In this document: positions 1 to 64,000 of the stretch, piece after piece
Layout of the letters: every line of letters starts with the position of its first letter
Numbering within the stretch: position 1 is the stretch's first letter
The notes under the pieces: model-generated
Told to the model about the DNA's origin: nothing
What the model saw: only the letters and a program-made list of their open reading frames with translations
Databases searched by the model: none
Position numbers and translations under genes: made by a program
Assembly (NCBI RefSeq): GCF_006385705.1
Contig: NZ_VFRQ01000016.1
Coordinates: forward strand, 1 to 64,000
Origin: Pontibacter mangrovi
GTDB taxonomy: Bacteria > Bacteroidota > Bacteroidia > Cytophagales > Hymenobacteraceae
Length of the DNA: 64,000 nucleotides
Reading direction: 5' to 3'

Positions 1-270
1 TCTTAGCTTACGGAAAATAGCTTGGTCAAATTGTACTGGCGGCTATGTTCCCAAAGATAGGAGTGATAGGGCTTTCTTTGACGTTTTGCGTAAGAACTTG
101 CAGAAACCAGCTTTCATCATATGATCGCCGTAGCCCTTTACCGGGAACAGCACTTATTTCCTTCACCTTGGCCTTCAGCACATCCTTTTACCGACTTCGG
201 CATAGCTGCACAGGTATAGGGTTGGCCAGCATGCTTTTCCGACTACTCCCCGCCCTGGCGGTAAAATGCC
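1..270. other. Window edge, no supported gene
   Basis: Short open frames occur on the plus strand, but none has a recognisable product, and the longest runs antisense into the STAS-like gene that follows. I see no RNA gene, repeat or convincing promoter here. Confidence 0.5.
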
Positions 271-684
271 TTACCTCCGGCTTCCCTGCAGCGCCAGCCA
301 GGCAATGGCTTCCTCCGGCTTGTCAAAAAAACAGACCTCTACCGGGAGCTCCTGCATGTTTATCTGGCTCATGATGAAGTTCACACTCATCCTTCCGAAC
401 ACGTCGGCGGGGTTGACAATGGCCACGCACCGCAGGTGCAGCGAGCTAAAGAACTTCGGCCCCCACTCCTCCACTGTCCACTTCTGGTCTACCGGCCGTA
501 CCACCTTGGCATCAGAATAATCAGCCAGCCACTTCTTTATCCGATGCTTCTTCTGCATCCGCAGAAAGGTGCGCAGGATTTTCCTGTATTCCGCGCTGGG
601 GGCATATTCCAGCCACTTGGTCTTTACCAGCTCGTCGGTGGCAAAGTACTCTATGGTGATGTACTCTGATTTCAGGTAAAGCAT
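271..684 (-). CDS. STAS/SpoIIAA-like domain protein
   Basis: This 137-residue cytosolic protein has no signal peptide. It alternates short strands and helices and ends in the pattern F-D-K-P-E-E-A-I-A-W-L, which matches the closing helix of the two STAS-like proteins at 32.1-33.0 kb in this window (A-A-E-A-L-E-W-L and K-E-E-A-M-A-W-L). Such proteins in Bacteroidota are usually labelled STAS/SEC14-like and have no proven function. The ATG at 684 is the first in-frame start and gives the normal length. It is convergent with nothing and lies 50 bp beyond the AraC gene's stop, in the same direction, so the two could be co-transcribed. The fold assignment is inferred from the shared C-terminal pattern. 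Confidence 0.6.
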   Translation of the reverse strand: MLYLKSEYITIEYFATDELVKTKWLEYAPSAEYRKILRTFLRMQKKHRIKKWLADYSDAKVVRPVDQKWTVEEWGPKFFSSLHLRCVAIVNPADVFGRMSVNFIMSQINMQELPVEVCFFDKPEEAIAWLALQGSRR

Positions 685-734
685 GCTTGGGGTATGTTAA
701 AGGCTGGGAAAACGCACGGCAAGAGCAGGGTGTG

Positions 735-1619
735 TCAGAAGAGGCAGCTCTTCCTGAACTGCTCCGGCGTCTCCCGGGCATGCTTTTTAAAGAACCTGGA
801 AAAGTAAGAGTTATCCGTATAGCCCAGCTTGGACGCAATCTCGCTTACCGTGTAGTTGGAGTGGGCCAGCAAACGCTTTGCCTCCAGCACCGTCCGCTGC
901 TGCACCAGCTCCACGGTCGTCCTTCCGGTGGCAGCCTTACAGATAGTGTTAAGATGCTTGGGCGTGACGTGCAGCCGCTCGGCATAGAAGGTGACCGGCT
1001 GATGCTCGGTAAAGTGCTCTTCCACCAGGCTCTCCAGCAAGCGGATCTGCGAGAGCAGGCGGGTGGATGTTTTCTCGGGCATCGTCCGGCCCTTGTAAGA
1101 CCTGGCCAGCAGGATCAGCAGCACATCCAGGAAGTCACCGATCACCTCATCCTGCTTGTAAGCCTGCATCTGGTACTCGCGCTCCATCAGCCGCACCACA
1201 TCCAGGGCCTGCTCCAGCCCTGTCTCTGAAAGCGGGATCAAAGGGTCGTTGGAGAGCGCGTTGAAGAACGGGAAGCTGTAGAGCTTGGAGTTCGGGTGCT
1301 CGAGCAGGTAAAAGTCCGGGTTAAAAAAGATAATAAATCCCTTCACCTCTTCCTCTACCTGCCACTTGTGCAGCTGGCCCGGGCTCAGAAAGAACACCGT
1401 CCCCTTGGAAATGGGGTACTTCTTAAAGTCAATGGTATACTCCCCGCACCCCTGCGTAAAGAGAATGATGGTATAGAAATCGTGCCTGTGCGGCTTCTCC
1501 AAAAAGGTGTGCACCTTGATGTGGTCTTCGAAGCTGCTCAGGTAAAACCGGTTTCCGGTAATGGAGGCCTGGGTAAAGCTATCGACCTTGTAAATAGGGA
1601 AATCTGTACTGAAAGTCAT
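735..1619 (-). CDS. AraC family transcriptional regulator
   Basis: A predicted DNA-binding regulator of 294 residues. The N-terminal part contains a cupin-like sensor signature (H-R-H-D-F-Y, then G-C-G-E-Y and the P-G-Q-L-H-K segment). The C-terminal roughly 100 residues form the double helix-turn-helix of the AraC family, with the diagnostic second-helix region I-A-S-K-L-G-Y, N-S-Y-F-S-R-F-F-K and E-T-P-E-Q-F-R. I chose the ATG at 1619 rather than the longer frame to 1715, because the extra 32 residues are basic, unstructured and not typical of the family. The upstream DNA holds no partner gene, so the regulated target and the ligand are unknown. Members of this layout often control sugar or stress genes. 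Confidence 0.9.
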   Translation of the reverse strand: MTFSTDFPIYKVDSFTQASITGNRFYLSSFEDHIKVHTFLEKPHRHDFYTIILFTQGCGEYTIDFKKYPISKGTVFFLSPGQLHKWQVEEEVKGFIIFFNPDFYLLEHPNSKLYSFPFFNALSNDPLIPLSETGLEQALDVVRLMEREYQMQAYKQDEVIGDFLDVLLILLARSYKGRTMPEKTSTRLLSQIRLLESLVEEHFTEHQPVTFYAERLHVTPKHLNTICKAATGRTTVELVQQRTVLEAKRLLAHSNYTVSEIASKLGYTDNSYFSRFFKKHARETPEQFRKSCLF

Positions 1620-2470
1620 ACGTTGGGCATAATCAATCCCTACGGGGAGTGCCTGAGGCCACGCCACCCTAGGTTTTAATGTGAACACTATCCTTTGGCT
1701 AATCGATAAGCGCATGCGGCAGCCTGCACGGGATACCTACCTGCCAGAAATCACTTGCCAGTGTTTCCCGGGTATCGCTTTTGCACGCCGCTTCGTCAGA
1801 GGGAATACGCATCTGATGTTGAGGAAGAAGTTTAACAGGTGCTGTATACTTCCGATTTCGTTCGCAGATCACTCTTTCAAGCTACAGCAACCTTACACGC
1901 TGTTTATCCTCCCTACACGATGCACACCACTCTGCACCCTGGCTGATTTGGACAATTGAACCCCAATCTTTCATCATAGTTTTATTCTATATACTTAAGC
2001 GCAGTACAAAGTTACCTTGCTTCAAGGCGAAATACACTAGACGAATGTCTGCAATCATGGGACTTTTAATACCTCATTATGAGCATTTTATACTACACAA
2101 ACAACTCGGTTTTTTGTTTACAGTAATTGTATCGCTTCAGGGTTGCACCTGTTGAGGAGGGGCAAGGTCATGGAATAGGCCTCTGCCCAATCTCATCAAA
2201 AGCTGAAGCATCCGGACCCTCTCATCTATACTAGCACCTGTTTTGCGGGGCAAGGGGCCGGAGGCGAGGCAGGTTAAAAGTATAACGGCATGCTAGCTGC
2301 ACCGCTCCCAGGAACATACCTGTGTCTTTCCCTTTCCATCGGTTCGGGCAGGAAGGTAACATGATGCTATACCGGCAAAGTGCGGGACGGCCTATCAGCA
2401 AAAAACAGCAGGTAAGTATTCTTGCTAAGTATGATTTTTATTTTCAATTTTCCAGTAACACGTTCAGCCC
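1620..2470. other. Long intergenic region, nothing recognised
   Basis: About 850 bp without a convincing gene. The only open frame of note (1681-1959, plus strand) has no family resemblance and atypical composition. The stretch should carry the promoters of the flanking genes, but I cannot identify them with confidence. Three copies of the heptamer TATACTT/AAGTATA, frequent across this window, occur here (near 1855, 1989 and 2277). Confidence 0.4.
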
Positions 2471-3307
2471 ATGAAGCACCTTTTCTACCTACTGCTCCTC
2501 TTCTTCTGCTCCTGCGCCGGCGGCCATAAACGAATACCTGTGCCCGCCCGACCTGCCGCAGCCTTACCCGCGTCTGCCTTCTACAAACAAGCGGCCGCCT
2601 ATACCTGGCAACAGCGCGACTCGCTGGCAGTACGGGAGCTACTGGCCGGCAACATGCCCGCCTTTCTTAGCCGCTTTGTCGCCGTCCCCCTCACTGCCGT
2701 CAGCGCCTCTGGCAAACCTATAAAAGCCACTGTGTACGTCAGTCCCGATTACCTTAGCCTCGGGTCCGACCAGGACTGGGCGCGCATACCGCTTACCCCC
2801 ATGGCCGCCCAGCAGGTAGCCGATAACCTGGACTGCTTTCTTCCGACCCGCAAACTGGTGGATGCTGTTTACCGCCACGCCGCCGTCAAGCTCGAGCCCC
2901 TCCCCTTGTATGCGCTCCGCGACAGCACCCCGACCTTTTACCAGCACCACCTCATGATCGAGGGGCAACGGCAGGGACGAAAAGGACTCATTGCCGGCAT
3001 CAAGAAAGACATTGTCATCAGCGGGAAAATCAGCCGCGACGCCAGACCGGACCGGGTAGCCATTTACGGCTGGCACTTACCCGGCGGCAAGCCCATACAA
3101 CCCTTGTACACAGGCCATGTGAACTGGTACGTGGACTACAGCCATGGCATACGCCTGGTTTACCGACGCATGAAAGTGGGCAGCAAATGGTTAGACTACA
3201 GCCAGGTGCTGCAAGACCCTGAACTACAGGCGCTGCTTTGCCAGGAAGACGCCTGCGACTTCCTGGCTTACCCTTACCAACAGCCAGCCACTGCGGCCAA
3301 AGAATGA
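2471..3307 (+). CDS. Hypothetical lipoprotein, 278 aa
   Basis: The protein starts with a short hydrophobic signal that ends in L-F-F-C-S-C-A-G-G, a plausible lipobox, so it should be a membrane-anchored lipoprotein on the periplasmic side. The mature part is about 260 residues and contains conserved-looking aromatic and glycine stretches such as Y-G-W-H-L-P-G-G-K and Y-T-G-H-V-N-W-Y-V-D-Y-S-H-G. The last pattern, with H, D, Y, S and H close together, could be a catalytic or binding surface, but I do not recognise a named family. The gene stands alone, 80 bp upstream of the umuDC pair on the same strand. Confidence 0.7.
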   Translation: MKHLFYLLLLFFCSCAGGHKRIPVPARPAAALPASAFYKQAAAYTWQQRDSLAVRELLAGNMPAFLSRFVAVPLTAVSASGKPIKATVYVSPDYLSLGSDQDWARIPLTPMAAQQVADNLDCFLPTRKLVDAVYRHAAVKLEPLPLYALRDSTPTFYQHHLMIEGQRQGRKGLIAGIKKDIVISGKISRDARPDRVAIYGWHLPGGKPIQPLYTGHVNWYVDYSHGIRLVYRRMKVGSKWLDYSQVLQDPELQALLCQEDACDFLAYPYQQPATAAKE

Positions 3308-3359
3308 CTCCTAAGGCATATTAATTGCTAAATATTTTAGTATTTAATATAGCTTTTGC

Positions 3360-3389
3360 TAATATTGTTCGTAATTCATAAACACGAAC
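3360..3389 (+). promoter_or_regulatory. Candidate SOS-type operator and promoter of umuDC
   Basis: An inverted repeat, TGTTCGT-N11-ACGAACA, spans 3366-3390. It overlaps a -7-like hexamer region TAATATTG (3360-3367) that lies 19 bp downstream of TTAG, close to the Bacteroidota pattern TTTG-N19-TAnnTTTG. The right arm ends exactly at the first possible ATG of umuD. The position fits a repressor site blocking transcription. Identity of the repressor (LexA-like, UmuD-like or other) is not shown by sequence. Confidence 0.45.
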
Positions 3390-3404
3390 ATGGAAGCGAA
3401 AGTC

Positions 3405-3845
3405 ATGAAAATACATAAAGCACTGCCTTTTAGAAACATACAGGCCTATAGTAGCCATACCCTGCTTCTGGCCACGGCTACGGTACGGGCGGGGTTTCCC
3501 AGTCCGGCCACTGATTATGGGGCAGAACCAATAGATTTGAACCGCTACCTGAGCGACAACCCGACCGCTACGTTTCTGGTGGAGGTGACAGGCGATAGTA
3601 TGATTGGAGCGCATGTGGTGCCTGGCTCGCTGGCAGTAGTCGATAAGGCCGTAGCTGCCAAAAGCGGGCACATGGTACTAGCCTACGTGTGGGGCGATTT
3701 TACCGTAAAGTGGCTGGACATCAGGCAAGATGGGGCATACTTAGTACCGGATAACCCAAACTACCAGGAAATAAAGGCGCCTGATGACTGTATCATCTGG
3801 GGTGTGGTGGTTGGTTTGGCGCATCGCTTATCCCGCCGGTCATGA
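3405..3845 (+). CDS. umuD: UmuD-like S24 peptidase (translesion polymerase subunit)
   Basis: A LexA/UmuD-type self-cleaving protein that, in the known family, activates the UmuC polymerase after DNA damage. Visible features are the Ala-Gly cleavage site in R-A-G-F-P-S-P, the catalytic Ser in G-D-S-M-I-G and the general-base Lys in F-T-V-K-W-L. No helix-turn-helix precedes them, so it is UmuD rather than LexA. Two starts are possible: 3390 directly abuts the candidate operator arm, while ATG 3405 leaves room for a leader with GGAAG upstream, so I prefer 3405 (146 aa). The stop overlaps the umuC start by ATGA, indicating translational coupling. Confidence 0.9.
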   Translation: MKIHKALPFRNIQAYSSHTLLLATATVRAGFPSPATDYGAEPIDLNRYLSDNPTATFLVEVTGDSMIGAHVVPGSLAVVDKAVAAKSGHMVLAYVWGDFTVKWLDIRQDGAYLVPDNPNYQEIKAPDDCIIWGVVVGLAHRLSRRS

Positions 3846-5110
3846 CCTCTCTTTTCGCACTTGTCGACTGCAACAACTTCTACGCCTCCTGTGAGCGTGC
3901 CTTCAACCCCTCGCTCATCGGGAAGCCTGTCGTGGTCCTGTCCAACAACGACGGCTGCGTGATAGCCCGGAGCAACGAGGCCAAGGCACTGGGCATAAAA
4001 ATGGGCGTGCCGGCCTTTGAGATGGCGGCACTTGTTAAAACCCAGGAGGTGCAGGTGTTCAGCTCCAACTACGAGCTTTATGGAGATATGTCGCGACGCG
4101 TGGTAGAGACCCTGCGGCAGTTTACGCCCAACCTGGAAGTATACAGCATAGACGAAAGCTTTCTGGACCTGGGCAACTTAAGGGGGGTGGACCTTGGGGC
4201 ATACGCCCACTCTATTAAGGCCACCGTGCAGCAGTGGACGGGCATCCCCGTGGCAGTGGGTGTGGCGCCTACCAAAACCCTGGCCAAAATCGCCAACCGG
4301 CTTTCCAAGAAATCTGCCAAGGCTGGCGGCGTATTGGTGCTTACCGACGAGCGCCACATCACCGAAGCCCTGAAAAGGACGGATATAAGCGATGTATGGG
4401 GAGTTGGCCGGCGCTACGCCAAAAAGCTGGCCGCTTTCGGTGTGCACACGGCCTGGGACTTACGCAACGTAACCGACGCGTTTGCCAAAAAGCATTTCAC
4501 CGTAGTGGGGCTTCGCACCGTCCGGGAGCTAAGGGGCGAGGCTTGCCTGGACCTGGAGTTGGTGCCGCCCTCCAAGCAGAACATCTGCACCTCCCGCAGC
4601 TTTGCCCGCCGGCTTACCGAACTGCAGGACATTGAGCAGGCGCTTACCAGCCACGCGGTGCGCTGCGCCACCAAGCTGCGCAAACAGAAAAGCTGCGCCG
4701 GAGCGCTCACGGTTTTTCTGGAAACGAGCCGCTTTGCCGGGGAAGGGCAGTTATACTACAATAGCCGCACCCTCAGCCTTGCCAGTGCCACCTCCAGCGA
4801 GCTGGAGCTGCTGCGCTGCGCGCTCATGGCCCTCAGGAGCATTTACCGCCCCGGGTACCGTTACAAGAAAACCGGCATCATCCTGCAGGACATCGTGCCC
4901 GCCAACCAGGTGCAGCTCAGCCTGCTAGACAGCGGCAACAGGGAGCGGGATGCCAGGCTGATGGGCACACTGGACGCGCTGCGGGAGCGGTTCGGCCATA
5001 CCTGCGTCGGCTATGGCGTGCAGGGCACCGGCAAAGTATGGGCTATGAAAAAAGATCATATCTCGCCCTGCTATACCACCCGCCTCGCCGATTTGCTGCA
5101 GGTAAAATAA
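3842..5110 (+). CDS. umuC: UmuC-like Y-family DNA polymerase
   Basis: A 422-residue translesion polymerase (Pol V catalytic subunit). The N-terminus F-A-L-V-D-C-N-N-F-Y-A-S-C-E-R holds the first metal-binding Asp and the steric-gate region. Y-S-I-D-E-S-F-L-D carries the second Asp-Glu pair near residue 105. A V-G-V-A-P-T-K-T-L-A-K motif and helix-hairpin-helix G-V-G-R-R-Y follow, and the C-terminal little-finger domain is complete. It overlaps umuD by four bases and so shares its damage-regulated promoter. Full length for the family, with no defects seen. Confidence 0.95.
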   Translation: MTSLFALVDCNNFYASCERAFNPSLIGKPVVVLSNNDGCVIARSNEAKALGIKMGVPAFEMAALVKTQEVQVFSSNYELYGDMSRRVVETLRQFTPNLEVYSIDESFLDLGNLRGVDLGAYAHSIKATVQQWTGIPVAVGVAPTKTLAKIANRLSKKSAKAGGVLVLTDERHITEALKRTDISDVWGVGRRYAKKLAAFGVHTAWDLRNVTDAFAKKHFTVVGLRTVRELRGEACLDLELVPPSKQNICTSRSFARRLTELQDIEQALTSHAVRCATKLRKQKSCAGALTVFLETSRFAGEGQLYYNSRTLSLASATSSELELLRCALMALRSIYRPGYRYKKTGIILQDIVPANQVQLSLLDSGNRERDARLMGTLDALRERFGHTCVGYGVQGTGKVWAMKKDHISPCYTTRLADLLQVK

Positions 5111-5252
5111 GCATAACAAGCCGCCTTCTGTAGTTTCTTCTTATACCTATTCCTTCATCCCAGGTTCAGCTATTTCACATGCTCCAGGATGATCCGCTTG
5201 CCATAAGAAAGACAAATCAGTCAGCTGCCGCAAATAGCGTCACAGAAACGAT

Positions 5253-6797
5253 CTATATTTTTTCCGGAAGCAGGGTGGCGTCTTCGTAGTTACCGAGCAC
5301 AGGTTCGGAAGGTGCACCTTGCGTCACGGCCTCCACCAGCAGCTTACCACCTACGAAGGCACCTTTCCAAGACTCGCCCAGGCCTCCGAAGACCTCGTCC
5401 CTGTCGCCTCGGGAGCGGAGCTTGTTGATGCCAACCTTGAAAGCCCGTATCTCCCTAGCCGTGCGCTGTGCCCACTTCACATCGTCGGAGGCAACAGCGG
5501 CGACCAAGGCGCCGTTGGAAATATTCATTTCCCCAACCAACTCTTCCACACGGTCAACAAGCACAACAGAGTCAATCGGCCCGAACGGCTCCTTAAAGTA
5601 GAGTTCGCTCTGCCGGGGCAGGTTCACTAAAGCCCGGGGGGCCCGATAAGCCGAACGATCCTGACCAGGCAAAAACAGGGAATCGTCTAATTTGCCTTCA
5701 TAAAAAGGAATGGCTCCGGTTTTAAGTGCATCCGCATAAAGGCGGTCAAGGTCATGGGCCTGGCGGCTGTTGATAACGGGGCCAAAGGCAAGGTCAGGCA
5801 ACGGGTCCTCCGGCTTATCCACCAAAGTTGGGTTGCCTATCTTCAGGCTGCTAATCGCCTCCCAGTAGGTTTCCAGAAACTTCGGAAAGGAACGGCGCTC
5901 CACCACGAAGCGCACGTAAGCCGTACACCGTTGCTTGCCGTAGTCGTAGCCTTTCTTGAGCTGCGCACCAAAGCTGTCCCAATCTGAGTAATTCCAGATT
6001 CCGTAGGTGTTAACACCTTCCATCTCCAGCATGTACCGTTTGTGAACCGAGGTGAGCGCATCGGCAATATTACGCCCGTTATAGCGCCCCCCCACGAAAG
6101 AAAGGCAGTCAATGGCCTGATCCTTTACCAGATTATCACTCAATTCCCCTCCTGAGCCGCTTACCAGCGTAACAGGCAATCCGCAGCGGCGGGCAATAGC
6201 AAAGGCAAGGCTCAGCGATATAAACCCTCCGTCAGTAGGTGTTTTAGCCACGGCTACATTGCCACACAGTACCTGTACCAGCACCGCGTGCAGGAGTACC
6301 GACATCGGGTAGTTCCAGGAGGCAATGTTAGACACAACACCCAAAGGTTCCCGTCTGCCGAGCATTTCCTCGATGTTGTCTACATACCACTGCACACCGT
6401 CAATACAACGGTCAATATCGGTAAAGCCCAGCTTATAGGTCTTGCCGATTTCCCACATCAAAAGCTTTCCGATCAGCTCTACATTCGTGCGCAGTTGGTC
6501 GAGGCAATCCTGTACCCGTCGCTTTCGCTCATCCAGATCTATGCGGCCCCATGCAGCTGTTTCACGGCGGGCACCTTGTATGGCACGCTGAGCGACGGGT
6601 CGGTTCAACATGGGGAGCCTGCCGATTACGGAACCGTCAATAGGGGATATAAAATCCCGCGGAGTGCCGGGCTCCTGCCAATGCCCCTCCAGGAGGTTTA
6701 GGTAATTGCCATCCTGATCAAATATTTCGGGTGTTACCTGTTTCACTTGGTGAAGCAGGTGAGAAAACTCAACCTGTGGGGAAATGATTTTTGACAT
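5253..6797 (-). CDS. Aldehyde dehydrogenase family protein
   Basis: A soluble NAD(P)-dependent aldehyde dehydrogenase of 514 residues. Visible landmarks are the S-W-N-Y-P-M loop, a nucleotide-binding segment with K-T-P-T in place of the usual K-P-S-E, the general-base region L-E-M-E-G-V-N, the catalytic Cys in G-K-Q-R-C-T (about residue 288) and K-E-P-F-G-P-I near the C-terminus. Substrate cannot be read from sequence; the changed K-T-P-T and L-E-M-E-G contexts place it away from the best-known subfamilies. It is separated from the downstream SGNH gene by about 300 bp and may be an independent unit. Confidence 0.88.
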   Translation of the reverse strand: MSKIISPQVEFSHLLHQVKQVTPEIFDQDGNYLNLLEGHWQEPGTPRDFISPIDGSVIGRLPMLNRPVAQRAIQGARRETAAWGRIDLDERKRRVQDCLDQLRTNVELIGKLLMWEIGKTYKLGFTDIDRCIDGVQWYVDNIEEMLGRREPLGVVSNIASWNYPMSVLLHAVLVQVLCGNVAVAKTPTDGGFISLSLAFAIARRCGLPVTLVSGSGGELSDNLVKDQAIDCLSFVGGRYNGRNIADALTSVHKRYMLEMEGVNTYGIWNYSDWDSFGAQLKKGYDYGKQRCTAYVRFVVERRSFPKFLETYWEAISSLKIGNPTLVDKPEDPLPDLAFGPVINSRQAHDLDRLYADALKTGAIPFYEGKLDDSLFLPGQDRSAYRAPRALVNLPRQSELYFKEPFGPIDSVVLVDRVEELVGEMNISNGALVAAVASDDVKWAQRTAREIRAFKVGINKLRSRGDRDEVFGGLGESWKGAFVGGKLLVEAVTQGAPSEPVLGNYEDATLLPEKI

Positions 6798-7093
6798 GGT
6801 AGCTTTTTTTGCGGTATAAATTCAAGTTGCACAGTAAGATGAAAGCCATTCCGGATGCAAGCTAAAAAGCATCTGCATTTAAAATTTCGCACCCTACATG
6901 ACTGCCTATTGGCAATATACTGTTTTGTAGCTAATTACCTATATATACCGGGCAAAAAAGAGGAGCCCATGTGCATGGGCGCCATCGGCGAGCTGATCAT
7001 CACCGTCCTTTGGGCGCTGGCTATAGACGGGAATCCAACCAAGCCTGTATTGGCCTGTGCCTGCCTTCTCCTGGCCATGGGGGAAGCGCACCG

Positions 7094-8224
7094 TTACCGC
7101 TGCTCTACGCGTGCTGGGGCTAAAGGGGAATGGCCGTCAGGCAGCAGACCATACTTTTTAAGGATAGACAGGAACTGAGGCCGGAGCTGCTGCAGCATGC
7201 GGTCAAAGCCCAGATCATTGGGATGGCCGCCGTCGATCGTGCCTTCATGGTCATCACCGAGTCCCTCGTCGTATGAGAGCAGGTATAAATCTTTCACCCC
7301 GCTGCGCAGCAGCTTTGAAATCTCCTGCTCTATCTGCTCGTTTTGCGCTTTCACCCAACTCCCCACTTCCTGGTCAAAAGCTCCGTGCTCACGGACAGTC
7401 CTTGGAATTACCAGAATGGGCACCTTCGGGTGATGTTGCCTGATGGTATTTACCAGGTAGGCTGTTCGATCACGGATCTCTTCCGGGGAAGAGTTTGGCA
7501 CACAGTCCAGCACGAAGGCGTCAGCTGAGACAGTGGCAATCATATCGGCCACGGCCTTTTCCATTTTGGCGCTGCCACTCAGGCCAAGGTTCAGAAAGTT
7601 CAGACCTGTGTCCCGGCTCAGGCGAGCAGGATACGCCATACCTGGCCTGCTGGCGGAGGCTCCCTGCAGAATGCTCGAGCCATACATCAGGATGCGCTTC
7701 TGAAAAGGGTCGGGCGAAGACTGTATCATAGCACCCGCATCAACGCCAATTTCCAGGCTTACTGTCTCGTCATACAAGGGGAGGTAGAGCAGGCACTCTT
7801 TCTCCCCTTCCGCCATGTTTTGCACCAAGGTATACTCTGTACAGTCTCCGTTGGGCCTCCCTACGCCTGCGAACTGCCAGCGGCCATCCTTTTTAATGTA
7901 AAGATCAAGACCCTCATACGCAATGGCCGTCATGTTAGGTAGGGTCTTGCGGCTGCCGGTGCACCACTTGGCCGCTATAGCAGTACTGTTTGTTTTAAAG
8001 GCAATGGCAAGGCCTGCTGAATTCGTTACCAACCTCTTGACAGCCCGAGGCATACCGGGGTGTTGCGTGGTGTCTACTCTGTGGTACACCTGTGGGGTAG
8101 GCAATATTTTCCCTACCAATGTAAAATCAGTGGCTGGCCTGTATACAGGAGTTTGCGCATAAGAAAGACGCACCATGGCTACACAAAGCACTGCCTGTAT
8201 GCCTATAATTACTAATTTTTTCAT
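7094..8224 (-). CDS. GxDLY-domain SGNH/GDSL esterase, secreted
   Basis: A secreted esterase of 376 residues with an N-terminal signal peptide ending near Y-A-Q. Residues about 30-175 form a beta-rich N-terminal domain carrying E-G-L-D-L-Y, the signature of the GxDLY domain. A GDSL_3-type hydrolase domain follows: nucleophile Ser in Y-G-S-S-I-L-Q-G, Gly in G-L-S-G-S-A-K, Asn in C-V-P-N-S-S, and Asp-His in D-G-G-H-P-N-D-L-G. Known relatives deacetylate carbohydrates. The position at the tail of a SusCD locus fits deacylation of the imported polymer, although substrate is not proven. Confidence 0.88.
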   Translation of the reverse strand: MKKLVIIGIQAVLCVAMVRLSYAQTPVYRPATDFTLVGKILPTPQVYHRVDTTQHPGMPRAVKRLVTNSAGLAIAFKTNSTAIAAKWCTGSRKTLPNMTAIAYEGLDLYIKKDGRWQFAGVGRPNGDCTEYTLVQNMAEGEKECLLYLPLYDETVSLEIGVDAGAMIQSSPDPFQKRILMYGSSILQGASASRPGMAYPARLSRDTGLNFLNLGLSGSAKMEKAVADMIATVSADAFVLDCVPNSSPEEIRDRTAYLVNTIRQHHPKVPILVIPRTVREHGAFDQEVGSWVKAQNEQIEQEISKLLRSGVKDLYLLSYDEGLGDDHEGTIDGGHPNDLGFDRMLQQLRPQFLSILKKYGLLPDGHSPLAPARVEQR

Positions 8225-8325
8225 TCTTTGGGTATACTGTTAGGTAATGATTCATTTACGGTGCCCCACCGCATGAGCTTAATATCTCCCATACCTGCTC
8301 TCCTCCTCTATATTTCTTCATGCTG

Positions 8326-8487
8326 CTAGTTCTCCACAAAAGCCAGCACGGTAGCAACTCCGTGCTCGCCCTCGTGGTCAAACTTCTTCTTATCACTGGG
8401 ATGGTTCACAACGCCGCGGTTGCGGACCCAGGCAGTGGCAGGAATAGGACTGAAAGCTTTTGCATGCCACTTTATGTAGGGGGTATA
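8326..8487 (-). pseudogene. Orphan C-terminal coding remnant (53 codons)
   Basis: Between the esterase and the DUF218-hemopexin gene, one minus-strand frame reads like real protein without a start: Y-T-P-Y-I-K-W-H-A-K at its beginning, W-V-R-N-R-G-V-V-N-H-P in the middle and G-V-A-T-V-L-A-F-V-E-N before a TAG stop at 8326-8328. A TAG two codons upstream blocks extension. It looks like the decayed end of a larger gene removed by deletion. I do not recognise the parent family. Confidence 0.4.
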
Positions 8488-8510
8488 CTTTTGCTAAAAC
8501 GGTGCAGCGG

Positions 8511-9731
8511 TTACTTCTTTTCAGGCACAGGCCTGGCCACTTCTGTTTTCTTCGGATAGCCGGGAGCTACGTTCATACTTCCCTCCAGCGAGATCACCAC
8601 ATACTCCTGCCCCCTGTACAGGTATACTTTGTTTTCCTGGCTACTATAGTCAGCCGCATCCAGATCGCCGCTTCCCCAGGAAAAAGGCCAGTCCGCCACC
8701 AGCGTCTTTATTTGCTTAGGCACAAGGGCATCGCCTTTGCCTTTCAGCGGAACCTGCAGGTATTCACTCCCTTTAAACAAAAAGATCTCCTTTGCTGAAG
8801 GGTTGAAAAAAGCTGCGTCGAGGTAGCCTTGCTGCCAGTTCTCGGGCAGCCCCTTGGCCAGGGCTGACAGCGGCTTGGGATAGCCTGCGTCGAGTGTTTT
8901 GGCCTGAGGAGTGAAACGCGCGTACTGTCCCCCTTTAAAGAGGTATACTTTCTTTTCCCGGCTGTTGTAAAAGGCCGCGTCCAGGGCACCTGCCCAGTCA
9001 GCGGGTATGGCCGGCAGGGCCTGGGCCAATTCCACTGCTTTTGCTTCCGGGCCGTTGGCGGGGCTTTGCGTATACACTGCCCCATCCACAAAGCGGTAGC
9101 TGGCCTGCTGTTTTTTCCCCTTCTCTACCGTAAAACTGGCTTCTACGATAGGCCAGAGCGCCTTCGCCGAAAAATCCTCGCTGCTTACCTGGGGGTCATA
9201 AATATTGGTGTAGTTCACCTTATCGGTGTTTTTTGGGAGAATGCCGCCTTCGATATGGTAACGTGCCGTCACGCTGTCGTTTGCCGTGAAGCGCGCCGCC
9301 ACCGCGATGGCATGCCAGTGGTTGGACACCACGTACAGGGTATCGCCCGGGCTGATCACCTTTGTTCCATCCGGTTTCCGCAGCGCTCTGCTGTAGGCAT
9401 AGTTCTGCACCGTGGTTTTCGACTTCTCCTCTTTAAAAATTATCTCCGCCGGCACGCCTTTGGCGATGAGCCGGGAGGCCATTTCAGAGGCCTCGCAAAT
9501 GGCAGAGGCATGCGCGGCACAGCCCCCAGACACAATGATATAATCGAAAGGAACAGAAGAGGCATACAGCTTATAGCCTACCTCCACCCTTTCTACCAGG
9601 GTTTTCATGTCGGCAGAGCCCAGGATGAGCATGCCGTTTTGGTTAGCTGCAGGCTTGTGCTGCCCAAAAGCCTGCAGCATACACATGCTCAAAAATAGCA
9701 GCGCTACAGGCAGAAACGTTTTGGTTTTCAT
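8511..9731 (-). CDS. DUF218 (YdcF/SanA-like) domain fused to hemopexin repeats
   Basis: A secreted protein of 406 residues with a signal peptide ending near A-F-G-Q (ATG at 9731 chosen; the frame extends upstream without support). Residues about 35-200 resemble the DUF218/YdcF fold: L-I-L-G-S-A-D, D-Y-I-I-V-S-G-G, E-A-S-E-M-A, then S-K-T-T-V-Q-N-A and V-S-N-H-W-H. The second half carries three hemopexin-like blades, each with D-A-A-(F/D)-Y/F, K-(V/I)-(Y/F)-L-(F/Y) and G-x-(E/Q)-Y. Hemopexin propellers bind ligands such as proteins or haem. The combination with DUF218 is unfamiliar to me. It sits within the SusCD locus. Confidence 0.75.
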   Translation of the reverse strand: MKTKTFLPVALLFLSMCMLQAFGQHKPAANQNGMLILGSADMKTLVERVEVGYKLYASSVPFDYIIVSGGCAAHASAICEASEMASRLIAKGVPAEIIFKEEKSKTTVQNYAYSRALRKPDGTKVISPGDTLYVVSNHWHAIAVAARFTANDSVTARYHIEGGILPKNTDKVNYTNIYDPQVSSEDFSAKALWPIVEASFTVEKGKKQQASYRFVDGAVYTQSPANGPEAKAVELAQALPAIPADWAGALDAAFYNSREKKVYLFKGGQYARFTPQAKTLDAGYPKPLSALAKGLPENWQQGYLDAAFFNPSAKEIFLFKGSEYLQVPLKGKGDALVPKQIKTLVADWPFSWGSGDLDAADYSSQENKVYLYRGQEYVVISLEGSMNVAPGYPKKTEVARPVPEKK

Positions 9732-9853
9732 ACGAAGTGAATAGTCTTTACAAAAAGGGAGGCCCCTGTTAAAACGGCAGGTCCCCCACCGCACGCTAAA
9801 AGTATAAAAGTGGGACCAAAGCACAAAAACATCGCTTTGGCCCCACTTTTCAG

Positions 9854-11536
9854 TTACTCGCTAACCAGCGCGCCCATGGTGCGCAGCCCCGAGCGGCTGT
9901 TGTGCCGCAAGTCAGCTGCTATAATGGAGCTTTCCACCGCGGGGTTCTGGCTGCTGCCAAGCTGCGTCAGGTTATCTACGCTCATGCCGTGCTCCAGGGC
10001 AGGATTGTTAGCCCCTACCGGCAGATAGGCCTCGCTTAGCATCGAATTGGCATCGAAGGTGGCGCCCTCTATAGCTTGCCCGCCGGCATCATAGGCTGCG
10101 CTTCCCAGCACCGAGGCCTGCACAAGCGGAGCCGGCGCGTCCGCCTCGTACACATCCACATCAGGCCCGTCATTTTTCTGCGTGTTTCCCGCTACAATGG
10201 AGTTGTAGATGCGAACCGTGTTCACGCCAGACCGTCTGTAGATACCGCCCCCCGGGCCGGCAATGCTATTTCCGGTGATGGTCGTGTTGATGATCGTGGC
10301 CTCGTTGTTGTTATACATCATCACACCGCCCCCGCCGTTTGCCGAAGTGCTGGTGTTTCCGCTGATCAGGCAATTGACCAACAGGCCTTTGGAGTTCTGC
10401 CGGATGTAATAGGCGGCCCCGTACGACTTGCCTTTGTTGTCGGCGATCACAGAGTTATACATATTGACGGTAGCGTCCGGGTAGCCATGCACCCCGGCTG
10501 CCGTGCCGCTTTCGTTCTCCCGTACCTCGGAGTCAAAGAAGTGCGCCTCAGACTCGCTGATCCACACGCCCCCGGCATTGCCCGAAGACAGGTTGCGGTT
10601 GATCTTGCTGTTTTTCACAGTGACCACCGAACCGCCGAAAGCATAGAGGCCCGCCACGTTTTTATCGGATTTGTTGTCCACGATCTCCGTGCTGAGGATA
10701 TCCACCACGGCATTGCCGATGGTGATGCCGCCGCCATAGTCCCGGCGGAAGGCCAGGCCGTTGATCTCGGCAGAAGAGGTGGCCGCCCCCGCTTTGCCAT
10801 CCGTAATCCTCAGGCCTTCGAGCACTACTTTCTGGCCCTCTATTTTTGGGGCAGACACCGTGACCACATGGTAGGCCGCGCCGCCACCCGAAAGGATGGT
10901 GGCATGCTCTTGCGGGTTTGCCTCACTGCCTTCCGCGGCATCGGCAGGGTAGCCGCCTTTCAAGCGGATGTACTTGCTGATCTCAAAGGTCACATCACCG
11001 GCATCTGCCGCATCACCGCCCGTTACCGTCACGCTGGGGGTATAGGTGCCTTCGGCGATGTGCACTGTGTTGCCGCTCACGGCAATGGCCAGGGCGTTTT
11101 CCAAACTGGTGGCATCCTCCCAGGAGTAACCTTCCCCGCTGGCGCCTACCCGCACGTAGATATCATCCCGGTTGCCGGCTTCCTGCACCACAGTGATTTC
11201 TTTCTCCTCCACGCCGTTTGTCAGGATCGTGATCTTTGCGGTTCGCTCGTCGTCCTCGTTTTCCAGCACCTCAAAGCTCAGCCTCACTTTGCCTTTCTCC
11301 CCGCTTTCGCTCTCCAGCACAATCCAGTCGGCATCGGCCTTGGCCTGCCACGCCTGGTTTGTCAGGAAAACAAGGTTGTGGGAGCTGCTCGTGTTGGCTA
11401 CCGAGAAGGTCTCGTTCTCTAGAAACAGCTTCGGTTCAAAACTTTTCTCATCTTTTTGGCAGCTTACCAGGTTTACGAGCAGAAGCACGCCAAACAGGCA
11501 CCTGGTGATCACATGAAAGTAGGGTATTCTATCCAT
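9854..11536 (-). CDS. BACON / right-handed beta-helix lipoprotein
   Basis: A surface or periplasmic lipoprotein of 560 residues; signal ends in L-V-N-L-V-S-C. Residues about 35-125 show a BACON-type Ig fold (N-Q-A-W-Q-A-K-A-D-A-D-W-I, then I-T-V-V-Q-E-A-G), a domain thought to bind carbohydrate or mucin in Bacteroidota. The remainder is a parallel beta-helix with repeated N-S-x-I-x-x-N and G-G-G-I/V motifs, as found in polysaccharide lyases and carbohydrate-binding proteins. No lyase catalytic residues can be assigned. Start at 11536 gives a normal lipoprotein signal. It lies 14 bp after the TIM-barrel gene, in the SusCD operon. Confidence 0.85.
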   Translation of the reverse strand: MDRIPYFHVITRCLFGVLLLVNLVSCQKDEKSFEPKLFLENETFSVANTSSSHNLVFLTNQAWQAKADADWIVLESESGEKGKVRLSFEVLENEDDERTAKITILTNGVEEKEITVVQEAGNRDDIYVRVGASGEGYSWEDATSLENALAIAVSGNTVHIAEGTYTPSVTVTGGDAADAGDVTFEISKYIRLKGGYPADAAEGSEANPQEHATILSGGGAAYHVVTVSAPKIEGQKVVLEGLRITDGKAGAATSSAEINGLAFRRDYGGGITIGNAVVDILSTEIVDNKSDKNVAGLYAFGGSVVTVKNSKINRNLSSGNAGGVWISESEAHFFDSEVRENESGTAAGVHGYPDATVNMYNSVIADNKGKSYGAAYYIRQNSKGLLVNCLISGNTSTSANGGGGVMMYNNNEATIINTTITGNSIAGPGGGIYRRSGVNTVRIYNSIVAGNTQKNDGPDVDVYEADAPAPLVQASVLGSAAYDAGGQAIEGATFDANSMLSEAYLPVGANNPALEHGMSVDNLTQLGSSQNPAVESSIIAADLRHNSRSGLRTMGALVSE

Positions 11537-11550
11537 GGTAAATTCGTTGG

Positions 11551-12510
11551 CTATTTGCTGTTGATATAATTTTCGTAGAGCGACTGGTAGCACGGGGCCA
11601 GGTCTTTCTCATCGTCATAGGCGCTCTCATACATGAACGGGCCTTTGTAGCCCACCTCATCCAGGGCTCCCAGGATGGCAGACCAGTCGTTTTTGCCCTC
11701 CCCCGAACACGGGTAGTAGTGGTTCTCTGCAGCTCCCGTCCCGTCGGCTATGTGCACCGTTTTCAGCCGGCTGCCCATGGCCCTGATCAGGTTCTCGGGG
11801 TTCTTGATATGGTTCATGTCGATGGCCGATCGGATAGACTGCGGGAGCCGGGCAAAGATCTCTTTGGTCTCTTCCACCGTGCGCATCAGGGGCCTTTCGC
11901 GGCCGCCGCTTGCCTGCAGCTCCGGCCCCAGCATGTTCTCCAGCACCATGGTGGCGTTAATGGCCTGCACCGCCTCGTCCAGCTCTGTGGCTGATTTGAT
12001 GAGCTGGCTTTTGCGCATGTCCCGCTCGTTGAGCCCCAGGTAATAACTTGGGTGGAAGAGGATGACTTCGGGCTTGAGAATTTCCAGGAACGAGATCAGC
12101 TTTTTGTGCATGGCCACCACTTGCTGGCGGTCCTCCTCGTTGACAGTCGAGATATCAATGCTTTGGCTAAAGGGCATGTGCACCGACCAAATCTTAATGC
12201 CGGCAGCGTCCGCTGCGTTCTTGGCCTCGGTCAGTTTGGCGATCACCTGCTCATCCGACAGCTTAAAGGCACGCTCCTCGTTTACAAACAGCGTCATGCC
12301 CGAAGCCTCCACGTAACTCACCCCCACAGACTCGGCGTAGCTGAGCTTTTCAGGCGTGAACTTGCTAATGGCCAGCGCATAGCCGACTTTCAGGGGCGCC
12401 ACCGGCTTTTCCTTGTCTGGCTCCTGGGGCGTTGGCTCGTCCTTGCCAGAGGAGCAGGCAACGCTCAGCAGGCAGGAAAGAAGTATGGTATAGATCATGG
12501 CGTTTTTCAT
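11551..12510 (-). CDS. Sugar isomerase/epimerase-like TIM-barrel lipoprotein
   Basis: A 319-residue lipoprotein (signal L-L-S-V-A-C-S-S, then a Pro/Glu/Lys linker) with an AP-endonuclease-2 type TIM barrel. Barrel landmarks are Y-V-E-A-S-G, W-S-V-H-M-P-F, L-F-H-P-S-Y, V-L-E-N-M-L-G, A-I-D-M-N-H and T-V-H-I-A-D-G, which supply the usual Glu, His and Asp metal ligands. Relatives isomerise or epimerise sugars. Export of such an enzyme to the envelope is typical of SusCD loci that process unusual sugars. It follows susD by 13 bp and precedes the beta-helix gene, so co-transcription is likely. Confidence 0.85.
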   Translation of the reverse strand: MKNAMIYTILLSCLLSVACSSGKDEPTPQEPDKEKPVAPLKVGYALAISKFTPEKLSYAESVGVSYVEASGMTLFVNEERAFKLSDEQVIAKLTEAKNAADAAGIKIWSVHMPFSQSIDISTVNEEDRQQVVAMHKKLISFLEILKPEVILFHPSYYLGLNERDMRKSQLIKSATELDEAVQAINATMVLENMLGPELQASGGRERPLMRTVEETKEIFARLPQSIRSAIDMNHIKNPENLIRAMGSRLKTVHIADGTGAAENHYYPCSGEGKNDWSAILGALDEVGYKGPFMYESAYDDEKDLAPCYQSLYENYINSK

Positions 12511-12523
12511 ACGATGTGCTTTT

Positions 12524-14260
12524 CTATTCCCAGTTAGGGTTTTGTTCCAGGTTCTCGTTTAGTTTCAGGTCCTCGATCGGAATCGGGTAGTAGTAGTCAC
12601 GGCTCTCATCGAAATAGCCGCCCAGCTGGAAAGGGTTCAGGTTACCTGAATCGCCGTTGGTCAGCGGCCGTTGCTGCACGTTGATGATAGTGGACACTTC
12701 TTTCGGGGCGCCGGAGGCATTGCCATCGTGCAGGTACACATCCGGGGTGCCGTCGTTGTTGAAGTCGTGGGCACCGAGGCGCGAGAAATAAATGCCCAGC
12801 ATGGGCTGCTCCAGCTTCTTGCCCTCCTTCCAGCGCATCAAGTCATCCCAGCGGTGCCCTTCGTTGAACAGTTCGAGTCTGCGCTCCCGGCGGATTTCCA
12901 GGATCACGCCCTTGTTGGCCCCCTGGTCCACGCTTGGATACATGCCGGCCAGGTAAGGGTCAGGGTTGGCATTGGCCTGGGCCAGGTCAAGGTGCGGCAT
13001 ACCGACCCTGTCTCTTAACTTGTTGATGCTTATGTCCAGGTCCTGCTGCGAGAGCGTTCCCATTTCCGCCTTGGCCTCGGCATAGATCAACAGGGCCTCT
13101 GCGTAGCGGAAAATAATGATGTCAAAATAGGCGGCGCTCCACTGGTCTCTCGACGGAAGCGCCTTGATCACGCGGTAGCCGGTGGTCGTGCCGTTCAGGT
13201 TCACGGGCTCGGGGCTGTCCTCGCCGTATACTTTAAAGTCAGGGCCGGCCGTGGTCTGCGTCAGGCGCGGGTCACGGTTTTGCATTTCCTCGTAAAACTC
13301 CATCGTCTCATACCCAGGCTTGTCTGTGAACCTGCTGCCGTCTTTCATCAGGTAGCTGTTGATCACGTCCTTGGTAATGCCCCAGGCACCCTGCGTCGGC
13401 GAAGTCATCAGGTAGCCCAAATTGTGCTGGCCCAGTTCTGAGTCAAAGTCCCGCGCAAGGATGGTTTCGGTGGGATCCTGGTTGTTGCGGGCAAACAGCT
13501 CGCGGTAGGCTTCGCTTGGGCCACCGGCCGTGAAGAGCCTGTAAGCGCCAGAATTGATCAACTCCTCGGAGGCAGAAGCCGCTTGCTGCAGCAGCTCTTC
13601 GTAATCTCCCAGCCCGTGGTACTTTCTAAACGTGCCCTCATACAGCGCAATTCTGGCTTTGAGCAGCAGGGCCGTATACTTGGTGATGCGGTTAAGCTTT
13701 ACCTCTGCCGGAATATGCTCGATGGCATAGTCAATGTCGGCCATCACCGAGTCGATCACCAGTTTGCGGGAGTCGCGCGCTTTGTAGAGGTCCGGGTCAC
13801 CGGCTTCCAGCACTTTGCCATACCAAGGCACGTCGCCAAAGCGCTGCACCTTCTCAAAGTAAAAGAAGGCCCTGAAAAACCGGGCAATGCCGCTATACTT
13901 GCGCTTGGCCGCCTCGTCGGGCACGCGGTGGTAGTTCTGCAGGAAAAAGTTAATATCCCGGAGCCTGCCCCAGGACCAGCCCCCGCTCCCGCGCGTGGTC
14001 GGCACGATGCGGCCGCCCCGTACCCTTTCCGCCGCGATCAAAGGCACGATGTTATCCGAGGCGGCATCGTCTGTGTACACCGAGGTGGTGGGCAACATGG
14101 AATAGAAATCATTCGTGGCCACCTCCAGGTCGGTGGCTGTGTTGAAGAAGTAATCGGCGTCCACCACATCTTTGGGCGGACGGTCCAGGAAGTCTTTCTC
14201 ACAACCTGAAAGCAGGAGAGCTATTAAAGCGAAAACGGAAGTAAGGTATGTGCTTTTCAT
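12524..14260 (-). CDS. SusD/RagB outer-membrane substrate-binding lipoprotein
   Basis: The 578-residue partner of the SusC channel. It begins with a lipoprotein signal ending in L-L-S-G-C-E-K-D-F-L, followed by the conserved L-D-R-P-P start of SusD proteins. The TPR-like helical body contains R-F-F-R-A-F-F-Y-F, A-L-L-L-K-A-R-I-A-L-Y and F-R-Y-A-E-A-L-L-I-Y-A-E, and the C-terminal region R-E-R-R-L-E-L-F-N-E-G-H-R-W-D-D-L-M-R-W is diagnostic. ATG 14260 is preferred over 14278 because it gives the shorter lipoprotein signal. It follows susC by 27 bp. Confidence 0.95.
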   Translation of the reverse strand: MKSTYLTSVFALIALLLSGCEKDFLDRPPKDVVDADYFFNTATDLEVATNDFYSMLPTTSVYTDDAASDNIVPLIAAERVRGGRIVPTTRGSGGWSWGRLRDINFFLQNYHRVPDEAAKRKYSGIARFFRAFFYFEKVQRFGDVPWYGKVLEAGDPDLYKARDSRKLVIDSVMADIDYAIEHIPAEVKLNRITKYTALLLKARIALYEGTFRKYHGLGDYEELLQQAASASEELINSGAYRLFTAGGPSEAYRELFARNNQDPTETILARDFDSELGQHNLGYLMTSPTQGAWGITKDVINSYLMKDGSRFTDKPGYETMEFYEEMQNRDPRLTQTTAGPDFKVYGEDSPEPVNLNGTTTGYRVIKALPSRDQWSAAYFDIIIFRYAEALLIYAEAKAEMGTLSQQDLDISINKLRDRVGMPHLDLAQANANPDPYLAGMYPSVDQGANKGVILEIRRERRLELFNEGHRWDDLMRWKEGKKLEQPMLGIYFSRLGAHDFNNDGTPDVYLHDGNASGAPKEVSTIINVQQRPLTNGDSGNLNPFQLGGYFDESRDYYYPIPIEDLKLNENLEQNPNWE

Positions 14261-14287
14261 CTTTGTATATGCAGTCATCAGGGTGAA

Positions 14288-17200
14288 TTACAAGGTCAGG
14301 TTGACGCCCAGGGAATAGGTTTTGCCCATCGGGTAGGAGCGCAGATCGGCTCTGCCCACAGCGCTGCCCGGGTTAGAGTAGTTGATGGCCGAGCCTGCCT
14401 GCTCTGGATCGATGTACTTGCTCAGGCCACCGAAGCGCCAGGTAAACAGGTTCTCCCCGCTGAAGTATACCCGCAGCTTTTTCACGCTCACCTTCGAAGT
14501 TAGCGCTTCCGGCAGGGTATAGCCCAGGGTCAGGTTCTTGACGCGCAGGTAGCCGATGTTCTCCAAATAGTAGTCGTTCATCTCATACAGGGAGCGGCCG
14601 CTGCCCAGTGCGGCATACCCTCGCTCTATCTGCGGGTACTTGCCCGGCTGCTCCGGCGTCCAGGCATTTTCCACGAGGTCTTTTCTGAGGAAGGACAGGT
14701 AGGGGCGCTGGTAAGTGCCCCAGTAAATATCCCCGGTCGGATACCAGTTCTGCTTGCCTACGCCGGCTCCGGCCACAGACAAATCAAAGCCTTTCCAGCT
14801 GGCGCCTACGTTAAAGCCAAAAGGGAACTTGGGCATGGCATTGCCGATAGGCTGCAGGTCGCCGTGGTCCTCCAGGGTATAGTTGCCCCTGTCAATCCGG
14901 CCGTCCCCGTCCACGTCCACGTACTTGATGTCGCCGGCGCGCAACTTGCCCCACTCCTTGTTCTGCACCACATTAAGGATATAGTTGTACACGTTGCCCA
15001 GGCTGTTTCCCGGGTTGGTAAAGGAGTTCTGGTAAGCCTGCGCCTCCTCATCCGACTGGAACTGCCCGTCTACGTGGTAGCCCCAGATCTGACCCAGCTC
15101 CTGCCCTTCCCAATAGGTGCTCATCAGCCCGTTCGGGTTGTCAAACTTGGTGATCTCTCCTTTAAAGTTAGACACGCTGGCCGTGGCAGAAACCGATAGC
15201 GGCGAACCGCCTACCTCAAAGCTGTTGTTGTAGCGCAGGCTAAAGTCAAAGCCCCGGTTACGCAGCGAGGCCAGGTTCTCTCTTGGCTCGGCCGCGCCGA
15301 ACACGCCTGGCAAGGGCGTGCCGGGCAGGTACATATCCTCTGTCTTTTTCTCATACAAATCGATGGAGGCCATCAGCCTGTTGCGCAGAAAGCCCAGGTC
15401 TGCCCCGAAGTTCACGGTGCTGGTGGTCTCCCAGCTCACCACCTTTGGCAGCGGGCTGGGCGCGCCGGCATAGATAATGCGCTGTCCGTTGTCCAGCCAG
15501 TCCGAGCTGCCGACGCTCATTGTCTGCTGAAACGTGTTGGTGCTGATGTTCTGGTTGCCCAGCGAGCCATAGGAGGCCCGTAGTTTAAAGAAGCTAACCG
15601 CGTCTTCAAGCGGCTTCCAGAAATTTTCCTGGTTTACCTGCCAGCCCACGGACACAGAGGGGAACCAGCCCCACCGGCTCTCTTTCGGGAAGCGGGAGGA
15701 ACCGTCGTAACGCGCATTCACCTCCAGGAGGTATTTGCCGTCGTAATCATAGTTAAAGCGGCCGAAGTACCCCTGCACGGCCCACACCTCTGCCGAGCCA
15801 AGCGCAGCCATGATTTCGGTGCCGAGCGCCAGGTTCTCCAGGTCCCGGATCAGCAGTCCGCCCTGCTGGGCAAACACGCGGTCGCGGTCAAACTCTTCCT
15901 GGTTAAAGCCGCCCATCAGTTTAAAGTTATGGCTCTTGCCCAGGCTTCGCGAATAGGTACCAAACGCGTTCAAGGCTTTGTAGTTATCTTTCCAGCGCCA
16001 CTCGTTGAGGCGGTTTACCCCCACCGTCTGCTCATCCAGGCGTGCCCCGGTCAGGTACTCAAACTCGTTGAGGCGGGTAGAGCTGTTTTGGTTCGTAAAG
16101 CGGTTGCTGTAGTTGAAGTTTAGCTCCAGGTCTTTAAGCGGGGTGGCCTTGGCCCGGAAAGTGTTTGTCAGTTCTTCGATATTCACGCGCTCCCAGTTTT
16201 GGGCATACTCCATCGCGGCCGGACCGCCCTGGCCATACACGTCTACCGGCATGCCGTCCACCATGTTGGGCTGGAAAGGGTACAGGTAATACCAGGTGGT
16301 GGTGCTCCACATGCCGCCGTAGCCGTTGCGGTAGCCTCCGAACTGCTCGTCCTGTTCCTGGTTAAAGAGAATGTTGTTTGACAGCTCCAGCCATTTGTTA
16401 GGCTTAAAGCTGACGTTGGCCTTCAGGTTATACCTGTCCATGCCCCCGCCTGCAATGTTGTTGATGTCTTCACGGTCGAACACACGGCCTGACAGATAGC
16501 CCTTTAGTTTCTCGCTTCCGCCGGAAACAGAGAGATTATGCATCTTGGAGTACTGGTATTCCTTAAACAGGTAATCATACCAGTTGGTCTTGTAGAAAAA
16601 CTTATACGTGCCGTTGGGCTGCAGCTCATGGAAAGGCTCGATCTCGCCGTTGGCTACCATGCGAATGGTTTCCCAGTCCAGGTCGTTGTAGCCCGTGTAG
16701 CTCGTGCCGTTGTACCCAAACAGGGCCGCGTCCACGGTCTTGCCATACACATAGGGATCGGAGATGAAGTCGGTTCTGGTCGTGGGCGTGGTCCAGCCGA
16801 AGTTGTTGGAATAGTTAACCACCATCTCGCCGGCCTTGCCCGTTTTCGTGGTGATCAGGATCACTCCGAAAGCACCCCTGGCACCATAGATGGCGGCCGA
16901 GGCAGCGTCTTTGAGTACCGTCACGTTCTCGATGTCCTGCGGGTTAACCCGGGTGATGTCTCCCTCGATGCCATCGATGAGCACCAGCGGCCCTCCTCCG
17001 TTGATGGAGTTAAAGCCCCGGATGTTGATGTCGGGCGTGGCCGTCGGGTCACCCGAGTTTACCTGGATGTTCAAACCCGGCATCAGTCCCTGCAAGGAAC
17101 TGGAAATGTCGGCTGAAGGGCGCAGGGCGATGTCTTCTGCGTTCACCTGCTCCACAGCGCCCGTCAGGTTGGCTTTCTTCTGCGTGCCATAGCCCACGAT

Positions 17201-17836
17201 CACAACTTCCTCCAGCGACTTGGTGTCTTCTGCCAGCACCACGTTGATACTTGCCCGATCATTGATTTCTACCTCCTGGGTCTGGAAGCCTATGTAGGAA
17301 AATACCAAGGTCCCGCTGCCGTCCGGCACATTTATAGAAAAGCTGCCGTCGCTGCCTGTGGGTGTTGCTTTGCTGGTGCCTTTCAGCACCACGGTTACCC
17401 CTGGCAGGCCCAGGCCTGTTTTATCGGTTACCTTTCCGCTTACCGTCACGCCCGTCTGGCGCCTGACGGGCCCCTCGGCCGGCTTTACCACGATCGTGTT
17501 CTCCACCAGGCTGTAAGTGAGCGGCTGGCCCTGAAAGCAAATAGCCAGCACGCGCTCCAGCGGCGCGTTTTTAAGGTCCAGGGTAACGGGCCTGGCTTGT
17601 TGTAGGAGCTCATCGTTGTAAAGAAACAGGTAGCCGCTCTGCTTGCTGATGGCCTTGAAAACATTTTTGAGCGGGGCGTTGCGCTCTGAGATGGAAATGC
17701 CCTGCGCATAGCCGTAGGCATGCACGTGCAGGCAGGTCGCCAATAAGGCACAGGCCAACAGGCGCTTGGCAAGCGGCAGCTTCGATAGCACGCGGCCCAG
17801 CCTCCTGCTGCTGTTGAGAAGTAGAATTGGTTTCAT
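14288..17836 (-). CDS. SusC/RagA TonB-dependent transporter with STN domain
   Basis: An outer-membrane importer of 1182 residues. After the signal peptide come an STN domain (about 40-110: I-S-E-R-N-A-P-L-K-N-V-F-K-A-I, used to signal to FecR), a carboxypeptidase-like beta-sandwich (V-S-G-K-V-T-D-K), a TonB box region and plug (L-E-E-V-V-I-V-G-Y-G-T-Q-K-K, then I-R-G-F-N-S-I-N) and a beta-barrel ending in aromatic-poor N-L-T-L. The STN domain shows that it senses substrate and passes the signal to the FecR/sigma pair next door. ATG 17836 yields a normal signal sequence. Substrate is unknown. Confidence 0.95.
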   Translation of the reverse strand: MKPILLLNSSRRLGRVLSKLPLAKRLLACALLATCLHVHAYGYAQGISISERNAPLKNVFKAISKQSGYLFLYNDELLQQARPVTLDLKNAPLERVLAICFQGQPLTYSLVENTIVVKPAEGPVRRQTGVTVSGKVTDKTGLGLPGVTVVLKGTSKATPTGSDGSFSINVPDGSGTLVFSYIGFQTQEVEINDRASINVVLAEDTKSLEEVVIVGYGTQKKANLTGAVEQVNAEDIALRPSADISSSLQGLMPGLNIQVNSGDPTATPDINIRGFNSINGGGPLVLIDGIEGDITRVNPQDIENVTVLKDAASAAIYGARGAFGVILITTKTGKAGEMVVNYSNNFGWTTPTTRTDFISDPYVYGKTVDAALFGYNGTSYTGYNDLDWETIRMVANGEIEPFHELQPNGTYKFFYKTNWYDYLFKEYQYSKMHNLSVSGGSEKLKGYLSGRVFDREDINNIAGGGMDRYNLKANVSFKPNKWLELSNNILFNQEQDEQFGGYRNGYGGMWSTTTWYYLYPFQPNMVDGMPVDVYGQGGPAAMEYAQNWERVNIEELTNTFRAKATPLKDLELNFNYSNRFTNQNSSTRLNEFEYLTGARLDEQTVGVNRLNEWRWKDNYKALNAFGTYSRSLGKSHNFKLMGGFNQEEFDRDRVFAQQGGLLIRDLENLALGTEIMAALGSAEVWAVQGYFGRFNYDYDGKYLLEVNARYDGSSRFPKESRWGWFPSVSVGWQVNQENFWKPLEDAVSFFKLRASYGSLGNQNISTNTFQQTMSVGSSDWLDNGQRIIYAGAPSPLPKVVSWETTSTVNFGADLGFLRNRLMASIDLYEKKTEDMYLPGTPLPGVFGAAEPRENLASLRNRGFDFSLRYNNSFEVGGSPLSVSATASVSNFKGEITKFDNPNGLMSTYWEGQELGQIWGYHVDGQFQSDEEAQAYQNSFTNPGNSLGNVYNYILNVVQNKEWGKLRAGDIKYVDVDGDGRIDRGNYTLEDHGDLQPIGNAMPKFPFGFNVGASWKGFDLSVAGAGVGKQNWYPTGDIYWGTYQRPYLSFLRKDLVENAWTPEQPGKYPQIERGYAALGSGRSLYEMNDYYLENIGYLRVKNLTLGYTLPEALTSKVSVKKLRVYFSGENLFTWRFGGLSKYIDPEQAGSAINYSNPGSAVGRADLRSYPMGKTYSLGVNLTL

Positions 17837-17921
17837 AAAAGAAGGGGGTTTGGATAAAGGGTATAGTCTGTTAGCAATCAGTTTATACTTGTATTCTTTT
17901 AATGCCTGTCTGGAGCAGTCG

Positions 17922-19115
17922 CTACATGGTGTTGACGATGACCTTCCTGCCTTCCGTCTCAAAGCGCACCGAGCCTGTCAGCGCCAGCATCTCCAGCACC
18001 TTGTCCAGCTCGGTGTCCCGGGAGATAATGCCGGAGAAATGCTTGGAGGTCATCTTTCCGCTGTAGGCCACCTCCACGTCATACCACCGTTCCAACTGCC
18101 GCATCACCGTGGCGATGTCTTCGTTGTTGAAGTAGAAAAGCCCGTTTTTCCAGGCAACGGCCTCCTCCACGTCCACCTCCTGCAAGGCGATGTCTTCCCC
18201 GATCACCGCCTGTTGCCCGGGCACCATCAGCTTACTCTTGCTGCCGTTGCCAACTTTCACAGAACCCTCCAGCAGGGTGGTGGTGATCCGCTGCTCATTG
18301 ACGTAGGCCATGATGTTAAAGTGCGTGCCCAGCACCTCCACGGTCGCTGCGTTTACCTGCACCTTAAAAGGCTGTGCCTTGTTTTTAGCAACTTCAAAGT
18401 ACCCTTCGCCTGTCAGGGCCACGGTACGCTCGCTTCCCACAAAGGCCGAAGGGAAGCGCAGCGTGGAGGCTGAGTTCAGCCATACCTTGCTCCCATCGGG
18501 CAACACCACCTGGTACTGCCCCCCTACCGGCGTGGAAATCGTGTTGTACAGGACCTGGCCCTGCTCCTGCCCGGCTAGCTCAAAGCGGATCATGCCGTCC
18601 TGCTTCGAAACCTTCATACCGTTCTCCTCCCGCACGGTGCCATTGGCCATGTCCTCCAGCACAAAAACAGCCCCATCGCTCACCATGAGCTTTGCCTTGT
18701 CGCCGCCCGGCTGTATTTTCAGTGCCTCCTGGCGCTGCGTAGCAACCGCCACTGCTTCCGGCGCACGTTTTGGCTTTAGCTGTGTCTGATAAAAGAACAG
18801 GGCCGCGGATGCCACCAGCGCCAGCACGGCGGCATACTTCCACAGAGCGGGGCTTTTCCAGAGGCTTCTCACCGGCTTTTGATCGATGGTCCGGGAAGCG
18901 ATGCGCTGCCAGGCTTTGTCTGTGTCGATCGACGAAAAGAACTGCAGTTCCTCCTCCAACCTCTGCTCATCCCTGAGCTTATCCACAAAGCGCTGGTGCT
19001 CCTCCTTTTCCTGCATCCACCCTTCCAATTCCGCTTCCTCTTCAGGGCTTAACTCTCCCCTGAGGTAGCGCAGCAGCAGGCTGGCCTTCCTGAATTGTTC
19101 CTCGTTGTTCTCCAT
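17922..19115 (-). CDS. FecR-type anti-sigma factor
   Basis: A 397-residue inner-membrane regulator. The cytoplasmic N-terminus (about 1-85) has helical, acidic composition suited to sigma binding and includes G-E-L-S-P-E-E-E-A-E-L. A single membrane segment lies at about 90-108, just before a basic Q-L-K-P-K-R stretch. The periplasmic FecR domain contains T-P-V-G-G-Q-Y, L-P-D-G-S-K-V-W-L-N and G-E-G-Y-F-E-V. A C-terminal DUF4974 domain (N-N-E-D-I-A-T-V-M-R-Q-L) should dock the STN domain of the adjacent SusC. ATG at 19115 starts the canonical N-terminus. It is transcribed away from its sigma partner. Confidence 0.94.
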   Translation of the reverse strand: MENNEEQFRKASLLLRYLRGELSPEEEAELEGWMQEKEEHQRFVDKLRDEQRLEEELQFFSSIDTDKAWQRIASRTIDQKPVRSLWKSPALWKYAAVLALVASAALFFYQTQLKPKRAPEAVAVATQRQEALKIQPGGDKAKLMVSDGAVFVLEDMANGTVREENGMKVSKQDGMIRFELAGQEQGQVLYNTISTPVGGQYQVVLPDGSKVWLNSASTLRFPSAFVGSERTVALTGEGYFEVAKNKAQPFKVQVNAATVEVLGTHFNIMAYVNEQRITTTLLEGSVKVGNGSKSKLMVPGQQAVIGEDIALQEVDVEEAVAWKNGLFYFNNEDIATVMRQLERWYDVEVAYSGKMTSKHFSGIISRDTELDKVLEMLALTGSVRFETEGRKVIVNTM

Positions 19116-19620
19116 ATCGGTTCTGTTATAGCAAAGACACGCAAGGGAGTAAAAGGGGTGAAAGGCGGCGGCATTTTTTTTCATCTGCCCCTCCCGGCTC
19201 CTTGCCTGGGGCTGGCAGATAAGCATTTGGCAGGCGTGTAACCGTCAGGCAGGACCCGTTAAAAGCGCCTTTAGGGAAAGGTAACAGTAACTTAACCCGG
19301 GATAAGTGCAGGGCTCCTTCTTTTAAAATAGCTTTGGCCCAGCTTAGGCTATGGGGCAGCGGCAACAAGAAAGAAGGGCGAATGCGCGCTGCGACAAACG
19401 TATGCTTGCGCCACAGCGGCGGCAGCGTCTTCTGAGCGAGCGCTTACTTTCAAAAAAAACTTCCGATTTGTTATGTTTGATTATCCTATCTTTCTTTGTA
19501 TGTTTAGCATAGAAAATTATCTTCCACGCATGGGGCGTACCCGCAGCAGAAGCAGGACCCGCCTTGAGGGCATGCTGTATTCCCGGGGTAAAGACGACAT
19601 GCCAGTAAATTTTGCAGCCG
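19116..19620. other. Divergent FecR / sigma intergenic region
   Basis: About 505 bp between divergently transcribed fecR and the ECF sigma gene. It contains one strong-looking promoter for the sigma gene (see separate entry). I see no gene, riboswitch or clear FecR promoter. Confidence 0.4.
19476..19506 (+). promoter_or_regulatory. Promoter of the ECF sigma gene
   Basis: TTTG (19476-19479), a 19 bp spacer and TATGTTTA (19499-19506) match the primary Bacteroidota promoter pattern TTTG-N19-TAnnTTTG with one mismatch. The leader to the ATG at 19621 is about 110 bp. It suggests housekeeping, not sigma-autoregulated, transcription. Confidence 0.6.
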
Positions 19621-20172
19621 ATGAGTGAGGACATGGCGATACATGATGCTGAAGCAGCCTTAAAGCAGTTGTTTGACAGGTACTATGCCCGCCTTGTTTA
19701 TTTCGCAGCACAGGTGGTGGGGTGTAAGGAAACGGCAGAGGACGTTGTGCAGGAAGCCTTTATCAAATACTGGAACCAGCGCGATACGGTCGCCCCGCAG
19801 GAGCAGGCGATAAAAAGCTACCTGTATGCTTCCGTGAAGCACGCCAGCCTGAACCTGGCGCGGCACCAGCAGGTAAAGGACAGTTATGTTGCCGCCATGC
19901 GTGACCAAAAAACGATGGAGGAAAGCCTGGAGAAGGCGCTGCTGCAGGCCGAGGTGCTGGCGCAGTTACACCAGGCGCTAAGCACCCTGCCGGCGCACTG
20001 CCAGCAGATTTCCAGGATGTGTTACCTGGAAGGCATGAAGAACCAGGAAGTGGCCCAGGAACTGGGGATCTCGGTCAATACGGTGAAGACCCAGAAGCAA
20101 CGGGCGCTTCAGCTCCTTCGCTTAAGGCTGAAGCCTGAACTGTTTATGCTGCTTTTGCTTTTGACGCAGTGA
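19621..20172 (+). CDS. ECF RNA polymerase sigma factor (RpoE-like, Bacteroidota FecI type)
   Basis: A sigma-70 extracytoplasmic-function factor of 183 residues. Region 2 reads L-F-D-R-Y-Y-A-R-L-V-Y-F-A then A-E-D-V-V-Q-E-A-F-I-K-Y-W, and region 4 reads L-P-A-H-C-Q-Q-I-S, G-M-K-N-Q-E-V-A-Q-E-L-G-I-S-V-N-T-V-K-T-Q. It should drive the SusCD operon when FecR releases it. ATG 19621 is used; an upstream TTG would add only three codons. Divergent placement relative to fecR is unusual, as these are normally in the same direction. It ends in a leucine-rich tail. Confidence 0.93.
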   Translation: MSEDMAIHDAEAALKQLFDRYYARLVYFAAQVVGCKETAEDVVQEAFIKYWNQRDTVAPQEQAIKSYLYASVKHASLNLARHQQVKDSYVAAMRDQKTMEESLEKALLQAEVLAQLHQALSTLPAHCQQISRMCYLEGMKNQEVAQELGISVNTVKTQKQRALQLLRLRLKPELFMLLLLLTQ

Positions 20173-20212
20173 TCCCTTTACCGCTTTTTGCGCGACAACC
20201 GGCCCTGTTTTA

Positions 20213-20503
20213 TCAGGTAAAGCGCAGCGTAAGGGCAAACCTCTCCCCTGGCTTCTCTGCCTGCACGTGTACTGCCAGGTGGTCGTAAAATACAAAACGC
20301 CTTTCGACCGGGATGGCACTCTGTGACCGCTCCAGTACCTGGTGGTAGATGGGGATGTTTTTTTCATCCAGCACGGTCAGGTGCAGGCCGCCTGACGAAG
20401 GCCAGGTGTCGACCAGCACTTCCTTGATGTCCATACTTCTGGTGGCCTCGCTTCCCTCCAGGCGCAGGGTGGCGTTCGCTTCGTTTAGTTGCATTGATTT
20501 CAT
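20213..20503 (-). CDS. Small hypothetical protein
   Basis: A 96-residue soluble protein without a signal or membrane segment, starting M-K-S-M-Q-L-N-E-A-N. It has alternating hydrophobic strands (A-T-L-R-L-E-G, L-H-L-T-V-L-D, R-F-V-F-Y-D-H-L-A-V) that suggest a small beta barrel. No family is recognised. It converges on the sigma gene with only 40 bp between stops. Composition resembles the neighbouring genes, which supports it as real. Confidence 0.5.
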   Translation of the reverse strand: MKSMQLNEANATLRLEGSEATRSMDIKEVLVDTWPSSGGLHLTVLDEKNIPIYHQVLERSQSAIPVERRFVFYDHLAVHVQAEKPGERFALTLRFT

Positions 20504-20569
20504 AGCCAAGTATACCTTAGGTTTTGTGTACGGCACCGGCTTAGAAACCGGCTGCCTGTGCTGCGCTTT

Positions 20570-21529
20570 TCAGGCTTTTTCCTCCTTAGGCAACTTCTCC
20601 ACCGGCATGATCACGAACTCCTGAATCCGCCAGTCCAGTTGCCGCACCTCCCGGGAGGCCTCTTCAATGAGCTGTGTCAGGTTATCTTCCCGGGCAGGAA
20701 TAACAAAGCCCTCGCCCAGGTAAATGTGGCCTTCCTCGCGCAGGCGTATGTTGCAATCCTTCACCCAACTCTGCCCAGCCAGTGTCTCTTTTACCTTCTC
20801 GATCAGCGGATCGCGCTTTTGGTTATCCACGGTCATGGGTACCTGGTCCATCAAATCGTACACCGCCTGCCTCAGGTTATTAAAGCCGTCGTGCACAATA
20901 TCCACCGATATCACCAAAGCCGCCACTGAATCAGCCCACCACCAGCCCATGCCGATGCCCAACACACCGAAAATAGCCGCCGCAGCCGTCATCCAGTCGG
21001 CCTTGTTCATCTTGGCGTCCGTGTACAGGTTTTTTTCATGCAGCTTCTCAGCGATCGGCAGTTTCTTCTTGCCCAGGATGATGGCCGGGAAGGTTCCCCA
21101 TAGCAAGGCTGCTATCATCAAATAGCCCAGCCATACCTGGTGGCCCAGCACCACCACCGTACCGATGGTAGCGTGCTCCCGCATGGCCAGGGTAATCACA
21201 GAGTCGATCACCAGAAAGGTACCGATAGAAAACAGGGCCAGCGCGCTACACAAGTACGCAATGCTCACCACCCGATGGTACCCGAACGGGAAGTCCCTGT
21301 TTGGCGATTTAAAGAAGATCCTGGAGGCGATCAGGAAGGAGACCGAGGGCGTCAGGCTGAGCAGGTCCTCAAACCAGGCGGTTTTCATGGCCTGCGAATT
21401 GCCCATGGTCAGGTACATGGCCAGGGCGGTGGTGATCAGGTAGCCGATCGTGATCCACTCCAGCTTCTTTGCTTTCTTAAAGTCGTCCCGGAGCCCCTGG
21501 GGATACTCAAAGTTATCTATCTGTTTCAT
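20570..21529 (-). CDS. Cation diffusion facilitator (CDF) transporter
   Basis: A 319-residue inner-membrane divalent-metal exporter. Six predicted membrane segments lie between residues 24 and 235. Metal-site motifs resemble the family: F-G-Y-H-R in segment region 2, and in place of the common H-x-x-x-D pairing the fifth/sixth segment region has D-A-K-M-N-K-A-D-W and W-A-D-S-V-A-A. A cytoplasmic C-terminal domain follows (V-K-D-C-N-I-R-L-R-E-E-G-H-I-Y). Metal is not deducible. The gene start overlaps the end of the solute-binding lipoprotein gene by 17 bp, implying one transcript and coupled translation. Confidence 0.88.
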   Translation of the reverse strand: MKQIDNFEYPQGLRDDFKKAKKLEWITIGYLITTALAMYLTMGNSQAMKTAWFEDLLSLTPSVSFLIASRIFFKSPNRDFPFGYHRVVSIAYLCSALALFSIGTFLVIDSVITLAMREHATIGTVVVLGHQVWLGYLMIAALLWGTFPAIILGKKKLPIAEKLHEKNLYTDAKMNKADWMTAAAAIFGVLGIGMGWWWADSVAALVISVDIVHDGFNNLRQAVYDLMDQVPMTVDNQKRDPLIEKVKETLAGQSWVKDCNIRLREEGHIYLGEGFVIPAREDNLTQLIEEASREVRQLDWRIQEFVIMPVEKLPKEEKA

Positions 21530-21995
21530 GGCCCAGTGTCTGTTTCAGCTGCGGCTCCTGTGCGTGCAGGAAGCGCTCCAGCGCAACGATAAATGCATTC
21601 TCTCCCCGAATAGCCGCCATCACATGCTTCTCCTTCCCCTGCTTGAGGTAGGGCCTGGTGAGGGCCACTTTCTTTTTCCAGGGGGTTTTCTGCGTGATGC
21701 CCGCAATGACCAGGTGCACCTTTTTTTCCTCCAGGTCCTCAAACAGCTTTTGCTCCGTGTCGTTTTGCCACCTGACCCGGGCACCAATAGAAGAGGCAAA
21801 GGCCCGCACCAGGTCCGGCTCAATGCCTGTCGGGGCCGTATCTCCTTTCACGACCCACGGCGGGTTTTCCGAGTAGCCTACCACCAGTTGGTCTTGTTTG
21901 GCCTTCTCCAGGGTACGCTCGGGGTCCTTGGGAAAGTTACCCTCACAGCCCGCCAGCAACAGGCAGGCCCCTACAGCAAGTATAAAAAGCTTCAT
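21513..21995 (-). CDS. Solute-binding (SBP_bac_3 / MltF-N-like) lipoprotein
   Basis: A 160-residue lipoprotein (signal L-L-L-A-G-C-E-G-N) with a truncated type-3 periplasmic binding fold: L-V-V-G-Y-S-E-N-P-P-W, T-G-I-E-P-D-L-V-R-A-F-A and V-H-L-V-I-A-G-I-T. The length is about two thirds of a normal amino-acid binding protein, so the second lobe is incomplete or reduced. No ABC permease is nearby; instead it overlaps the CDF transporter gene. Start M-K-L-F at 21995 gives the signal peptide. Its ligand and the reason for pairing with CDF are unknown. Confidence 0.75.
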   Translation of the reverse strand: MKLFILAVGACLLLAGCEGNFPKDPERTLEKAKQDQLVVGYSENPPWVVKGDTAPTGIEPDLVRAFASSIGARVRWQNDTEQKLFEDLEEKKVHLVIAGITQKTPWKKKVALTRPYLKQGKEKHVMAAIRGENAFIVALERFLHAQEPQLKQTLGHETDR

Positions 21996-22343
21996 CCGTT
22001 GTGCATTTTCAGCGCCGGCCCTTACATGCCAGCGCAAGGTTTTTGATTTGCTTCTGCCTTAGCTGTACCTTGATTTATACGTTATGGTTGCTTTCCTAAG
22101 GGAGGCCGTGCCAAAAAGCAGCATGCAGGCGCAGCTATTGGCCAACCAACCGGAATCTTCCGTGAACCAGCCTGTCAATGTCCGTAAGGGTGCTTAGCCC
22201 CCGGGCTCCGCTAAACTCAATGAACGAGCCTGCTTAAAATCAGCGTGCTGCAATGCACCGGGGAAAGGATCGGGAGGAGCACGATAGGTACAGGGACAAG
22301 AAAGCAAGAGGGCAGGCATCTTTTCCATACCTGCCCTTTTGCT
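21996..22343. other. Intergenic region with terminator
   Basis: About 350 bp. Apart from the TonB-receptor terminator at its right end (separate entry), I see no gene or recognised regulatory element, although the promoter of the binding-lipoprotein/CDF pair should lie here. Confidence 0.4.
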
Positions 22344-22344
22344 T
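22302..22344 (-). terminator. Stem-loop terminator after TonB receptor gene
   Basis: AAGCAAGAGGGCAGG pairs with CCTGCCCTTTTGCTT across a 13-base loop, with one mismatch. On the minus strand it directly follows the receptor stop codon and ends in a T-containing tail, fitting a rho-independent terminator. Confidence 0.6.
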
Positions 22345-24362
22345 TAGAAGGCCATACTTGCCTGAAAAAAGATGTTGCGGCCCGGGCGCAGCACCTGCCC
22401 CCAATCCAGGTGCTCGCGGTAGGCTGCATCGAAGAGGTTTTCCACCCCGCCGTTCAGCTCCCATACTTTCTTCTCTGTCTCCAGCCGGTAGCCTGCGCGC
22501 AGGTGCCAGAGCATAAAGGCCTCGGTCGGTTTTTCCTGGAAGCGCGCACTGGTGCGGTGCTGGGCAGCGGCCATCTCCGTTTCGCCTTGCACCCACAGCC
22601 TGTCTCCAAAGTACCTCCGCAGCGAGCTTACACTGCGCAGCGGCGCGACCATCGGGAGCGGGTCGCCGCCCGCGCTGCGGCCATAGCCGTAGCGGAGCGT
22701 GCTGACCAGTTGCGTATAGGCCGTGATGTTATACACGGCACTGGCCTCGGCGCCGGCAAGCAAGGCATAGGCTTCGTTTTGGTATACTTTCACGCCATGG
22801 GCCCCTATCGTCATGGCGCTCAGTTCCGCCTCATAAGCTCCCACGATGTAGTTGGCTACCCGGGACGCATAGCCTGTCAGCTGCACGCGCAGCCGGGGCT
22901 CCTGCCACGACAGCGTGAGCTCCCCCTGCAGGCTTTGCTCCGGCTTCAGCGCCGGGTTGCCGATATAATCATAGCCATCAAAGCGGCTGAACAGGTAAAA
23001 GCCATAGAGCTCGCTGGCAGAAGGCGTGCGCCCGTTAAAGCTGCCGGAGAGCGTACCTTTCAGCTTTTTATACAGCACGCGGCTTGCCTGCACCGATACA
23101 GACGGAATGACAAACTGCTGCCGGGTTTGCCCGTAGCCGAAAACCGACAGCTGATCGCGCCCTGCGGCTGAGGTAACCGAAAAGCGGGATACCTGAAGGC
23201 GGCTGTTTAGCTGCAGCTGGGTTTTAGCGCCGGCTTGCAGCGTATACTGCGCCGCCACCCCCGACTGCAGCTCCCGGTTGTTGGGCCAGGTCAGCATGTA
23301 CATCGGCGCTTGGCCGGGCTGATACATCGTCATAGAGGCCTCCAGGTAAGAGGAGGAGGCGTCGGCACGCAGGGTCAGCTGCTGGTTAGGGGCCGGCGCC
23401 ATACTGCCTTCCACATACAGGCCGCTGGTGCGGCTCAGACCGGGCATGTCCATGCGCACAGGCAGGTCCGGGCGGGCGCTGTCGTCCATGGCGTGGGCGA
23501 TGCGGTTGGCGTAGAGGCGGGCCTCCAGGCGGCTCCAGCGCCTGCTTTCGTTTTCGCGCAGCAGCGTGACCGACCCGATGCGGGCGCTGGCCTCCCCTAC
23601 ATCCATGGGCAAGGCCGGAAAGCCGATGTTCCACCCCTCATCTGCAATAAAATCAGCCTTCAGCACCAGGTCCTCTTCCAGCAGGTACTTGGCGTTCAGG
23701 GCGATGTTGGCTTTTTCATACGGCGAGTACAGCACTTTTTCACCCTTGCCGTTGCGGTAATTCTGGCTCTTGCGGTAGGTGCCCGATGCCCGGAGCCCCC
23801 AGGTGGGGGTGGCGTAGTTTAGCCGCAGCGCCTCCAGCACTGCCTGCGCCGCAGACTGGTAGCCGCTGCTCACCGAGCCGGACAAGGCGGGCGCGCCGGC
23901 CAGCTCTGCTTCGGCCAGCTTCATGTTAAGGCTGCCGCCGATGGCCGCTGCCTGCATGCTGCCCGCGCCTGCTGTCTGCACTTCTATCCCCTGCAGGTTG
24001 AGTGGCTCAATGTAGATGGTGGCCGGGTCCATTTTATCGGTACAGGCCCCTTGCAGGCGCATGCCGTCCAGCATCACGCTCACCTGCCCGGGGCTGTAGG
24101 CACGGATGGTGGGTTCCATGCCGTAACTGCCGCGCCGGATAAACGACACCTCGGGCATGCGCGCTATCAGTTCTTCCGTGGTCGCCGACCGGTTGGCCTG
24201 GTAGAACTCCTGCAGGTGCTGCTGCTGGCTGTGGCTTTTGGTCGTAACAGCCACTTCCTGCAGCACAATCGTGCGAACAGAGTCAGCGGGCACTGCTTGT
24301 TGCTGGGCCAGCGCCGGCCACATGCCCAGCGCCAGGCTCCCCATTAGGAAAGGCGTTTTCAT
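22344..24362 (-). CDS. TonB-dependent outer-membrane receptor
   Basis: A 672-residue outer-membrane receptor with a signal peptide ending in P-A-L-A-Q-Q-Q. The TonB box/plug region is V-L-Q-E-V-A-V-T-T, with R-G-S-Y-G-M-E-P and the A-Y-S-P-G-Q-V-S-V-M-L-D-G-M-R-L-Q-G-A-C-T segment. The barrel ends in F-F-Q-A-S-M-A-F, a typical terminal aromatic. It is smaller than SusC proteins and lacks the carboxypeptidase-like domain, consistent with metal, siderophore or cofactor uptake. The neighbours, a beta-sandwich lipoprotein and a Cys-rich small membrane protein, make a metal such as copper the best guess. ATG 24374 is an alternative start. Confidence 0.88.
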   Translation of the reverse strand: MKTPFLMGSLALGMWPALAQQQAVPADSVRTIVLQEVAVTTKSHSQQQHLQEFYQANRSATTEELIARMPEVSFIRRGSYGMEPTIRAYSPGQVSVMLDGMRLQGACTDKMDPATIYIEPLNLQGIEVQTAGAGSMQAAAIGGSLNMKLAEAELAGAPALSGSVSSGYQSAAQAVLEALRLNYATPTWGLRASGTYRKSQNYRNGKGEKVLYSPYEKANIALNAKYLLEEDLVLKADFIADEGWNIGFPALPMDVGEASARIGSVTLLRENESRRWSRLEARLYANRIAHAMDDSARPDLPVRMDMPGLSRTSGLYVEGSMAPAPNQQLTLRADASSSYLEASMTMYQPGQAPMYMLTWPNNRELQSGVAAQYTLQAGAKTQLQLNSRLQVSRFSVTSAAGRDQLSVFGYGQTRQQFVIPSVSVQASRVLYKKLKGTLSGSFNGRTPSASELYGFYLFSRFDGYDYIGNPALKPEQSLQGELTLSWQEPRLRVQLTGYASRVANYIVGAYEAELSAMTIGAHGVKVYQNEAYALLAGAEASAVYNITAYTQLVSTLRYGYGRSAGGDPLPMVAPLRSVSSLRRYFGDRLWVQGETEMAAAQHRTSARFQEKPTEAFMLWHLRAGYRLETEKKVWELNGGVENLFDAAYREHLDWGQVLRPGRNIFFQASMAF

Positions 24363-24394
24363 GTCCTTTGCCATTTAACGTATGATCATTAGGC

Positions 24395-24425
24395 CTTGTG
24401 CCCCGGAACTACACCGGGGCACAAG
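24395..24425. terminator. Perfect 12-bp stem-loop between lipoprotein and receptor genes
   Basis: CTTGTGCCCCGG pairs perfectly with CCGGGGCACAAG around a seven-base loop. It follows the lipoprotein stop and precedes the receptor start. There is no clear U-run on the minus strand, so it may tune relative expression within an operon rather than end it. Confidence 0.45.
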
Positions 24426-24433
24426 CTTTAGCC

Positions 24434-25240
24434 TTAAAAATTTACTTCAAAGTATAGGTTCCCCGCCTCGCCGCTCGTATCGCGCAGCGTCAGGTGCAGG
24501 TACCACAGCCCGGTCATGGTGAAGTTTACCTGCCCTTTGTAGTGTCCCTGGCCGGTGTGCACCGGGCTCACGTTGTTAGGCGAGCCATGGCCCATGGTGG
24601 GCATTTCAGGCGCCAGTTCCAGGGTCAGGTCTGTTGCTGCCGGAAAATCCATCATCGAGGCCATGCGGTACACAGCCACTTCCATATCGTTCACGCCCAC
24701 TTTGGGCTCCTGCGGCTGCAGGTAGGCCACAAAGTACTTGCTGCCGTCTGTCGCCAACACAAAAGACTTCAGGCGGGGGGTGGCGGGCTCCTGCACCGTT
24801 ACCGGCAGCGTGACTTTGTCAGTCTGCCCGTTTGCCTGCACCTGCACAGTCAGGCTCCAGGTTCCCATGTCTCCCGAAGGCATGGTGAACACCACCGCCC
24901 CCGGAAAATAGCCTGCCACCGCCTTCTCCGACGAAGGGCTCTCCGCGGGTGCCGCGTGCTTCTTGTCTGTCATCTCCATCAGGGGCATCAAACGGATGTC
25001 TGCCTGCTCCACGCGCTTTCCTGCTTCATCATAGAGGGCGATGTAGAGCGGGTTGTAGCCTGTTGTGAGCGCAGCAGTAGCGTATACCTCCACTTTCAGG
25101 TGAGCGGTTTCAGTCTGGCCTTCGGCTATTTTTTCGTAGGCTGTGGCCGGTTCGGGCGTGTCTTCTTCTGTATCGCAGCTGGTGGTCAGGAACGTTGTCG
25201 CGAAAAGGGCCCAAAGGATGAGCCAGGTATTATTTTTCAT
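24434..25240 (-). CDS. Immunoglobulin-fold (FixH/YtkA-like) lipoprotein
   Basis: A 268-residue lipoprotein (signal L-T-T-S-C-D-T-E-E-D). Two beta-sandwich repeats are suggested, each ending in a G-x-W-x-L-x-(V/L)-x-(V/L) strand: M-G-T-W-S-L-T-V-Q-V and T-G-L-W-Y-L-H-L-T-L. Met- and His-rich stretches (M-P-L-M-E-M-T-D-K-K-H and M-A-S-M-M, M-P-T-M-G-H-G) are compatible with copper binding, as in YtkA-like domains. The start at 25240 supplies the signal; the longer frame does not. The gene lies upstream of the TonB receptor and likely shares its transcript. Confidence 0.75.
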   Translation of the reverse strand: MKNNTWLILWALFATTFLTTSCDTEEDTPEPATAYEKIAEGQTETAHLKVEVYATAALTTGYNPLYIALYDEAGKRVEQADIRLMPLMEMTDKKHAAPAESPSSEKAVAGYFPGAVVFTMPSGDMGTWSLTVQVQANGQTDKVTLPVTVQEPATPRLKSFVLATDGSKYFVAYLQPQEPKVGVNDMEVAVYRMASMMDFPAATDLTLELAPEMPTMGHGSPNNVSPVHTGQGHYKGQVNFTMTGLWYLHLTLRDTSGEAGNLYFEVNF

Positions 25241-25511
25241 GGTATTGTTGTCTGTAAGTATAACGGATGGCAAAAGGCTTATGCTGCATCCCCTTGCCAA
25301 AGAAATTTGTCTTGAAAAAATGGGCAAAGCGTGGCCCCACCATACTTTCCAAAAGTATAGCCATGGCTGTTTGCGCGTTGGGCTGGGTATGTCAACCGCC
25401 CCCGCATTGCTTGTCATCTCAGGGCTTTAGGCCGGCAAGCCAGGCACAGTGAACCAGGGCGCTGACGACAGCACTTCTGGATGGCATGAAAGCAGGCTGG
25501 GAACTGGTGCG

Positions 25512-25883
25512 CTAGGCCCGCGGCGGGTGAAAGCAGGCGGTATAGAAGGAATAGCGGTAATTGCTTTTAAGAAAGGGACGAGGCGCGGCCGTGGTGGCCA
25601 CAGCCCCTATGGCGCCTCTCCAGGCAGAGCCCGGCGCTGTAAAGGGACTCACCTCCAGCTTTAGGGTAAAGCCCGCGTTGTCGCTTTCAGGGCTTTCCGC
25701 TTTTTGAAGTTGCTTTTTCAGGTAGCATTTCCCCTCGCAGTGCATCTCAGGCTTGTCTTTGTTCTCGCAGAGCACCGCTGCAATATAGGCCTTGTTCGCA
25801 AAATAAGACGATAGGACGATTCCCTTGTATAGTACCTGGAACGTCATCAGCAAGAGCAATATCGTAGCCACTGTCAGTCTCAT
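25512..25883 (-). CDS. Small Cys-rich membrane-anchored protein
   Basis: A 123-residue protein with one N-terminal membrane segment (about 3-25) and a short motif C-E-N-K-D-K-P-E-M-H-C-E-G-K-C-Y-L, whose three cysteines with a Met and His could bind a metal. Proteins with this arrangement are, to my recollection, common beside TonB receptors thought to handle metals in Bacteroidota, but no function is established. About 270 bp of noncoding DNA separate it from the lipoprotein gene. The C-terminal 40 residues are low in structure. Confidence 0.65.
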   Translation of the reverse strand: MRLTVATILLLLMTFQVLYKGIVLSSYFANKAYIAAVLCENKDKPEMHCEGKCYLKKQLQKAESPESDNAGFTLKLEVSPFTAPGSAWRGAIGAVATTAAPRPFLKSNYRYSFYTACFHPPRA

Positions 25884-26066
25884 CTCAAGGGCAAAGGTAA
25901 CACAGCTTTGCTTGTGAATGGATGACCTGCATCATAAAATTTGAAAGCAATTGTCACTCCGGGCCAGAAAGGCTTGCCAACGCCTTCGCTGGGCAGGGCA
26001 TAAAAAAAGCGGCAGCCATACTTTAAAGTATAGCCGCCGCTTTCAAAAGTATCCTATTAAAAACCG

Positions 26067-28396
<2,330 letters not shown>

Positions 28397-28726
28397 ATGA
28401 AAACAGTACTGCTGCTACTCGTCTCCAACATCTTCATGACCTTTGCCTGGTATGGCCACCTGCGCTTTAAAGAGGTTGCCCTCTGGAAGGTGATCCTGTT
28501 CAGCTGGCTCATCGCCTTTTTCGAGTACTGCTTTCAGGTGCCGGCCAATCGCATCGGGCACGGGCAGTTCACGGCCTTTCAGCTGAAGACGATACAGGAG
28601 GTGATCACGCTGGTGGTGTTCATCGGCTTTTCGGTGCTGTACCTGCGCGAGGAAGTGAAGTGGAACTACATCGTGGGCTTTGTGCTGATCCTGGCCGCGG
28701 TGTTCTTCGTCTTCAAAAAATGGTAG
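28397..28726 (+). CDS. DMT family protein (DUF486)
   Basis: A 109-residue integral membrane protein with four predicted helices. It matches the DUF486 pattern: F-M-T-F-A-W-Y-G-H-L near the start, E-Y-C-F-Q-V-P-A-N-R-I-G in the middle, and L-R-E-E-V-K-W-N-Y-I-V-G-F before the last helix. The family is a half-size relative of drug/metabolite transporters with unknown substrate. Single gene between gyrB and a DUF2267 gene. Confidence 0.88.
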   Translation: MKTVLLLLVSNIFMTFAWYGHLRFKEVALWKVILFSWLIAFFEYCFQVPANRIGHGQFTAFQLKTIQEVITLVVFIGFSVLYLREEVKWNYIVGFVLILAAVFFVFKKW

Positions 28727-28820
28727 CATAAGGCCATACCTGGCAGCCCGGCACTATAACCCTGCCGCCGGGGCTTCGTTTTCTAAGGATGTATGTTCCA
28801 TCTAAAAACGAAGACAAACT

Positions 28821-29246
28821 ATGGCAATGAACTTTGAGACGTATCTGAAAGACGGTAAGACATGGCTGCACGAGCTATGCACCTACCTGGGTATAGACGA
28901 TGATCTAAAAGCCGCCCGCATCTTCAGGGCCGTGCTGCACGCTATCCGCGACCGCATCCCCACTGGCGAGGCGATCCATTTTGGCGCTCAGCTGCCCATC
29001 ATCTGGAAAGGCATTTATTACGACGGCTTCTCGATGCATGAGCCGGTGCGCATCCGGCACGAGGACGAATGGCTGGAGTTTATCCGGACAAAAGACTCGG
29101 GCGCTGACCAGGCTGACTTCCCGACGCTGGACCATGCTTTCTATGCTTTTCAGGATGTCATGTCTTTCCTGCGCGACCACATTTCCGAAGGCCAGTACCG
29201 GCAGATTGCCCAGGCGCTTCACTCGGAGATTACCGTACCGGCTTAG
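28821..29246 (+). CDS. DUF2267 domain protein
   Basis: A soluble all-helical protein of 141 residues. Landmarks A-A-R-I-F-R-A-V-L-H-A-I-R-D-R-I-P, E-A-I-H-F-G-A-Q-L-P and I-W-K-G-I-Y-Y-D-G-F belong to DUF2267, where function is not established. Full length. It ends 16 bp before a strong terminator stem-loop. Confidence 0.85.
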   Translation: MAMNFETYLKDGKTWLHELCTYLGIDDDLKAARIFRAVLHAIRDRIPTGEAIHFGAQLPIIWKGIYYDGFSMHEPVRIRHEDEWLEFIRTKDSGADQADFPTLDHAFYAFQDVMSFLRDHISEGQYRQIAQALHSEITVPA

Positions 29247-29262
29247 AAACAGGAGCACCCCG

Positions 29263-29303
29263 ACACCGCGCAGGCGCAGTTTAGCTGGTCCTGCGCGGTG
29301 TTT
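29263..29303 (+). terminator. Rho-independent-like terminator after DUF2267 gene
   Basis: A perfect 12-bp stem, ACACCGCGCAGG with CCTGCGCGGTGT, around a 17-base loop, followed by a short T-rich tail. It follows the DUF2267 stop codon. Confidence 0.6.
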
Positions 29304-29655
29304 ATAGCTTTAACTTGCAGTTGCCAGCCCTCCCCCATACCTTTGCACCATGTGGCGAAGCGGCATTACCGGCCTTACCGACAGGGTTGTCAGTCTTCTG
29401 GCAACCGGTAGCTGCCTTGCCCCTGCCGTGCTTTTCCAAGCGGCATTCCCTTCTGTTCTGGCAGCCTTCCCAAATAAACAGGCTGGGCTGGGCCTTAGGC
29501 CTTGGCAAAACAGGCTCTGGGGGAGCATGTGGCGTTCCCTTTTAAGGCTTTCCTGCCACCCGTCCTGCCAAAAAGGGCAGGACTTCCGAGATTTTAAGCG
29601 TAACTTTATAATAAACAAGCGTCAGGGACCAAGGCTTTGGGCCCTACCCTATCCC
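29304..29655 (+). other. Leader region of the SCO1 operon with promoter and hairpin
   Basis: About 350 bp upstream of the lipoprotein gene. CTTG-N20-TACCTTTG (29314-29345) resembles the Bacteroidota promoter with a perfect TAnnTTTG. If used, it leaves a leader of about 300 nt, in which an 8-bp perfect hairpin GTCCTGCC/GGCAGGAC (29562-29583) lies ahead of the start codon. No gene is supported here. Confidence 0.35.
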
Positions 29656-30090
29656 ATGAAAAAGCAACTCCTACTTCTTGCCCTGCCGCTGGCCCTGCTG
29701 TCAGCCTGCCAGGAAGGCTCGTCGGGTGACGAGGAAAAAACAGCGCTACAAGACAAAGTGATGGCCGTGCACGACGAGGCCATGGCCAGGATGGATGACA
29801 CCCACAAACTGCGCCGCGCCCTGCGCAGCCTACAGGACTCGCTGCAGACAGCGCAGGCCGACACGGCGACGCTGCAGCCGTTGGCACAGGAGCTTAGCGG
29901 GCTGGAAAAGGCCGATGAAGCCATGATGGCGTGGATGCACCAGTACCAGGCCCCTGACTCCTTAGAACATGAGCAGGCCATGGATTACCTGCAGGACCAG
30001 CTACAGAAAATAGAGCGTGTACAAACCCTTATGGACAGCACCCTGGAAGCTGCCCAGTCCACATTAAACAAGTATGAACAAGAGAAATAA
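29656..30090 (+). CDS. Coiled-coil lipoprotein
   Basis: A 144-residue lipoprotein with signal L-A-L-L-S-A-C-Q-E-G and an entirely helical, Gln/Glu/Leu-rich mature part that suggests coiled coil (L-R-R-A-L-R-S-L-Q-D-S-L, then L-Q-D-Q-L-Q-K-I-E-R-V). Met-rich and acidic stretches (M-M-A-W-M-H) are notable. Such small lipoproteins precede SCO1 genes in other Bacteroidota by recollection. Its end overlaps the SCO1 start by 17 bp. The start at 29656 is used; the frame is open far upstream without coding character. Confidence 0.7.
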   Translation: MKKQLLLLALPLALLSACQEGSSGDEEKTALQDKVMAVHDEAMARMDDTHKLRRALRSLQDSLQTAQADTATLQPLAQELSGLEKADEAMMAWMHQYQAPDSLEHEQAMDYLQDQLQKIERVQTLMDSTLEAAQSTLNKYEQEK

Positions 30091-30763
30091 ACTAAGCCTG
30101 AAGTCAGGCTTTGCCGTGGCCGCCTTCGCCCTGGTTGCCACCTCCTTTTACGGCTGCGACAGCCAGGGAGGATCCTCCGCCAATACCTTGCCCATTTACG
30201 GCGAGCGGGAGCCCGTGGAGCGCACCGTGGATGGCAAGACCGTAACAGATACCATTTACCACCAGATTCCGGATTTCGCTTTCGTGGACCAGGACAGCCA
30301 GCGCGTGACGCAGGAGACGGTGGCGGGCAAAATCTACGTGACGGATTTCTTCTTCACCACCTGCCCTACCATCTGCCCAAAGATGAAAAGCCAGATGCTG
30401 CGCGTGTACGAGGCCTATAAAGAGAACCCGGACGTGCTGTTGCTCTCCCACTCCATAGACCCGACCCACGACACGGTGGCCGTGCTGCGCGACTACGCCG
30501 ACAGGCTGGGCATAGAGACGCAGAAATGGCACCTGCTTACCGGCGACAAAGACAGCATCTACGACATGGCCATGCAGTACCTGGTGCCCGCCCAGGCAGA
30601 CGGCGGCGCGGAAGGCGGCTTTACCCATGGCGGCCACTTTATACTGATGGATGGGCAGCGACGCATACGCGGCATTTATGACGGCACCAAACCCGAGTCG
30701 GTGGATAAGCTGATTGATGACATCCCGCTGCTGCTGAACGAGAAAAAGGATGAGAAAAAATAA
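30074..30763 (+). CDS. SCO1/SenC family copper chaperone lipoprotein
   Basis: A thioredoxin-fold protein of 229 residues that, in the family, delivers copper to cytochrome oxidase. The signal ends in F-Y-G-C-D-S, a lipobox. The Cu-binding site is F-F-F-T-T-C-P-T-I-C-P (Cys-x3-Cys) with the distal His in T-H-G-G-H-F-I-L. S-H-S-I-D-P-T-H-D-T is also a family hallmark. It overlaps the preceding lipoprotein and the following cytochrome c gene by 17 and 14 bp, a tightly coupled operon for respiration. Confidence 0.93.
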   Translation: MNKRNKLSLKSGFAVAAFALVATSFYGCDSQGGSSANTLPIYGEREPVERTVDGKTVTDTIYHQIPDFAFVDQDSQRVTQETVAGKIYVTDFFFTTCPTICPKMKSQMLRVYEAYKENPDVLLLSHSIDPTHDTVAVLRDYADRLGIETQKWHLLTGDKDSIYDMAMQYLVPAQADGGAEGGFTHGGHFILMDGQRRIRGIYDGTKPESVDKLIDDIPLLLNEKKDEKK

Positions 30764-31163
30764 ACTTGTGGCGCTGGCGCTGGGGGCTTTTGCCCTCACC
30801 AGCCTGACGCAGTGCTTCACAAAGAAAAAAGACGAGGGCAAGCACCTGTATGAAACCCACTGCCAAAGCTGCCACATGGAAGACGGCAGCGGCCTGAAAG
30901 GGCTGATCCCGCCCCTGGCCAAGGCCGATTACCTGCAAACGCACCGCGACGAACTGCCCTGCCTGATCCGCCAGGGCATGGCTGGCTCCATTGTGGTGAA
31001 TGGCGTGGAGTATAACAAGGAGATGCCCGGCGTGGAAAGCCTGCGGGAAGACCACATCACCAACCTGCTCAACTACATACAGACCAATTTTGGCAATAAA
31101 AATGAGCGCTATACCATGCAGGAAGTGGAGCGCCTGATGCAAGCCTGCCCTAAAGCGCCCTAG
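30750..31163 (+). CDS. Monohaem cytochrome c
   Basis: A 137-residue cytochrome with an N-terminal export signal ending near L-T-Q-C-F, possibly lipidated. The haem site is C-Q-S-C-H (about residues 36-40), and E-M-P-G near residue 90 can supply the axial Met. It follows the SCO1 gene with a 14-bp overlap. It may be an electron carrier for the oxidase matured by the SCO1 protein. Confidence 0.9.
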   Translation: MRKNKLVALALGAFALTSLTQCFTKKKDEGKHLYETHCQSCHMEDGSGLKGLIPPLAKADYLQTHRDELPCLIRQGMAGSIVVNGVEYNKEMPGVESLREDHITNLLNYIQTNFGNKNERYTMQEVERLMQACPKAP

Positions 31164-31334
31164 CCATAAAAGGCAGCGTGTTCAGGCAGAAAAAGTATAA
31201 AAGCACATCCGATTAAAGCCGCATCAGCGTTAAAACATAAATAAAGTTTGCGGGCTTGCAACTACAGGAGGGCTTTCCGGGTCTTCTCTGTACCGAAATC
31301 CGGCAACATAACCTTTTATCTAATCTATACCCCT

Positions 31335-32054
31335 ATGCTACATCTTTTTAAAAGATCCCTCTTAAACAAAGTTACCCTGTCTTTACTTTGCCTTGCCTCT
31401 GTGTCCCTGACCGGATGCATGGATAACGAGCCAGACATGCCGGAGCCGACGCCGGTGGCGTATACTTCCTTTTATCATGGCTCTCCGGATGCCCCTGCCA
31501 TGGATGTGCAGGTGAACAGCCAGGTTGTTTTTAACCAGTCGCTTCCGTATTCTACCTATACCGGTTATGTCACGCTCAACACCGGCAGCACGAACTTTAA
31601 GTTTACGCCCTCCAACGCGTCCAATGCTTACCTGGACACAACGCTGAATCTTAAGCAGGGACAGGCCTTCTCTTTGTTTGCCATCAACACCCTGGACGAT
31701 ATGGAGCTGCTGGTGGTGCAGGACAGCGTGAAAACGCCTGCCGACGGCAAAGCCGCCCTGCGTGTGGTGCACCTGTCGCCGGATGCGGAAGCAGTGGACG
31801 TCGTGGCCATCGGCGACAAAGAAGTTCCTTTCTCTAGTGACCTGGCCTTTAAAGACATCACGCTCTTCCATGAGTTTGACGCCGGCAGATACGACCTGGA
31901 AGTGAAAGCCGCAGGCTCAGACGAAGAACTGCTGACAGTGCCCAAGGCAAGCTTTGAGGCTGGCAGAGCCTACACACTGGTAATCCGTGGCTTCGCCTTC
32001 CCGCCTTCCGGCAACACCAATGCGCTGGCAGGCCAGATTTTCAGAAATTACTAA
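31335..32054 (+). CDS. DUF4397 domain lipoprotein
   Basis: A 239-residue lipoprotein; the signal ends in S-L-T-G-C-M-D-N. The mature part has two beta-rich repeats that begin F-Y-H-G-S-P-D-A-P-A-M-D-V and V-V-H-L-S-P-D-A-E-A-V-D-V, the hallmark of DUF4397 (H-x-S-P-D-A). Function is unknown; the domain occurs in secreted and surface proteins. Start at 31335 gives the signal peptide. It ends just before a strong bidirectional terminator. Confidence 0.85.
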   Translation: MLHLFKRSLLNKVTLSLLCLASVSLTGCMDNEPDMPEPTPVAYTSFYHGSPDAPAMDVQVNSQVVFNQSLPYSTYTGYVTLNTGSTNFKFTPSNASNAYLDTTLNLKQGQAFSLFAINTLDDMELLVVQDSVKTPADGKAALRVVHLSPDAEAVDVVAIGDKEVPFSSDLAFKDITLFHEFDAGRYDLEVKAAGSDEELLTVPKASFEAGRAYTLVIRGFAFPPSGNTNALAGQIFRNY

Positions 32055-32070
32055 GCCTGGCTGACCCTAC

Positions 32071-32110
32071 AAAAAAGGGATGCCTCCCAGACGGGGGGCA
32101 TCCCTTTTTT
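32071..32110. terminator. Strong bidirectional terminator
   Basis: An 18-bp stem with one G-T pair starts AAAAAAGGGATGCC and closes GGCATCCCTTTTTT around AGAC. A and T runs on either side let it stop both the DUF4397 gene and the convergent STAS-like genes. Confidence 0.85.
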
Positions 32111-32132
32111 ATTTATACTTCCATGATCACGC

Positions 32133-32543
32133 TTACTGCGCCTGCAGCCACTCCAGCGCCTCTGCGGCATTGGGAAAGTTGCGGTGCGTAATGGAAAGAG
32201 CACCCTTCCTTTTTGCCTCCTCGGTAACCCGGGCCGCCCGGTCTTCCTGCTGCTGCCGGGCGCTTTCTACCCGCGCCACATATTGCAAGCGGGTTTTGGC
32301 CAGGGCCTGGCTAAAGCCGAGGATAATCAGCCGGTAGGTCGCATCGTCTACTTCCACAACGGCTTGGCTGGAGTCTATCAACAGCTTTTTAATGTCATAG
32401 CTGGTGATGGTCTCTACGACCACTTGCAGGGCACGCTCCACCTCCACCGCGCTAAACGTCCGGATATCGGGCAAGCCCACGGTCATAATATCCGTAGCCG
32501 GATTATAATCCAGCGTGATCAGTCCATTGCTAAAAAGTATCAT
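32133..32543 (-). CDS. STAS/SEC14-like domain protein (paralog 1)
   Basis: A 136-residue soluble protein. It shares with the gene just upstream the same architecture: M-I-L-F then hydrophobic strand, Y-N-P-A-T-D-I-M, I-x-x-Y-D-I-K-x-L-L-I-D-S (strand), A-x-T-R-L-Q-Y-V-A-R-V-E-S and a final helix E-A-L-E-W-L. Lengths agree. The fold fits a STAS/SpoIIAA-like domain, often found in signalling switches, though no partner kinase is near. ATG 32543 is favoured over an upstream start that lacks this pattern. Confidence 0.75.
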   Translation of the reverse strand: MILFSNGLITLDYNPATDIMTVGLPDIRTFSAVEVERALQVVVETITSYDIKKLLIDSSQAVVEVDDATYRLIILGFSQALAKTRLQYVARVESARQQQEDRAARVTEEAKRKGALSITHRNFPNAAEALEWLQAQ

Positions 32544-32613
32544 CCTTGTTTCGTCTCTGCCAACGGCAGGTATAGGCTTCTCCCGCCCTGTTTGCCACAA
32601 GCGTCTGTGTGTT

Positions 32614-33042
32614 TTACAGCGTTTCCAGCTTAGGGATTCCTGTGAGCCAGGCCATGGCCTCTTCTTTCGTCGTGAAATTCTCCAGAAGAAAGGGGATGCT
32701 GCCCGACAACTTGATCACCCCCATGTTTGCCACAGCCAGTTTCTCTACACGGTCGCTTGCCGATTTTAGTCGCGCCACACGCTCCACCCGCGTCTTAGCC
32801 AGTTCTGTCGCCAGAAAAGTAGCCACCTCCCGGCTTTCTTCATCGCTAACTGAAACGTGGGTTCTGGTAGAATCCAGCAAGACACGCTTTACATCATAAT
32901 TTTTAATTACCTGCACCATGTTGCGGATCGTGTGCTTAATCTCTGGCAACAGGTAGCCGTGCAGGTCAGGATACTTGATTTCTACGATATCCGTTGCCGG
33001 GCTATACGCTAAGACGACAATGCTGTTTTCAAACAGAATCAT
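32614..33042 (-). CDS. STAS/SEC14-like domain protein (paralog 2)
   Basis: A 142-residue protein, paralogous to the previous gene and 70 bp upstream of it on the same strand. Matching blocks are M-I-L-F-E-N, Y-S-P-A-T-D-I-V, Y-D-V-K-R-V-L-L-D-S-T, A-K-T-R-V-E-R-V-A-R-L-K-S and the final K-E-E-A-M-A-W-L. The duplication is recent enough to keep these blocks but old enough that sequences between them diverge. A third relative lies at 271-684. Function unknown. Confidence 0.75.
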   Translation of the reverse strand: MILFENSIVVLAYSPATDIVEIKYPDLHGYLLPEIKHTIRNMVQVIKNYDVKRVLLDSTRTHVSVSDEESREVATFLATELAKTRVERVARLKSASDRVEKLAVANMGVIKLSGSIPFLLENFTTKEEAMAWLTGIPKLETL

Positions 33043-33160
33043 TTGGCTTGAAATAAAAAACAATAATCTAATAAGCAGGCAATACAAAAATAGTACAGTT
33101 TTTGGTTCCTGATAACAGGCTTGGGAAATCTTTATTATTTACCTAAAATTAATTGTATGC

Positions 33161-33172
33161 TTCGAGCACGAA
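33161..33172 (+). promoter_or_regulatory. Candidate GlpR operator upstream of its own gene
   Basis: TTCGAGCACGAA is an inverted repeat TTCG-N4-CGAA, sharing the TCG-N4-CGA core of the E. coli GlpR site. It lies about 165 bp ahead of the DeoR/GlpR-type gene, a plausible autoregulatory position. A single short match in an A+T-rich region is weak evidence. Confidence 0.3.
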
Positions 33173-33334
33173 ATTTGGGTCTTTTTAATTGGCTTTAGCT
33201 GTCGCAGGCTATAAAATAATCCCATAATTTAACTATCTTCGCCTAGAACCATACGGCATCGGTTTCAGGTCCGGAGCGCTCATTCCGAAGGCCTGATGGC
33301 AGTGCCAACTTTCATAAAAGCGCCACAAGAATTT

Positions 33335-34099
33335 ATGATTAGCATCGCTGAAAGGCACCAAAAAATCATCAGCAGACTACAGCAGGAGGGAAAAGTAAAC
33401 GTAGCCGACCTTTGCACCGACATGGACGTCTCCTCGGTTACCATCCGCAAAGACCTGAAGCTACTCGAGGACAAAGGCCTCCTGTTCAGAACCCATGGCG
33501 GGGCCACCCTCCATAACCCTTATACCACCGACCGCTCGGTAAACGAGAAAGAAAAAATCCAGTCGGCAGAGAAAATGCTGATCGGGACTGCGGCAGCTAA
33601 ATTGCTGGAGCCAAACGATTCTATTCTTATCGCCTCGGGCACTACCGTGCTGGCGCTGGCCAAGAACATCCAGCCTAAAGGCAGCCTCAGCGTCATCACT
33701 TCTGCCCTGAACGTGGCGCTGGAGCTCATCCGCCACCCCGAGGTGGAGGTCATTCAGCTCGGCGGCCTTGTCCGGAAAAGCTCCTCCTCGGTAACGGGGC
33801 CTTATGCCGAGGGCATTCTGGCTGATTTTTCTTTCAGCAAGCTGTTCCTGGGCGTAGATGGCATCGACATGGAGTTCGGCCTGACCACCACCAACGTGAT
33901 GGAAGCGCACTTAAACCGGCAGATGATCAAGGTGGCGCAGAAAACCATTGTGCTTGCCGACTCCACCAAGTTTGGCAAAAGGGGCTTCGGCAAGATCTGC
34001 GGCTTTGAGGACATCGACCAGATCATCACCGACAAAGGCGTGTCGGACTACGTGGTCAGGACGCTGGAGGGCATGGGCATTAAAGTCACTATCGTCTAA
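33335..34099 (+). CDS. glpR: DeoR/GlpR family transcriptional repressor
   Basis: A 254-residue repressor. The N-terminal winged helix reads I-A-E-R-H-Q-K-I-I, V-N-V-A-D-L, D-V-S-S-V-T-I-R-K-D-L and G-L-L-F-R-T-H-G-G-A, diagnostic for DeoR/GlpR. The C-terminal sugar-phosphate sensor shows D-S-I-L-I-A-S-G-T-T, L-G-V-D-G-I-D and L-A-D-S-T-K-F-G. ATG 33335 gives the canonical M-I-S-I-A-E-R start. It converges on a run of glycerol and glycerophosphodiester genes, so glycerol-3-phosphate is the likely inducer and this run the likely regulon (inference). Confidence 0.88.
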   Translation: MISIAERHQKIISRLQQEGKVNVADLCTDMDVSSVTIRKDLKLLEDKGLLFRTHGGATLHNPYTTDRSVNEKEKIQSAEKMLIGTAAAKLLEPNDSILIASGTTVLALAKNIQPKGSLSVITSALNVALELIRHPEVEVIQLGGLVRKSSSSVTGPYAEGILADFSFSKLFLGVDGIDMEFGLTTTNVMEAHLNRQMIKVAQKTIVLADSTKFGKRGFGKICGFEDIDQIITDKGVSDYVVRTLEGMGIKVTIV

Positions 34100-34101
34100 A
34101 C

Positions 34102-34138
34102 AGCAAGGGCAGGCGCTGTAAAGGCCTGCCCTTGCTTT
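34102..34138. terminator. Bidirectional terminator between glpR and SGNH gene
   Basis: AGCAAGGGCAGGC pairs perfectly with GCCTGCCCTTGCT around a nine-base loop, with T-rich flanks on the plus strand. It separates the convergent glpR gene and the glycerophosphodiester operon end. Confidence 0.75.
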
Positions 34139-34153
34139 CTAACGTATGACATC

Positions 34154-34858
34154 CTATTTGAGGTACTTGCCTTCTTTGAGGATCTCCACCCATTTCTCGT
34201 AGCCCTTGTAGGTCAGGTGCAGCCCGTCGTGGGTATAGGCCTCCACCAGGCGGCCCTCGCTGTCAGCAAAGTGCGGGTGCAGGTCTATCAGGGTTACCTT
34301 CTCGGCAGCCGCCAGCTTTTTCAGCTCATTATTCAGCCAGGCTACATTTTTTTCGCGGTTGTAGTGCCGCTTAAATTTGGTGAAGGTGTTGTTGGTGGGC
34401 AGCATCGTCTGCAGGTATAGCTCCGTGGAAGGCGTCTCTGCCTTAATCCTGCGCACAATCTTCTTATAGTTTTCCAGAATCAGGCTGTCAGGGATGTTCC
34501 GGGAAATATCGTTGATGCCAATAAGCAGGAAAATCTTGTCCGGCTTGCCTTCCGTCACTTCGTCCAGGCGCTCCAGCACGCCATAGGTAATGTCCCCGGA
34601 AATGCCCCGGTTGCGCGCGTGCTTATTTCCCAGCAGCTCGCTCCAGTCGGGGTGGGCCGTAATGCTGTTGCCCAGGAAGATAATGTCTTTGCGTGAGTTG
34701 GGATAGGCGCGGAACTGGTCCACCTGCACCTGGTAAGTAGAAGGCCGATAGGTGCTGTCCCAGGCGGCTTCTTCCTGTGCCAGGGCCGCTTCGGGCAGCA
34801 TCAGCATGCCTGATAACAGGCCCAGTAAGCCCCATCCAATGCGCTTTCGTAACCTCAT
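34154..34858 (-). CDS. SGNH/GDSL hydrolase, secreted
   Basis: A 234-residue secreted esterase with an N-terminal signal ending near A-L-A-Q-E. The four blocks are present: nucleophile Ser in F-L-G-N-S-I-T, Gly in R-G-I-S-G-D, Asn in G-I-N-D-I-S, and Asp-His in T-H-D-G-L-H-L. Relatives include lysophospholipases and acetylhydrolases. As the last gene of a glycerophosphodiester operon it may remove fatty acyl groups from lysophospholipids, an inference from context. The gap to the upstream GDPD gene is 42 bp. Confidence 0.88.
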   Translation of the reverse strand: MRLRKRIGWGLLGLLSGMLMLPEAALAQEEAAWDSTYRPSTYQVQVDQFRAYPNSRKDIIFLGNSITAHPDWSELLGNKHARNRGISGDITYGVLERLDEVTEGKPDKIFLLIGINDISRNIPDSLILENYKKIVRRIKAETPSTELYLQTMLPTNNTFTKFKRHYNREKNVAWLNNELKKLAAAEKVTLIDLHPHFADSEGRLVEAYTHDGLHLTYKGYEKWVEILKEGKYLK

Positions 34859-34900
34859 GTTTATGCTTCTCTTTTTTGTTCTATAAAGTATAAAAACCCG

Positions 34901-35812
34901 CTACTGCGCGTTAAACAGATTCGGGTAATCAGAGATGATGCCATCTACGCCCATGGCCTTCAGGCGGGCGATCTCTTCGGCCGTGTTCACCGTCCAGGGA
35001 ACAACCTTGATGTCGCGGCTGTGGCATTTGTCCACCAGCTCTTTTGTAACGAGCTTGGCGTTGGGGCTATACACAGCAGGGGTAAAGCCGAGCTGGGCGA
35101 TGTTTTCCTCGAAAGAGTCTTTGTTGCTGACCAGCAGGGAGGCCCTGATGTGCGGGTACTGGCGGTGCAGCGCCTGCAGCGCCCTTTTGTCGAAAGACTG
35201 AATGATGACCCAGGGCGTAATCCCCTTCTGCTCCACCACGTCCACTACCTGCGCGGCGAACTTCTCCGGAACAGGGTGCAACTTGCCGTCATGTTCTGCC
35301 TTGGACTTCACCTCGATGTTATAAAATACCTGCGGCAGGTCGTTTTGCTTCAGGTAGGTCTGCACCGAGTCAATCAGGTCAGCTAGCAGCGGAATGTGCG
35401 CCTCCATTTTCTGCTGGTGCGGATACAGTGTATAGGGCTTGGAGCCCACGTCAAAGGCATGCACCCGGTCATAGTCCAGCTGATACACCGCATACTGCTG
35501 GCTTTCTTCTTTTGTGAACTCCTTGCCTTCCGGCGTCAGGGCGTACAGGTGGTTGATGTGCGGGTCATGCGTCACAACGACTTTTCCGTCCTGGGTGATG
35601 TGGCAGTCCATTTCCAGGGTCGTTACCCCCAGCGTCAGGGCATGGAGCATGGCGGGAATGGTGTTCTCCGGCATCAGGCCGCGCCCGCCCCTGTGCGCCT
35701 CGGTATCAAAGGCAGGTAAGGGCACCTGCTTTTCCTGCAATGGCGTCTGACTACTCTTGCAGCCGGCAAAAAGCGTCAGCCCGAGAGCGGCAATACTTAA
35801 AAGCTTCTTCAT
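34901..35812 (-). CDS. Glycerophosphodiester phosphodiesterase
   Basis: A secreted 303-residue lipoprotein-like enzyme (signal T-L-F-A-G-C-K) of the GDPD family, which splits glycerophosphodiesters into glycerol-3-phosphate and an alcohol. Signatures are the catalytic E-A-H-R-G-G, M-P-E-N-T-I-P-A, L-E-M-D-C-H metal ligands, V-T-H-D-P-H and W-T-V-N-T-A with D-G-I-I-S-D-Y-P near the end. It is the pivotal enzyme of the locus, directly upstream of glpT-type uptake in pathway order. The 18-bp gap from the phosphoesterase gene supports one transcript. Confidence 0.95.
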   Translation of the reverse strand: MKKLLSIAALGLTLFAGCKSSQTPLQEKQVPLPAFDTEAHRGGRGLMPENTIPAMLHALTLGVTTLEMDCHITQDGKVVVTHDPHINHLYALTPEGKEFTKEESQQYAVYQLDYDRVHAFDVGSKPYTLYPHQQKMEAHIPLLADLIDSVQTYLKQNDLPQVFYNIEVKSKAEHDGKLHPVPEKFAAQVVDVVEQKGITPWVIIQSFDKRALQALHRQYPHIRASLLVSNKDSFEENIAQLGFTPAVYSPNAKLVTKELVDKCHSRDIKVVPWTVNTAEEIARLKAMGVDGIISDYPNLFNAQ

Positions 35813-35830
35813 CTTGTGGTCATCGATACG

Positions 35831-37252
35831 TTAGGAGATTTCTGTAGAAATCGTCTGGTCATACTTGTTTCCGAAGCGGTCTATGGCTTCCACCCGAACC
35901 GTTTTCATGCCTTCGGCCAGGGAGGTTACAAACAGGTGATCCGTCTCGGTTGGCTCGGCAAAACCCCGCGTCTCGGGCTTGTCCTTGCCCTTGTACAGGG
36001 CAAAGGCCTCCGGGTCATAGGTGACGGTGTTTTTCAACTCGCCCATGGCCTTGCCGTCGGCCCACCAGCTTACCTTCCACTCGGGGTCCCAGTTCCATAC
36101 ATTGGCAAACAACTGCTTCTGGCCCTCATCCTCCACTACGTGCAGGCGCAACTGGTGCTCCTTGCCATAGCCGGTAGACTTGAAGTACCACTTCAGCTCG
36201 TTGCCTTCCACCTCGTACACGCCGTAGCCTCTCGGGGTGCCGTCGCCGCACATCGGGCCCGTCCACCAGGCGCCGCACAGGGTGCCGTGCACGTGCTCAT
36301 ACACATTGTCTTTGATCACGTTGCGGTTATAGTGTGTATGGCCCGACATGATGTGCACTTTGCGCTCAGCCAGGATAGCATAGAGCTCCGCATTGTTCTC
36401 CACGGCATTGTGCACCGGAATATGCAGCCCGATGACAATCAGGTGCTCTTTCGGTACCAGCGCCAGGTCGGCTTTAAGCCAGCTGAGCTGCGCCGGGGTC
36501 AGATGGCCGTCGTAGTTCCGGTCAGTGCCCAGGTAGCGCACGTCATCCAGCACCACGTAGTGCACCTTACCGCGGTTAAAAGAGTAATAGGTAGGGCCGT
36601 AAAGGCGCTGGAACGTATCATCCGACGCCTCATCCCCGCCCTGGTTATAGTCCATGTCGTGGTTGCCCAGCGCCTGGAAAAACGGGATGCCGGTGCCGGC
36701 CACCGCCTTGTCATAATCAGTAAACAGCTCGTGCTTGTCCCATACGATGTCGCCCACGGTCATGCCGTGCACCAAGGTGCCTGCTCCCAGCGACTGCACC
36801 AGCTGCTGCACATCCGGCACGGCCTGGTTGACCATTTGCCGCACATCGCCTTTGGTGCGCACCTGCGGGTCTGCCCATACGATAAAGGTATGGTTGGTGT
36901 CGTCCTGCGTCAGGGGCGTCAGCTCAAAATCATACTTTTCCCGGTCTGCCGTGATCAGGTGATAGTGCCGGGCAATGCCCTTCTCGTGCGGAATGGCGTA
37001 ACCGGCCGGAATAGAAACGAACACAGACGTCGCCTCTGCATGTACAGGCAGCTTAAAGCGGCCTTTCCTGTCGGTCTGCACCACGCTGTAGCCATCCGAC
37101 ACGGCCACATGGGCAAGCCTTTTTCCTGCTGCCCGCACCGTGCCCTTGAGCTTGTTTTTGGCAGGGGTGCCAAACCCGAAGGCTGCGCGGCCGCTGAGCA
37201 CCAGGCCACCTGACAGCAGTAATACATGGTTGATGAAATCTCTTCTCTTCAT
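35831..37252 (-). CDS. Calcineurin-like metallophosphoesterase
   Basis: A 473-residue exported phosphoesterase. The N-terminus has R-R-D-F followed by a hydrophobic stretch, a Tat-like leader. After a beta-sandwich N-domain (about 30-95) the metal site appears: D-P-Q-V, G-D-I-V-W-D, G-N-H-D-M-D-Y-N and G-H-T-H-Y-N-R-N. A C-terminal beta domain follows (Metallophos_C type). Relatives cleave phosphate esters of diverse kinds. Position between the PLD-like and GDPD genes suggests release of phosphate or polyol phosphates from the same substrate. Confidence 0.92.
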   Translation of the reverse strand: MKRRDFINHVLLLSGGLVLSGRAAFGFGTPAKNKLKGTVRAAGKRLAHVAVSDGYSVVQTDRKGRFKLPVHAEATSVFVSIPAGYAIPHEKGIARHYHLITADREKYDFELTPLTQDDTNHTFIVWADPQVRTKGDVRQMVNQAVPDVQQLVQSLGAGTLVHGMTVGDIVWDKHELFTDYDKAVAGTGIPFFQALGNHDMDYNQGGDEASDDTFQRLYGPTYYSFNRGKVHYVVLDDVRYLGTDRNYDGHLTPAQLSWLKADLALVPKEHLIVIGLHIPVHNAVENNAELYAILAERKVHIMSGHTHYNRNVIKDNVYEHVHGTLCGAWWTGPMCGDGTPRGYGVYEVEGNELKWYFKSTGYGKEHQLRLHVVEDEGQKQLFANVWNWDPEWKVSWWADGKAMGELKNTVTYDPEAFALYKGKDKPETRGFAEPTETDHLFVTSLAEGMKTVRVEAIDRFGNKYDQTISTEIS

Positions 37253-37271
37253 AATCGTAAGCGGTTAGGTA

Positions 37272-38474
37272 TTATAAGCCGGGGGCGGCTTTCAGGGCTG
37301 TATAATAAGCGATGTAGTCGTTGTAGAGCGCACTGTTTTTGAGCAGCAGGATGGTCTCGTTGTTGTTGCGGAGCGCATTTAGGGTGAAATTGTGCGAGCC
37401 TGTCACCAGCACCTGCGCCTGCTCGCCCTCCCACTCGCCTTCAATCAGCATAAACTTAGAGTGGATGTTCACCTTTGCCTGCCCTGATTCGGTCATGTTG
37501 TATACTTTCAGGTAGACGCCTTTCTCCTCCAGGGTGCGCAGCCCGCGCAGCACGTCGGCGTCGATGCTGCTTTTCACAACCAGTTCGATGGTGGCGCCCT
37601 GCTCGTGCAGTTCGCCCAGCTTCTCTACCACATTGATGCGCGTGGCTGTCCAGTCTGACATGCCGATGCGGACTGTGGCTGTGGCCGGGTCAGTGATCCT
37701 GTCCAGCAGCTCTATGACGGCGTCTTCCCCGTAAGCTTCGCCATTCTGGCGTTTGGGCAGGAAATAGGCTGAGACACCGGCGGCCTCATCATGGAACTCC
37801 CTGTAAGAGAAATTTTTCATCCCCTGCTTGGCCCCTTTTTTCATGTCTTCCCAATAACTTTTAAAAGCCTGGTAAAGGCCTTCATGGCTCAGCACCACCC
37901 CGTCCTGCATTTTTCGGGTGCCGGAAAGCACAAAGTTATGGGAGGTTTGCAGCACCACATTCGTGGCACTGCCTGCCTGCGTGGTAAGTTTGGAGAAAAG
38001 CACAAATTTATTGTGGTTGATGGCCGTAGCGCTGGCATCGCTGTCTACAATCACCAGGTCGGTGTTCTCGGGTAGTTTTGTTTTCAGTTGATCTATCGTA
38101 TAGGGATTGGTTTTTTGGCTGTCTTCCCGGCTCAGGTCCAGCATCAGGTGCAGCTCCACGCCCCGCGCGGCCGCCCGCTCCAGCGCCTCCACCAGGTCCT
38201 TGTAATCAAACAGGTAAATAGACATGTACAGGGTGGCGTCATCCGGCGTGGCATCTATGAGGGCCACCAGGTTATCCATTATCTCTGTCGAGTAAGACCC
38301 TCCGGCCACGGCGGCAGGGCTTGTAAACATCGCCTGTGGAAAAGTACCCTGGTAGGGCACCAGTTCTGTACTGACTTCTTCTTTCGGCGTTGCCGGGCTG
38401 TCTTCGGACCCGCCGCCACAGGCAGAGACAAAGGCAAGAAGGGAAATGAAAAGGAACGTCTTTAAATAATGCAT
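37272..38474 (-). CDS. Phospholipase D-like lipoprotein
   Basis: A 400-residue lipoprotein (signal F-V-S-A-C-G-G-G) with two PLD-type half domains. The HKD motifs are I-N-H-N-K-F-V-L-F-S and I-H-S-K-F-M-L-I-E: both have His and Lys but carry Ser or Glu where Asp is usual. The His and Lys that carry catalysis are intact, so activity is likely but altered specificity is possible. T-S-H-N-F and S-H-N-F-T-L-N-A follow each repeat. It could hydrolyse phospholipid or polymer phosphodiester bonds at the cell surface before GDPD acts. Confidence 0.88.
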   Translation of the reverse strand: MHYLKTFLFISLLAFVSACGGGSEDSPATPKEEVSTELVPYQGTFPQAMFTSPAAVAGGSYSTEIMDNLVALIDATPDDATLYMSIYLFDYKDLVEALERAAARGVELHLMLDLSREDSQKTNPYTIDQLKTKLPENTDLVIVDSDASATAINHNKFVLFSKLTTQAGSATNVVLQTSHNFVLSGTRKMQDGVVLSHEGLYQAFKSYWEDMKKGAKQGMKNFSYREFHDEAAGVSAYFLPKRQNGEAYGEDAVIELLDRITDPATATVRIGMSDWTATRINVVEKLGELHEQGATIELVVKSSIDADVLRGLRTLEEKGVYLKVYNMTESGQAKVNIHSKFMLIEGEWEGEQAQVLVTGSHNFTLNALRNNNETILLLKNSALYNDYIAYYTALKAAPGL

Positions 38475-38578
38475 AGCAAGAAATTGTGTAAGGCTGCCCC
38501 AGGAAGGCAGCCTTACCTGTTCAACATCAGGCAGGGCTTTTATGCCCTGCCTGCCATATTCACCTTAAACTAAACTGC

Positions 38579-40024
38579 TTAATCTTTTTCCCACCAGCCT
38601 TTGGTGTTGATGTCGTCCCCGCCCATGCGGTTCACGGCTGCTTCGTAGTTGTCGCGGTTGTAGATTTTCACCTCTTCCGGGTAGAGGAAGCGCACTGGCA
38701 CCTGCTGGTCATTTTCCATGGCCGTTGTTTTCGGAAGCACCGGCAGGCCGGTACGGCGGTACTCATACCACTGCTGGTAGTCGTTGAAGACCAGGGCCAG
38801 GTACTTTTGCAGCATGATGCGCTCGAACGTGCCGTCGTAGGCGGCAGCCGGGTTCTCAAAATAGTCTGCCGGTACCTCAGCACCCCACTGCTCGATGGCA
38901 GCCTCTACGCCGGCCTGGTAATGCGCCTGGGCATCGTCGCTGATCACGCCTTTCTGCGCCAGCTCTGCTTTGATGAACTCCACCTCGGCATAGCTCATGA
39001 TCACCGAGATCATCGGAGCAGTCACCAGTTTTGTGTTCATGCCGGAAGGCACGTAATCAAACTGCTGGGCCGGGTCATAGCCGCTCGGCACGCCTTTGTA
39101 GCCCATGGCATTCCCGTCATTGGTCTTGGCCTCGGTATAGAACTTCTCGACCCGCGGGTCGTTCATCTCGTTCAGGTTATCGATAAAGAACTCCGAGCCG
39201 ACGGTGTTGAGGGTAAAGTCGCTGGGACGGCCCCACGGAGACATATTTGGGTCCACACCCGTGATTTGCAGGATAGCAGCCTGGCTATTAGAGGTGAACA
39301 CCGGGCTTTCCTCCGGGTTGTTGATGATGGCGGCCATACGCTCAAACGAGTTCATCTCCGCACGCTTGGACACGCGCAGCAAAAGGCGCAGGCGCAGCGA
39401 GTTAGTGAAGCGCTGCCAGTTGCTGATGTCATTGCCGTACAGCAGGTCCGTACCGTAGGCCATCGGCTGCTCCTCATCGTAGAGGCTATTGGCTTTCTCC
39501 AGGTCCGCCAGCAGGGTTTTATAAATATCCTCCTGCGTGTCAAAGGCCGGTCTCAGGATACCCGCTTCCGCACTCACGGCCTCTCTCATCGGCACGTCCC
39601 CGAAGGCATCGGTCAGGTTCGAATAGATCCAGGCTTTCAGCGTCAGGGCGATGGCCTGGTAGTTTGGCGCCTCGGCCTCAATGGCGGCCTGCTCCATTTC
39701 CTTCACGTTCAGCAGCCAGCGGTAAGAGGCGTTCCAGGTAGAGTTACCGGCCCCTTGGGTGATCACGTAGCGGTGCTCGCCACCGGCAGCACTCGGGAAA
39801 GGCACGCGCACCTGCATGATCTCAAAGGTAAAGGCATTGGCACGGGATGTGCCAAAGGTGCTCATCTCGTAGATAATGGGGTTAAGCAGGGTCCCGGGGT
39901 TGATCTTGTCAACGCGGTTAGGGTCAATGTTAAGCTCCTCCAGGTGGTCGTTGCAGGAAGTGGTGGCCACCCCCATGCAGCTCAAACCCAGGAACAACAA
40001 CAGTATTCGGTTATATTTTGTCAT
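38579..40024 (-). CDS. SusD-like (SusD-like_2 type) outer-membrane lipoprotein
   Basis: A 481-residue lipoprotein with signal V-A-T-T-S-C-N-D-H, followed by the L-N-I-D-P-N-R-V motif of the SusD-like_2 group. Its helical body contains A-Y-A-E-V-E-F-I-K-A-E and L-A-L-V-F-N-D-Y-Q-Q-W-Y-E-Y-R-R-T-G, typical for this class. It should gate and bind substrate above the SusC channel next to it. Being SusD-like_2 rather than classic SusD fits a non-glycan substrate, though not proof. Confidence 0.94.
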   Translation of the reverse strand: MTKYNRILLLFLGLSCMGVATTSCNDHLEELNIDPNRVDKINPGTLLNPIIYEMSTFGTSRANAFTFEIMQVRVPFPSAAGGEHRYVITQGAGNSTWNASYRWLLNVKEMEQAAIEAEAPNYQAIALTLKAWIYSNLTDAFGDVPMREAVSAEAGILRPAFDTQEDIYKTLLADLEKANSLYDEEQPMAYGTDLLYGNDISNWQRFTNSLRLRLLLRVSKRAEMNSFERMAAIINNPEESPVFTSNSQAAILQITGVDPNMSPWGRPSDFTLNTVGSEFFIDNLNEMNDPRVEKFYTEAKTNDGNAMGYKGVPSGYDPAQQFDYVPSGMNTKLVTAPMISVIMSYAEVEFIKAELAQKGVISDDAQAHYQAGVEAAIEQWGAEVPADYFENPAAAYDGTFERIMLQKYLALVFNDYQQWYEYRRTGLPVLPKTTAMENDQQVPVRFLYPEEVKIYNRDNYEAAVNRMGGDDINTKGWWEKD

Positions 40025-40108
40025 GGCTTTCTTCTGGTAAAGGCCGCCGGCAGTAAGTGTTATACTTGCCGGCAGCGTTTATACTTTATAATTTCGTTTG
40101 TGCCGTTA

Positions 40109-43100
40109 TTAGAACTGCAGTTTCACGTTCAGGCCAAATGTTCTTGGCGTTGGCAACTGGCCCATTTCCACACCTGGCATCTGCACGTTACCATTCAGGG
40201 CGGAAGCCTCCGGATCAAACATCGGGAAGTTGGTGATCATGGCCAGGTCACGGCCATACAGCGCCAGGCTTGCTCCCTGCAGGAAGTCTACACGGCTCAG
40301 GATAGCTTTGGGCAGGTTATACTCCAGGCGCACCTCGCGCAGCTTCAGGTAAGAGGCGTCAAATGAGTTGGCCTCCACGTTGGCACGGCGGTAGTACTCT
40401 TTGTAGTAAGCGGCCAGGTTCTCCACTTTCTCCTCGTTTGGAGAGTAAGTGCCGTCGCCGTTGTCTACCACGCCGTCGCCAATGATATAGCCTTCTTCAC
40501 GGCCGCGCAGCGTGTGCTCCAGCTTGCCCTGCTCACTCATCTTGTGGTGTGTCTGCGAGTACACCATCCCGCCGTACTGTCCGTCCACCAAGGCGCTGAA
40601 GCGGAAGTTCTTGTAGGTTACCTCGTTCAGGAAGCCGCCTCTCCAATCGGCATAGGCATTGCCGCGGTAAGAGATTTCTTTTGGACGGATAGGCAGGCCA
40701 TCTTCGTAAATGATCTCCCCGGCCTCGTTGCGCACAAAGCCGTAGCCGTACATATCACCGGTAGAACCGCCCTTTTTGGCGATGATATAGGCGTTACCGC
40801 CCTGCGCCAGGATATACTCCTCGTCCTCCTCAAAGCCTTCTGACAGCTCCAGGATCTCGTTGTCGTTTTTAGACCAGGTAATGGTGGTATTCCACTTGAA
40901 GTTCTCAGTTTCAATCGGGCGACCTGTCAAGGACAGCTCCACGCCCCTGTTCTGCACTCTACCTGCATTGATGATGGCGTCGTTGTAGCCCGTGGTCGGG
41001 TCCAGCTGGATAGCCAGGATCTGGTTATCCGTCACGGTCTGGTAGATTGCCAAGTCCATGCCCAAACGGCCGCCGAAGAGCTGGTACTCCAGGCCTGCTT
41101 CGTAGCTGCGGGTATTCTCCGGCATAAAGTCCGGGTTAAAGCGCGTAGTCGGGATAGAAGCCGAGCCTGGGAAATAGCTTGAGTTGTAGTATTTACGGGT
41201 CAGGTAAGGGTTCGAGTCCGATCCTACTTCTGCCACAGAAAGCCGCAGCTTGGCGTAAGATACCTGGCGCGGCAGCGTGAACAGGTCACTCAGGATAAAG
41301 CTGGTGCTGATAGAGGGGTAAAAGAACGAGTTGTTTTTTACCGGCAACGCGGAGCTCCAGTCGTTACGCGCCGTCACATCCACAAAGATCTTGTCCAGGT
41401 AAGAAAGGGAGGCCAGGCCATACACACTTTCTACTTCTCTGTTGTAGCGGCGGTTATTCGTCATGATCGGGTTGATGCCGTTAGACAGCGTATAGGTTCC
41501 CGCCACGTTCAGGCCCTCAATGGAGGCATTGGTTCTGTTCAGGTAGGATTTCATGATGTTGCCACCCACCGATGCCCTGAAGTCAAAGTCACTGGAGAAC
41601 TTGTCTTTGTAGGTCAACAAAAAGTCGGTATTCGTCTCCCTGTCGTTGATGTTCTGCTCTTTATAGTAGCCTTTGCTGAAGTTCTTGGTATCCCATGGCC
41701 GGCGCGTCGTGCGCTCCTCGTTCGTCATGTCTATGGCGGCCCGCACCATCAAGTCAAATTTAGAGGATAGCTCATAATTGGCCGTGAGGTTACCGGTGGT
41801 ATTGTAGCTATCCACGCCATTAAGCATCTCGTAGGCAATCAAGTAGGGGTTGTCTATGTACGAGCTGAAGGGATGGATCTGTGAGATCTGCTCCTGCCCT
41901 TTTTGCCATCTTGGCTTATACCAGGCCAAATCTACGTTCGGGTTCTGAAAGATCATGAAGTAAGAGATCGACTGGTTGTTATAGCCTGTGGCCGGCAGGT
42001 TGTCGCTGTGCTTGTGCGAGAAGTTGATCTTTGAGGTCAATCTAAGCCTGTTGGTTAGTTTCTGGTTCACGCTCAGGGCTGTGTTCAGGCGCTCAAAGCC
42101 CGTATTAGGCATGATCCACTCGTTTTTGGTATGCGTAATGGAGGCACGCGCCGAGCCGTTCTCACCACCGCCTTCCACAGCCACGCTGTTTGCCACCGTG
42201 TGGCCGGTACGGAAGAAGCCCTTTACGTTGTCTTTGTAGGGTCTCCACAACTGGCGCTCTGCTGACTGGCCTTCCAGCGTCGGGTCATACTGGTAGAAGT
42301 ACTGCCCGTCGAACTTCGGGCCGAAAGCACTACTGGTGCTACCCGTGTTGGAACCGTCCTCGGACGCCCCGTAAGAATAGTACAGCTCGCCGTCCTTGTT
42401 TCTATAGTTGTTGCCCTGGCCATACTCATACTGCATGTCCGGCCACTTCAGGATGTCGTTAAAACTGATGTTGGAGTTGACCGTCACGCCAAGCCCTTTG
42501 CGCTTGCGCCCGGATTTGGTGGTGATGATCAGGGCGCCGTTCGCGGCACGGTAGCCATACAGGGCAGCCGCCGCAGCACCTTTCAGCACCGTCACAGACT
42601 CAATGTCGTCGGGGTTGATGTCGGCGATGCCGTTACCAAAGTCGATCGGCACATCGCTGCCCGAGCCGGCCTGGTAGGCATTGCCCACCCCGGAGCTCTC
42701 CATGCCGCTGTTCATCGGCACGCCGTCCAGGATGATGAGCGCCTTGTTTTTGGTTGGGTCGAGCGAGTTATCGCCGCGCAGCTTGATCACGGAAGAGTTC
42801 AGCGGGCCGCCGCCGGTAGGCGTCAGGCTAAGGCCTGCTACCTTGCCCGACAGGGCGCTGGCAAAGTTGTTGGAGCGGGCCGCGCTGATTTCCTCCCCGG
42901 TTACCTCCGTCACAGCATATCCCAGTGCTTTTTTCTCCCGCTCGATGCCGAGCGCGGTTACCACTACCTCCGAGAGCTGCTGGTTGTCTATCTGCAGTTC
43001 CACGGCCAGGTTCGTTTGCGGCTGGTTCACCGTCACGCTGCCCGCCTTGTAGCCGATGAACGTGAAAGACAGCACAGCGCCTTTTTCTACGTTCAACTCA

Positions 43101-43357
43101 AACTTGCCGTCCTGGTTAGTCACGCCGATGGGCTTTCCATTGGCGGCAATGGAAACACCTGGCAAGGGAATGCCATCGTTTTTGTCCGTCACGGTTCCGC
43201 TTACGGCAACCTGCTCGCCCTGGGCAAGCTTTTCAGACAGGGGAGCTGCCGACAGCTCAGCTAGGCTTGGCCCTGCCAAACAGAGGCACAGGGAGAGCAT
43301 GGCTGCCCGGCTGATCCTGTGCCTACCTTTTGGGGATAGTGGTAGATTTTTTTTCAT
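40109..43357 (-). CDS. SusC/RagA TonB-dependent transporter
   Basis: A 1082-residue outer-membrane channel. It has a signal peptide, a carboxypeptidase-like domain (V-S-G-T-V-T-D-K-N-D-G), a plug with S-E-V-V-V-T-A-L-G-I-E-R and the L-R-G-D-N-S-L segment, and a barrel ending in L-N-V-K-L-Q-F with terminal Phe. There is no STN domain, so it is not signalling through FecR. It lies 16 bp downstream of glpT, tying outer-membrane import of the substrate to inner-membrane uptake of glycerol-3-phosphate. Confidence 0.95.
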   Translation of the reverse strand: MKKNLPLSPKGRHRISRAAMLSLCLCLAGPSLAELSAAPLSEKLAQGEQVAVSGTVTDKNDGIPLPGVSIAANGKPIGVTNQDGKFELNVEKGAVLSFTFIGYKAGSVTVNQPQTNLAVELQIDNQQLSEVVVTALGIEREKKALGYAVTEVTGEEISAARSNNFASALSGKVAGLSLTPTGGGPLNSSVIKLRGDNSLDPTKNKALIILDGVPMNSGMESSGVGNAYQAGSGSDVPIDFGNGIADINPDDIESVTVLKGAAAAALYGYRAANGALIITTKSGRKRKGLGVTVNSNISFNDILKWPDMQYEYGQGNNYRNKDGELYYSYGASEDGSNTGSTSSAFGPKFDGQYFYQYDPTLEGQSAERQLWRPYKDNVKGFFRTGHTVANSVAVEGGGENGSARASITHTKNEWIMPNTGFERLNTALSVNQKLTNRLRLTSKINFSHKHSDNLPATGYNNQSISYFMIFQNPNVDLAWYKPRWQKGQEQISQIHPFSSYIDNPYLIAYEMLNGVDSYNTTGNLTANYELSSKFDLMVRAAIDMTNEERTTRRPWDTKNFSKGYYKEQNINDRETNTDFLLTYKDKFSSDFDFRASVGGNIMKSYLNRTNASIEGLNVAGTYTLSNGINPIMTNNRRYNREVESVYGLASLSYLDKIFVDVTARNDWSSALPVKNNSFFYPSISTSFILSDLFTLPRQVSYAKLRLSVAEVGSDSNPYLTRKYYNSSYFPGSASIPTTRFNPDFMPENTRSYEAGLEYQLFGGRLGMDLAIYQTVTDNQILAIQLDPTTGYNDAIINAGRVQNRGVELSLTGRPIETENFKWNTTITWSKNDNEILELSEGFEEDEEYILAQGGNAYIIAKKGGSTGDMYGYGFVRNEAGEIIYEDGLPIRPKEISYRGNAYADWRGGFLNEVTYKNFRFSALVDGQYGGMVYSQTHHKMSEQGKLEHTLRGREEGYIIGDGVVDNGDGTYSPNEEKVENLAAYYKEYYRRANVEANSFDASYLKLREVRLEYNLPKAILSRVDFLQGASLALYGRDLAMITNFPMFDPEASALNGNVQMPGVEMGQLPTPRTFGLNVKLQF

Positions 43358-43373
43358 TTGATAAAGAGCTTAA

Positions 43374-44717
43374 TTAGGTGATCTTATTTAGGTTGTAATG
43401 TTTCGTTTCTTTGTTCCAGGTGAGGGCCGTGAAGAAAATCGCCAGCACGCAGGCCGCAACCAGCACGATAAAGCCCCCGTCCCAGCCCCAGGCATCCACC
43501 ACAAAGCCCATCGCGATGTTGGCAAACAGGGCACCGCCCATGTAGCCGAACAGGCCGGTGAGGCCCGCCGCGGTACCGGCCGCCTTCTTAGGGACCAGGT
43601 CCAGCGCCTGCACGCCAATCAGCATCACCGGCCCGTAGATCAGGAAGCCAATGGCGATCAGGGCCGCGTTATCCACCCAGATGTTTCCGGCAGGGTTCTT
43701 CCAGTATACCAGCACGGCCACCAGCACCAGCACCATGTAAATGATGGTGGCAGGGGCACGGCGCCCACGGAACACCTTATCGCTGATCCAACCGCAAAGC
43801 AGGGTGCCCGGAATGCCGGCGTACTCATAGGCAAAATAGGCCCAGCCGGTCTCTTTCACCGAGAAGCCTTTGGCCTCTTCCAGGTAAGTAGGCGCCCAGT
43901 CCAGGATGCCGTAGCGCACCAGGTACACAAAGGCATTGGCAAAGGCAATATACCAGAGCACGCGGCTGGTGAGCACGTAGTCAAACAGGATCTGCTTGGC
44001 CGATAGCTCCTTCTCGTGGTCCTCGGTATAATTGCTCGGGTAGTCGTTTTTATACTCTTCGATCGTGGGCAGGCCACAGGACTGCGGCGTGTCGCGCACC
44101 AGCATGTAGGCAATCATGGCCGAGAGCACCGCGATCAGGCCCGGAAAGTATAACTTACTCTCCCAGGTGCCAAACAGGGCAACCGCGGCAATGGCAAGCG
44201 GCCCCACCAGTCCGCCGCCCACGTTGTGGGCAATGTTCCAGATCGACATTTTGGTGCCACGCTCCTTGGTGGAGAACCAGTGCACCATCACCCGGCCACA
44301 GGGAGGCCATCCCATTCCCTGGAACCAACCGTTGAGGAAAAGCAGGGTAAACATAATGGCGATAGAGCTGGTGGCGATGGGAAACACACCCATGCCGATC
44401 ATGGTAAGGGCCGAGAGCAACAGCCCCAGGCTCAGAAATATCCGGGCATTGCTTCTGTCGGACACGTTGCCCATCAAAAATTTACTGAGCCCGTAAGCCA
44501 CCGACACGCCGGATAGGGCAATGCCGAGGTCAGATTTGGAGTAGCCTTGCTCGATCAGGTCAGGCATGACGAGCGAGAAGTTCTTTCGGACCAGGTAATA
44601 GCCAGCATACCCGATAAAAATGCCCAGAAACACTTGTAGTCGCAAGCGTTTGTACTCGGGGTCTATCCGCTCTAGCGGCAGGCGTTCGGCATGCTGTGCA
44701 GGTGAGATAAGTTTCAT
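43374..44717 (-). CDS. glpT: Organophosphate:phosphate antiporter, GlpT type
   Basis: A 447-residue MFS inner-membrane transporter with 12 predicted helices. [12 protein letters not shown] near residue 40 is the hallmark of the OPA family, and [15 protein letters not shown] lies near 130 with the phosphate-binding Arg. [11 protein letters not shown] and Y-E-Y-A-G-I-P-G-T are shared with GlpT/UhpT. Neighbourhood with glpK, glpD and GDPD points to glycerol-3-phosphate as the substrate. Confidence 0.92.
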
Positions 44718-44900
44718 AAAATTCGTAAATATACTTCCGTCAGGTGTTTCCTATGAAGAAAGCGGGTTGGCGCGCCTTGATTCGTTTTAGCTGCCCCACG
44801 CTTTTTCGATTTATTTTGCTTCGTTTCACAGTTCATCAGATTCGCTGACCGAACGCAAAACTAAAAAACTATATAGAAAGGCACCGGCTTCCGCAGAAGC

Positions 44901-45632
44901 TTAACCTTTTAGTAATATAAAGAGCCCTGCCGCCACTGCTGCGCCTGCCACGGGGCCTACCAGCGGCACCCAGGCATACGACCAGTCGCTGTGGCACTTG
45001 TTTTTGATGGGCATGAGGGCATGTACCAGCCGGGGGCCCAGGTCGCGGGCCGGGTTGATGGCATAGCCTGTGGTGCCGCCCAGTGACAGGCCAATGGCCC
45101 ATACCAGAAACGCCACCGGAATAGCGCCCAGCGAGCCCATCCCGATCGGGGTTTTCTCATTTCCCAGCTCCGGGTTGGTAAAATAAAATATCACAAAAAT
45201 CAGCACAAAGGTGCCCAGCGCCTCGCTGAAGACGTTGGAGGCCCGGTGCCGGATGGCAGGGCCCGTACAAAAGCAGGCCAGCTTTGCCTCCCCGTCTTCC
45301 GTGGCATCGAAGTGCGGCCTGTACATGAGCCATACCAGCAGGGCGCCGGTCATAGCCCCGAGCATCTGCGCCAGGATATAGCTGCCCACCCCCTCCCAGC
45401 CAAACTTGCCGGCCAAGGCCAGGGCCAGCGTGACGGCCGGGTTCAGGTGCGCCCCGCTGTAGGGCCCGGCAATCACCACGCCGCTGAAAACCGACAGGGC
45501 CCAGCCCGTGGTAATGACAATCCAGCCACCATTGCTGCCCTTGGTACCTTTGAGCACCACGTTGGCCACCACCCCGTTGCCTAACAGGATCAGGAGCATG
45601 GTACCGATGAATTCTGCTGTAAACGCTGACAT
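44901..45632 (-). CDS. glpF: Glycerol facilitator (aquaporin family)
   Basis: A 243-residue MIP channel with six membrane segments and the two selectivity boxes S-G-A-H-L-N-P-A-V-T and Y-A-I-N-P-A-R-D-L-G-P-R. The N-P-A-R-D form with Gly-Pro-Arg marks glycerol-conducting GlpF rather than water-only aquaporins. It follows glpK by 31 bp and completes a glycerol uptake-phosphorylation-oxidation set. Export direction of glycerol is also possible. Confidence 0.94.
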   Translation of the reverse strand: MSAFTAEFIGTMLLILLGNGVVANVVLKGTKGSNGGWIVITTGWALSVFSGVVIAGPYSGAHLNPAVTLALALAGKFGWEGVGSYILAQMLGAMTGALLVWLMYRPHFDATEDGEAKLACFCTGPAIRHRASNVFSEALGTFVLIFVIFYFTNPELGNEKTPIGMGSLGAIPVAFLVWAIGLSLGGTTGYAINPARDLGPRLVHALMPIKNKCHSDWSYAWVPLVGPVAGAAVAAGLFILLKG

Positions 45633-45663
45633 CGCTTTTCTTTATCTTTCGCTTTTAGATTGA

Positions 45664-47148
45664 CTATACCCAGGCTTTTGCCGCCTTTACTGCTTTGTGC
45701 CAGCCTTGCAGCAGGTCCTCTGCCGGCAGGTTTTCATCCGGCTCAAAGCGCCTGCTGACGCTCCATTGCTGTTGTATATCCTCCACGCTGTTCCAGAAGC
45801 CCGTCGCCAGGCCGGCCAGGTAGGCTGCCCCAATGGCCGTTACTTCCGTTACCTCGGGTTTTACCACGCTTGCCCCCAGGATGTCTGCCTGAAACTGCAT
45901 GAGCAGGTCATTGGCCGTTGCCCCGCCGTCGGCGCGCAGTTCTTTGATGGTAATGCCCGCGTCCGCTTCCATGGCTTTGAGCACCTCATAGGTCTGGTAG
46001 GCAATACTTTCCAAAGCGGCCCGGGCAATGTGTGCGCTCGTCGTGCCCCTGGTCATGCCCACCATGGTGCCGCGGGCGTGCTGGTCCCAGTGCGGGGCGC
46101 CCATGCCTACAAAAGCAGGCACCAGGTATACCCCGTCGCTGCCTTCTACCCGGCGGGCCAGCTGCTCTACCTCGGCCGAGGAAGAGATGATGCCCAGCCC
46201 ATCGCGCAGCCACTGCACCACAGCGCCGGCAATAAAGATGCTTCCCTCCAGGGCGTAGTGCACCTGTCCGTTTAGCTTCCAGGCAATGGTGGTCACCAGC
46301 CTGTGCTGCGAGACGATCGGTGTCTGGCCGATGTTCATGAGCATGAAGCAGCCGGTGCCGTAGGTATTCTTGACCATACCCGGCTTGGTGCACATCTGCC
46401 CGAAAAGGGCTGCCTGCTGGTCGCCGGCAATGCCTGCAATGGGAATTTGCGTGGAGAAAAGGGAGCCGGAAGTATGGGCTACGACCTCGCTGGAGGCTTT
46501 GACGTCCGGTAAAAGGCTGGCAGGGATATCGAAAAGGGCAAGTAGCTCCTCATCCCAGGACAGGGTATGGATATTATAAAGCAGGGTGCGGGAGGCATTG
46601 GTGACATCCGTCACGTGGGTTTTGCCGTCCGTCATCTTCCAGATAAGCCAGGTGTCGATCGTGCCGAAGGCCAAATGGCCGGCCTGGGCCTTTTCCCTGG
46701 CGCCGGGCACATTGTCCAGGATCCACCTGATCTTGGTGGCCGAGAAGTAGGCATCGATCACCAGCCCTGTCTTCTCCCGGATCAGCTGCTCGTGCCCCTG
46801 CTCCTTTAAACTGTCGCAGTAAGCTGAGGTGCGGCGGTCCTGCCAGACAATGGCCTGGTGCACCACTTTGCCCGTGCGCCGGTCCCACACCACGGTGGTC
46901 TCGCGCTGGTTGGTAATGCCGATCGCCTGCACATCCCGGGCCTGCAGCCCTGCTTTTAAAATGGCCTCGGCCGCCACGCCAATCTGCGTGGACCATATCT
47001 CGTTCGGGTCGTGCTCAACCCAGCCGGGCTGCGGGTAATATTGCTTGAACTCCTTCTGGGCGATGGCCTTGATGCCGCCCTGCTGGTCAAAAACAATGGC
47101 CCTGGAACTGGTGGTACCCTGATCAAAAGCAAGTATATATTTCTGCAT
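45664..47148 (-). CDS. glpK: Glycerol kinase
   Basis: A 494-residue FGGY-family kinase that phosphorylates glycerol to glycerol-3-phosphate. Recognition elements are F-D-Q-G-T-T-S-S-R at the N-terminus, G-W-V-E-H-D-P near residue 45, [11 protein letters not shown] and the C-terminal [11 protein letters not shown]. Full length. Twelve bp downstream of glpD, 31 bp before glpF. Confidence 0.97.
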
Positions 47149-47160
47149 AGACGCTGGTTT

Positions 47161-48801
47161 TTAAGCCTGGTTTACTGTTTCGGTGGCCTCCTTCCGGTAA
47201 GGCTCGAGCAGGTAATGGTTGGCAAGGGCCGTGAACTCTGCTACCTGCCGCTGCTGCCATGCTGTGTCCATCCCGAGCTCCGTGGCCATCAGCTGCGCCA
47301 CCTTCGGAGCCATGTCGATGGCTGCCCTGGCGTTGAGGAACAACACCCGCAACCTCCTGGCCAGCACATCCTCCACGGTGCGGGCCATTTCGTTTCGAAC
47401 GGCCCACACGACCTCTGCCTGCAGGTGCGGCATGCCCTGGTGCAGCTTTTGACCGAGGGCGGGATGAGAAGAAAGAAGGGCCGTGATGCCGTCTGCATCC
47501 GTTCCATAGATTTTCAGAACCTCTAATATATTATTTTTTTCGTTTCCTGCCCCATGTATTTTCAGTTCGGCAGTGTTACAGGGGTGCACCGGCAGCCCCG
47601 CCACCGTGATGGCCTTGTCCATCGTGTCCTCGGCCATCTTGCGGTAAGTTGTCCATTTACCACCTGTTATGGTCACCAGCCCCGATGGGGAAACGATCAG
47701 CTTGTGGCTTCTGGAGATCTCTTTTGTGCTGCCTGCATTTTTGGTGGGCGCTGCCAGCGGACGCAGTCCGGCAAAAACGCTTAGCACGTCTTGGCGTGTC
47801 GGTTTCTTTTCCAGGTACTGCCCGGCCGTCTCCAGGATAAAGTCGATCTCGCTTTCCAGCGCCGTCGGCTCCAGGCTCGGGTCGTTCAGGGGCGTATCGG
47901 TTGTGCCCAGCAGCACATGCCCGTGCCACGGCACGGCAAAAAGCACGCGCCCGTCCGGCGTTTTGGGGAGCATGAGCGCGTTCTGGCCTTTCAGAAAAGA
48001 CTGATCGAGCACCACGTGCACGCCCTGGCTTGGCCGTACCAGCGGCTTTTCGCCGGGCCTGTCCATTTGCAGCACATCGTTCACAAACACGCCCGTGGCG
48101 TTGATCACCACCTTGGCCGGCAGGTCATAGCTGCGGCCGCTTTCCAGGTCCTGGGCCTGCACCCCGGCGATCTGCCCGCCCTCTTTTTTCAGCAGGCCCG
48201 TCACTTTCATGTAGTTGAGCACCACGCCGCCCTGCTCTGCGCAGGTCTGGGCCATGTTCACGGCCAGGCGGGCATCGTCAAACTGCCCGTCGTAGTACTC
48301 AATGCCGCCTACCAAGCCGCTTTTTTTAACGTTTGGCAACAGGCGACTCACTTTTTTCCTGCTCAGCAGGGTGGTCTTGTGTATCCGGTAACGGCCCGCC
48401 ATCCAATCGTATACTTTCAGGCCCACGCCATAAAACATCTTGTTCCACAGGCTGTAGCTCGGAATCACAAAAGACTGCAAACGCACCAGGTGCGGCGCGT
48501 TCTGAATGAGCAGCCCCCGCTCGTGCAGGGCCTCGTACACCAGGCTGATGTCGCCCTGCGCCAGATAGCGCACGCCGCCGTGCACCAGCTTGGTGCTCCT
48601 GCTCGAGGTGCCTTTCGCAAAGTCCGCCTGCTCGAGCAGCAGCGTGCGGTATCCCCTGGAAGCTGCATCCACGGCAACACCTAATCCCGTTGCGCCGCCT
48701 CCTATCACCACTACATCCCATACCTGGTTCTCCTGCTCCAGCGCCTGCAGTTGTGCCGGACGGCTAAACGGAAACCCAGTATATTTCTTTTCGTTTCCCA
48801 A
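47161..48801 (-). CDS. glpD: Glycerol-3-phosphate dehydrogenase (FAD)
   Basis: A 546-residue membrane-associated flavoprotein that oxidises glycerol-3-phosphate to dihydroxyacetone phosphate. The FAD-binding site is D-V-V-V-I-G-G-G-A-T-G-L-G (about 29-41); T-S-S-R-S-T-K-L-V-H-G-G-V-R-Y-L is the family signature. The only start after the upstream in-frame stop is TTG at 48801; no ATG is available. It heads the glp run and has an inverted repeat just upstream (separate entry). Confidence 0.96.
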   Translation of the reverse strand: MGNEKKYTGFPFSRPAQLQALEQENQVWDVVVIGGGATGLGVAVDAASRGYRTLLLEQADFAKGTSSRSTKLVHGGVRYLAQGDISLVYEALHERGLLIQNAPHLVRLQSFVIPSYSLWNKMFYGVGLKVYDWMAGRYRIHKTTLLSRKKVSRLLPNVKKSGLVGGIEYYDGQFDDARLAVNMAQTCAEQGGVVLNYMKVTGLLKKEGGQIAGVQAQDLESGRSYDLPAKVVINATGVFVNDVLQMDRPGEKPLVRPSQGVHVVLDQSFLKGQNALMLPKTPDGRVLFAVPWHGHVLLGTTDTPLNDPSLEPTALESEIDFILETAGQYLEKKPTRQDVLSVFAGLRPLAAPTKNAGSTKEISRSHKLIVSPSGLVTITGGKWTTYRKMAEDTMDKAITVAGLPVHPCNTAELKIHGAGNEKNNILEVLKIYGTDADGITALLSSHPALGQKLHQGMPHLQAEVVWAVRNEMARTVEDVLARRLRVLFLNARAAIDMAPKVAQLMATELGMDTAWQQRQVAEFTALANHYLLEPYRKEATETVNQA

Positions 48802-49130
48802 AACGTATTTAAGTTTACTTTTTTATTTTTTATACTTTCGAATATAAAAGTAAACGAAACAAAACAACAATCAAACAAAACTCACCATTTTTTCTATATA
48901 AAAAGTGATTCAGCACTAACCGGTTAGAATTCAGCCCTAAAGCCTGTAAAACCACCTTCCGCCAAACGGAAGCCCTGGTACCGCTTTATTAAAACTGCCA
49001 GCACTCGTCGCTCACCCCTTCTAAGGAAACCCCGGGCAAGCATGCCGCAGGCAAATCGGAGGCGCCCTGAGCACGCGTTTTTTCACAGAAATGCTTATCA
49101 TTGTTTTCTGATCTTTCACAAAACGAAACC
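48802..49130. other. Divergent glpD / M14 peptidase intergenic region
   Basis: About 330 bp, very A+T-rich next to glpD. Repeats resembling AAACGAAA occur near 48851-48860 and 49121-49128. Besides the inverted repeat listed separately, no gene is seen. Confidence 0.4.
48813..48855 (-). promoter_or_regulatory. Inverted repeat upstream of glpD, candidate operator
   Basis: GTTTACTTTT (48813-48822) and AAAAGTAAAC (48846-48855) form a perfect 10-bp inverted repeat with a 23-base A+T-rich spacer containing TTCGAA. It lies 12-54 bp upstream of the glpD TTG start, so it probably overlaps the promoter. GlpR is the obvious candidate binder, by context only. Confidence 0.4.
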
Positions 49131-50888
49131 ATGCTAAAGACTGTATTACTCGCTGCCCTGCTGCATACCGCCGCGCCCGCCAAAGAGAAGCCTGACCTGA
49201 AAACGCCCTACGAACAGGGCAACGGCAACCAGACTGCTACCTATCAGGAGGCTATTGCCTGGTACCAGAAACTTGATGAGGCCTATGAGGAGGTGCAGAT
49301 GACGCCGGTCGGCATGACTGATGTGGGGCGGCCGCTGCACCTGGTGATCGTTTCCACGGACAAGGACTTTGACCCGGCCTCCATCCATCAGAAGAACAAG
49401 CGCATCCTTTTGATCCAGAACGGTATCCATCCCGGAGAGCCGGAGGGCATAGATGCGACGATGATGCTCGTACGCGATTACCTGCAAGATAAAAAGCTGC
49501 GCAAACAGCTCGACAACGTGGTGCTGGCCATCATTCCGGTCTACAACATCGGCGGGGCGCTGAACCGCAACAGCCATACGCGCACGAACCAGAACGGCCC
49601 GGAAGAGTATGGCTTCCGGGGCAACGCCCGCAACCTGGATTTGAACCGCGACTACATCAAGACCGACTCGCGCAACGCCCAGACCTTCCACCAGATCTTC
49701 CGCGAGTGGGACCCGGACGTGTTCATGGACAACCATACCTCTAACGGAGCCGACTACCAGCACGTGATGACACTCATCGCCACGCAGCACAACAAACTCA
49801 ACCCCACGCTGGCCAGCTACCTGAGCGGCAAGATGGTGCCCACGCTCTATGCGGAGATGAAAAAGGACAAGTTCCCGATGGTGCCCTATATGAACCACCC
49901 GGCCGAGACGCCGGAAAGCGGCATCATAGGCTTTATGGAGTCGCCGCGCTACGCTACGGGCTATACCACCCTGTATAACACCATCGGCTTTGTGCCGGAA
50001 ACCCACATGCTCAAGCCCTTTCATCAGCGGGTGGACGCCACCTATAAACTGATGGAGAACATGATCGAAACCATTCACCGCGACGCCGACGAGATCGGCA
50101 GACTGCGCCAGCAGGCCAAGCGGGAAACGCTCGCGCAGCAGAAATTCCCGCTTGACTGGCAACTGGATACGACCAAGGTGGCGCAGATTCCTTTGCTAGG
50201 CTATGAGGCCAGGTATAAACCGAGCGAGGTGAGCGGTTTGGAGCGCCTTTACTATGACCGCAAGTCGCCCTACAGCAAAAAGATCAAGTACTACGATGAG
50301 TTCACACCCACTGTAACGGTAGAAAAACCCGTGGCCTACATCATTCCGCAGGCCTGGCGCGAGGTAATTGAGCGCTTAAAAACGGACGGGGTGCAGTTGC
50401 AGCAGCTGCAGCGCGATACTACGCTCACCCTGGATACTTACTACATTACCGACTACAAGACCAGCCCGCGCGCCTATGAGGGGCATTACCTGCATTCGGG
50501 CGTGCAAGTGGAGACACGCCACATGCCGCGCCAGTTCTTTAAAGGTGACTACGTGGTATACCTCAACCAGCCGGCTAACCGCTTTTTAGTGGAGGTGCTG
50601 GAGCCGCAGGCCGTAGACTCATACTTTGCCTGGAACTTCTTTGATGGCATCCTGATGCAGAAAGAGTACTTCTCGAGCTATGTGTTTGAGGACCTGGCTG
50701 CTGAGTACCTCCGCAAGGATCCGACGCTTCGTAAGAAGCTGGAGGAGCGCAAAAAGCAGGATCCGGAGTTTGCCAAAAGCGCCCGCGCCCAGCTTGATTT
50801 TGTCTATAAGAACACGCCGCACTATGAGTATACCCACATGATGTACCCGGTGGGCCGCCTGATGCAGGACGTGAAACTGCCGCTGTAA
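49131..50888 (+). CDS. M14 family zinc carboxypeptidase
   Basis: A 585-residue secreted peptidase with a short signal (L-L-A-A-L-L-H-T-A-A-P-A). Zinc ligands appear in N-G-I-H-P-G-E-P-E-G (His-x-x-Glu) and M-D-N-H-T-S-N-G (third His); substrate-binding R-N-L-D-L-N-R-D-Y lies between. The general-base Glu is likely in V-P-E-T-H. The extra C-terminal 250 residues are beta-rich and have no assigned family. Start 49131 fits the signal; the longer frame has no coding look. Monocistronic with its own terminator. Confidence 0.9.
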   Translation: MLKTVLLAALLHTAAPAKEKPDLKTPYEQGNGNQTATYQEAIAWYQKLDEAYEEVQMTPVGMTDVGRPLHLVIVSTDKDFDPASIHQKNKRILLIQNGIHPGEPEGIDATMMLVRDYLQDKKLRKQLDNVVLAIIPVYNIGGALNRNSHTRTNQNGPEEYGFRGNARNLDLNRDYIKTDSRNAQTFHQIFREWDPDVFMDNHTSNGADYQHVMTLIATQHNKLNPTLASYLSGKMVPTLYAEMKKDKFPMVPYMNHPAETPESGIIGFMESPRYATGYTTLYNTIGFVPETHMLKPFHQRVDATYKLMENMIETIHRDADEIGRLRQQAKRETLAQQKFPLDWQLDTTKVAQIPLLGYEARYKPSEVSGLERLYYDRKSPYSKKIKYYDEFTPTVTVEKPVAYIIPQAWREVIERLKTDGVQLQQLQRDTTLTLDTYYITDYKTSPRAYEGHYLHSGVQVETRHMPRQFFKGDYVVYLNQPANRFLVEVLEPQAVDSYFAWNFFDGILMQKEYFSSYVFEDLAAEYLRKDPTLRKKLEERKKQDPEFAKSARAQLDFVYKNTPHYEYTHMMYPVGRLMQDVKLPL

Positions 50889-50911
50889 GGAATCATTTGC
50901 CAAGCAGTAGG

Positions 50912-50942
50912 AAAGCCACCCTTCGGGGTGGCTTTTTTTTTA
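50912..50942 (+). terminator. Rho-independent terminator after M14 peptidase
   Basis: AAAGCCACC pairs with GGTGGCTTT around a short loop and runs into eight or more T residues, 23 bp after the stop codon. Confidence 0.85.
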
Positions 50943-51104
50943 GTTGAACCCGCTATTGCTCACCGGAGACTGACTGAAGCGTAGATGAAACAAGGAGATA
51001 CACCGTTTGAGCAGAAGGCAGCGGCTTTTATACTTGGAAAGGCGGCTTGCAGCTGCGCGCTGAATGGGTATATTTGTGTAGAACTTTCACTTAAAGCTAC
51101 TTCC

Positions 51105-51605
51105 ATGAAAAAAGCGACGCTCCTGCTGTGCTTAGCCGCCATTACCTTTGCGTGCAACCAACACCAGCCTGCCACCCAAGCCGAGGCTACTTCAGAGACC
51201 CAGTCTGCTGCACCTGACTCCACGTTCGGTGCCTCCTTTGCCGAGGAAAATGTCCTTTCGGCCACAGAGCTCGTAAAGGCCGTCGCCGGGCAAGATTCTT
51301 TACAAGCCACAGTAGCGGCAGAGATTAAGGAGAGTTGCCAGTCAAAAGGATGCTGGATGGATGTGAAGCTGGGCGATGAGGGCAACATGAAGGTGACCTT
51401 CCGCGACTACGGCTTCTTTGTGCCCACCCAGGACCTGGCGGGTCGGCAAGTGGTATTTACCGGCACGGCCAAACGCGAGCTGGTATCGGTGGAAGACCTG
51501 CGCCACTTTGCCCAGGACGCCGGGAAGTCAGCCGAGGAGATAGCGGCCATTACAGAACCGCGCGAGGAGTTGCGCTTTGTAGCCGATGGCGTGATCCTGA
51601 AATAA
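51105..51605 (+). CDS. DUF4920 domain lipoprotein
   Basis: A 166-residue lipoprotein (signal I-T-F-A-C-N-Q-H) with a Ala/Thr/Gln-rich linker and a compact C-terminal domain containing S-C-Q-S-K-G-C-W-M-D-V. The Cys-x4-Cys-Trp pair may bind metal or form a disulfide. F-R-D-Y-G-F-F-V-P follows. This matches DUF4920, function unknown. Start 51105 gives the lipobox; the longer frame is not supported. Confidence 0.85.
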   Translation: MKKATLLLCLAAITFACNQHQPATQAEATSETQSAAPDSTFGASFAEENVLSATELVKAVAGQDSLQATVAAEIKESCQSKGCWMDVKLGDEGNMKVTFRDYGFFVPTQDLAGRQVVFTGTAKRELVSVEDLRHFAQDAGKSAEEIAAITEPREELRFVADGVILK

Positions 51606-51763
51606 GAAAGCCATACGTTATATTTCGGAGGCTTGCTTGGCCCATAAGGTTCCGTTAGGCTAAATGGAAAATCTGTTGGCTACCCAACCTCCCTGAATAG
51701 CGCTTCCCAACCATGTAGGGAGGCTTTTGCCTCTTAATAGCTGAATCCTAAGAGTCCGAAAAT

Positions 51764-51804
51764 CAAATTATCGGCAGTAAACTGGAATTACTGCCGATAA
51801 TTTG
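51764..51804. promoter_or_regulatory. Perfect 17-bp inverted repeat upstream of AbiE module 1
   Basis: CAAATTATCGGCAGTAA and its exact reverse complement are separated by seven bases. A degenerate second copy of the same block lies at about 51822-51859, ending at the AbiEi start codon. TTTG at 51801-51804 and TAAATTTA at 51823-51830 (18-bp spacer) form a likely promoter bridging both copies, so AbiEi binding would block transcription. Confidence 0.65.
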
Positions 51805-51859
51805 GTTCCTTTGTAAAAAAAATAAATTTATCGAAAATAAACTGTATACTGCCGAACTG

Positions 51860-52564
51860 GTGAAAAAATTTGAAAAAGCGAGCTCCTTCACCACTTCCGA
51901 TATTTCAGACTTTTACCTACGGTATGGGGATGAGATTCCGCAGAGCACGATCAACTGGAGAGTTTATCACCTTGTCCGCAAGGGAGTAATCCAAAGGATT
52001 GGAAGAGGGGTGTTCAAAATAGGCAAAGGGGTGAGCTTTGAGCCAGAGGTGAGCAAGAAAGAGGCTAGCATCTACAGGCAGCTAAAACGGGACCTGCCTT
52101 TCCTGGAGTGCTGCGTCTGGAGCCTTGATGCGATGAAGGAGTTTGCCCAGCATATTCCAAACATAAACCTTATCCTTGTTGAAGTCGAAAGGGACTCAAC
52201 GGAGTCTGTCTACCATCTGCTAACTGAGAAATACAAGCATGTGCTTCACAAGCCCGATAAAGAATTTAGTAAAACTAATGCCCAAGAAAAGTACAGTGCC
52301 ATCCTCGTCAGGCCCCTTGTCACCGAGGCGCCAACACAAAAGGTGAACAAAATAAACACCATTACTATTGAGAAACTGCTAGTTGATGTATTTACCGAGA
52401 GCGAATTTAATTTCCTGAAGGGATATGAAATGACGTACATTTTCAAGAACGCCTTTCTGACGTACACGGTGAACCAGAGCAAGCTGCTGAGATACGCCGA
52501 CAGAAAGCAGAAAAAAGAGGAGTTACTCTGCTTCCTTAAAGGTTGTAACTTGGCGGCATTCTGA
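51860..52564 (+). CDS. AbiEi family antitoxin (type IV TA)
   Basis: A 234-residue antitoxin/autoregulator. The N-terminal winged-helix domain reads F-T-T-S-D-I-S-D-F-Y, S-T-I-N-W-R-V-Y-H-L-V-R-K-G-V-I and R-I-G-R-G-V-F-K-I-G-K. The rest matches the AbiEi C-domain fold (S-L-D-A-M-K-E-F-A-Q). It starts with GTG at 51860; no in-frame ATG exists nearby. In known systems AbiEi represses its own promoter and counteracts AbiEii; here it sits 15 bp upstream of the toxin gene. The codon usage is more A+T-rich than in flanking genes, consistent with horizontal transfer. Confidence 0.85.
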   Translation: MKKFEKASSFTTSDISDFYLRYGDEIPQSTINWRVYHLVRKGVIQRIGRGVFKIGKGVSFEPEVSKKEASIYRQLKRDLPFLECCVWSLDAMKEFAQHIPNINLILVEVERDSTESVYHLLTEKYKHVLHKPDKEFSKTNAQEKYSAILVRPLVTEAPTQKVNKINTITIEKLLVDVFTESEFNFLKGYEMTYIFKNAFLTYTVNQSKLLRYADRKQKKEELLCFLKGCNLAAF

Positions 52565-52579
52565 CATTAAGCTGATAGC

Positions 52580-53647
52580 ATGATTTCTAAAGAATCCTTA
52601 GACATAAGCTGGCTTATAGAAGTATCAAACAGGCACAGGAAGGCCGACAAGATTCTAGTGGAAAAGGTTGTGCGCGCGCTGCTTTTGCTAGAGGGTCTTG
52701 TCGAGGCGGATTTGCCTTTCGTGTTTAAGGGAGGCACTTCGCTGATGCTGATGATGGAAAGCACCAAAAGGCTCTCCATTGATATTGACATCATCTTGCC
52801 AGAGAAACGAGAACTGGCTCAGGCCTTCGAGACTATAGTGAGAGCGAAAGGGTTTACCCACTTTGAACTGCAGGAGAGAAGCCATGGCTCCAGAATAGAA
52901 AAAGCGCATTACAAATTCTTTTATGCGGCAAGCCATAAAACCAGGCAAACCCAAGAGTACATCCTACTGGATATACTTTTTGAGGAGCCTGCCTATAAAG
53001 TTATTAAATTCATTCCTATAGACTCTTCTTTTGTGCGCCAGGTTGGGGAACCACTACTGGTGCGGGTGCCTTCTTTTGAGGATATTTTAGGAGATAAGCT
53101 GACTGCCTTCGCTCCGGATACAACAGGTATTCCTTATGAGAAGAATGGGCATAGCAGAGCCATGGAGATCATCAAGCAGCTGTATGACATAGGGTGCCTG
53201 TGCACCTTTGCCGAGGACGGGGAAGTGGTCTGCTCTACATTTAACGCCTTCGCCAAAACAGAACTAGGCTATAGGAAGCTAGAGAAAACGCCAGTTGACG
53301 TGCTAGATGATATCTTCGGAACGGCTTTGACAATCTGCACACGCGGGCAAAGCGGCACCGGTAATTACGCGGCTCTCATGTCAGGAATAAACCAAATTAA
53401 GCACTTTATATTCTCAGAACCATATCATGTAGAAAGAGCGATTACATGCGCTTCAAAGGCAGCCTATTTGGCCTCTGCCGTAAAGGCGGGGGCAAAGGAA
53501 CTAAGCAAATACAGCGGAGAGCCCATGCAGGTAAAAAATTGTATCATCGGGGAGCCCTTTGACACAAAGCTCAATAAATTGAAGAAATCAAATCCTGAAG
53601 CCTTCTTTTATCATTTTGAGTGTAAAACCCCTATCCCTTTAGGGTAG
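52580..53647 (+). CDS. AbiEii-type nucleotidyltransferase toxin with IS-altered C-terminus
   Basis: A 355-residue nucleotidyltransferase toxin. The active site is F-K-G-G-T-S-L-M with D-I-D-I-I-L-P about 25 residues later, as in DUF1814/AbiEii. After F-F-Y-H the frame runs into the left end of an IS200/IS605 element and takes the tail F-E-C-K-T-P-I-P-L-G from it. The continuation W-Y-Q-A-Y-Q-Q-R-I-stop is found past the right end of the element (55328-55357) in the matching frame, so the final nine residues were replaced. The catalytic core is intact; activity may or may not survive. Confidence 0.85.
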   Translation: MISKESLDISWLIEVSNRHRKADKILVEKVVRALLLLEGLVEADLPFVFKGGTSLMLMMESTKRLSIDIDIILPEKRELAQAFETIVRAKGFTHFELQERSHGSRIEKAHYKFFYAASHKTRQTQEYILLDILFEEPAYKVIKFIPIDSSFVRQVGEPLLVRVPSFEDILGDKLTAFAPDTTGIPYEKNGHSRAMEIIKQLYDIGCLCTFAEDGEVVCSTFNAFAKTELGYRKLEKTPVDVLDDIFGTALTICTRGQSGTGNYAALMSGINQIKHFIFSEPYHVERAITCASKAAYLASAVKAGAKELSKYSGEPMQVKNCIIGEPFDTKLNKLKKSNPEAFFYHFECKTPIPLG

Positions 53648-53650
53648 GGG
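53628..53650. repeat. Left-end hairpin of the IS element
   Basis: CCCCTATCCC-TTTA-GGGTAGGGG, a stem with one unpaired T, the structure that TnpA recognises at the left end in known IS200/IS605 elements. It has the same loop and core as the right-end hairpin. Confidence 0.75.
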
Positions 53651-53677
53651 ATGTAAGCGAACACTACCACGCTCAGG

Positions 53678-54013
53678 TTAGCCCTGTTCTTCACTGCACT
53701 TTTGGTTCGTTTCGGTGCTTGCCTTACCCGTTGAACAGACGAAGTAGCCATCAGACCCCAGTGTATTTTCTTTCCAGAAGTGCTTTTTCAGGTAGTTGCG
53801 GTGCTTGTTGTATATCTTGTACGTGCTGATTTGTTTTAGCTGGTGTGCCACATCCAATGCGTCTATGTCAACAAGAATGTGCAGGTGGTCACCATCGCTC
53901 TGCATAGGGTCAACCCGATAACCTTTCTGCTGGCAAACCTGATAGATAATCTGCCATAGGTCGTCCTTGAAAGAACCGTTCAGTAGCTTCTTTCGATACG
54001 TGAGGGCAAACAC
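53678..54013 (-). pseudogene. tnpA: TnpA (Y1 HUH transposase), probably inactive
   Basis: The HUH motif H-L-H-I-L-V and W-K-E-N, S-D-G-Y-F-V-C-S-T-G-K-A-S-T-E-T are preserved. The C-terminal helix normally contains the nucleophilic Tyr in a pattern like Q-K-Y-I-E-E-Q; here it reads Q-K-C-S-E-E-Q (codons TGC AGT in place of an expected TAC ATT). The 5-prime end is odd too: coding similarity continues upstream of the GTG at 54013 (S-L-H-F-V-F) but no ATG exists before an in-frame stop. Strand exchange by this protein is therefore unlikely; mobility would need a TnpA in trans. Confidence 0.75.
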
Positions 54014-54023
54014 GAAATGTAAA

Positions 54024-54053
54024 CTTTGAATGGTTCTTCTTTGAATGGTTCTT
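54024..54053. repeat. 15-bp perfect tandem duplication at the tnpA 5-prime end
   Basis: CTTTGAATGGTTCTT occurs twice in a row. It adds five codons in frame to the tnpA reading frame and lies in the divergent tnpA/tnpB spacer. It may have arisen by slippage. Confidence 0.8.
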
Positions 54054-54142
54054 CGAGTGGCAGCCTGTTTCCGTGCAACAAGCTAAGATATACCTTACAG
54101 GAGATATATTGTTTTTGTAAGGAAACGTATATTTGTGTAGCT

Positions 54143-55276
54143 ATGTTAAAGTCCTACAAATACGCCCTGCTCCCCACGCCTGCCCAGCAAGAACAACTCC
54201 AACGGTTCTTTGGTAGCTGTAGGTTTGTATTCAATTTAGGATTAGAGACAAAGATTGCAGCATGGGTACAAGCCAAAAAGAACCTGACTTGTATTGAGCT
54301 TGCAAACCAGATGAAGGAGTTAAAGGATACCGATGCTACGTGGCTGTCGGAATGCCCTTCGCAGACCTTGCAGATGTCGCTCAGGAATCTGGATAACGCC
54401 TACACATCCTTTTTCAAAGGCGGTGGTTTCCCCAGGTTCAAGAACAGGTACTCTAAACAGTCTATTCAGTTTCCGCAAGGCGTGAGGGTAAACTTTGAGA
54501 ACCAGACCGTCTTTCTGCCTAAACTCAAAAACGTATCGGTGGTACTCCACCGAAAGTTTGAGGGTGTAATCAAAACCGTTACGGTCAGCAAGACCAAAAC
54601 AGGTAAGTACTTTGTGAGTATACTTGTCGAGAACCAAGCAAGTATACCAGCGAAGAAAGCGATAACCGAACAGACAGCCATTGGGGTGGATATGGGTGTC
54701 AAAACCTTTGCCACGTTGTCGGATGGTGCTTCGTTTGCCAACATCAGGACACTCAGGACGAACCTGAAAAGACTGAGGGTTGAGCAGCGCATACTGAATC
54801 GTAGGTTCAGGAAAGGCGTGAAAGAGCAGTCTAAGAACTACTACAAACAGAGGATGGTGGTAGCCAGGTTGCACGAGCGTGTCAGCAATCAGCGAGAGGA
54901 CTACCTACACAAAGTTTCAACTGAGTTCATCAGGCGATATGATACGGTTGTGTTGGAAGACCTGAATATTGCTGGTATGATGAAGAACCGCAAGCTGGCG
55001 CTGGCTATCGGTGAAGTCGGGTGGCACAAGTTCGAGATGATGCTCAACTACAAGGCTGAATGGTACGGAAATAACATCATCTACATCGGTAGGTTCGAGC
55101 CAAGTAGCAAGATATGTTCGAATTGTGGTACTATCAACAAAGAGTTGAAATTACATCATCGTGAGTGGACGTGCGTTAAATGCGCAACCACTCACGACAG
55201 AGATGTAAATGCAGCGAGAAATATAAAAACATTTGGGTGGAGGAACCAACCCGCAAGCGTTAACGCAAGTCAGTAG
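54143..55276 (+). CDS. tnpB: TnpB RNA-guided nuclease of the IS200/IS605 element
   Basis: A 377-residue TnpB starting M-L-K-S-Y-K-Y-A-L-L-P. The RuvC catalytic triad appears as G-V-D-M-G-V-K-T-F (Asp), V-V-L-E-D-L-N-I-A-G-M (Glu) and H-D-R-D-V-N-A-A-R-N (Asp), with the zinc finger C-S-N-C-G and C-V-K-C. The N-terminal helix-turn and wedge region is complete. In characterised relatives TnpB with its omega RNA cuts the empty donor site and so preserves the element. No defect is visible, in contrast with TnpA in the same element. Confidence 0.9.
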   Translation: MLKSYKYALLPTPAQQEQLQRFFGSCRFVFNLGLETKIAAWVQAKKNLTCIELANQMKELKDTDATWLSECPSQTLQMSLRNLDNAYTSFFKGGGFPRFKNRYSKQSIQFPQGVRVNFENQTVFLPKLKNVSVVLHRKFEGVIKTVTVSKTKTGKYFVSILVENQASIPAKKAITEQTAIGVDMGVKTFATLSDGASFANIRTLRTNLKRLRVEQRILNRRFRKGVKEQSKNYYKQRMVVARLHERVSNQREDYLHKVSTEFIRRYDTVVLEDLNIAGMMKNRKLALAIGEVGWHKFEMMLNYKAEWYGNNIIYIGRFEPSSKICSNCGTINKELKLHHREWTCVKCATTHDRDVNAARNIKTFGWRNQPASVNASQ

Positions 55277-55343
55277 ACTATACGTTGCTTACGAAGCCGC
55301 TATCCCTTTAGGGTAGCGGTAGTTCACTGGTACCAGGCATATC
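55200..55343 (+). ncRNA. Predicted omega RNA (TnpB guide RNA), right end
   Basis: In known IS605-type elements the guide RNA overlaps the 3-prime end of tnpB, ends in the right-end hairpin (here 55297-55319) and takes its guide from about 16 bases past the element. The start is not visible in the sequence; only the hairpin and position support it. The guide would begin at 55328, TGGTACCAGGCATATC, the broken abiEii tail. Confidence 0.4.
55297..55319. repeat. Right-end hairpin of the IS element
   Basis: CCGCTATCCC-TTTA-GGGTAGCGG, the partner of the left hairpin. It is eight bases before the point where the abiEii reading frame resumes. Confidence 0.75.
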
Positions 55344-55357
55344 AGCAGAGGATATGA
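55328..55357 (+). pseudogene. Detached C-terminal codons of abiEii
   Basis: Reads W-Y-Q-A-Y-Q-Q-R-I and a TGA stop, in the same frame as the toxin gene if the IS is removed. N-P-E-A-F-F-Y-H joined to this tail resembles the usual AbiEii ending. It marks the right flank of the insertion. Confidence 0.6.
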
Positions 55358-55873
55358 ATAGTAAGCCTAATCTTCTGGGAAGAACTTAACTTGGACCCAC
55401 AATTAATGCGCCAGAAGCACTCTTTAATTCTGTTCTTTTCCTTGAAAGACAGTGTGGTAGGCTTGGAAAGCAACAGCTATGTTGTATCCTTCCGGCTCGT
55501 GTGCTCTTATGGTTATATCACACAGTTCTGGATTTACTTAGTGGAAGTTAGATTCCAGTAAGCACATGCCCGACCAAAAGTAATGTACGCAGGGCGAGGG
55601 TACTTATTTTCCTATGTAGGCTAGACCATTAGTGCTGATGGCAGAACCTTAAGCAAAGGTAAATCCTGTGAGTTATGAAGCACCTCAATTTCCGTCTGCC
55701 TATGTGCCGGATCTCCTTTGGCATTTTCTTCGACCTGATACCATATCTTTTTTTTCCTTGTCTCTGAAAGATTTTATCGTAATGACATGCAAAAATACTA
55801 ACATCTAAGACGAGTATCGAGGTTCTGATGAGCAAATTTTAAATGCTGCATAACCGAAGGGCTACAATTTGTG
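55358..55873. other. Intergenic region after the IS, nothing recognised
   Basis: About 515 bp, A+T-rich, with only short unsupported frames. It could include decayed accessory sequence. Confidence 0.35.
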
Positions 55874-56659
55874 TTATACTTCAATTTCCCCTTTCAGGTA
55901 GGTAACGGCTTTGCCAGTTATCTTTACCCGATCGCCCAGAAACTCACATTGCAGCGCACCCTGTCGCTTTGAGAGCTGCCTGGCCTGCAGCACTTTTTTG
56001 CCTAACCTCTTGCTCCAGTAAGGTGTGAGCGTCGTATGGGCCGATCCTGTCACCGGATCCTCGGGAATGCCAACCTGCGGGCAGAAGAAGCGGGAGACAA
56101 AATCCACCGTATCGCCGGGGGCTGACACGATAACACCACGGGCCGGCACGGTGTTGAGCAAGGCAATATCCGGCTGAAAACCTTCTACCTCTGCCTGAGA
56201 AGCATACAGCAGCAGGTAATCGGTTTTGCCTTTATAGGCTTCCAGGGGAGCTTTGCCCAGCGCTGTCACCAGCGCATCCGGGGTTTCGGCAAAAGTTAGC
56301 TCATCCGCCGGAAAGTCCATCGTGAGGGCCTCTCCGTTTTTCTCGACCGTGAGGATGCCGCTGCGGCGCGAGTGGAAGCGGATCAGCTCGGAAGCATGGC
56401 CGCTGTAAGTGAAGAGCACGTAAGCTGCCGCCAGCGTGGCATGGCCGCACAGGTCCACCTCCACGGTCGGCGTAAACCACGTGATTTCGTATGCCTCCCC
56501 TTTCGGCACCACAAAAGCAGTTTCAGCCAGGTTGTTCTCGGCAGCAATCTTTTGCAGGACGTCATTATCCAGCCAGTTTTCCAGCAGGCATACGGCAGCA
56601 GGGTTTCCGCCAAACACCTTATCGGTAAACGCATCTACCTGGTAGAGTTGTATTTTCAT
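55874..56659 (-). CDS. PhzF family isomerase
   Basis: A 261-residue soluble protein of the PhzF/diaminopimelate-epimerase-like fold. The conserved start Y-Q-V-D-A-F-T-D, G-G-N-P-A-A-V and N-N-L-A-E-T-A-F contain the catalytic Glu. D-L-C-G-H-A-T-L-A and D-P-V-T-G-S-A-H occupy the second lobe. Slightly short but complete. Substrate unknown; relatives isomerise small acids. Confidence 0.92.
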   Translation of the reverse strand: MKIQLYQVDAFTDKVFGGNPAAVCLLENWLDNDVLQKIAAENNLAETAFVVPKGEAYEITWFTPTVEVDLCGHATLAAAYVLFTYSGHASELIRFHSRRSGILTVEKNGEALTMDFPADELTFAETPDALVTALGKAPLEAYKGKTDYLLLYASQAEVEGFQPDIALLNTVPARGVIVSAPGDTVDFVSRFFCPQVGIPEDPVTGSAHTTLTPYWSKRLGKKVLQARQLSKRQGALQCEFLGDRVKITGKAVTYLKGEIEV

Positions 56660-56694
56660 GTCGCTTCGTGTATGAGTTAAACAAATTGCTATGC

Positions 56695-58002
56695 CTACTC
56701 CTGCAGCATAGAGGCCGTGTTGGGGGTAGAAAGCAGCTGGCCGAACACCTCCCAGCGCTTTTCAGGCTGATCGGCAGTACCGCCCTGCGCCTCTACATAT
56801 TGCCGCACCAGCTCCTGCCCCAGGTTATAGTTGATCACATAGCTACGGTAGCGGTCTATGAAGCGGGTGCGCTGCAGGGCTTTTCCTTTTTCATAAAAGT
56901 TATACTTTACCAGCCAGTCGGCGGCCTCTTCCCGGGTAATCTCACCGTTCAGGTAGCGCCGTGCCGCCTCGTTGCCGGCAAAATTAAGCTTGTTAATTTT
57001 GGCCAGGATGCTGTAGTAACGCTCTGCCTCGGCCGGATTCAGGCCGGCCAGCGGGAAGAGCACCGCCTTCTCAAAATCAACGCGCTCGTGTGCCGGGAAA
57101 GCCACTTCTACGCCAAAGTTGGCGCTACCCTCGGCAATCAGTGACTGCGGGCTGAACAGCGGGTAGATCGCATACTCCTTCCAGCCCAGTTCATTGACCA
57201 GGTGCTGCTCGAGCAGCGTGTTGAACACGTGGTGCCCCGGGTATCCTTCGTGGCCTGCCAGGTCGATGGCGCGCTCTATGTAAATCGGAAAATCCGTGTT
57301 GATCTGGATCAGGCTATAGCCATTGCCCTGGAAATAGTTGTAGCCCGACCAGGGCTTATCCGTTACGAACTCTACTTTAAAGCTCTCGTTGGCAGGTAGC
57401 TGGTAATGCGCCTTGGTACGCTTCCGGGCCTCGGTGATGGACGCCTGGAAAACCGTGTCCAGCTTTTCTTTGGGTATCTCAAACTTTGCCTGGTAGGCGG
57501 CCCAGCGGTCGGCTATACTTCCTGTGCCCGGCAGGTCGGCGTCGATGGCGGCCAGCAGCGAGTCGAAGTAAGCCTGTGGGTAGTGCGGCGGCTCGGCGTC
57601 GTAGAGCAGTTTGGCCTCCTCGTCAAAATCATACTTTTCACCCTGCATCATCTCTACTTTCGTGATGGCGGCCCGCACCTGCTTTTGAAACATCAGCAGC
57701 CGGCGCTTCTCCAGTTCGGAAAGCGTATCAGTGGGCTGCGCCTGCAGGTTATCCTGAATCAGTTGAAACTCTGACAGCAGCGCATCGGCCGGCAGCGAGT
57801 CAGCAGGCGCTTCGGTGGGCTTCCATTCCTCGGGGCCATAATAGGCATCCACCACATCGCTGTCGTACTGCCCCAGCCGAAGCAGGGTCTTCACGTAGCG
57901 CTCAGCCAGCTCGTCCATCGGCAACACGTTCTGTTCGGTTTCTTCCGAAGCAGTGCAGGCCCAGCAGCAGGCGGCCAAAAGGAGCAAAAGTGCTTTTTTC
58001 AT
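56695..58002 (-). CDS. DUF885-like zinc metalloprotease lipoprotein
   Basis: A 435-residue lipoprotein (signal A-C-C-W-A-C-T-A-S). The mature part has G-H-E-G-Y-P-G-H-H, a variant of H-E-x-x-H-type zinc binding as in DUF885 (H-E-G-I-P-G-H-H), and the third ligand is likely in L-I-A-E-G-S-A-N-F-G-V-E. Thus it is probably a peptidase outside the cytoplasm. It has 36 bp to the PhzF gene on the same strand. Start 58002 gives the lipobox; the upstream extension is not typical. Confidence 0.8.
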   Translation of the reverse strand: MKKALLLLLAACCWACTASEETEQNVLPMDELAERYVKTLLRLGQYDSDVVDAYYGPEEWKPTEAPADSLPADALLSEFQLIQDNLQAQPTDTLSELEKRRLLMFQKQVRAAITKVEMMQGEKYDFDEEAKLLYDAEPPHYPQAYFDSLLAAIDADLPGTGSIADRWAAYQAKFEIPKEKLDTVFQASITEARKRTKAHYQLPANESFKVEFVTDKPWSGYNYFQGNGYSLIQINTDFPIYIERAIDLAGHEGYPGHHVFNTLLEQHLVNELGWKEYAIYPLFSPQSLIAEGSANFGVEVAFPAHERVDFEKAVLFPLAGLNPAEAERYYSILAKINKLNFAGNEAARRYLNGEITREEAADWLVKYNFYEKGKALQRTRFIDRYRSYVINYNLGQELVRQYVEAQGGTADQPEKRWEVFGQLLSTPNTASMLQE

Positions 58003-58143
58003 AGGAGGGTGATTTATAAAGTATGGGTTATGGGGCAATTTAAGGGTTTTAAATGAAGGGCTAGTGTGCAATAGTCTGAACGTAAGCAGACATTCTCTGG
58101 CACTAGCTGCAAGTCTTAATGCATAGTTGATAGCTAAAAGGCC

Positions 58144-59123
58144 TTACGCTCCTTTGATGTGCCATGCTATTTCTTTAAGGTGATTTGCTACCTCATGTAT
58201 TGTGTCAATTAATGCTCCTTCTGCTGGAAGTACACCCGTTACTAATTCTTTAAATTTGCCATTGTATTCATTCCTCAGTTGTTTCCATGTTTTTTCAGGT
58301 TCATCAAAAATTAATGCTGTGGCAGGATGTTCTGATAGCCAGGCATTATTGTTCTTGTAGCCAATCATGTCATCCTGACCGACTTTTACTAGCATTTCAC
58401 CAAACTCACTCTTCTGAAGAATCGCCGTAACTCGTCATCTTTCAGCATCTGGTGGATGTCGTATACATGACGGATTTTATTCCTTAAATCTGCTATTAGA
58501 TCTTCTGATCTGGAAAACCTGACTAAGCTCATGATCTTCTCACACAATGTTCTCAGCTTACTCAATACCTGGACGGTAAATGGAGCCATGTTATACTTTT
58601 CGATCAGCTCTTCCTGTCCTTTGGCTTTCATCATTTCATAGATATAGGAGCTGACCGGCATTTCAGAGAATGGTTCAAAATTCCCTAACCAAGTAGCTTC
58701 CACGACTATGTGCTCCCTTACCTGCCCGAGGTTTCCATCAAAGATCCTATCGTATCGGTGAACAGTTTTCCGAATGTTTCCCCTCTTGTTGGTTAACCCT
58801 TCTACCTCTATTTCGGGAATCTCACTATCTACCACCTTACTGATTGCCCGAATTTTCCTTTTCAACTGGTTATCATTATCATCTGCATGACGCAGTACCA
58901 CCATATTGATATCCTCCGAAAACCGCTCTATCAGCTTATGACATTTTGAAAGTGCAGTGCCACCTTTGAAAACTGCCTGACCGGCTATACTCGAATGAAA
59001 TATTTCATATAATGCAAATGTTACCCAATAATCCTTCTCCACATAGACCTCCCGCATGTCAAGATACGCTGCCGTGGCAAGGATAGCATCCTGTAATAGT
59101 TCCTTGTTGCTGTGCAGGTTCAT
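58144..59123 (-). pseudogene. AbiEii-type nucleotidyltransferase toxin, frameshifted
   Basis: The 5-prime part (58389-59123) encodes V-F-K-G-G-T-A-L-S-K with S-E-D-I-N-M-V, the nucleotidyltransferase core, and ends after L-R-R-F-F-R-R-V-S-L-V-K-C at a TAG. The following frame continues E-F-G-E-M-L-V-K-V-G-Q and runs to 58144 with a typical AbiEii C-terminus, so a one-base loss (or two-base gain) near 58411 splits the gene. The first metal Asp position reads D-I-N rather than D-x-D. The missing base is inferred; a sequencing error would look the same. Confidence 0.75.
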
Positions 59124-59124
59124 G

Positions 59125-59850
59125 TTAATATATATTCCAATTCGGTGCAGTTGGCAAAATTACTTCTTTGATTCCGAGTTTATAGGAGGTAAGTGGATTT
59201 AGACTATTTTTCAAAATCTCAGCGCTGTTCCTTTCCCCGGAAAACTCAAGTATAGCACCTAGCAACGCTTGTACTCTAGGCGGATATTGTAAAGCATACT
59301 GGACTGTCTTTGAGCGGTCATTATCCGTAAGTTTACTTACTTCATTCTTTAGTAAAATGATAGCCGATTTTCTGTCCAAATCAGGTATGGTCTTAAAATC
59401 CTTGAGTGCATCTAATATTTCAAGCAGGTAGTAGTTCTCGTTGTTAACATCTACATAACTTTTGACCGGCTTTACCTGAATTTTCCCAATTTTGGTTGTC
59501 ACACGTTTTGCTTTGCTGGCCACTTTAATGGCTTGAGGAACCTGCGTTGTCAGCCCCATACGATTGTATAATGATCCTCCGGTAATGTATGCAATGCGTT
59601 TTTTACCCTGGAATAGATATGGTTTCAGTAATTCTTCTTCCCTTGGCCTCAGTTCACCGAATACAGATTGTTTGGGTTTGTAGAATACTCCGGTAGTTAA
59701 TCTCTTGATGACACCCTTCTTGATAAACCTTTCAATAGCTTTGGCAGCGGCATTATATTTTCCCCGGTCAATACCAAGCTGCTGGTATTTAAACGTGGTT
59801 CCTTCCTGTAACTTGTTGATCTCGTATTCTATTTTCGCTGTTATGTTCAT
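59125..59850 (-). CDS. AbiEi-like antitoxin (DUF6088 type)
   Basis: A 241-residue winged-helix antitoxin. The N-terminus K-L-Q-E-G-T-T-F-K-Y-Q-Q-L-G-I and K-A-I-E-R-F-I-K-K-G-V-I-K-R-L form the DNA-binding region, with F-Y-K-P-K then E-E-E-L-L-K-P as in DUF6088. Y-I-T-G-G-S-L-Y-N-R-M-G marks the C-domain. The stop is one base before the toxin ATG. It differs clearly from the AbiEi at 51.9 kb, so the two modules are separate arrivals. Confidence 0.85.
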   Translation of the reverse strand: MNITAKIEYEINKLQEGTTFKYQQLGIDRGKYNAAAKAIERFIKKGVIKRLTTGVFYKPKQSVFGELRPREEELLKPYLFQGKKRIAYITGGSLYNRMGLTTQVPQAIKVASKAKRVTTKIGKIQVKPVKSYVDVNNENYYLLEILDALKDFKTIPDLDRKSAIILLKNEVSKLTDNDRSKTVQYALQYPPRVQALLGAILEFSGERNSAEILKNSLNPLTSYKLGIKEVILPTAPNWNIY

Positions 59851-59878
59851 TGATTAACAACACATTACTTCACAGAAG

Positions 59879-59932
59879 CAAAGATAATACTGCACAGCTA
59901 TTTGTCAAGTATTTTGCGCAAAATACTTGACA
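59879..59932 (-). promoter_or_regulatory. 30-bp perfect palindrome and promoter of AbiE module 2
   Basis: A perfect palindrome with half TGTCAAGTATTTTGC occupies 59903-59932, about 52 bp upstream of the AbiEi start. Its right half on the minus strand carries CTTG (TTGACA-like), and TATCTTTG (59879-59886) lies 19 bp further on, fitting the Bacteroidota promoter. A dimeric repressor here, presumably AbiEi, would cover the -33 element. Confidence 0.7.
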
Positions 59933-60038
59933 TGCAAAAACGTCCTATCCTTAAAATGTTGGCAGGAAGCCCCCACCTTACTAAGTTGAGCTTTCCTGTA
60001 AAAGAAGAATCAAAGGCTATATACATTATACTTTAAGG

Positions 60039-61262
60039 CTATTCCACAGGCCGTCCATACTTATCTTTCTTTGTAAAGGCGGCCTCATTGAAATTTACAT
60101 CGAAGAAGTTGAAGCCAATGTTAATGGTAAAAGGCTCCTGCCCTTGCAGATAGAAAGTATAGAATTGCCCGTCTGTTTCTATGGATTTAATATGTTCTTT
60201 GTCGGCATACTTCTTTGCTCCGCGAGGAACCCACAAGTAGTTTTCTCTAAAGTGCATGCTGAACCTGGGCTTATACTTTCCTAAACTTCTTTGCCCCTGG
60301 CGCAGGTAGTTCCACAAAAGAAACCCCTCCGACTGTGTCAGTTCCAGCGTTTTATCTCCCTTGGCAAAGGTCAGAAAGTGATGTTTTAAGTAAACTGGCA
60401 ACTCCTCTTCCTTAAGCTTATTGAGATTTATACTTTGATAGAGGTAGCGCAGAGGTACATGTGCCCATATTAACTCCACAGGACCTGCATTCCCATAATC
60501 ACTGACGGTCTTGAAGATCTTCCCATCTTTTAGAAAGGTCACGGAAACTTTTTCCAGATCAGTTGCCGCTTCAGAGAACTCTGCAGAAATCGTATCTATA
60601 CCGGCCTTTCGGTAGTTATCCTGCAACTGTTTGTATACATCCTGGGTGATCGTGCCGGTATAAAACCCTTCGCTTGTAGTAAATTCCTCACCAAAGAAAA
60701 CGACCTGCCCATCGGCCGTGATAAGGGTATTGGAGATAGGGCATGTGCCGAAACAGCCTGAAGTTGACAGCACAATAGCATCGAGGGTTGGTGCTTCCTT
60801 TAGATTGTATTTGACTCTCCTATAGTTATTAACTCCCCGTTTCTCTTTAAATGATAAGGTATCTTTGGTTAGCCGTGCAATAGGAAAATGAGCCCAAACT
60901 GAGTCATAAGGCATGAATATCAGAAGCGAATCACCAGCGATTTTATATTTTGTTTTGCTTCCCAGGAAATAGAATTGCCTATTATCCCATTCATCTTCGC
61001 CAACTACAGTTCTTCTGTAGTACCCTTGCTTTGAATCCACCTCACCATTGGGATAAAAGGAATACCCTCTTTCAATTAAGATGCTACGAAATGGATTACG
61101 ATCATAAGACTCTACATTTTCTGTGTTGCTCACAAAACCAGCCGGCACCCAATCCCCAATCAGCTGCTCCTGCAACTGCCTCTCCTGCGCTGTTGGCTCC
61201 TCCTTTTTGGCATGGCAGGCCATTATCAGGAAAGGCAAGAAGTATAAAAGGAAGTTTTTCAC
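60039..61262 (-). CDS. DUF6438 domain lipoprotein
   Basis: A 407-residue lipoprotein (signal F-L-I-M-A-C-H-A-K). An N-terminal lipocalin-like stretch (L-I-G-D-W-V-P) precedes the central DUF6438 motif S-T-S-G-C-F-G-T-C-P, where the two Cys may bind metal or pair. The C-terminal part is mixed. Function unknown. Single gene between an AbiE module and a Dabb gene. Confidence 0.78.
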   Translation of the reverse strand: MKNFLLYFLPFLIMACHAKKEEPTAQERQLQEQLIGDWVPAGFVSNTENVESYDRNPFRSILIERGYSFYPNGEVDSKQGYYRRTVVGEDEWDNRQFYFLGSKTKYKIAGDSLLIFMPYDSVWAHFPIARLTKDTLSFKEKRGVNNYRRVKYNLKEAPTLDAIVLSTSGCFGTCPISNTLITADGQVVFFGEEFTTSEGFYTGTITQDVYKQLQDNYRKAGIDTISAEFSEAATDLEKVSVTFLKDGKIFKTVSDYGNAGPVELIWAHVPLRYLYQSINLNKLKEEELPVYLKHHFLTFAKGDKTLELTQSEGFLLWNYLRQGQRSLGKYKPRFSMHFRENYLWVPRGAKKYADKEHIKSIETDGQFYTFYLQGQEPFTINIGFNFFDVNFNEAAFTKKDKYGRPVE

Positions 61263-61364
61263 AAGTATGCAGAGGCTTTGTTTTTAAAGCAAAAGTGTAG
61301 TCACAAGCGGACGCTTGCGCCATGAGTGCCAGAAGTTACGGACAAGTATTAAACTTATACCTAA

Positions 61365-61778
61365 CTACACATCCACCGAATCATACACAATCACCTTCGA
61401 CCACAGGTGCGAGTAGTTCTCCACAAACTTCAGGTGAATAGGGTGCTTCTGGTATACTTCCTGCTCGTCCAGGTTATCAAAAAACAGCAGCCACGACACC
61501 GCATAGCCCCGCTCGATCACATCGCGGTTGGTGCTGGCCGGTTGCCCGATGCGCGCCAGGCGTATCTCCTTTATCTTCTTCAGGGTTTGCAGTCCTTCAA
61601 TCAGTTTGGCTTTGTCTGCTTCGGAGTCCGGGTTGTGGAGCCAAAAGTATACATGGTGCACAAAATTGCCTTTCGGCTTTTTAAAGGCACTGCCCAGCAA
61701 AGGCAAGGCAGCCAGCGCACCGGCAACCGACAGTATAGTACCTGCCCCAAGGAAGGATCTTCTGGATTGTTTTTTCAT
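61365..61778 (-). CDS. Dabb family protein with Tat-like signal
   Basis: A 137-residue protein. The N-terminus K-Q-S-R-R-S-F-L-G-A-G is a twin-arginine signal, followed by a hydrophobic stretch. The mature part has the dimeric alpha/beta-barrel (Dabb) pattern: V-H-H-V-Y-F-W-L, A-V-S-W-L-L-F-F-D-N and Y-Q-K-H-P-I-H-L-K-F-V. Relatives are stress-induced or small enzymes. Export through Tat is uncommon for the family but seen in Bacteroidota. Confidence 0.88.
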   Translation of the reverse strand: MKKQSRRSFLGAGTILSVAGALAALPLLGSAFKKPKGNFVHHVYFWLHNPDSEADKAKLIEGLQTLKKIKEIRLARIGQPASTNRDVIERGYAVSWLLFFDNLDEQEVYQKHPIHLKFVENYSHLWSKVIVYDSVDV

Positions 61779-61945
61779 ATCGCTTTATCTTAATGGCTAC
61801 TTATTCTACCGTTTATAATTGTCCCTAGCCACGGCCTTACCACGCAAGTAAAGCTGGCCCGGAGCCTATGGGTTCAGGGTATGGCTAAAACCTTGCTACG
61901 CTTACCTAATAGCTGCGTACCTACTAAAGCATAAATACAAGTACG

Positions 61946-62461
61946 ATGAGCATGCAAAACCCACACACCTATCTGCTTCCCCCGCACGGCAACATCCCCA
62001 ATAACCAGCAGCTACCGGTGCTGGTATACCCGCAGGCATTGCAGGCCAGCGATAACTTGACCAGCGCTTTTAAAGACGCTTTTGCCCGAAACAACTGGCG
62101 CGGCAGCTGGGTAAACGGTGTTTTTTCCTATCATCACTACCACAGCCACTCGCACGAAGCACTTGGCGTGGCAGCCGGTTCAGCCATACTTATGCTGGGT
62201 GGACCGGGCGGCATGACCTGCCAAGTAAACGCTGGCGACCTGCTGGTACTACCCGCGGGCACCGGCCACTGCCTGCAAGCAGCCTCTTCCGGCTTTAAAG
62301 TGGTGGGCGCCTACCCGGCAGGCCAGGAAGCCTATGACATCTGCACCGAAGCCGACGATGTGGAAGCCAAGCGCAGTAACATTGCCCGCGTGCCCATGCC
62401 TAAAACCGACCCGGTGGCCGGAAAAGACGGGCCGCTGTTGCAGCACTGGGACCAGGCTTAA
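61946..62461 (+). CDS. Cupin domain protein
   Basis: A 171-residue cupin with metal-site motif Y-H-S-H-S-H-E-A-L-G-V and second block P-A-G-T-G-H-C. Two His clusters are kept. It ends with a four-base overlap with the convergent S10 peptidase gene. Ligand or reaction cannot be assigned. Confidence 0.85.
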   Translation: MSMQNPHTYLLPPHGNIPNNQQLPVLVYPQALQASDNLTSAFKDAFARNNWRGSWVNGVFSYHHYHSHSHEALGVAAGSAILMLGGPGGMTCQVNAGDLLVLPAGTGHCLQAASSGFKVVGAYPAGQEAYDICTEADDVEAKRSNIARVPMPKTDPVAGKDGPLLQHWDQA

Positions 62462-63945
62462 TACATCGCGGGCTGTCCCTTTTTCGGGAGCGATGCCCGG
62501 ATAAACTCGCGCAGATCTTCGTTGCCTTTTACCAGATCCTCTTTTCGCAAATACATCATGTGCCCGCTGCGGTACCCTTTCCAGTTCAGGCGGTCTTTCA
62601 ACCTGCCGCTTGGGTCCAGCTGCCACATGCTATACTTGGCATTAAAGTAATCGCAGGCGCCGTCGTAGTAGCCGGACTGGATCATAACGTGCAGGTAAGG
62701 ATTCTGGGCCATGGCCTGGCGCAGGTTTTCACCCGTATGGTCGTTGTCGCTGTTCCACGGATGCACCGGGCCGAACATGTTATACTTCACATCAGTCTTA
62801 TACTTTAGCTCATCGCGCAGGTACATGTTGATGGCAGGCGTAAAGGCATGCAGCCATGCGGTAAGCTCCGCGTTAAAATCAGGGCGCACCCCAGCCGCTT
62901 GCCTATCGATGCCTTTATAGCGTGAGTCGAGCCGGCCCACGGTATACCCTTGCTGGCGCAGCAGCTCTTTCCAAAAGAAATTAAGAGGCACATCGAGGTT
63001 GTGCTGCAGCACACTCTCTTCCGAGATGCCGGCATAGCGCGCCATGGTAGCTGCCACCTGTTTTTTCTGCGCCTCCTCTATAAAGCCACCCTTCGACATG
63101 GCCGGGATCAGCTCGTTTAGGGTAAAGGCCTCTACCTCGGGCAATACGTCCGCCAGGTCTTTCTGCTGCAGGTCCGCTGGCAGCTGCTGGTGGTACCAGG
63201 CCGTGGCCGCATAGTATGGCAGGCGCAGGGCTGCCTCCACCGGGCCGCTCCTGTCGATGCCCAGGTCTGTGGGCGACACCAGCACCACCCCGTTCAGGTA
63301 CATCCATTGGGCATTCTGCAGCTCCAGCGCCAGCCCTGACACGCGGGTCGTGCCGTAGCTCTCCCCGATCAGGTACTTTGGTGAGGCCCAGCGGCCTTTG
63401 CGCGTCACAAAGGTGTTAAGCCACTCGGCCAAGTACTTCACGTCGGCATTCACACCAAAAAACGTTTCCTTTAGCTTGTCTTTGTCCACCCCGTCGGCCA
63501 TGCGCGAGTAGCCTGTGTTCACAGGGTTCACAAACACAATATCTGCTATGTCCAGGATGGACTCGGGGTTTTCGCGGTAGCCGTAGGGCTGCACGGGATA
63601 GCCCTCCTCGTCGATATTGAGCAGGCGCGGACCGGTATAGGCAATATGCATCCATACCGAGGCAGACCCAGGGCCGCCGTTAAAAGAGATAACGAGCGGG
63701 CGCGAAGCACGGTCTTTTACATCAGATCGTTCATAATACGTATAGAAAAGTCCGGCGATTACCTTGCCGTCTTCATCCCAGACCGGCTGCGTGCCCGTGG
63801 TGGCTGCGTAAGGCACCCGCTGCCCTTTAATCGTTACCTGGTGTTTGGTCGTGACCGTGGAGTCAGGGGCAAGGGTGCGGCGCTGTGCCGCGGCTGGAAG
63901 CACTACGATGGCTAGAAACAGGCACAAGGCCAGGAGCTTTCTCAT
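62458..63945 (-). CDS. S10 family serine carboxypeptidase, secreted
   Basis: A 495-residue peptidase with a signal ending near L-P-A-A-A-Q. S10 features are F-N-G-G-P-G-S-A-S, the nucleophile in I-G-E-S-Y-G-T-T-R, D-G-A-C-D-Y (Asp) and S-G-H-M-M-Y (His) near the end. Start ATG 63945; a TTG upstream adds two codons only. Its last four bases overlap the cupin stop from the other strand. Confidence 0.92.
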   Translation of the reverse strand: MRKLLALCLFLAIVVLPAAAQRRTLAPDSTVTTKHQVTIKGQRVPYAATTGTQPVWDEDGKVIAGLFYTYYERSDVKDRASRPLVISFNGGPGSASVWMHIAYTGPRLLNIDEEGYPVQPYGYRENPESILDIADIVFVNPVNTGYSRMADGVDKDKLKETFFGVNADVKYLAEWLNTFVTRKGRWASPKYLIGESYGTTRVSGLALELQNAQWMYLNGVVLVSPTDLGIDRSGPVEAALRLPYYAATAWYHQQLPADLQQKDLADVLPEVEAFTLNELIPAMSKGGFIEEAQKKQVAATMARYAGISEESVLQHNLDVPLNFFWKELLRQQGYTVGRLDSRYKGIDRQAAGVRPDFNAELTAWLHAFTPAINMYLRDELKYKTDVKYNMFGPVHPWNSDNDHTGENLRQAMAQNPYLHVMIQSGYYDGACDYFNAKYSMWQLDPSGRLKDRLNWKGYRSGHMMYLRKEDLVKGNEDLREFIRASLPKKGQPAMY

Positions 63946-64000
63946 TTTCAAAAGGGGTATACTATAGACGCAAAAAATATCTGCCTTGCCAGAAAAGGCA

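Follow-up and report, generated by a model that had tools for sequence, protein, structure and literature searches.

A glycerol-3-phosphate operon of Pontibacter mangrovi with an exchangeable SusCD pair, probably for glycerol-phosphodiester scavenging

Introduction

SusCD pairs are normally associated with sugars and usually import oligomers. Loci in which such pairs serve organic phosphorus are already published: in Flavobacterium, PusCD systems are strongly induced by depletion of inorganic phosphate (Pi), their proposed ligands are phosphodiesters, lipid headgroups and nucleic acids among them, and PusD is described as polyphyletic (PMC8115612). Phosphate utilization systems are also treated in PMC8812569. 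An earlier note on the DNA studied here had called SusCD loci for phosphodiesters little described, a view that the phosphate-controlled PusCD systems overturn. The cluster described here lies in a 64,000-nucleotide stretch of Pontibacter mangrovi DNA (the window) and, like PusCD, places a SusCD pair beside genes for exported phosphodiesterases, here predicted, with export judged by eye. PusCD differs in its control by Pi starvation, in its PUSI enzymes (PF00149, PF16670) and in the PusD1 domains (PF07980/PF14322), and the main text describing it mentions neither glpT nor GDPD (PMC8115612). The Pontibacter SusD is not of the PusD1 domain type: it matches PF12771, scores 26.3 bits against PF14322, below the cut-off of 27, and has no PF07980 among its matches. 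Since PusD is polyphyletic, it may belong to another Pus type.

The enterobacterial glp regulon comprises GlpT, GlpQ, GlpF, GlpK, GlpD and GlpR. The Pontibacter cluster resembles it in GlpT, GlpK, GlpF and GlpD, an exported GDPD and a DeoR-family regulator, but it is a single cluster and adds a SusCD pair, a second phosphoesterase, a PLD-fold protein and an esterase, with a regulator that is AgaR-like. With polysaccharide utilization loci (PULs) it shares SusC/SusD, a surface lipoprotein, dedicated exported enzymes and a regulator; unlike them, it has no glycoside hydrolase or lyase among its eleven genes. In Bacteroides thetaiotaomicron, too, a TonB-dependent receptor and SusD (BT4724-25) have a GDPD-family gene (BT4727) near them in locus-tag order, whereas the table rows of that paper, on which this comparison is based, contain no glp genes (PMC10434189). 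A GDPD gene appears within a starch-type PUL map (PMC9131120), and the lists excerpted from PMC4666044 are unrelated. Porphyromonas gingivalis RagAB is likewise a SusCD-type pair with divergent alleles and proposed horizontal transfer (PMC11817032); RagAB takes up proteins and peptides, whereas the Pontibacter exchange lies inside a glp operon and runs across species of a genus. A glp-linked SusCD locus for organic phosphorus was not found in the literature searched, and combining Pontibacter, glycerol-3-phosphate and SusD gave no literature match.

Results

Gene families were assigned with Pfam and NCBIfam models (Table 1). By ORF coordinates, ten of the eleven genes form one minus-strand run, and the regulator gene, on the plus strand, lies tail-to-tail with them. 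The gaps from glpD to the SGNH gene measure, in order, 12, 31, 183, 16, 84, 104, 19, 18 and 42 bp; these nine spacings, as well as the gene families and their order, agree with those of the earlier note. The glp regulon set of GlpT, GlpK, GlpD and a MIP channel is complete in the cluster. Pfam detected no phosphate transporter and no PhoB/PhoR among the eleven genes, and the lack of a glycoside hydrolase or lyase among them disfavors a glycan PUL.

Table 1. Genes and candidate regulatory sites of the Pontibacter mangrovi cluster, in window coordinates
Feature	Position	Strand	Evidence
Candidate operator TTTCGTTT-n10-TCGAAA, upstream of glpD	48836..48859	-	
glpD, FAD-dependent glycerol-3-phosphate dehydrogenase, first operon gene	47161..48801	-	PF01266 194 bits, PF16901 91 bits
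glpK, glycerol kinase	45664..47148	-	TIGR01311 739.8 bits (cut-off 590.4)
glpF-like aquaglyceroporin (MIP family)	44901..45632	-	PF00230 149 bits
glpT, glycerol-3-phosphate transporter	43374..44717	-	TIGR00712 738 bits (cut-off 632.6)
SusC-type TonB-dependent outer-membrane transporter	40109..43357	-	TIGR04056 607 bits (cut-off 368)
Extra TTTCGTTT half-site, SusC-SusD gap	40092..40099	+	
SusD-type surface lipoprotein (SusD-like_2)	38579..40024	-	PF12771 461 bits (cut-off 27); lipoprotein-like signal by eye
PLD-fold lipoprotein	37272..38474	-	PF13091 PLDc_2
Metallophosphoesterase with MetallophosN/MetallophosC domains	35831..37252	-	PF16370/PF16371; Tat-like signal RRDF by eye
GDPD, glycerophosphodiester phosphodiesterase	34901..35812	-	PF03009 131 bits (cut-off 23.6); lipoprotein-like signal by eye
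SGNH/GDSL esterase	34154..34858	-	PF13472 GDSL 111 bits; signal peptide by eye
DeoR-family regulator, AgaR-like	33296..34099	+	PF08220 + PF00455; AgaR 259.8 bits (cut-off 260)

The lipoprotein described earlier as PLD-like has the two-domain PLD fold with an HxK in each half, as members of that superfamily do, but the canonical HxKx4D was found in neither half: the motifs are HNKFVLFS (HxKx4S) and HSKFMLIE (HxKx4E), and the HKD aspartate is missing from both. Cys19, His154, Lys156, His338 and Lys340 are invariant in 63 aligned sequences. The nearest PDB entry to its AlphaFold2 model (pLDDT 95.5) is phospholipase D 7e0m (E 2.3e-17), followed by PLD3/PLD4. At E 1e-60, a 395-genome sample of the phylum yielded the window's own copy only; a protein database holds 126 relatives, and the 120 of these that were listed include Rufibacter, Adhaeribacter, Arcticibacter, Pedobacter and Chitinophaga. 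Single-sequence searches of solved structures with this protein and with the metallophosphoesterase gave no match, and profiles and folds supplied the relatives named here.

The metallophosphoesterase has a calcineurin-type core, nearest to the glycerophosphodiesterase GpdQ by VIA-align; Foldseek ranked the cyclic-nucleotide phosphodiesterase Rv0805 above GpdQ. The dimetal ligands of GpdQ lie in the series D-x-H, GD, GNHD, H and GHxH. In 68 sequences, D128, D168, N197, H277, H305 and H307 are invariant, and Q130 occupies the position of the first histidine, giving D-x-Q in the first metal motif. Compared with Enterobacter aerogenes GpdQ, the protein is 19% identical and carries extra N- and C-terminal domains and an export signal. 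GDPDs share the catalytic motifs HRG..PEN, E-x-D and HD, all of which are present in the Pontibacter GDPD, whose nearest solved relative is 3ch0 (E 9.5e-65). Among solved structures the SGNH esterase is closest to 6njc, annotated as "sialate O-acetylesterase / lysophospholipase L1", and to 7pzg (both at E about 1e-52); since the former is a sialate O-acetylesterase, the SGNH protein could be a carbohydrate esterase.

GlpT is present in 23 of the 204 genomes of the family and stands directly ahead of SusC in every one, with a spacing of 15-120 bp in all 22 besides the window's. The arrangement is not due to chance, because the cassette recurs in these 22 genomes with variations: six lack glpK/glpF, one lacks the PLD gene, and in the sister genus the regulator sits at the glpD end. 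The linkage of SusCD with glpT and GDPD, which the earlier note had proposed to look for in relatives, is thus conserved, and the adjacency opposes a SusCD pair independent of glp. In six Pontibacter genomes glpT, SusCD and glpD are kept, glpK is absent from the cassette, and no glycerol kinase was found anywhere in the genome at E 1e-60, which points to imported glycerol-3-phosphate. Within the phylum sample, SusCD belongs to the cluster in two of eight other GlpT-bearing genomes (L088, L089). Counts of loci and genomes are unweighted for kinship; L096, L097 and L145 duplicate L052-L054 and were left out of trees and counts, and L176-L182 and some other loci span 20 kb and end inside the cassette, where absence of the metallophosphoesterase, GDPD, SGNH or regulator gene is meaningless. 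DUF5689 was also seen in loci L052-L095 (Pfam on the L073 copy), where the tally was made without a DUF5689 query.

Outside the family, 41 of the 58 named-genome loci with a related SusC of at least 1100 bits had a metallophosphoesterase and/or GDPD gene no more than 9 kb away (39 of 55 without the near-identical L147, L152 and L158); none of 14 less related SusC did. The 58 loci were found by SusC alone and include near-identical pairs; the metallophosphoesterase tally takes in copies just 27-32% identical to the window's, with MetallophosN/C confirmed in L127. Because the bands were set by score, the upper one takes in L072 and L170, which the trees set apart, and leaves L138/L139 and L155 below. 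Related Pontibacter pairs outside the cassette had a metallophosphoesterase beside them in all 15 loci examined, and in Sphingobacterium L122/L125 the gene after the related SusD encodes a phospholipase C (PF04185+PF05506 by a scan of the L125 copy). The ligand range of this SusCD clade may be wider than glycerol esters, since 17 of the 58 loci have neither phosphodiesterase within 9 kb, 52 have neither glp genes nor the same regulator beside the pair (the other six being Parapedobacter L114, Pedobacter L117, L143, L153 and L156, and the Pseudobacter MAG L154), and the gene immediately ahead of SusC instead encodes FecR in 27 of 61 named loci (domain confirmed in L127).

The regulator had been called a GlpR repressor. 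Its best NCBIfam model is AgaR, just below cut-off, and both GlpR models fall short of theirs: NF008154 (PRK10906; DeoR/GlpR, which we take to be enterobacterial GlpR) with 111 bits against 331, and the haloarchaeal NF041397 with 186 against 300. A plain GlpR equivalog was therefore rejected, and the name GlpR would describe a role read from gene context. The candidate operator upstream of glpD is the sole exact match to TTTCGTTTN{6,16}TCGAAA in the 4.88 Mb genome. Seven of the nine copies of TTTCGTTT in the window lie within 40.1-49.1 kb, where 1.71 +/- 1.44 are expected, a count matched in 0 of 100 shuffles. Nineteen of 23 cassettes, the window's and those of 18 of 22 relatives, carry the half-site no more than 300 bp ahead of glpD (the strict 8-mer was not found there in L056, L172, L180 and L181); it also lies upstream of SusC in four Pedobacter loci with the same regulator (L117, L143, L153, L156). 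From these two occurrences we judge that SusCD is probably part of the regulon of this DeoR-type regulator. The strict 8-mer was not found in L154 or upstream of SusC in L114, and precedes the regulator gene in only 6 of 16 cassettes. An internal-gene control gave 1 of 160, being mostly coding sequence of unmatched composition; better controls, upstream of SusC, gave 0 of 15 and 8 of 55, the latter including five Sphingobacterium loci.

The nearest solved relative of SusC is BT_2264 (5fq6, E 8.6e-107), and that of the pair is BT_2263/BT_2264. The SusCD tree is incongruent with the conserved cassette backbone, and pairs differ while the enzymes stay the same. Judged from these trees, SusCD is an exchangeable module, replaced inside a conserved cassette that keeps its enzymes. 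In a tree test, the window-type and G013/G454-type SusC remained compatible with one shared origin (p 0.26). We accordingly dropped the idea that the window type was copied in more than once, and limit our claim to the nine backbone-clade cassettes, whose SusC have no one common origin.

Discussion

The cluster is likely to be a DeoR-controlled operon for scavenging glycerol-phosphodiesters, in which the SusCD pair would join genes for the release and use of glycerol-3-phosphate. The ligand captured by SusD and SusC and brought through the outer membrane would be soluble and larger than glycerol-3-phosphate: a glycerol-phosphodiester such as a deacylated phospholipid fragment or a related glycerophosphodiester, or possibly short poly-glycerolphosphate. 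The PLD-fold lipoprotein would act at the cell surface, and the periplasmic steps, in which the ligand is broken down to glycerol-3-phosphate and glycerol, would fall to the GpdQ-like metallophosphoesterase, GDPD and the SGNH esterase. Glycerol-3-phosphate would be imported by GlpT and glycerol taken up and phosphorylated by GlpF and GlpK, before GlpD oxidizes glycerol-3-phosphate to dihydroxyacetone phosphate. The regulator would probably sense glycerol-3-phosphate or a similar phosphorylated ligand. Of the original proposal that this SusCD pair serves a phosphodiester-containing substrate, the union with glp and GDPD genes in one unit, probably under one regulator, holds, and a glycerol-phosphodiester is the most likely ligand, which may be a phospholipid headgroup, a lysophospholipid or a teichoic polymer. 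If correct, this would add glycerol-phosphodiesters, taken as a carbon source, to the sugars, peptides and scavenged phosphate already served by SusCD pairs, and would link the classic glp pathway to import through the outer membrane. Close relatives that differ in their SusCD pairs but not in their enzymes would then be a natural experiment, in which ligand specificity could be read by comparing pairs.

Teichoic acid is an unlikely alternative diet. SusCD would import glycerolphosphate polymer fragments from Gram-positive neighbors, the metallophosphoesterase would cut internally, GDPD would free terminal glycerol-3-phosphate and the SGNH esterase would remove D-alanyl or other esters. The usual import of oligomers by SusCD suits this, and the calcineurin-type, GDPD and esterase set parallels Bacillus PhoD/GlpQ; GlpQ attacks wall teichoic acid as an exo-acting sn-glycerol-3-phosphodiesterase (PMC7086022). 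Against it, the eleven genes include none specific to teichoic acid and none for cleaving peptidoglycan or glycosides, the Sphingobacterium neighbor is a phospholipase C, and literature searches coupling teichoic acid with SusCD or with TonB-dependent uptake yielded at most a gut-colonization review. Slightly more doubtful still is the broader version, in which clade SusCD pairs import teichoic or polyglycerolphosphate oligomers and swaps re-tune the diet while the glp core is kept, under glycerol-3-phosphate rather than phosphate control.

We consider it quite improbable that the operon is a PusCD-type system for Pi starvation with carbon use secondary. Flavobacterium offers the precedent of SusCD with phosphodiesterases and strong Pi-depletion induction (PMC8115612), but here glpD, glpK and glpF are part of the operon, a DeoR regulator accompanies it and a candidate site lies ahead of it, phosphate transporter and PhoB/PhoR genes are missing from it, and the SusD domains differ from those of PusD1. 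Very improbable is a passenger SusCD pair that has an unrelated ligand and merely shares the promoter. The exchange of pairs between cassettes with unchanged enzymes would fit a passenger, as would the 17 related pairs lacking a phosphodiesterase nearby and a nearest solved relative that, to our knowledge, is no phosphodiester transporter; a passenger would not readily account for the invariant GlpT neighbor, the metallophosphoesterase beside every Pontibacter pair examined outside the cassette, or the Pedobacter half-site upstream of SusC itself. Returning to the proposed exchange of SusCD, the incongruence could instead reflect an old tandem duplication with differential loss and no replacement, which we think somewhat unlikely. 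Both SusCD types do share one locus in Sphingobacterium L124, L148 and L149, and the exact position of the window-type SusC shifts between trees, but the two types occur together in 0 of 23 family cassettes. In a 99-row tree, moreover, the window-type SusC falls, with support 99, within a 24-row set in which nearly every row is a SusCD-metallophosphoesterase locus or cassette of the family, a position that fits a later copy-in.

Conservation of the operon

The window operon is real and conserved. ORF calls and family models give the minus-strand order glpD-glpK-glpF-glpT-SusC-SusD, followed by genes for a PLD-fold lipoprotein (PLD), a metallophosphoesterase (MPE), a glycerophosphodiester phosphodiesterase (GDPD) and an SGNH/GDSL esterase (SGNH), and a DeoR-family regulator gene faces them. 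The genes, strands, coordinates and spacings reported in the earlier note were all reproduced by the ORF calls, and the families by profile models. Read by eye, the translations begin with lipoprotein-like signals in SusD, PLD and GDPD, a twin-arginine-like signal in MPE and an ordinary signal peptide in SGNH. The nearest named loci lie in the window's own genus, in Pontibacter litorisediminis, P. flavimaris and P. anaerobius (SusC identity 89-90%). The operon genes are probably co-regulated.

Positions of the features discussed in the text
Sequence	Positions	Feature
Window	33296-48801	glp/SusCD cassette, with plus-strand regulator gene
Window	35831-37252	MPE
Window	48836-48859	Bipartite candidate operator upstream of glpD
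Window	51860-53647	AbiEii-type nucleotidyltransferase gene (PF08843) beside DUF6577 gene
Window	54026-55276	IS605 OrfB/TnpB-like protein with Cas12f1-like TNB domain
Window	58389-59850	Second AbiEii-type nucleotidyltransferase gene (PF08843) beside DUF6088 gene
Window	9854-19226	PUL-like cluster
Window	8511-9824	Protein with DUF218 domain and hemopexin repeat match
Relative cassette L073	4283-5671	GFO/IDH/MocA oxidoreductase gene

Few Bacteroidota carry GlpT: with the window's own genome counted, the phylum sample has 9 carriers among 395 genomes. Carriers make up 16 of 50 genomes in the genus and 23 of 204 in the family, the remaining seven belonging to a sister genus. Stretches around the 22 other family carriers were fetched for comparison of gene order, and in every one SusC comes next after GlpT, at a gap of 15-120 bp. 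The earlier note had taken the SusCD pair and the glp and GDPD genes for a phosphodiester utilisation locus, a reading against which absence of conserved linkage in relatives would have counted; the linkage is present in the family. The remaining order is likewise unchanged as far as the fetched stretches extend, except that glpK/glpF are missing from six cassettes and PLD from one (L170), that four Pontibacter cassettes (L053, L055, L056, L172) carry a second GDPD beyond SGNH towards the regulator, 46-48% identical to the window GDPD, that some contain extra genes (DUF5689; one oxidoreductase), and that sister-genus cassettes have their regulator at the glpD end. The oxidoreductase gene lies between DUF5689 and PLD in a single cassette.

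Among the eight other GlpT carriers of the phylum sample, G179 has the order GlpK-GlpF-GDPD-SusC-SusD-MPE-GDPD-GlpT-SGNH and G415 likewise clusters GlpT with SusCD. In the remaining six, GDPD lies close to GlpT, as a weak match in two of them, and the 20 kb stretches contain no SusCD. Five GlpT loci without SusCD (L090, L091, L093, L094, L095) have in common two large genes upstream of GDPD, with Laminin_G_3, lamin-tail and secretion-sorting domains in the scanned copies (one each, from L090 and L094); all but L095 also have a third, weakly PPIase-like gene.

Divergent SusCD pairs

Trees of GlpT and of GlpD both unite the window with the sampled genomes G012, G013, G014, G020, G021, G023, G454 and G462 in a single clade (support 100/98 and 100/99), whereas their SusC proteins are split. 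The window-type SusC (five genomes) and the G013/G454 type group with SusC encoded in separate SusCD-MPE loci (100), their exact placement varying between trees; that of G462 groups with the sister genus (99), and that of G020 forms its own long branch. Forcing the nine SusC into one group, which was defined from the GlpT and GlpD trees when the SusC trees had already been seen, lowers the log-likelihood by 925 units (AU p 2.7e-5, quick tree). Identities between the window and G462 are 95% for GlpT, 75% for GlpD, 70% for MPE, 51% for SusC and 42% for SusD; the corresponding values with G012 are 95%, 81%, 68%, 90% and 90%.

This incongruence probably reflects a swap of the SusCD pair within an otherwise stable cassette, and the main rival explanation is an old tandem duplication followed by loss. 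A DUF5689 lipoprotein gene follows SusD in all seven sister-genus and in eight Pontibacter cassettes (PF18942 checked in L073) and is absent from window-type cassettes. Given this spread, the ancestral module was probably SusC-SusD-DUF5689. RagAB is a known case of divergent SusCD alleles, for which horizontal transfer has been proposed (PMC11817032).

Related SusCD loci

A search of named genomes by SusC alone yielded 74 loci, from which, once loci that duplicated earlier ones had been removed, we compared 58 SusC with scores of 1100 bits or more with 14 less related ones. In 41 of the 58, MPE and/or GDPD is encoded on the same strand no more than 9 kb away, while glp genes occur in three, the regulator in six and neither in 52; the same neighbourhood count found none of these genes at the 14. 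The glp connection is thus a special case inside a broader SusCD-MPE family of loci. Its forms include regulator-GlpD-GlpK-GlpF-SusC-SusD in Parapedobacter lycopersici, regulator-GlpD-SusC-SusD-MPE-GDPD-SGNH in Pedobacter sp. V48, regulator-SusC-SusD-MPE-GDPD in three more Pedobacter (one also with SGNH) and regulator-GlpD-SusC-SusD-GlpK-GlpF-GDPD in a Pseudobacter MAG. Of 61 named loci, 27 have a FecR gene immediately before SusC (the domain check, for ECF sigma and FecR, was made on L127), and a phospholipase C gene follows SusD in two Sphingobacterium loci (Pfam on the L125 copy). In Saccharicrinis aurantiacus (L155), GDPD is followed by a distant SusCD and three consecutive PLD-like proteins.

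The earlier view that SusCD loci for phosphate substrates are little described is only partly right, because Flavobacterium PusCD clusters, which combine SusCD pairs with phosphodiesterases, are induced by phosphate depletion and have suggested ligands in lipid headgroups and nucleic acids, were already published (PMC8115612). For a glp-wired SusCD locus, our literature search, judged mostly from listings, recognised no description. In B. thetaiotaomicron, the SusCD genes BT4724-25 lie near the GDPD gene BT4727, and both appear in an iron-stimulon table (PMC10434189). Since GlpQ acts exo on wall teichoic acid (PMC7086022), a teichoic acid substrate would be chemically plausible for the cassette.

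Candidate operator

The window contains nine copies of the 8-mer half-site TTTCGTTT against 1.71 +/- 1.44 expected, a count reached in none of 100 shuffles, and seven copies fall at 40.1-49.1 kb. The bipartite pattern TTTCGTTT-n(6-16)-TCGAAA matches the 4.88 Mb genome at a single place, which lies upstream of glpD; the reversed pattern gives two chance matches. Within 300 bp upstream of glpD, the half-site is found in 18 of 22 relatives as well as the window, compared with 6 of 16 regions upstream of the regulator and 1 of 160 ahead of other genes in the cassettes. Upstream of SusC, it is found at none of the 15 SusCD-MPE loci of Pontibacter that lack glp genes, and at 8 of 55 other Bacteroidota loci. 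All four regulator-bearing Pedobacter loci (L117, L143, L153, L156) have it upstream of SusC; it was not found in the Pseudobacter MAG locus or upstream of the Parapedobacter SusC. Pontibacter and Pedobacter belong to different orders, and the candidate site common to both suggests that SusCD belongs to the regulon of the DeoR-family regulator.

Other features of the window

The two AbiEii pairs, which lie near each other with the TnpB-like gene between them, may be type IV toxin-antitoxin or abortive-infection modules. The PUL-like cluster contains a second SusD (PF07980), an adjoining 1224-aa ORF and FecR, and adjoins a xylose-isomerase-like TIM barrel and a beta-helix protein. The domain combination of the DUF218 protein was judged unusual.
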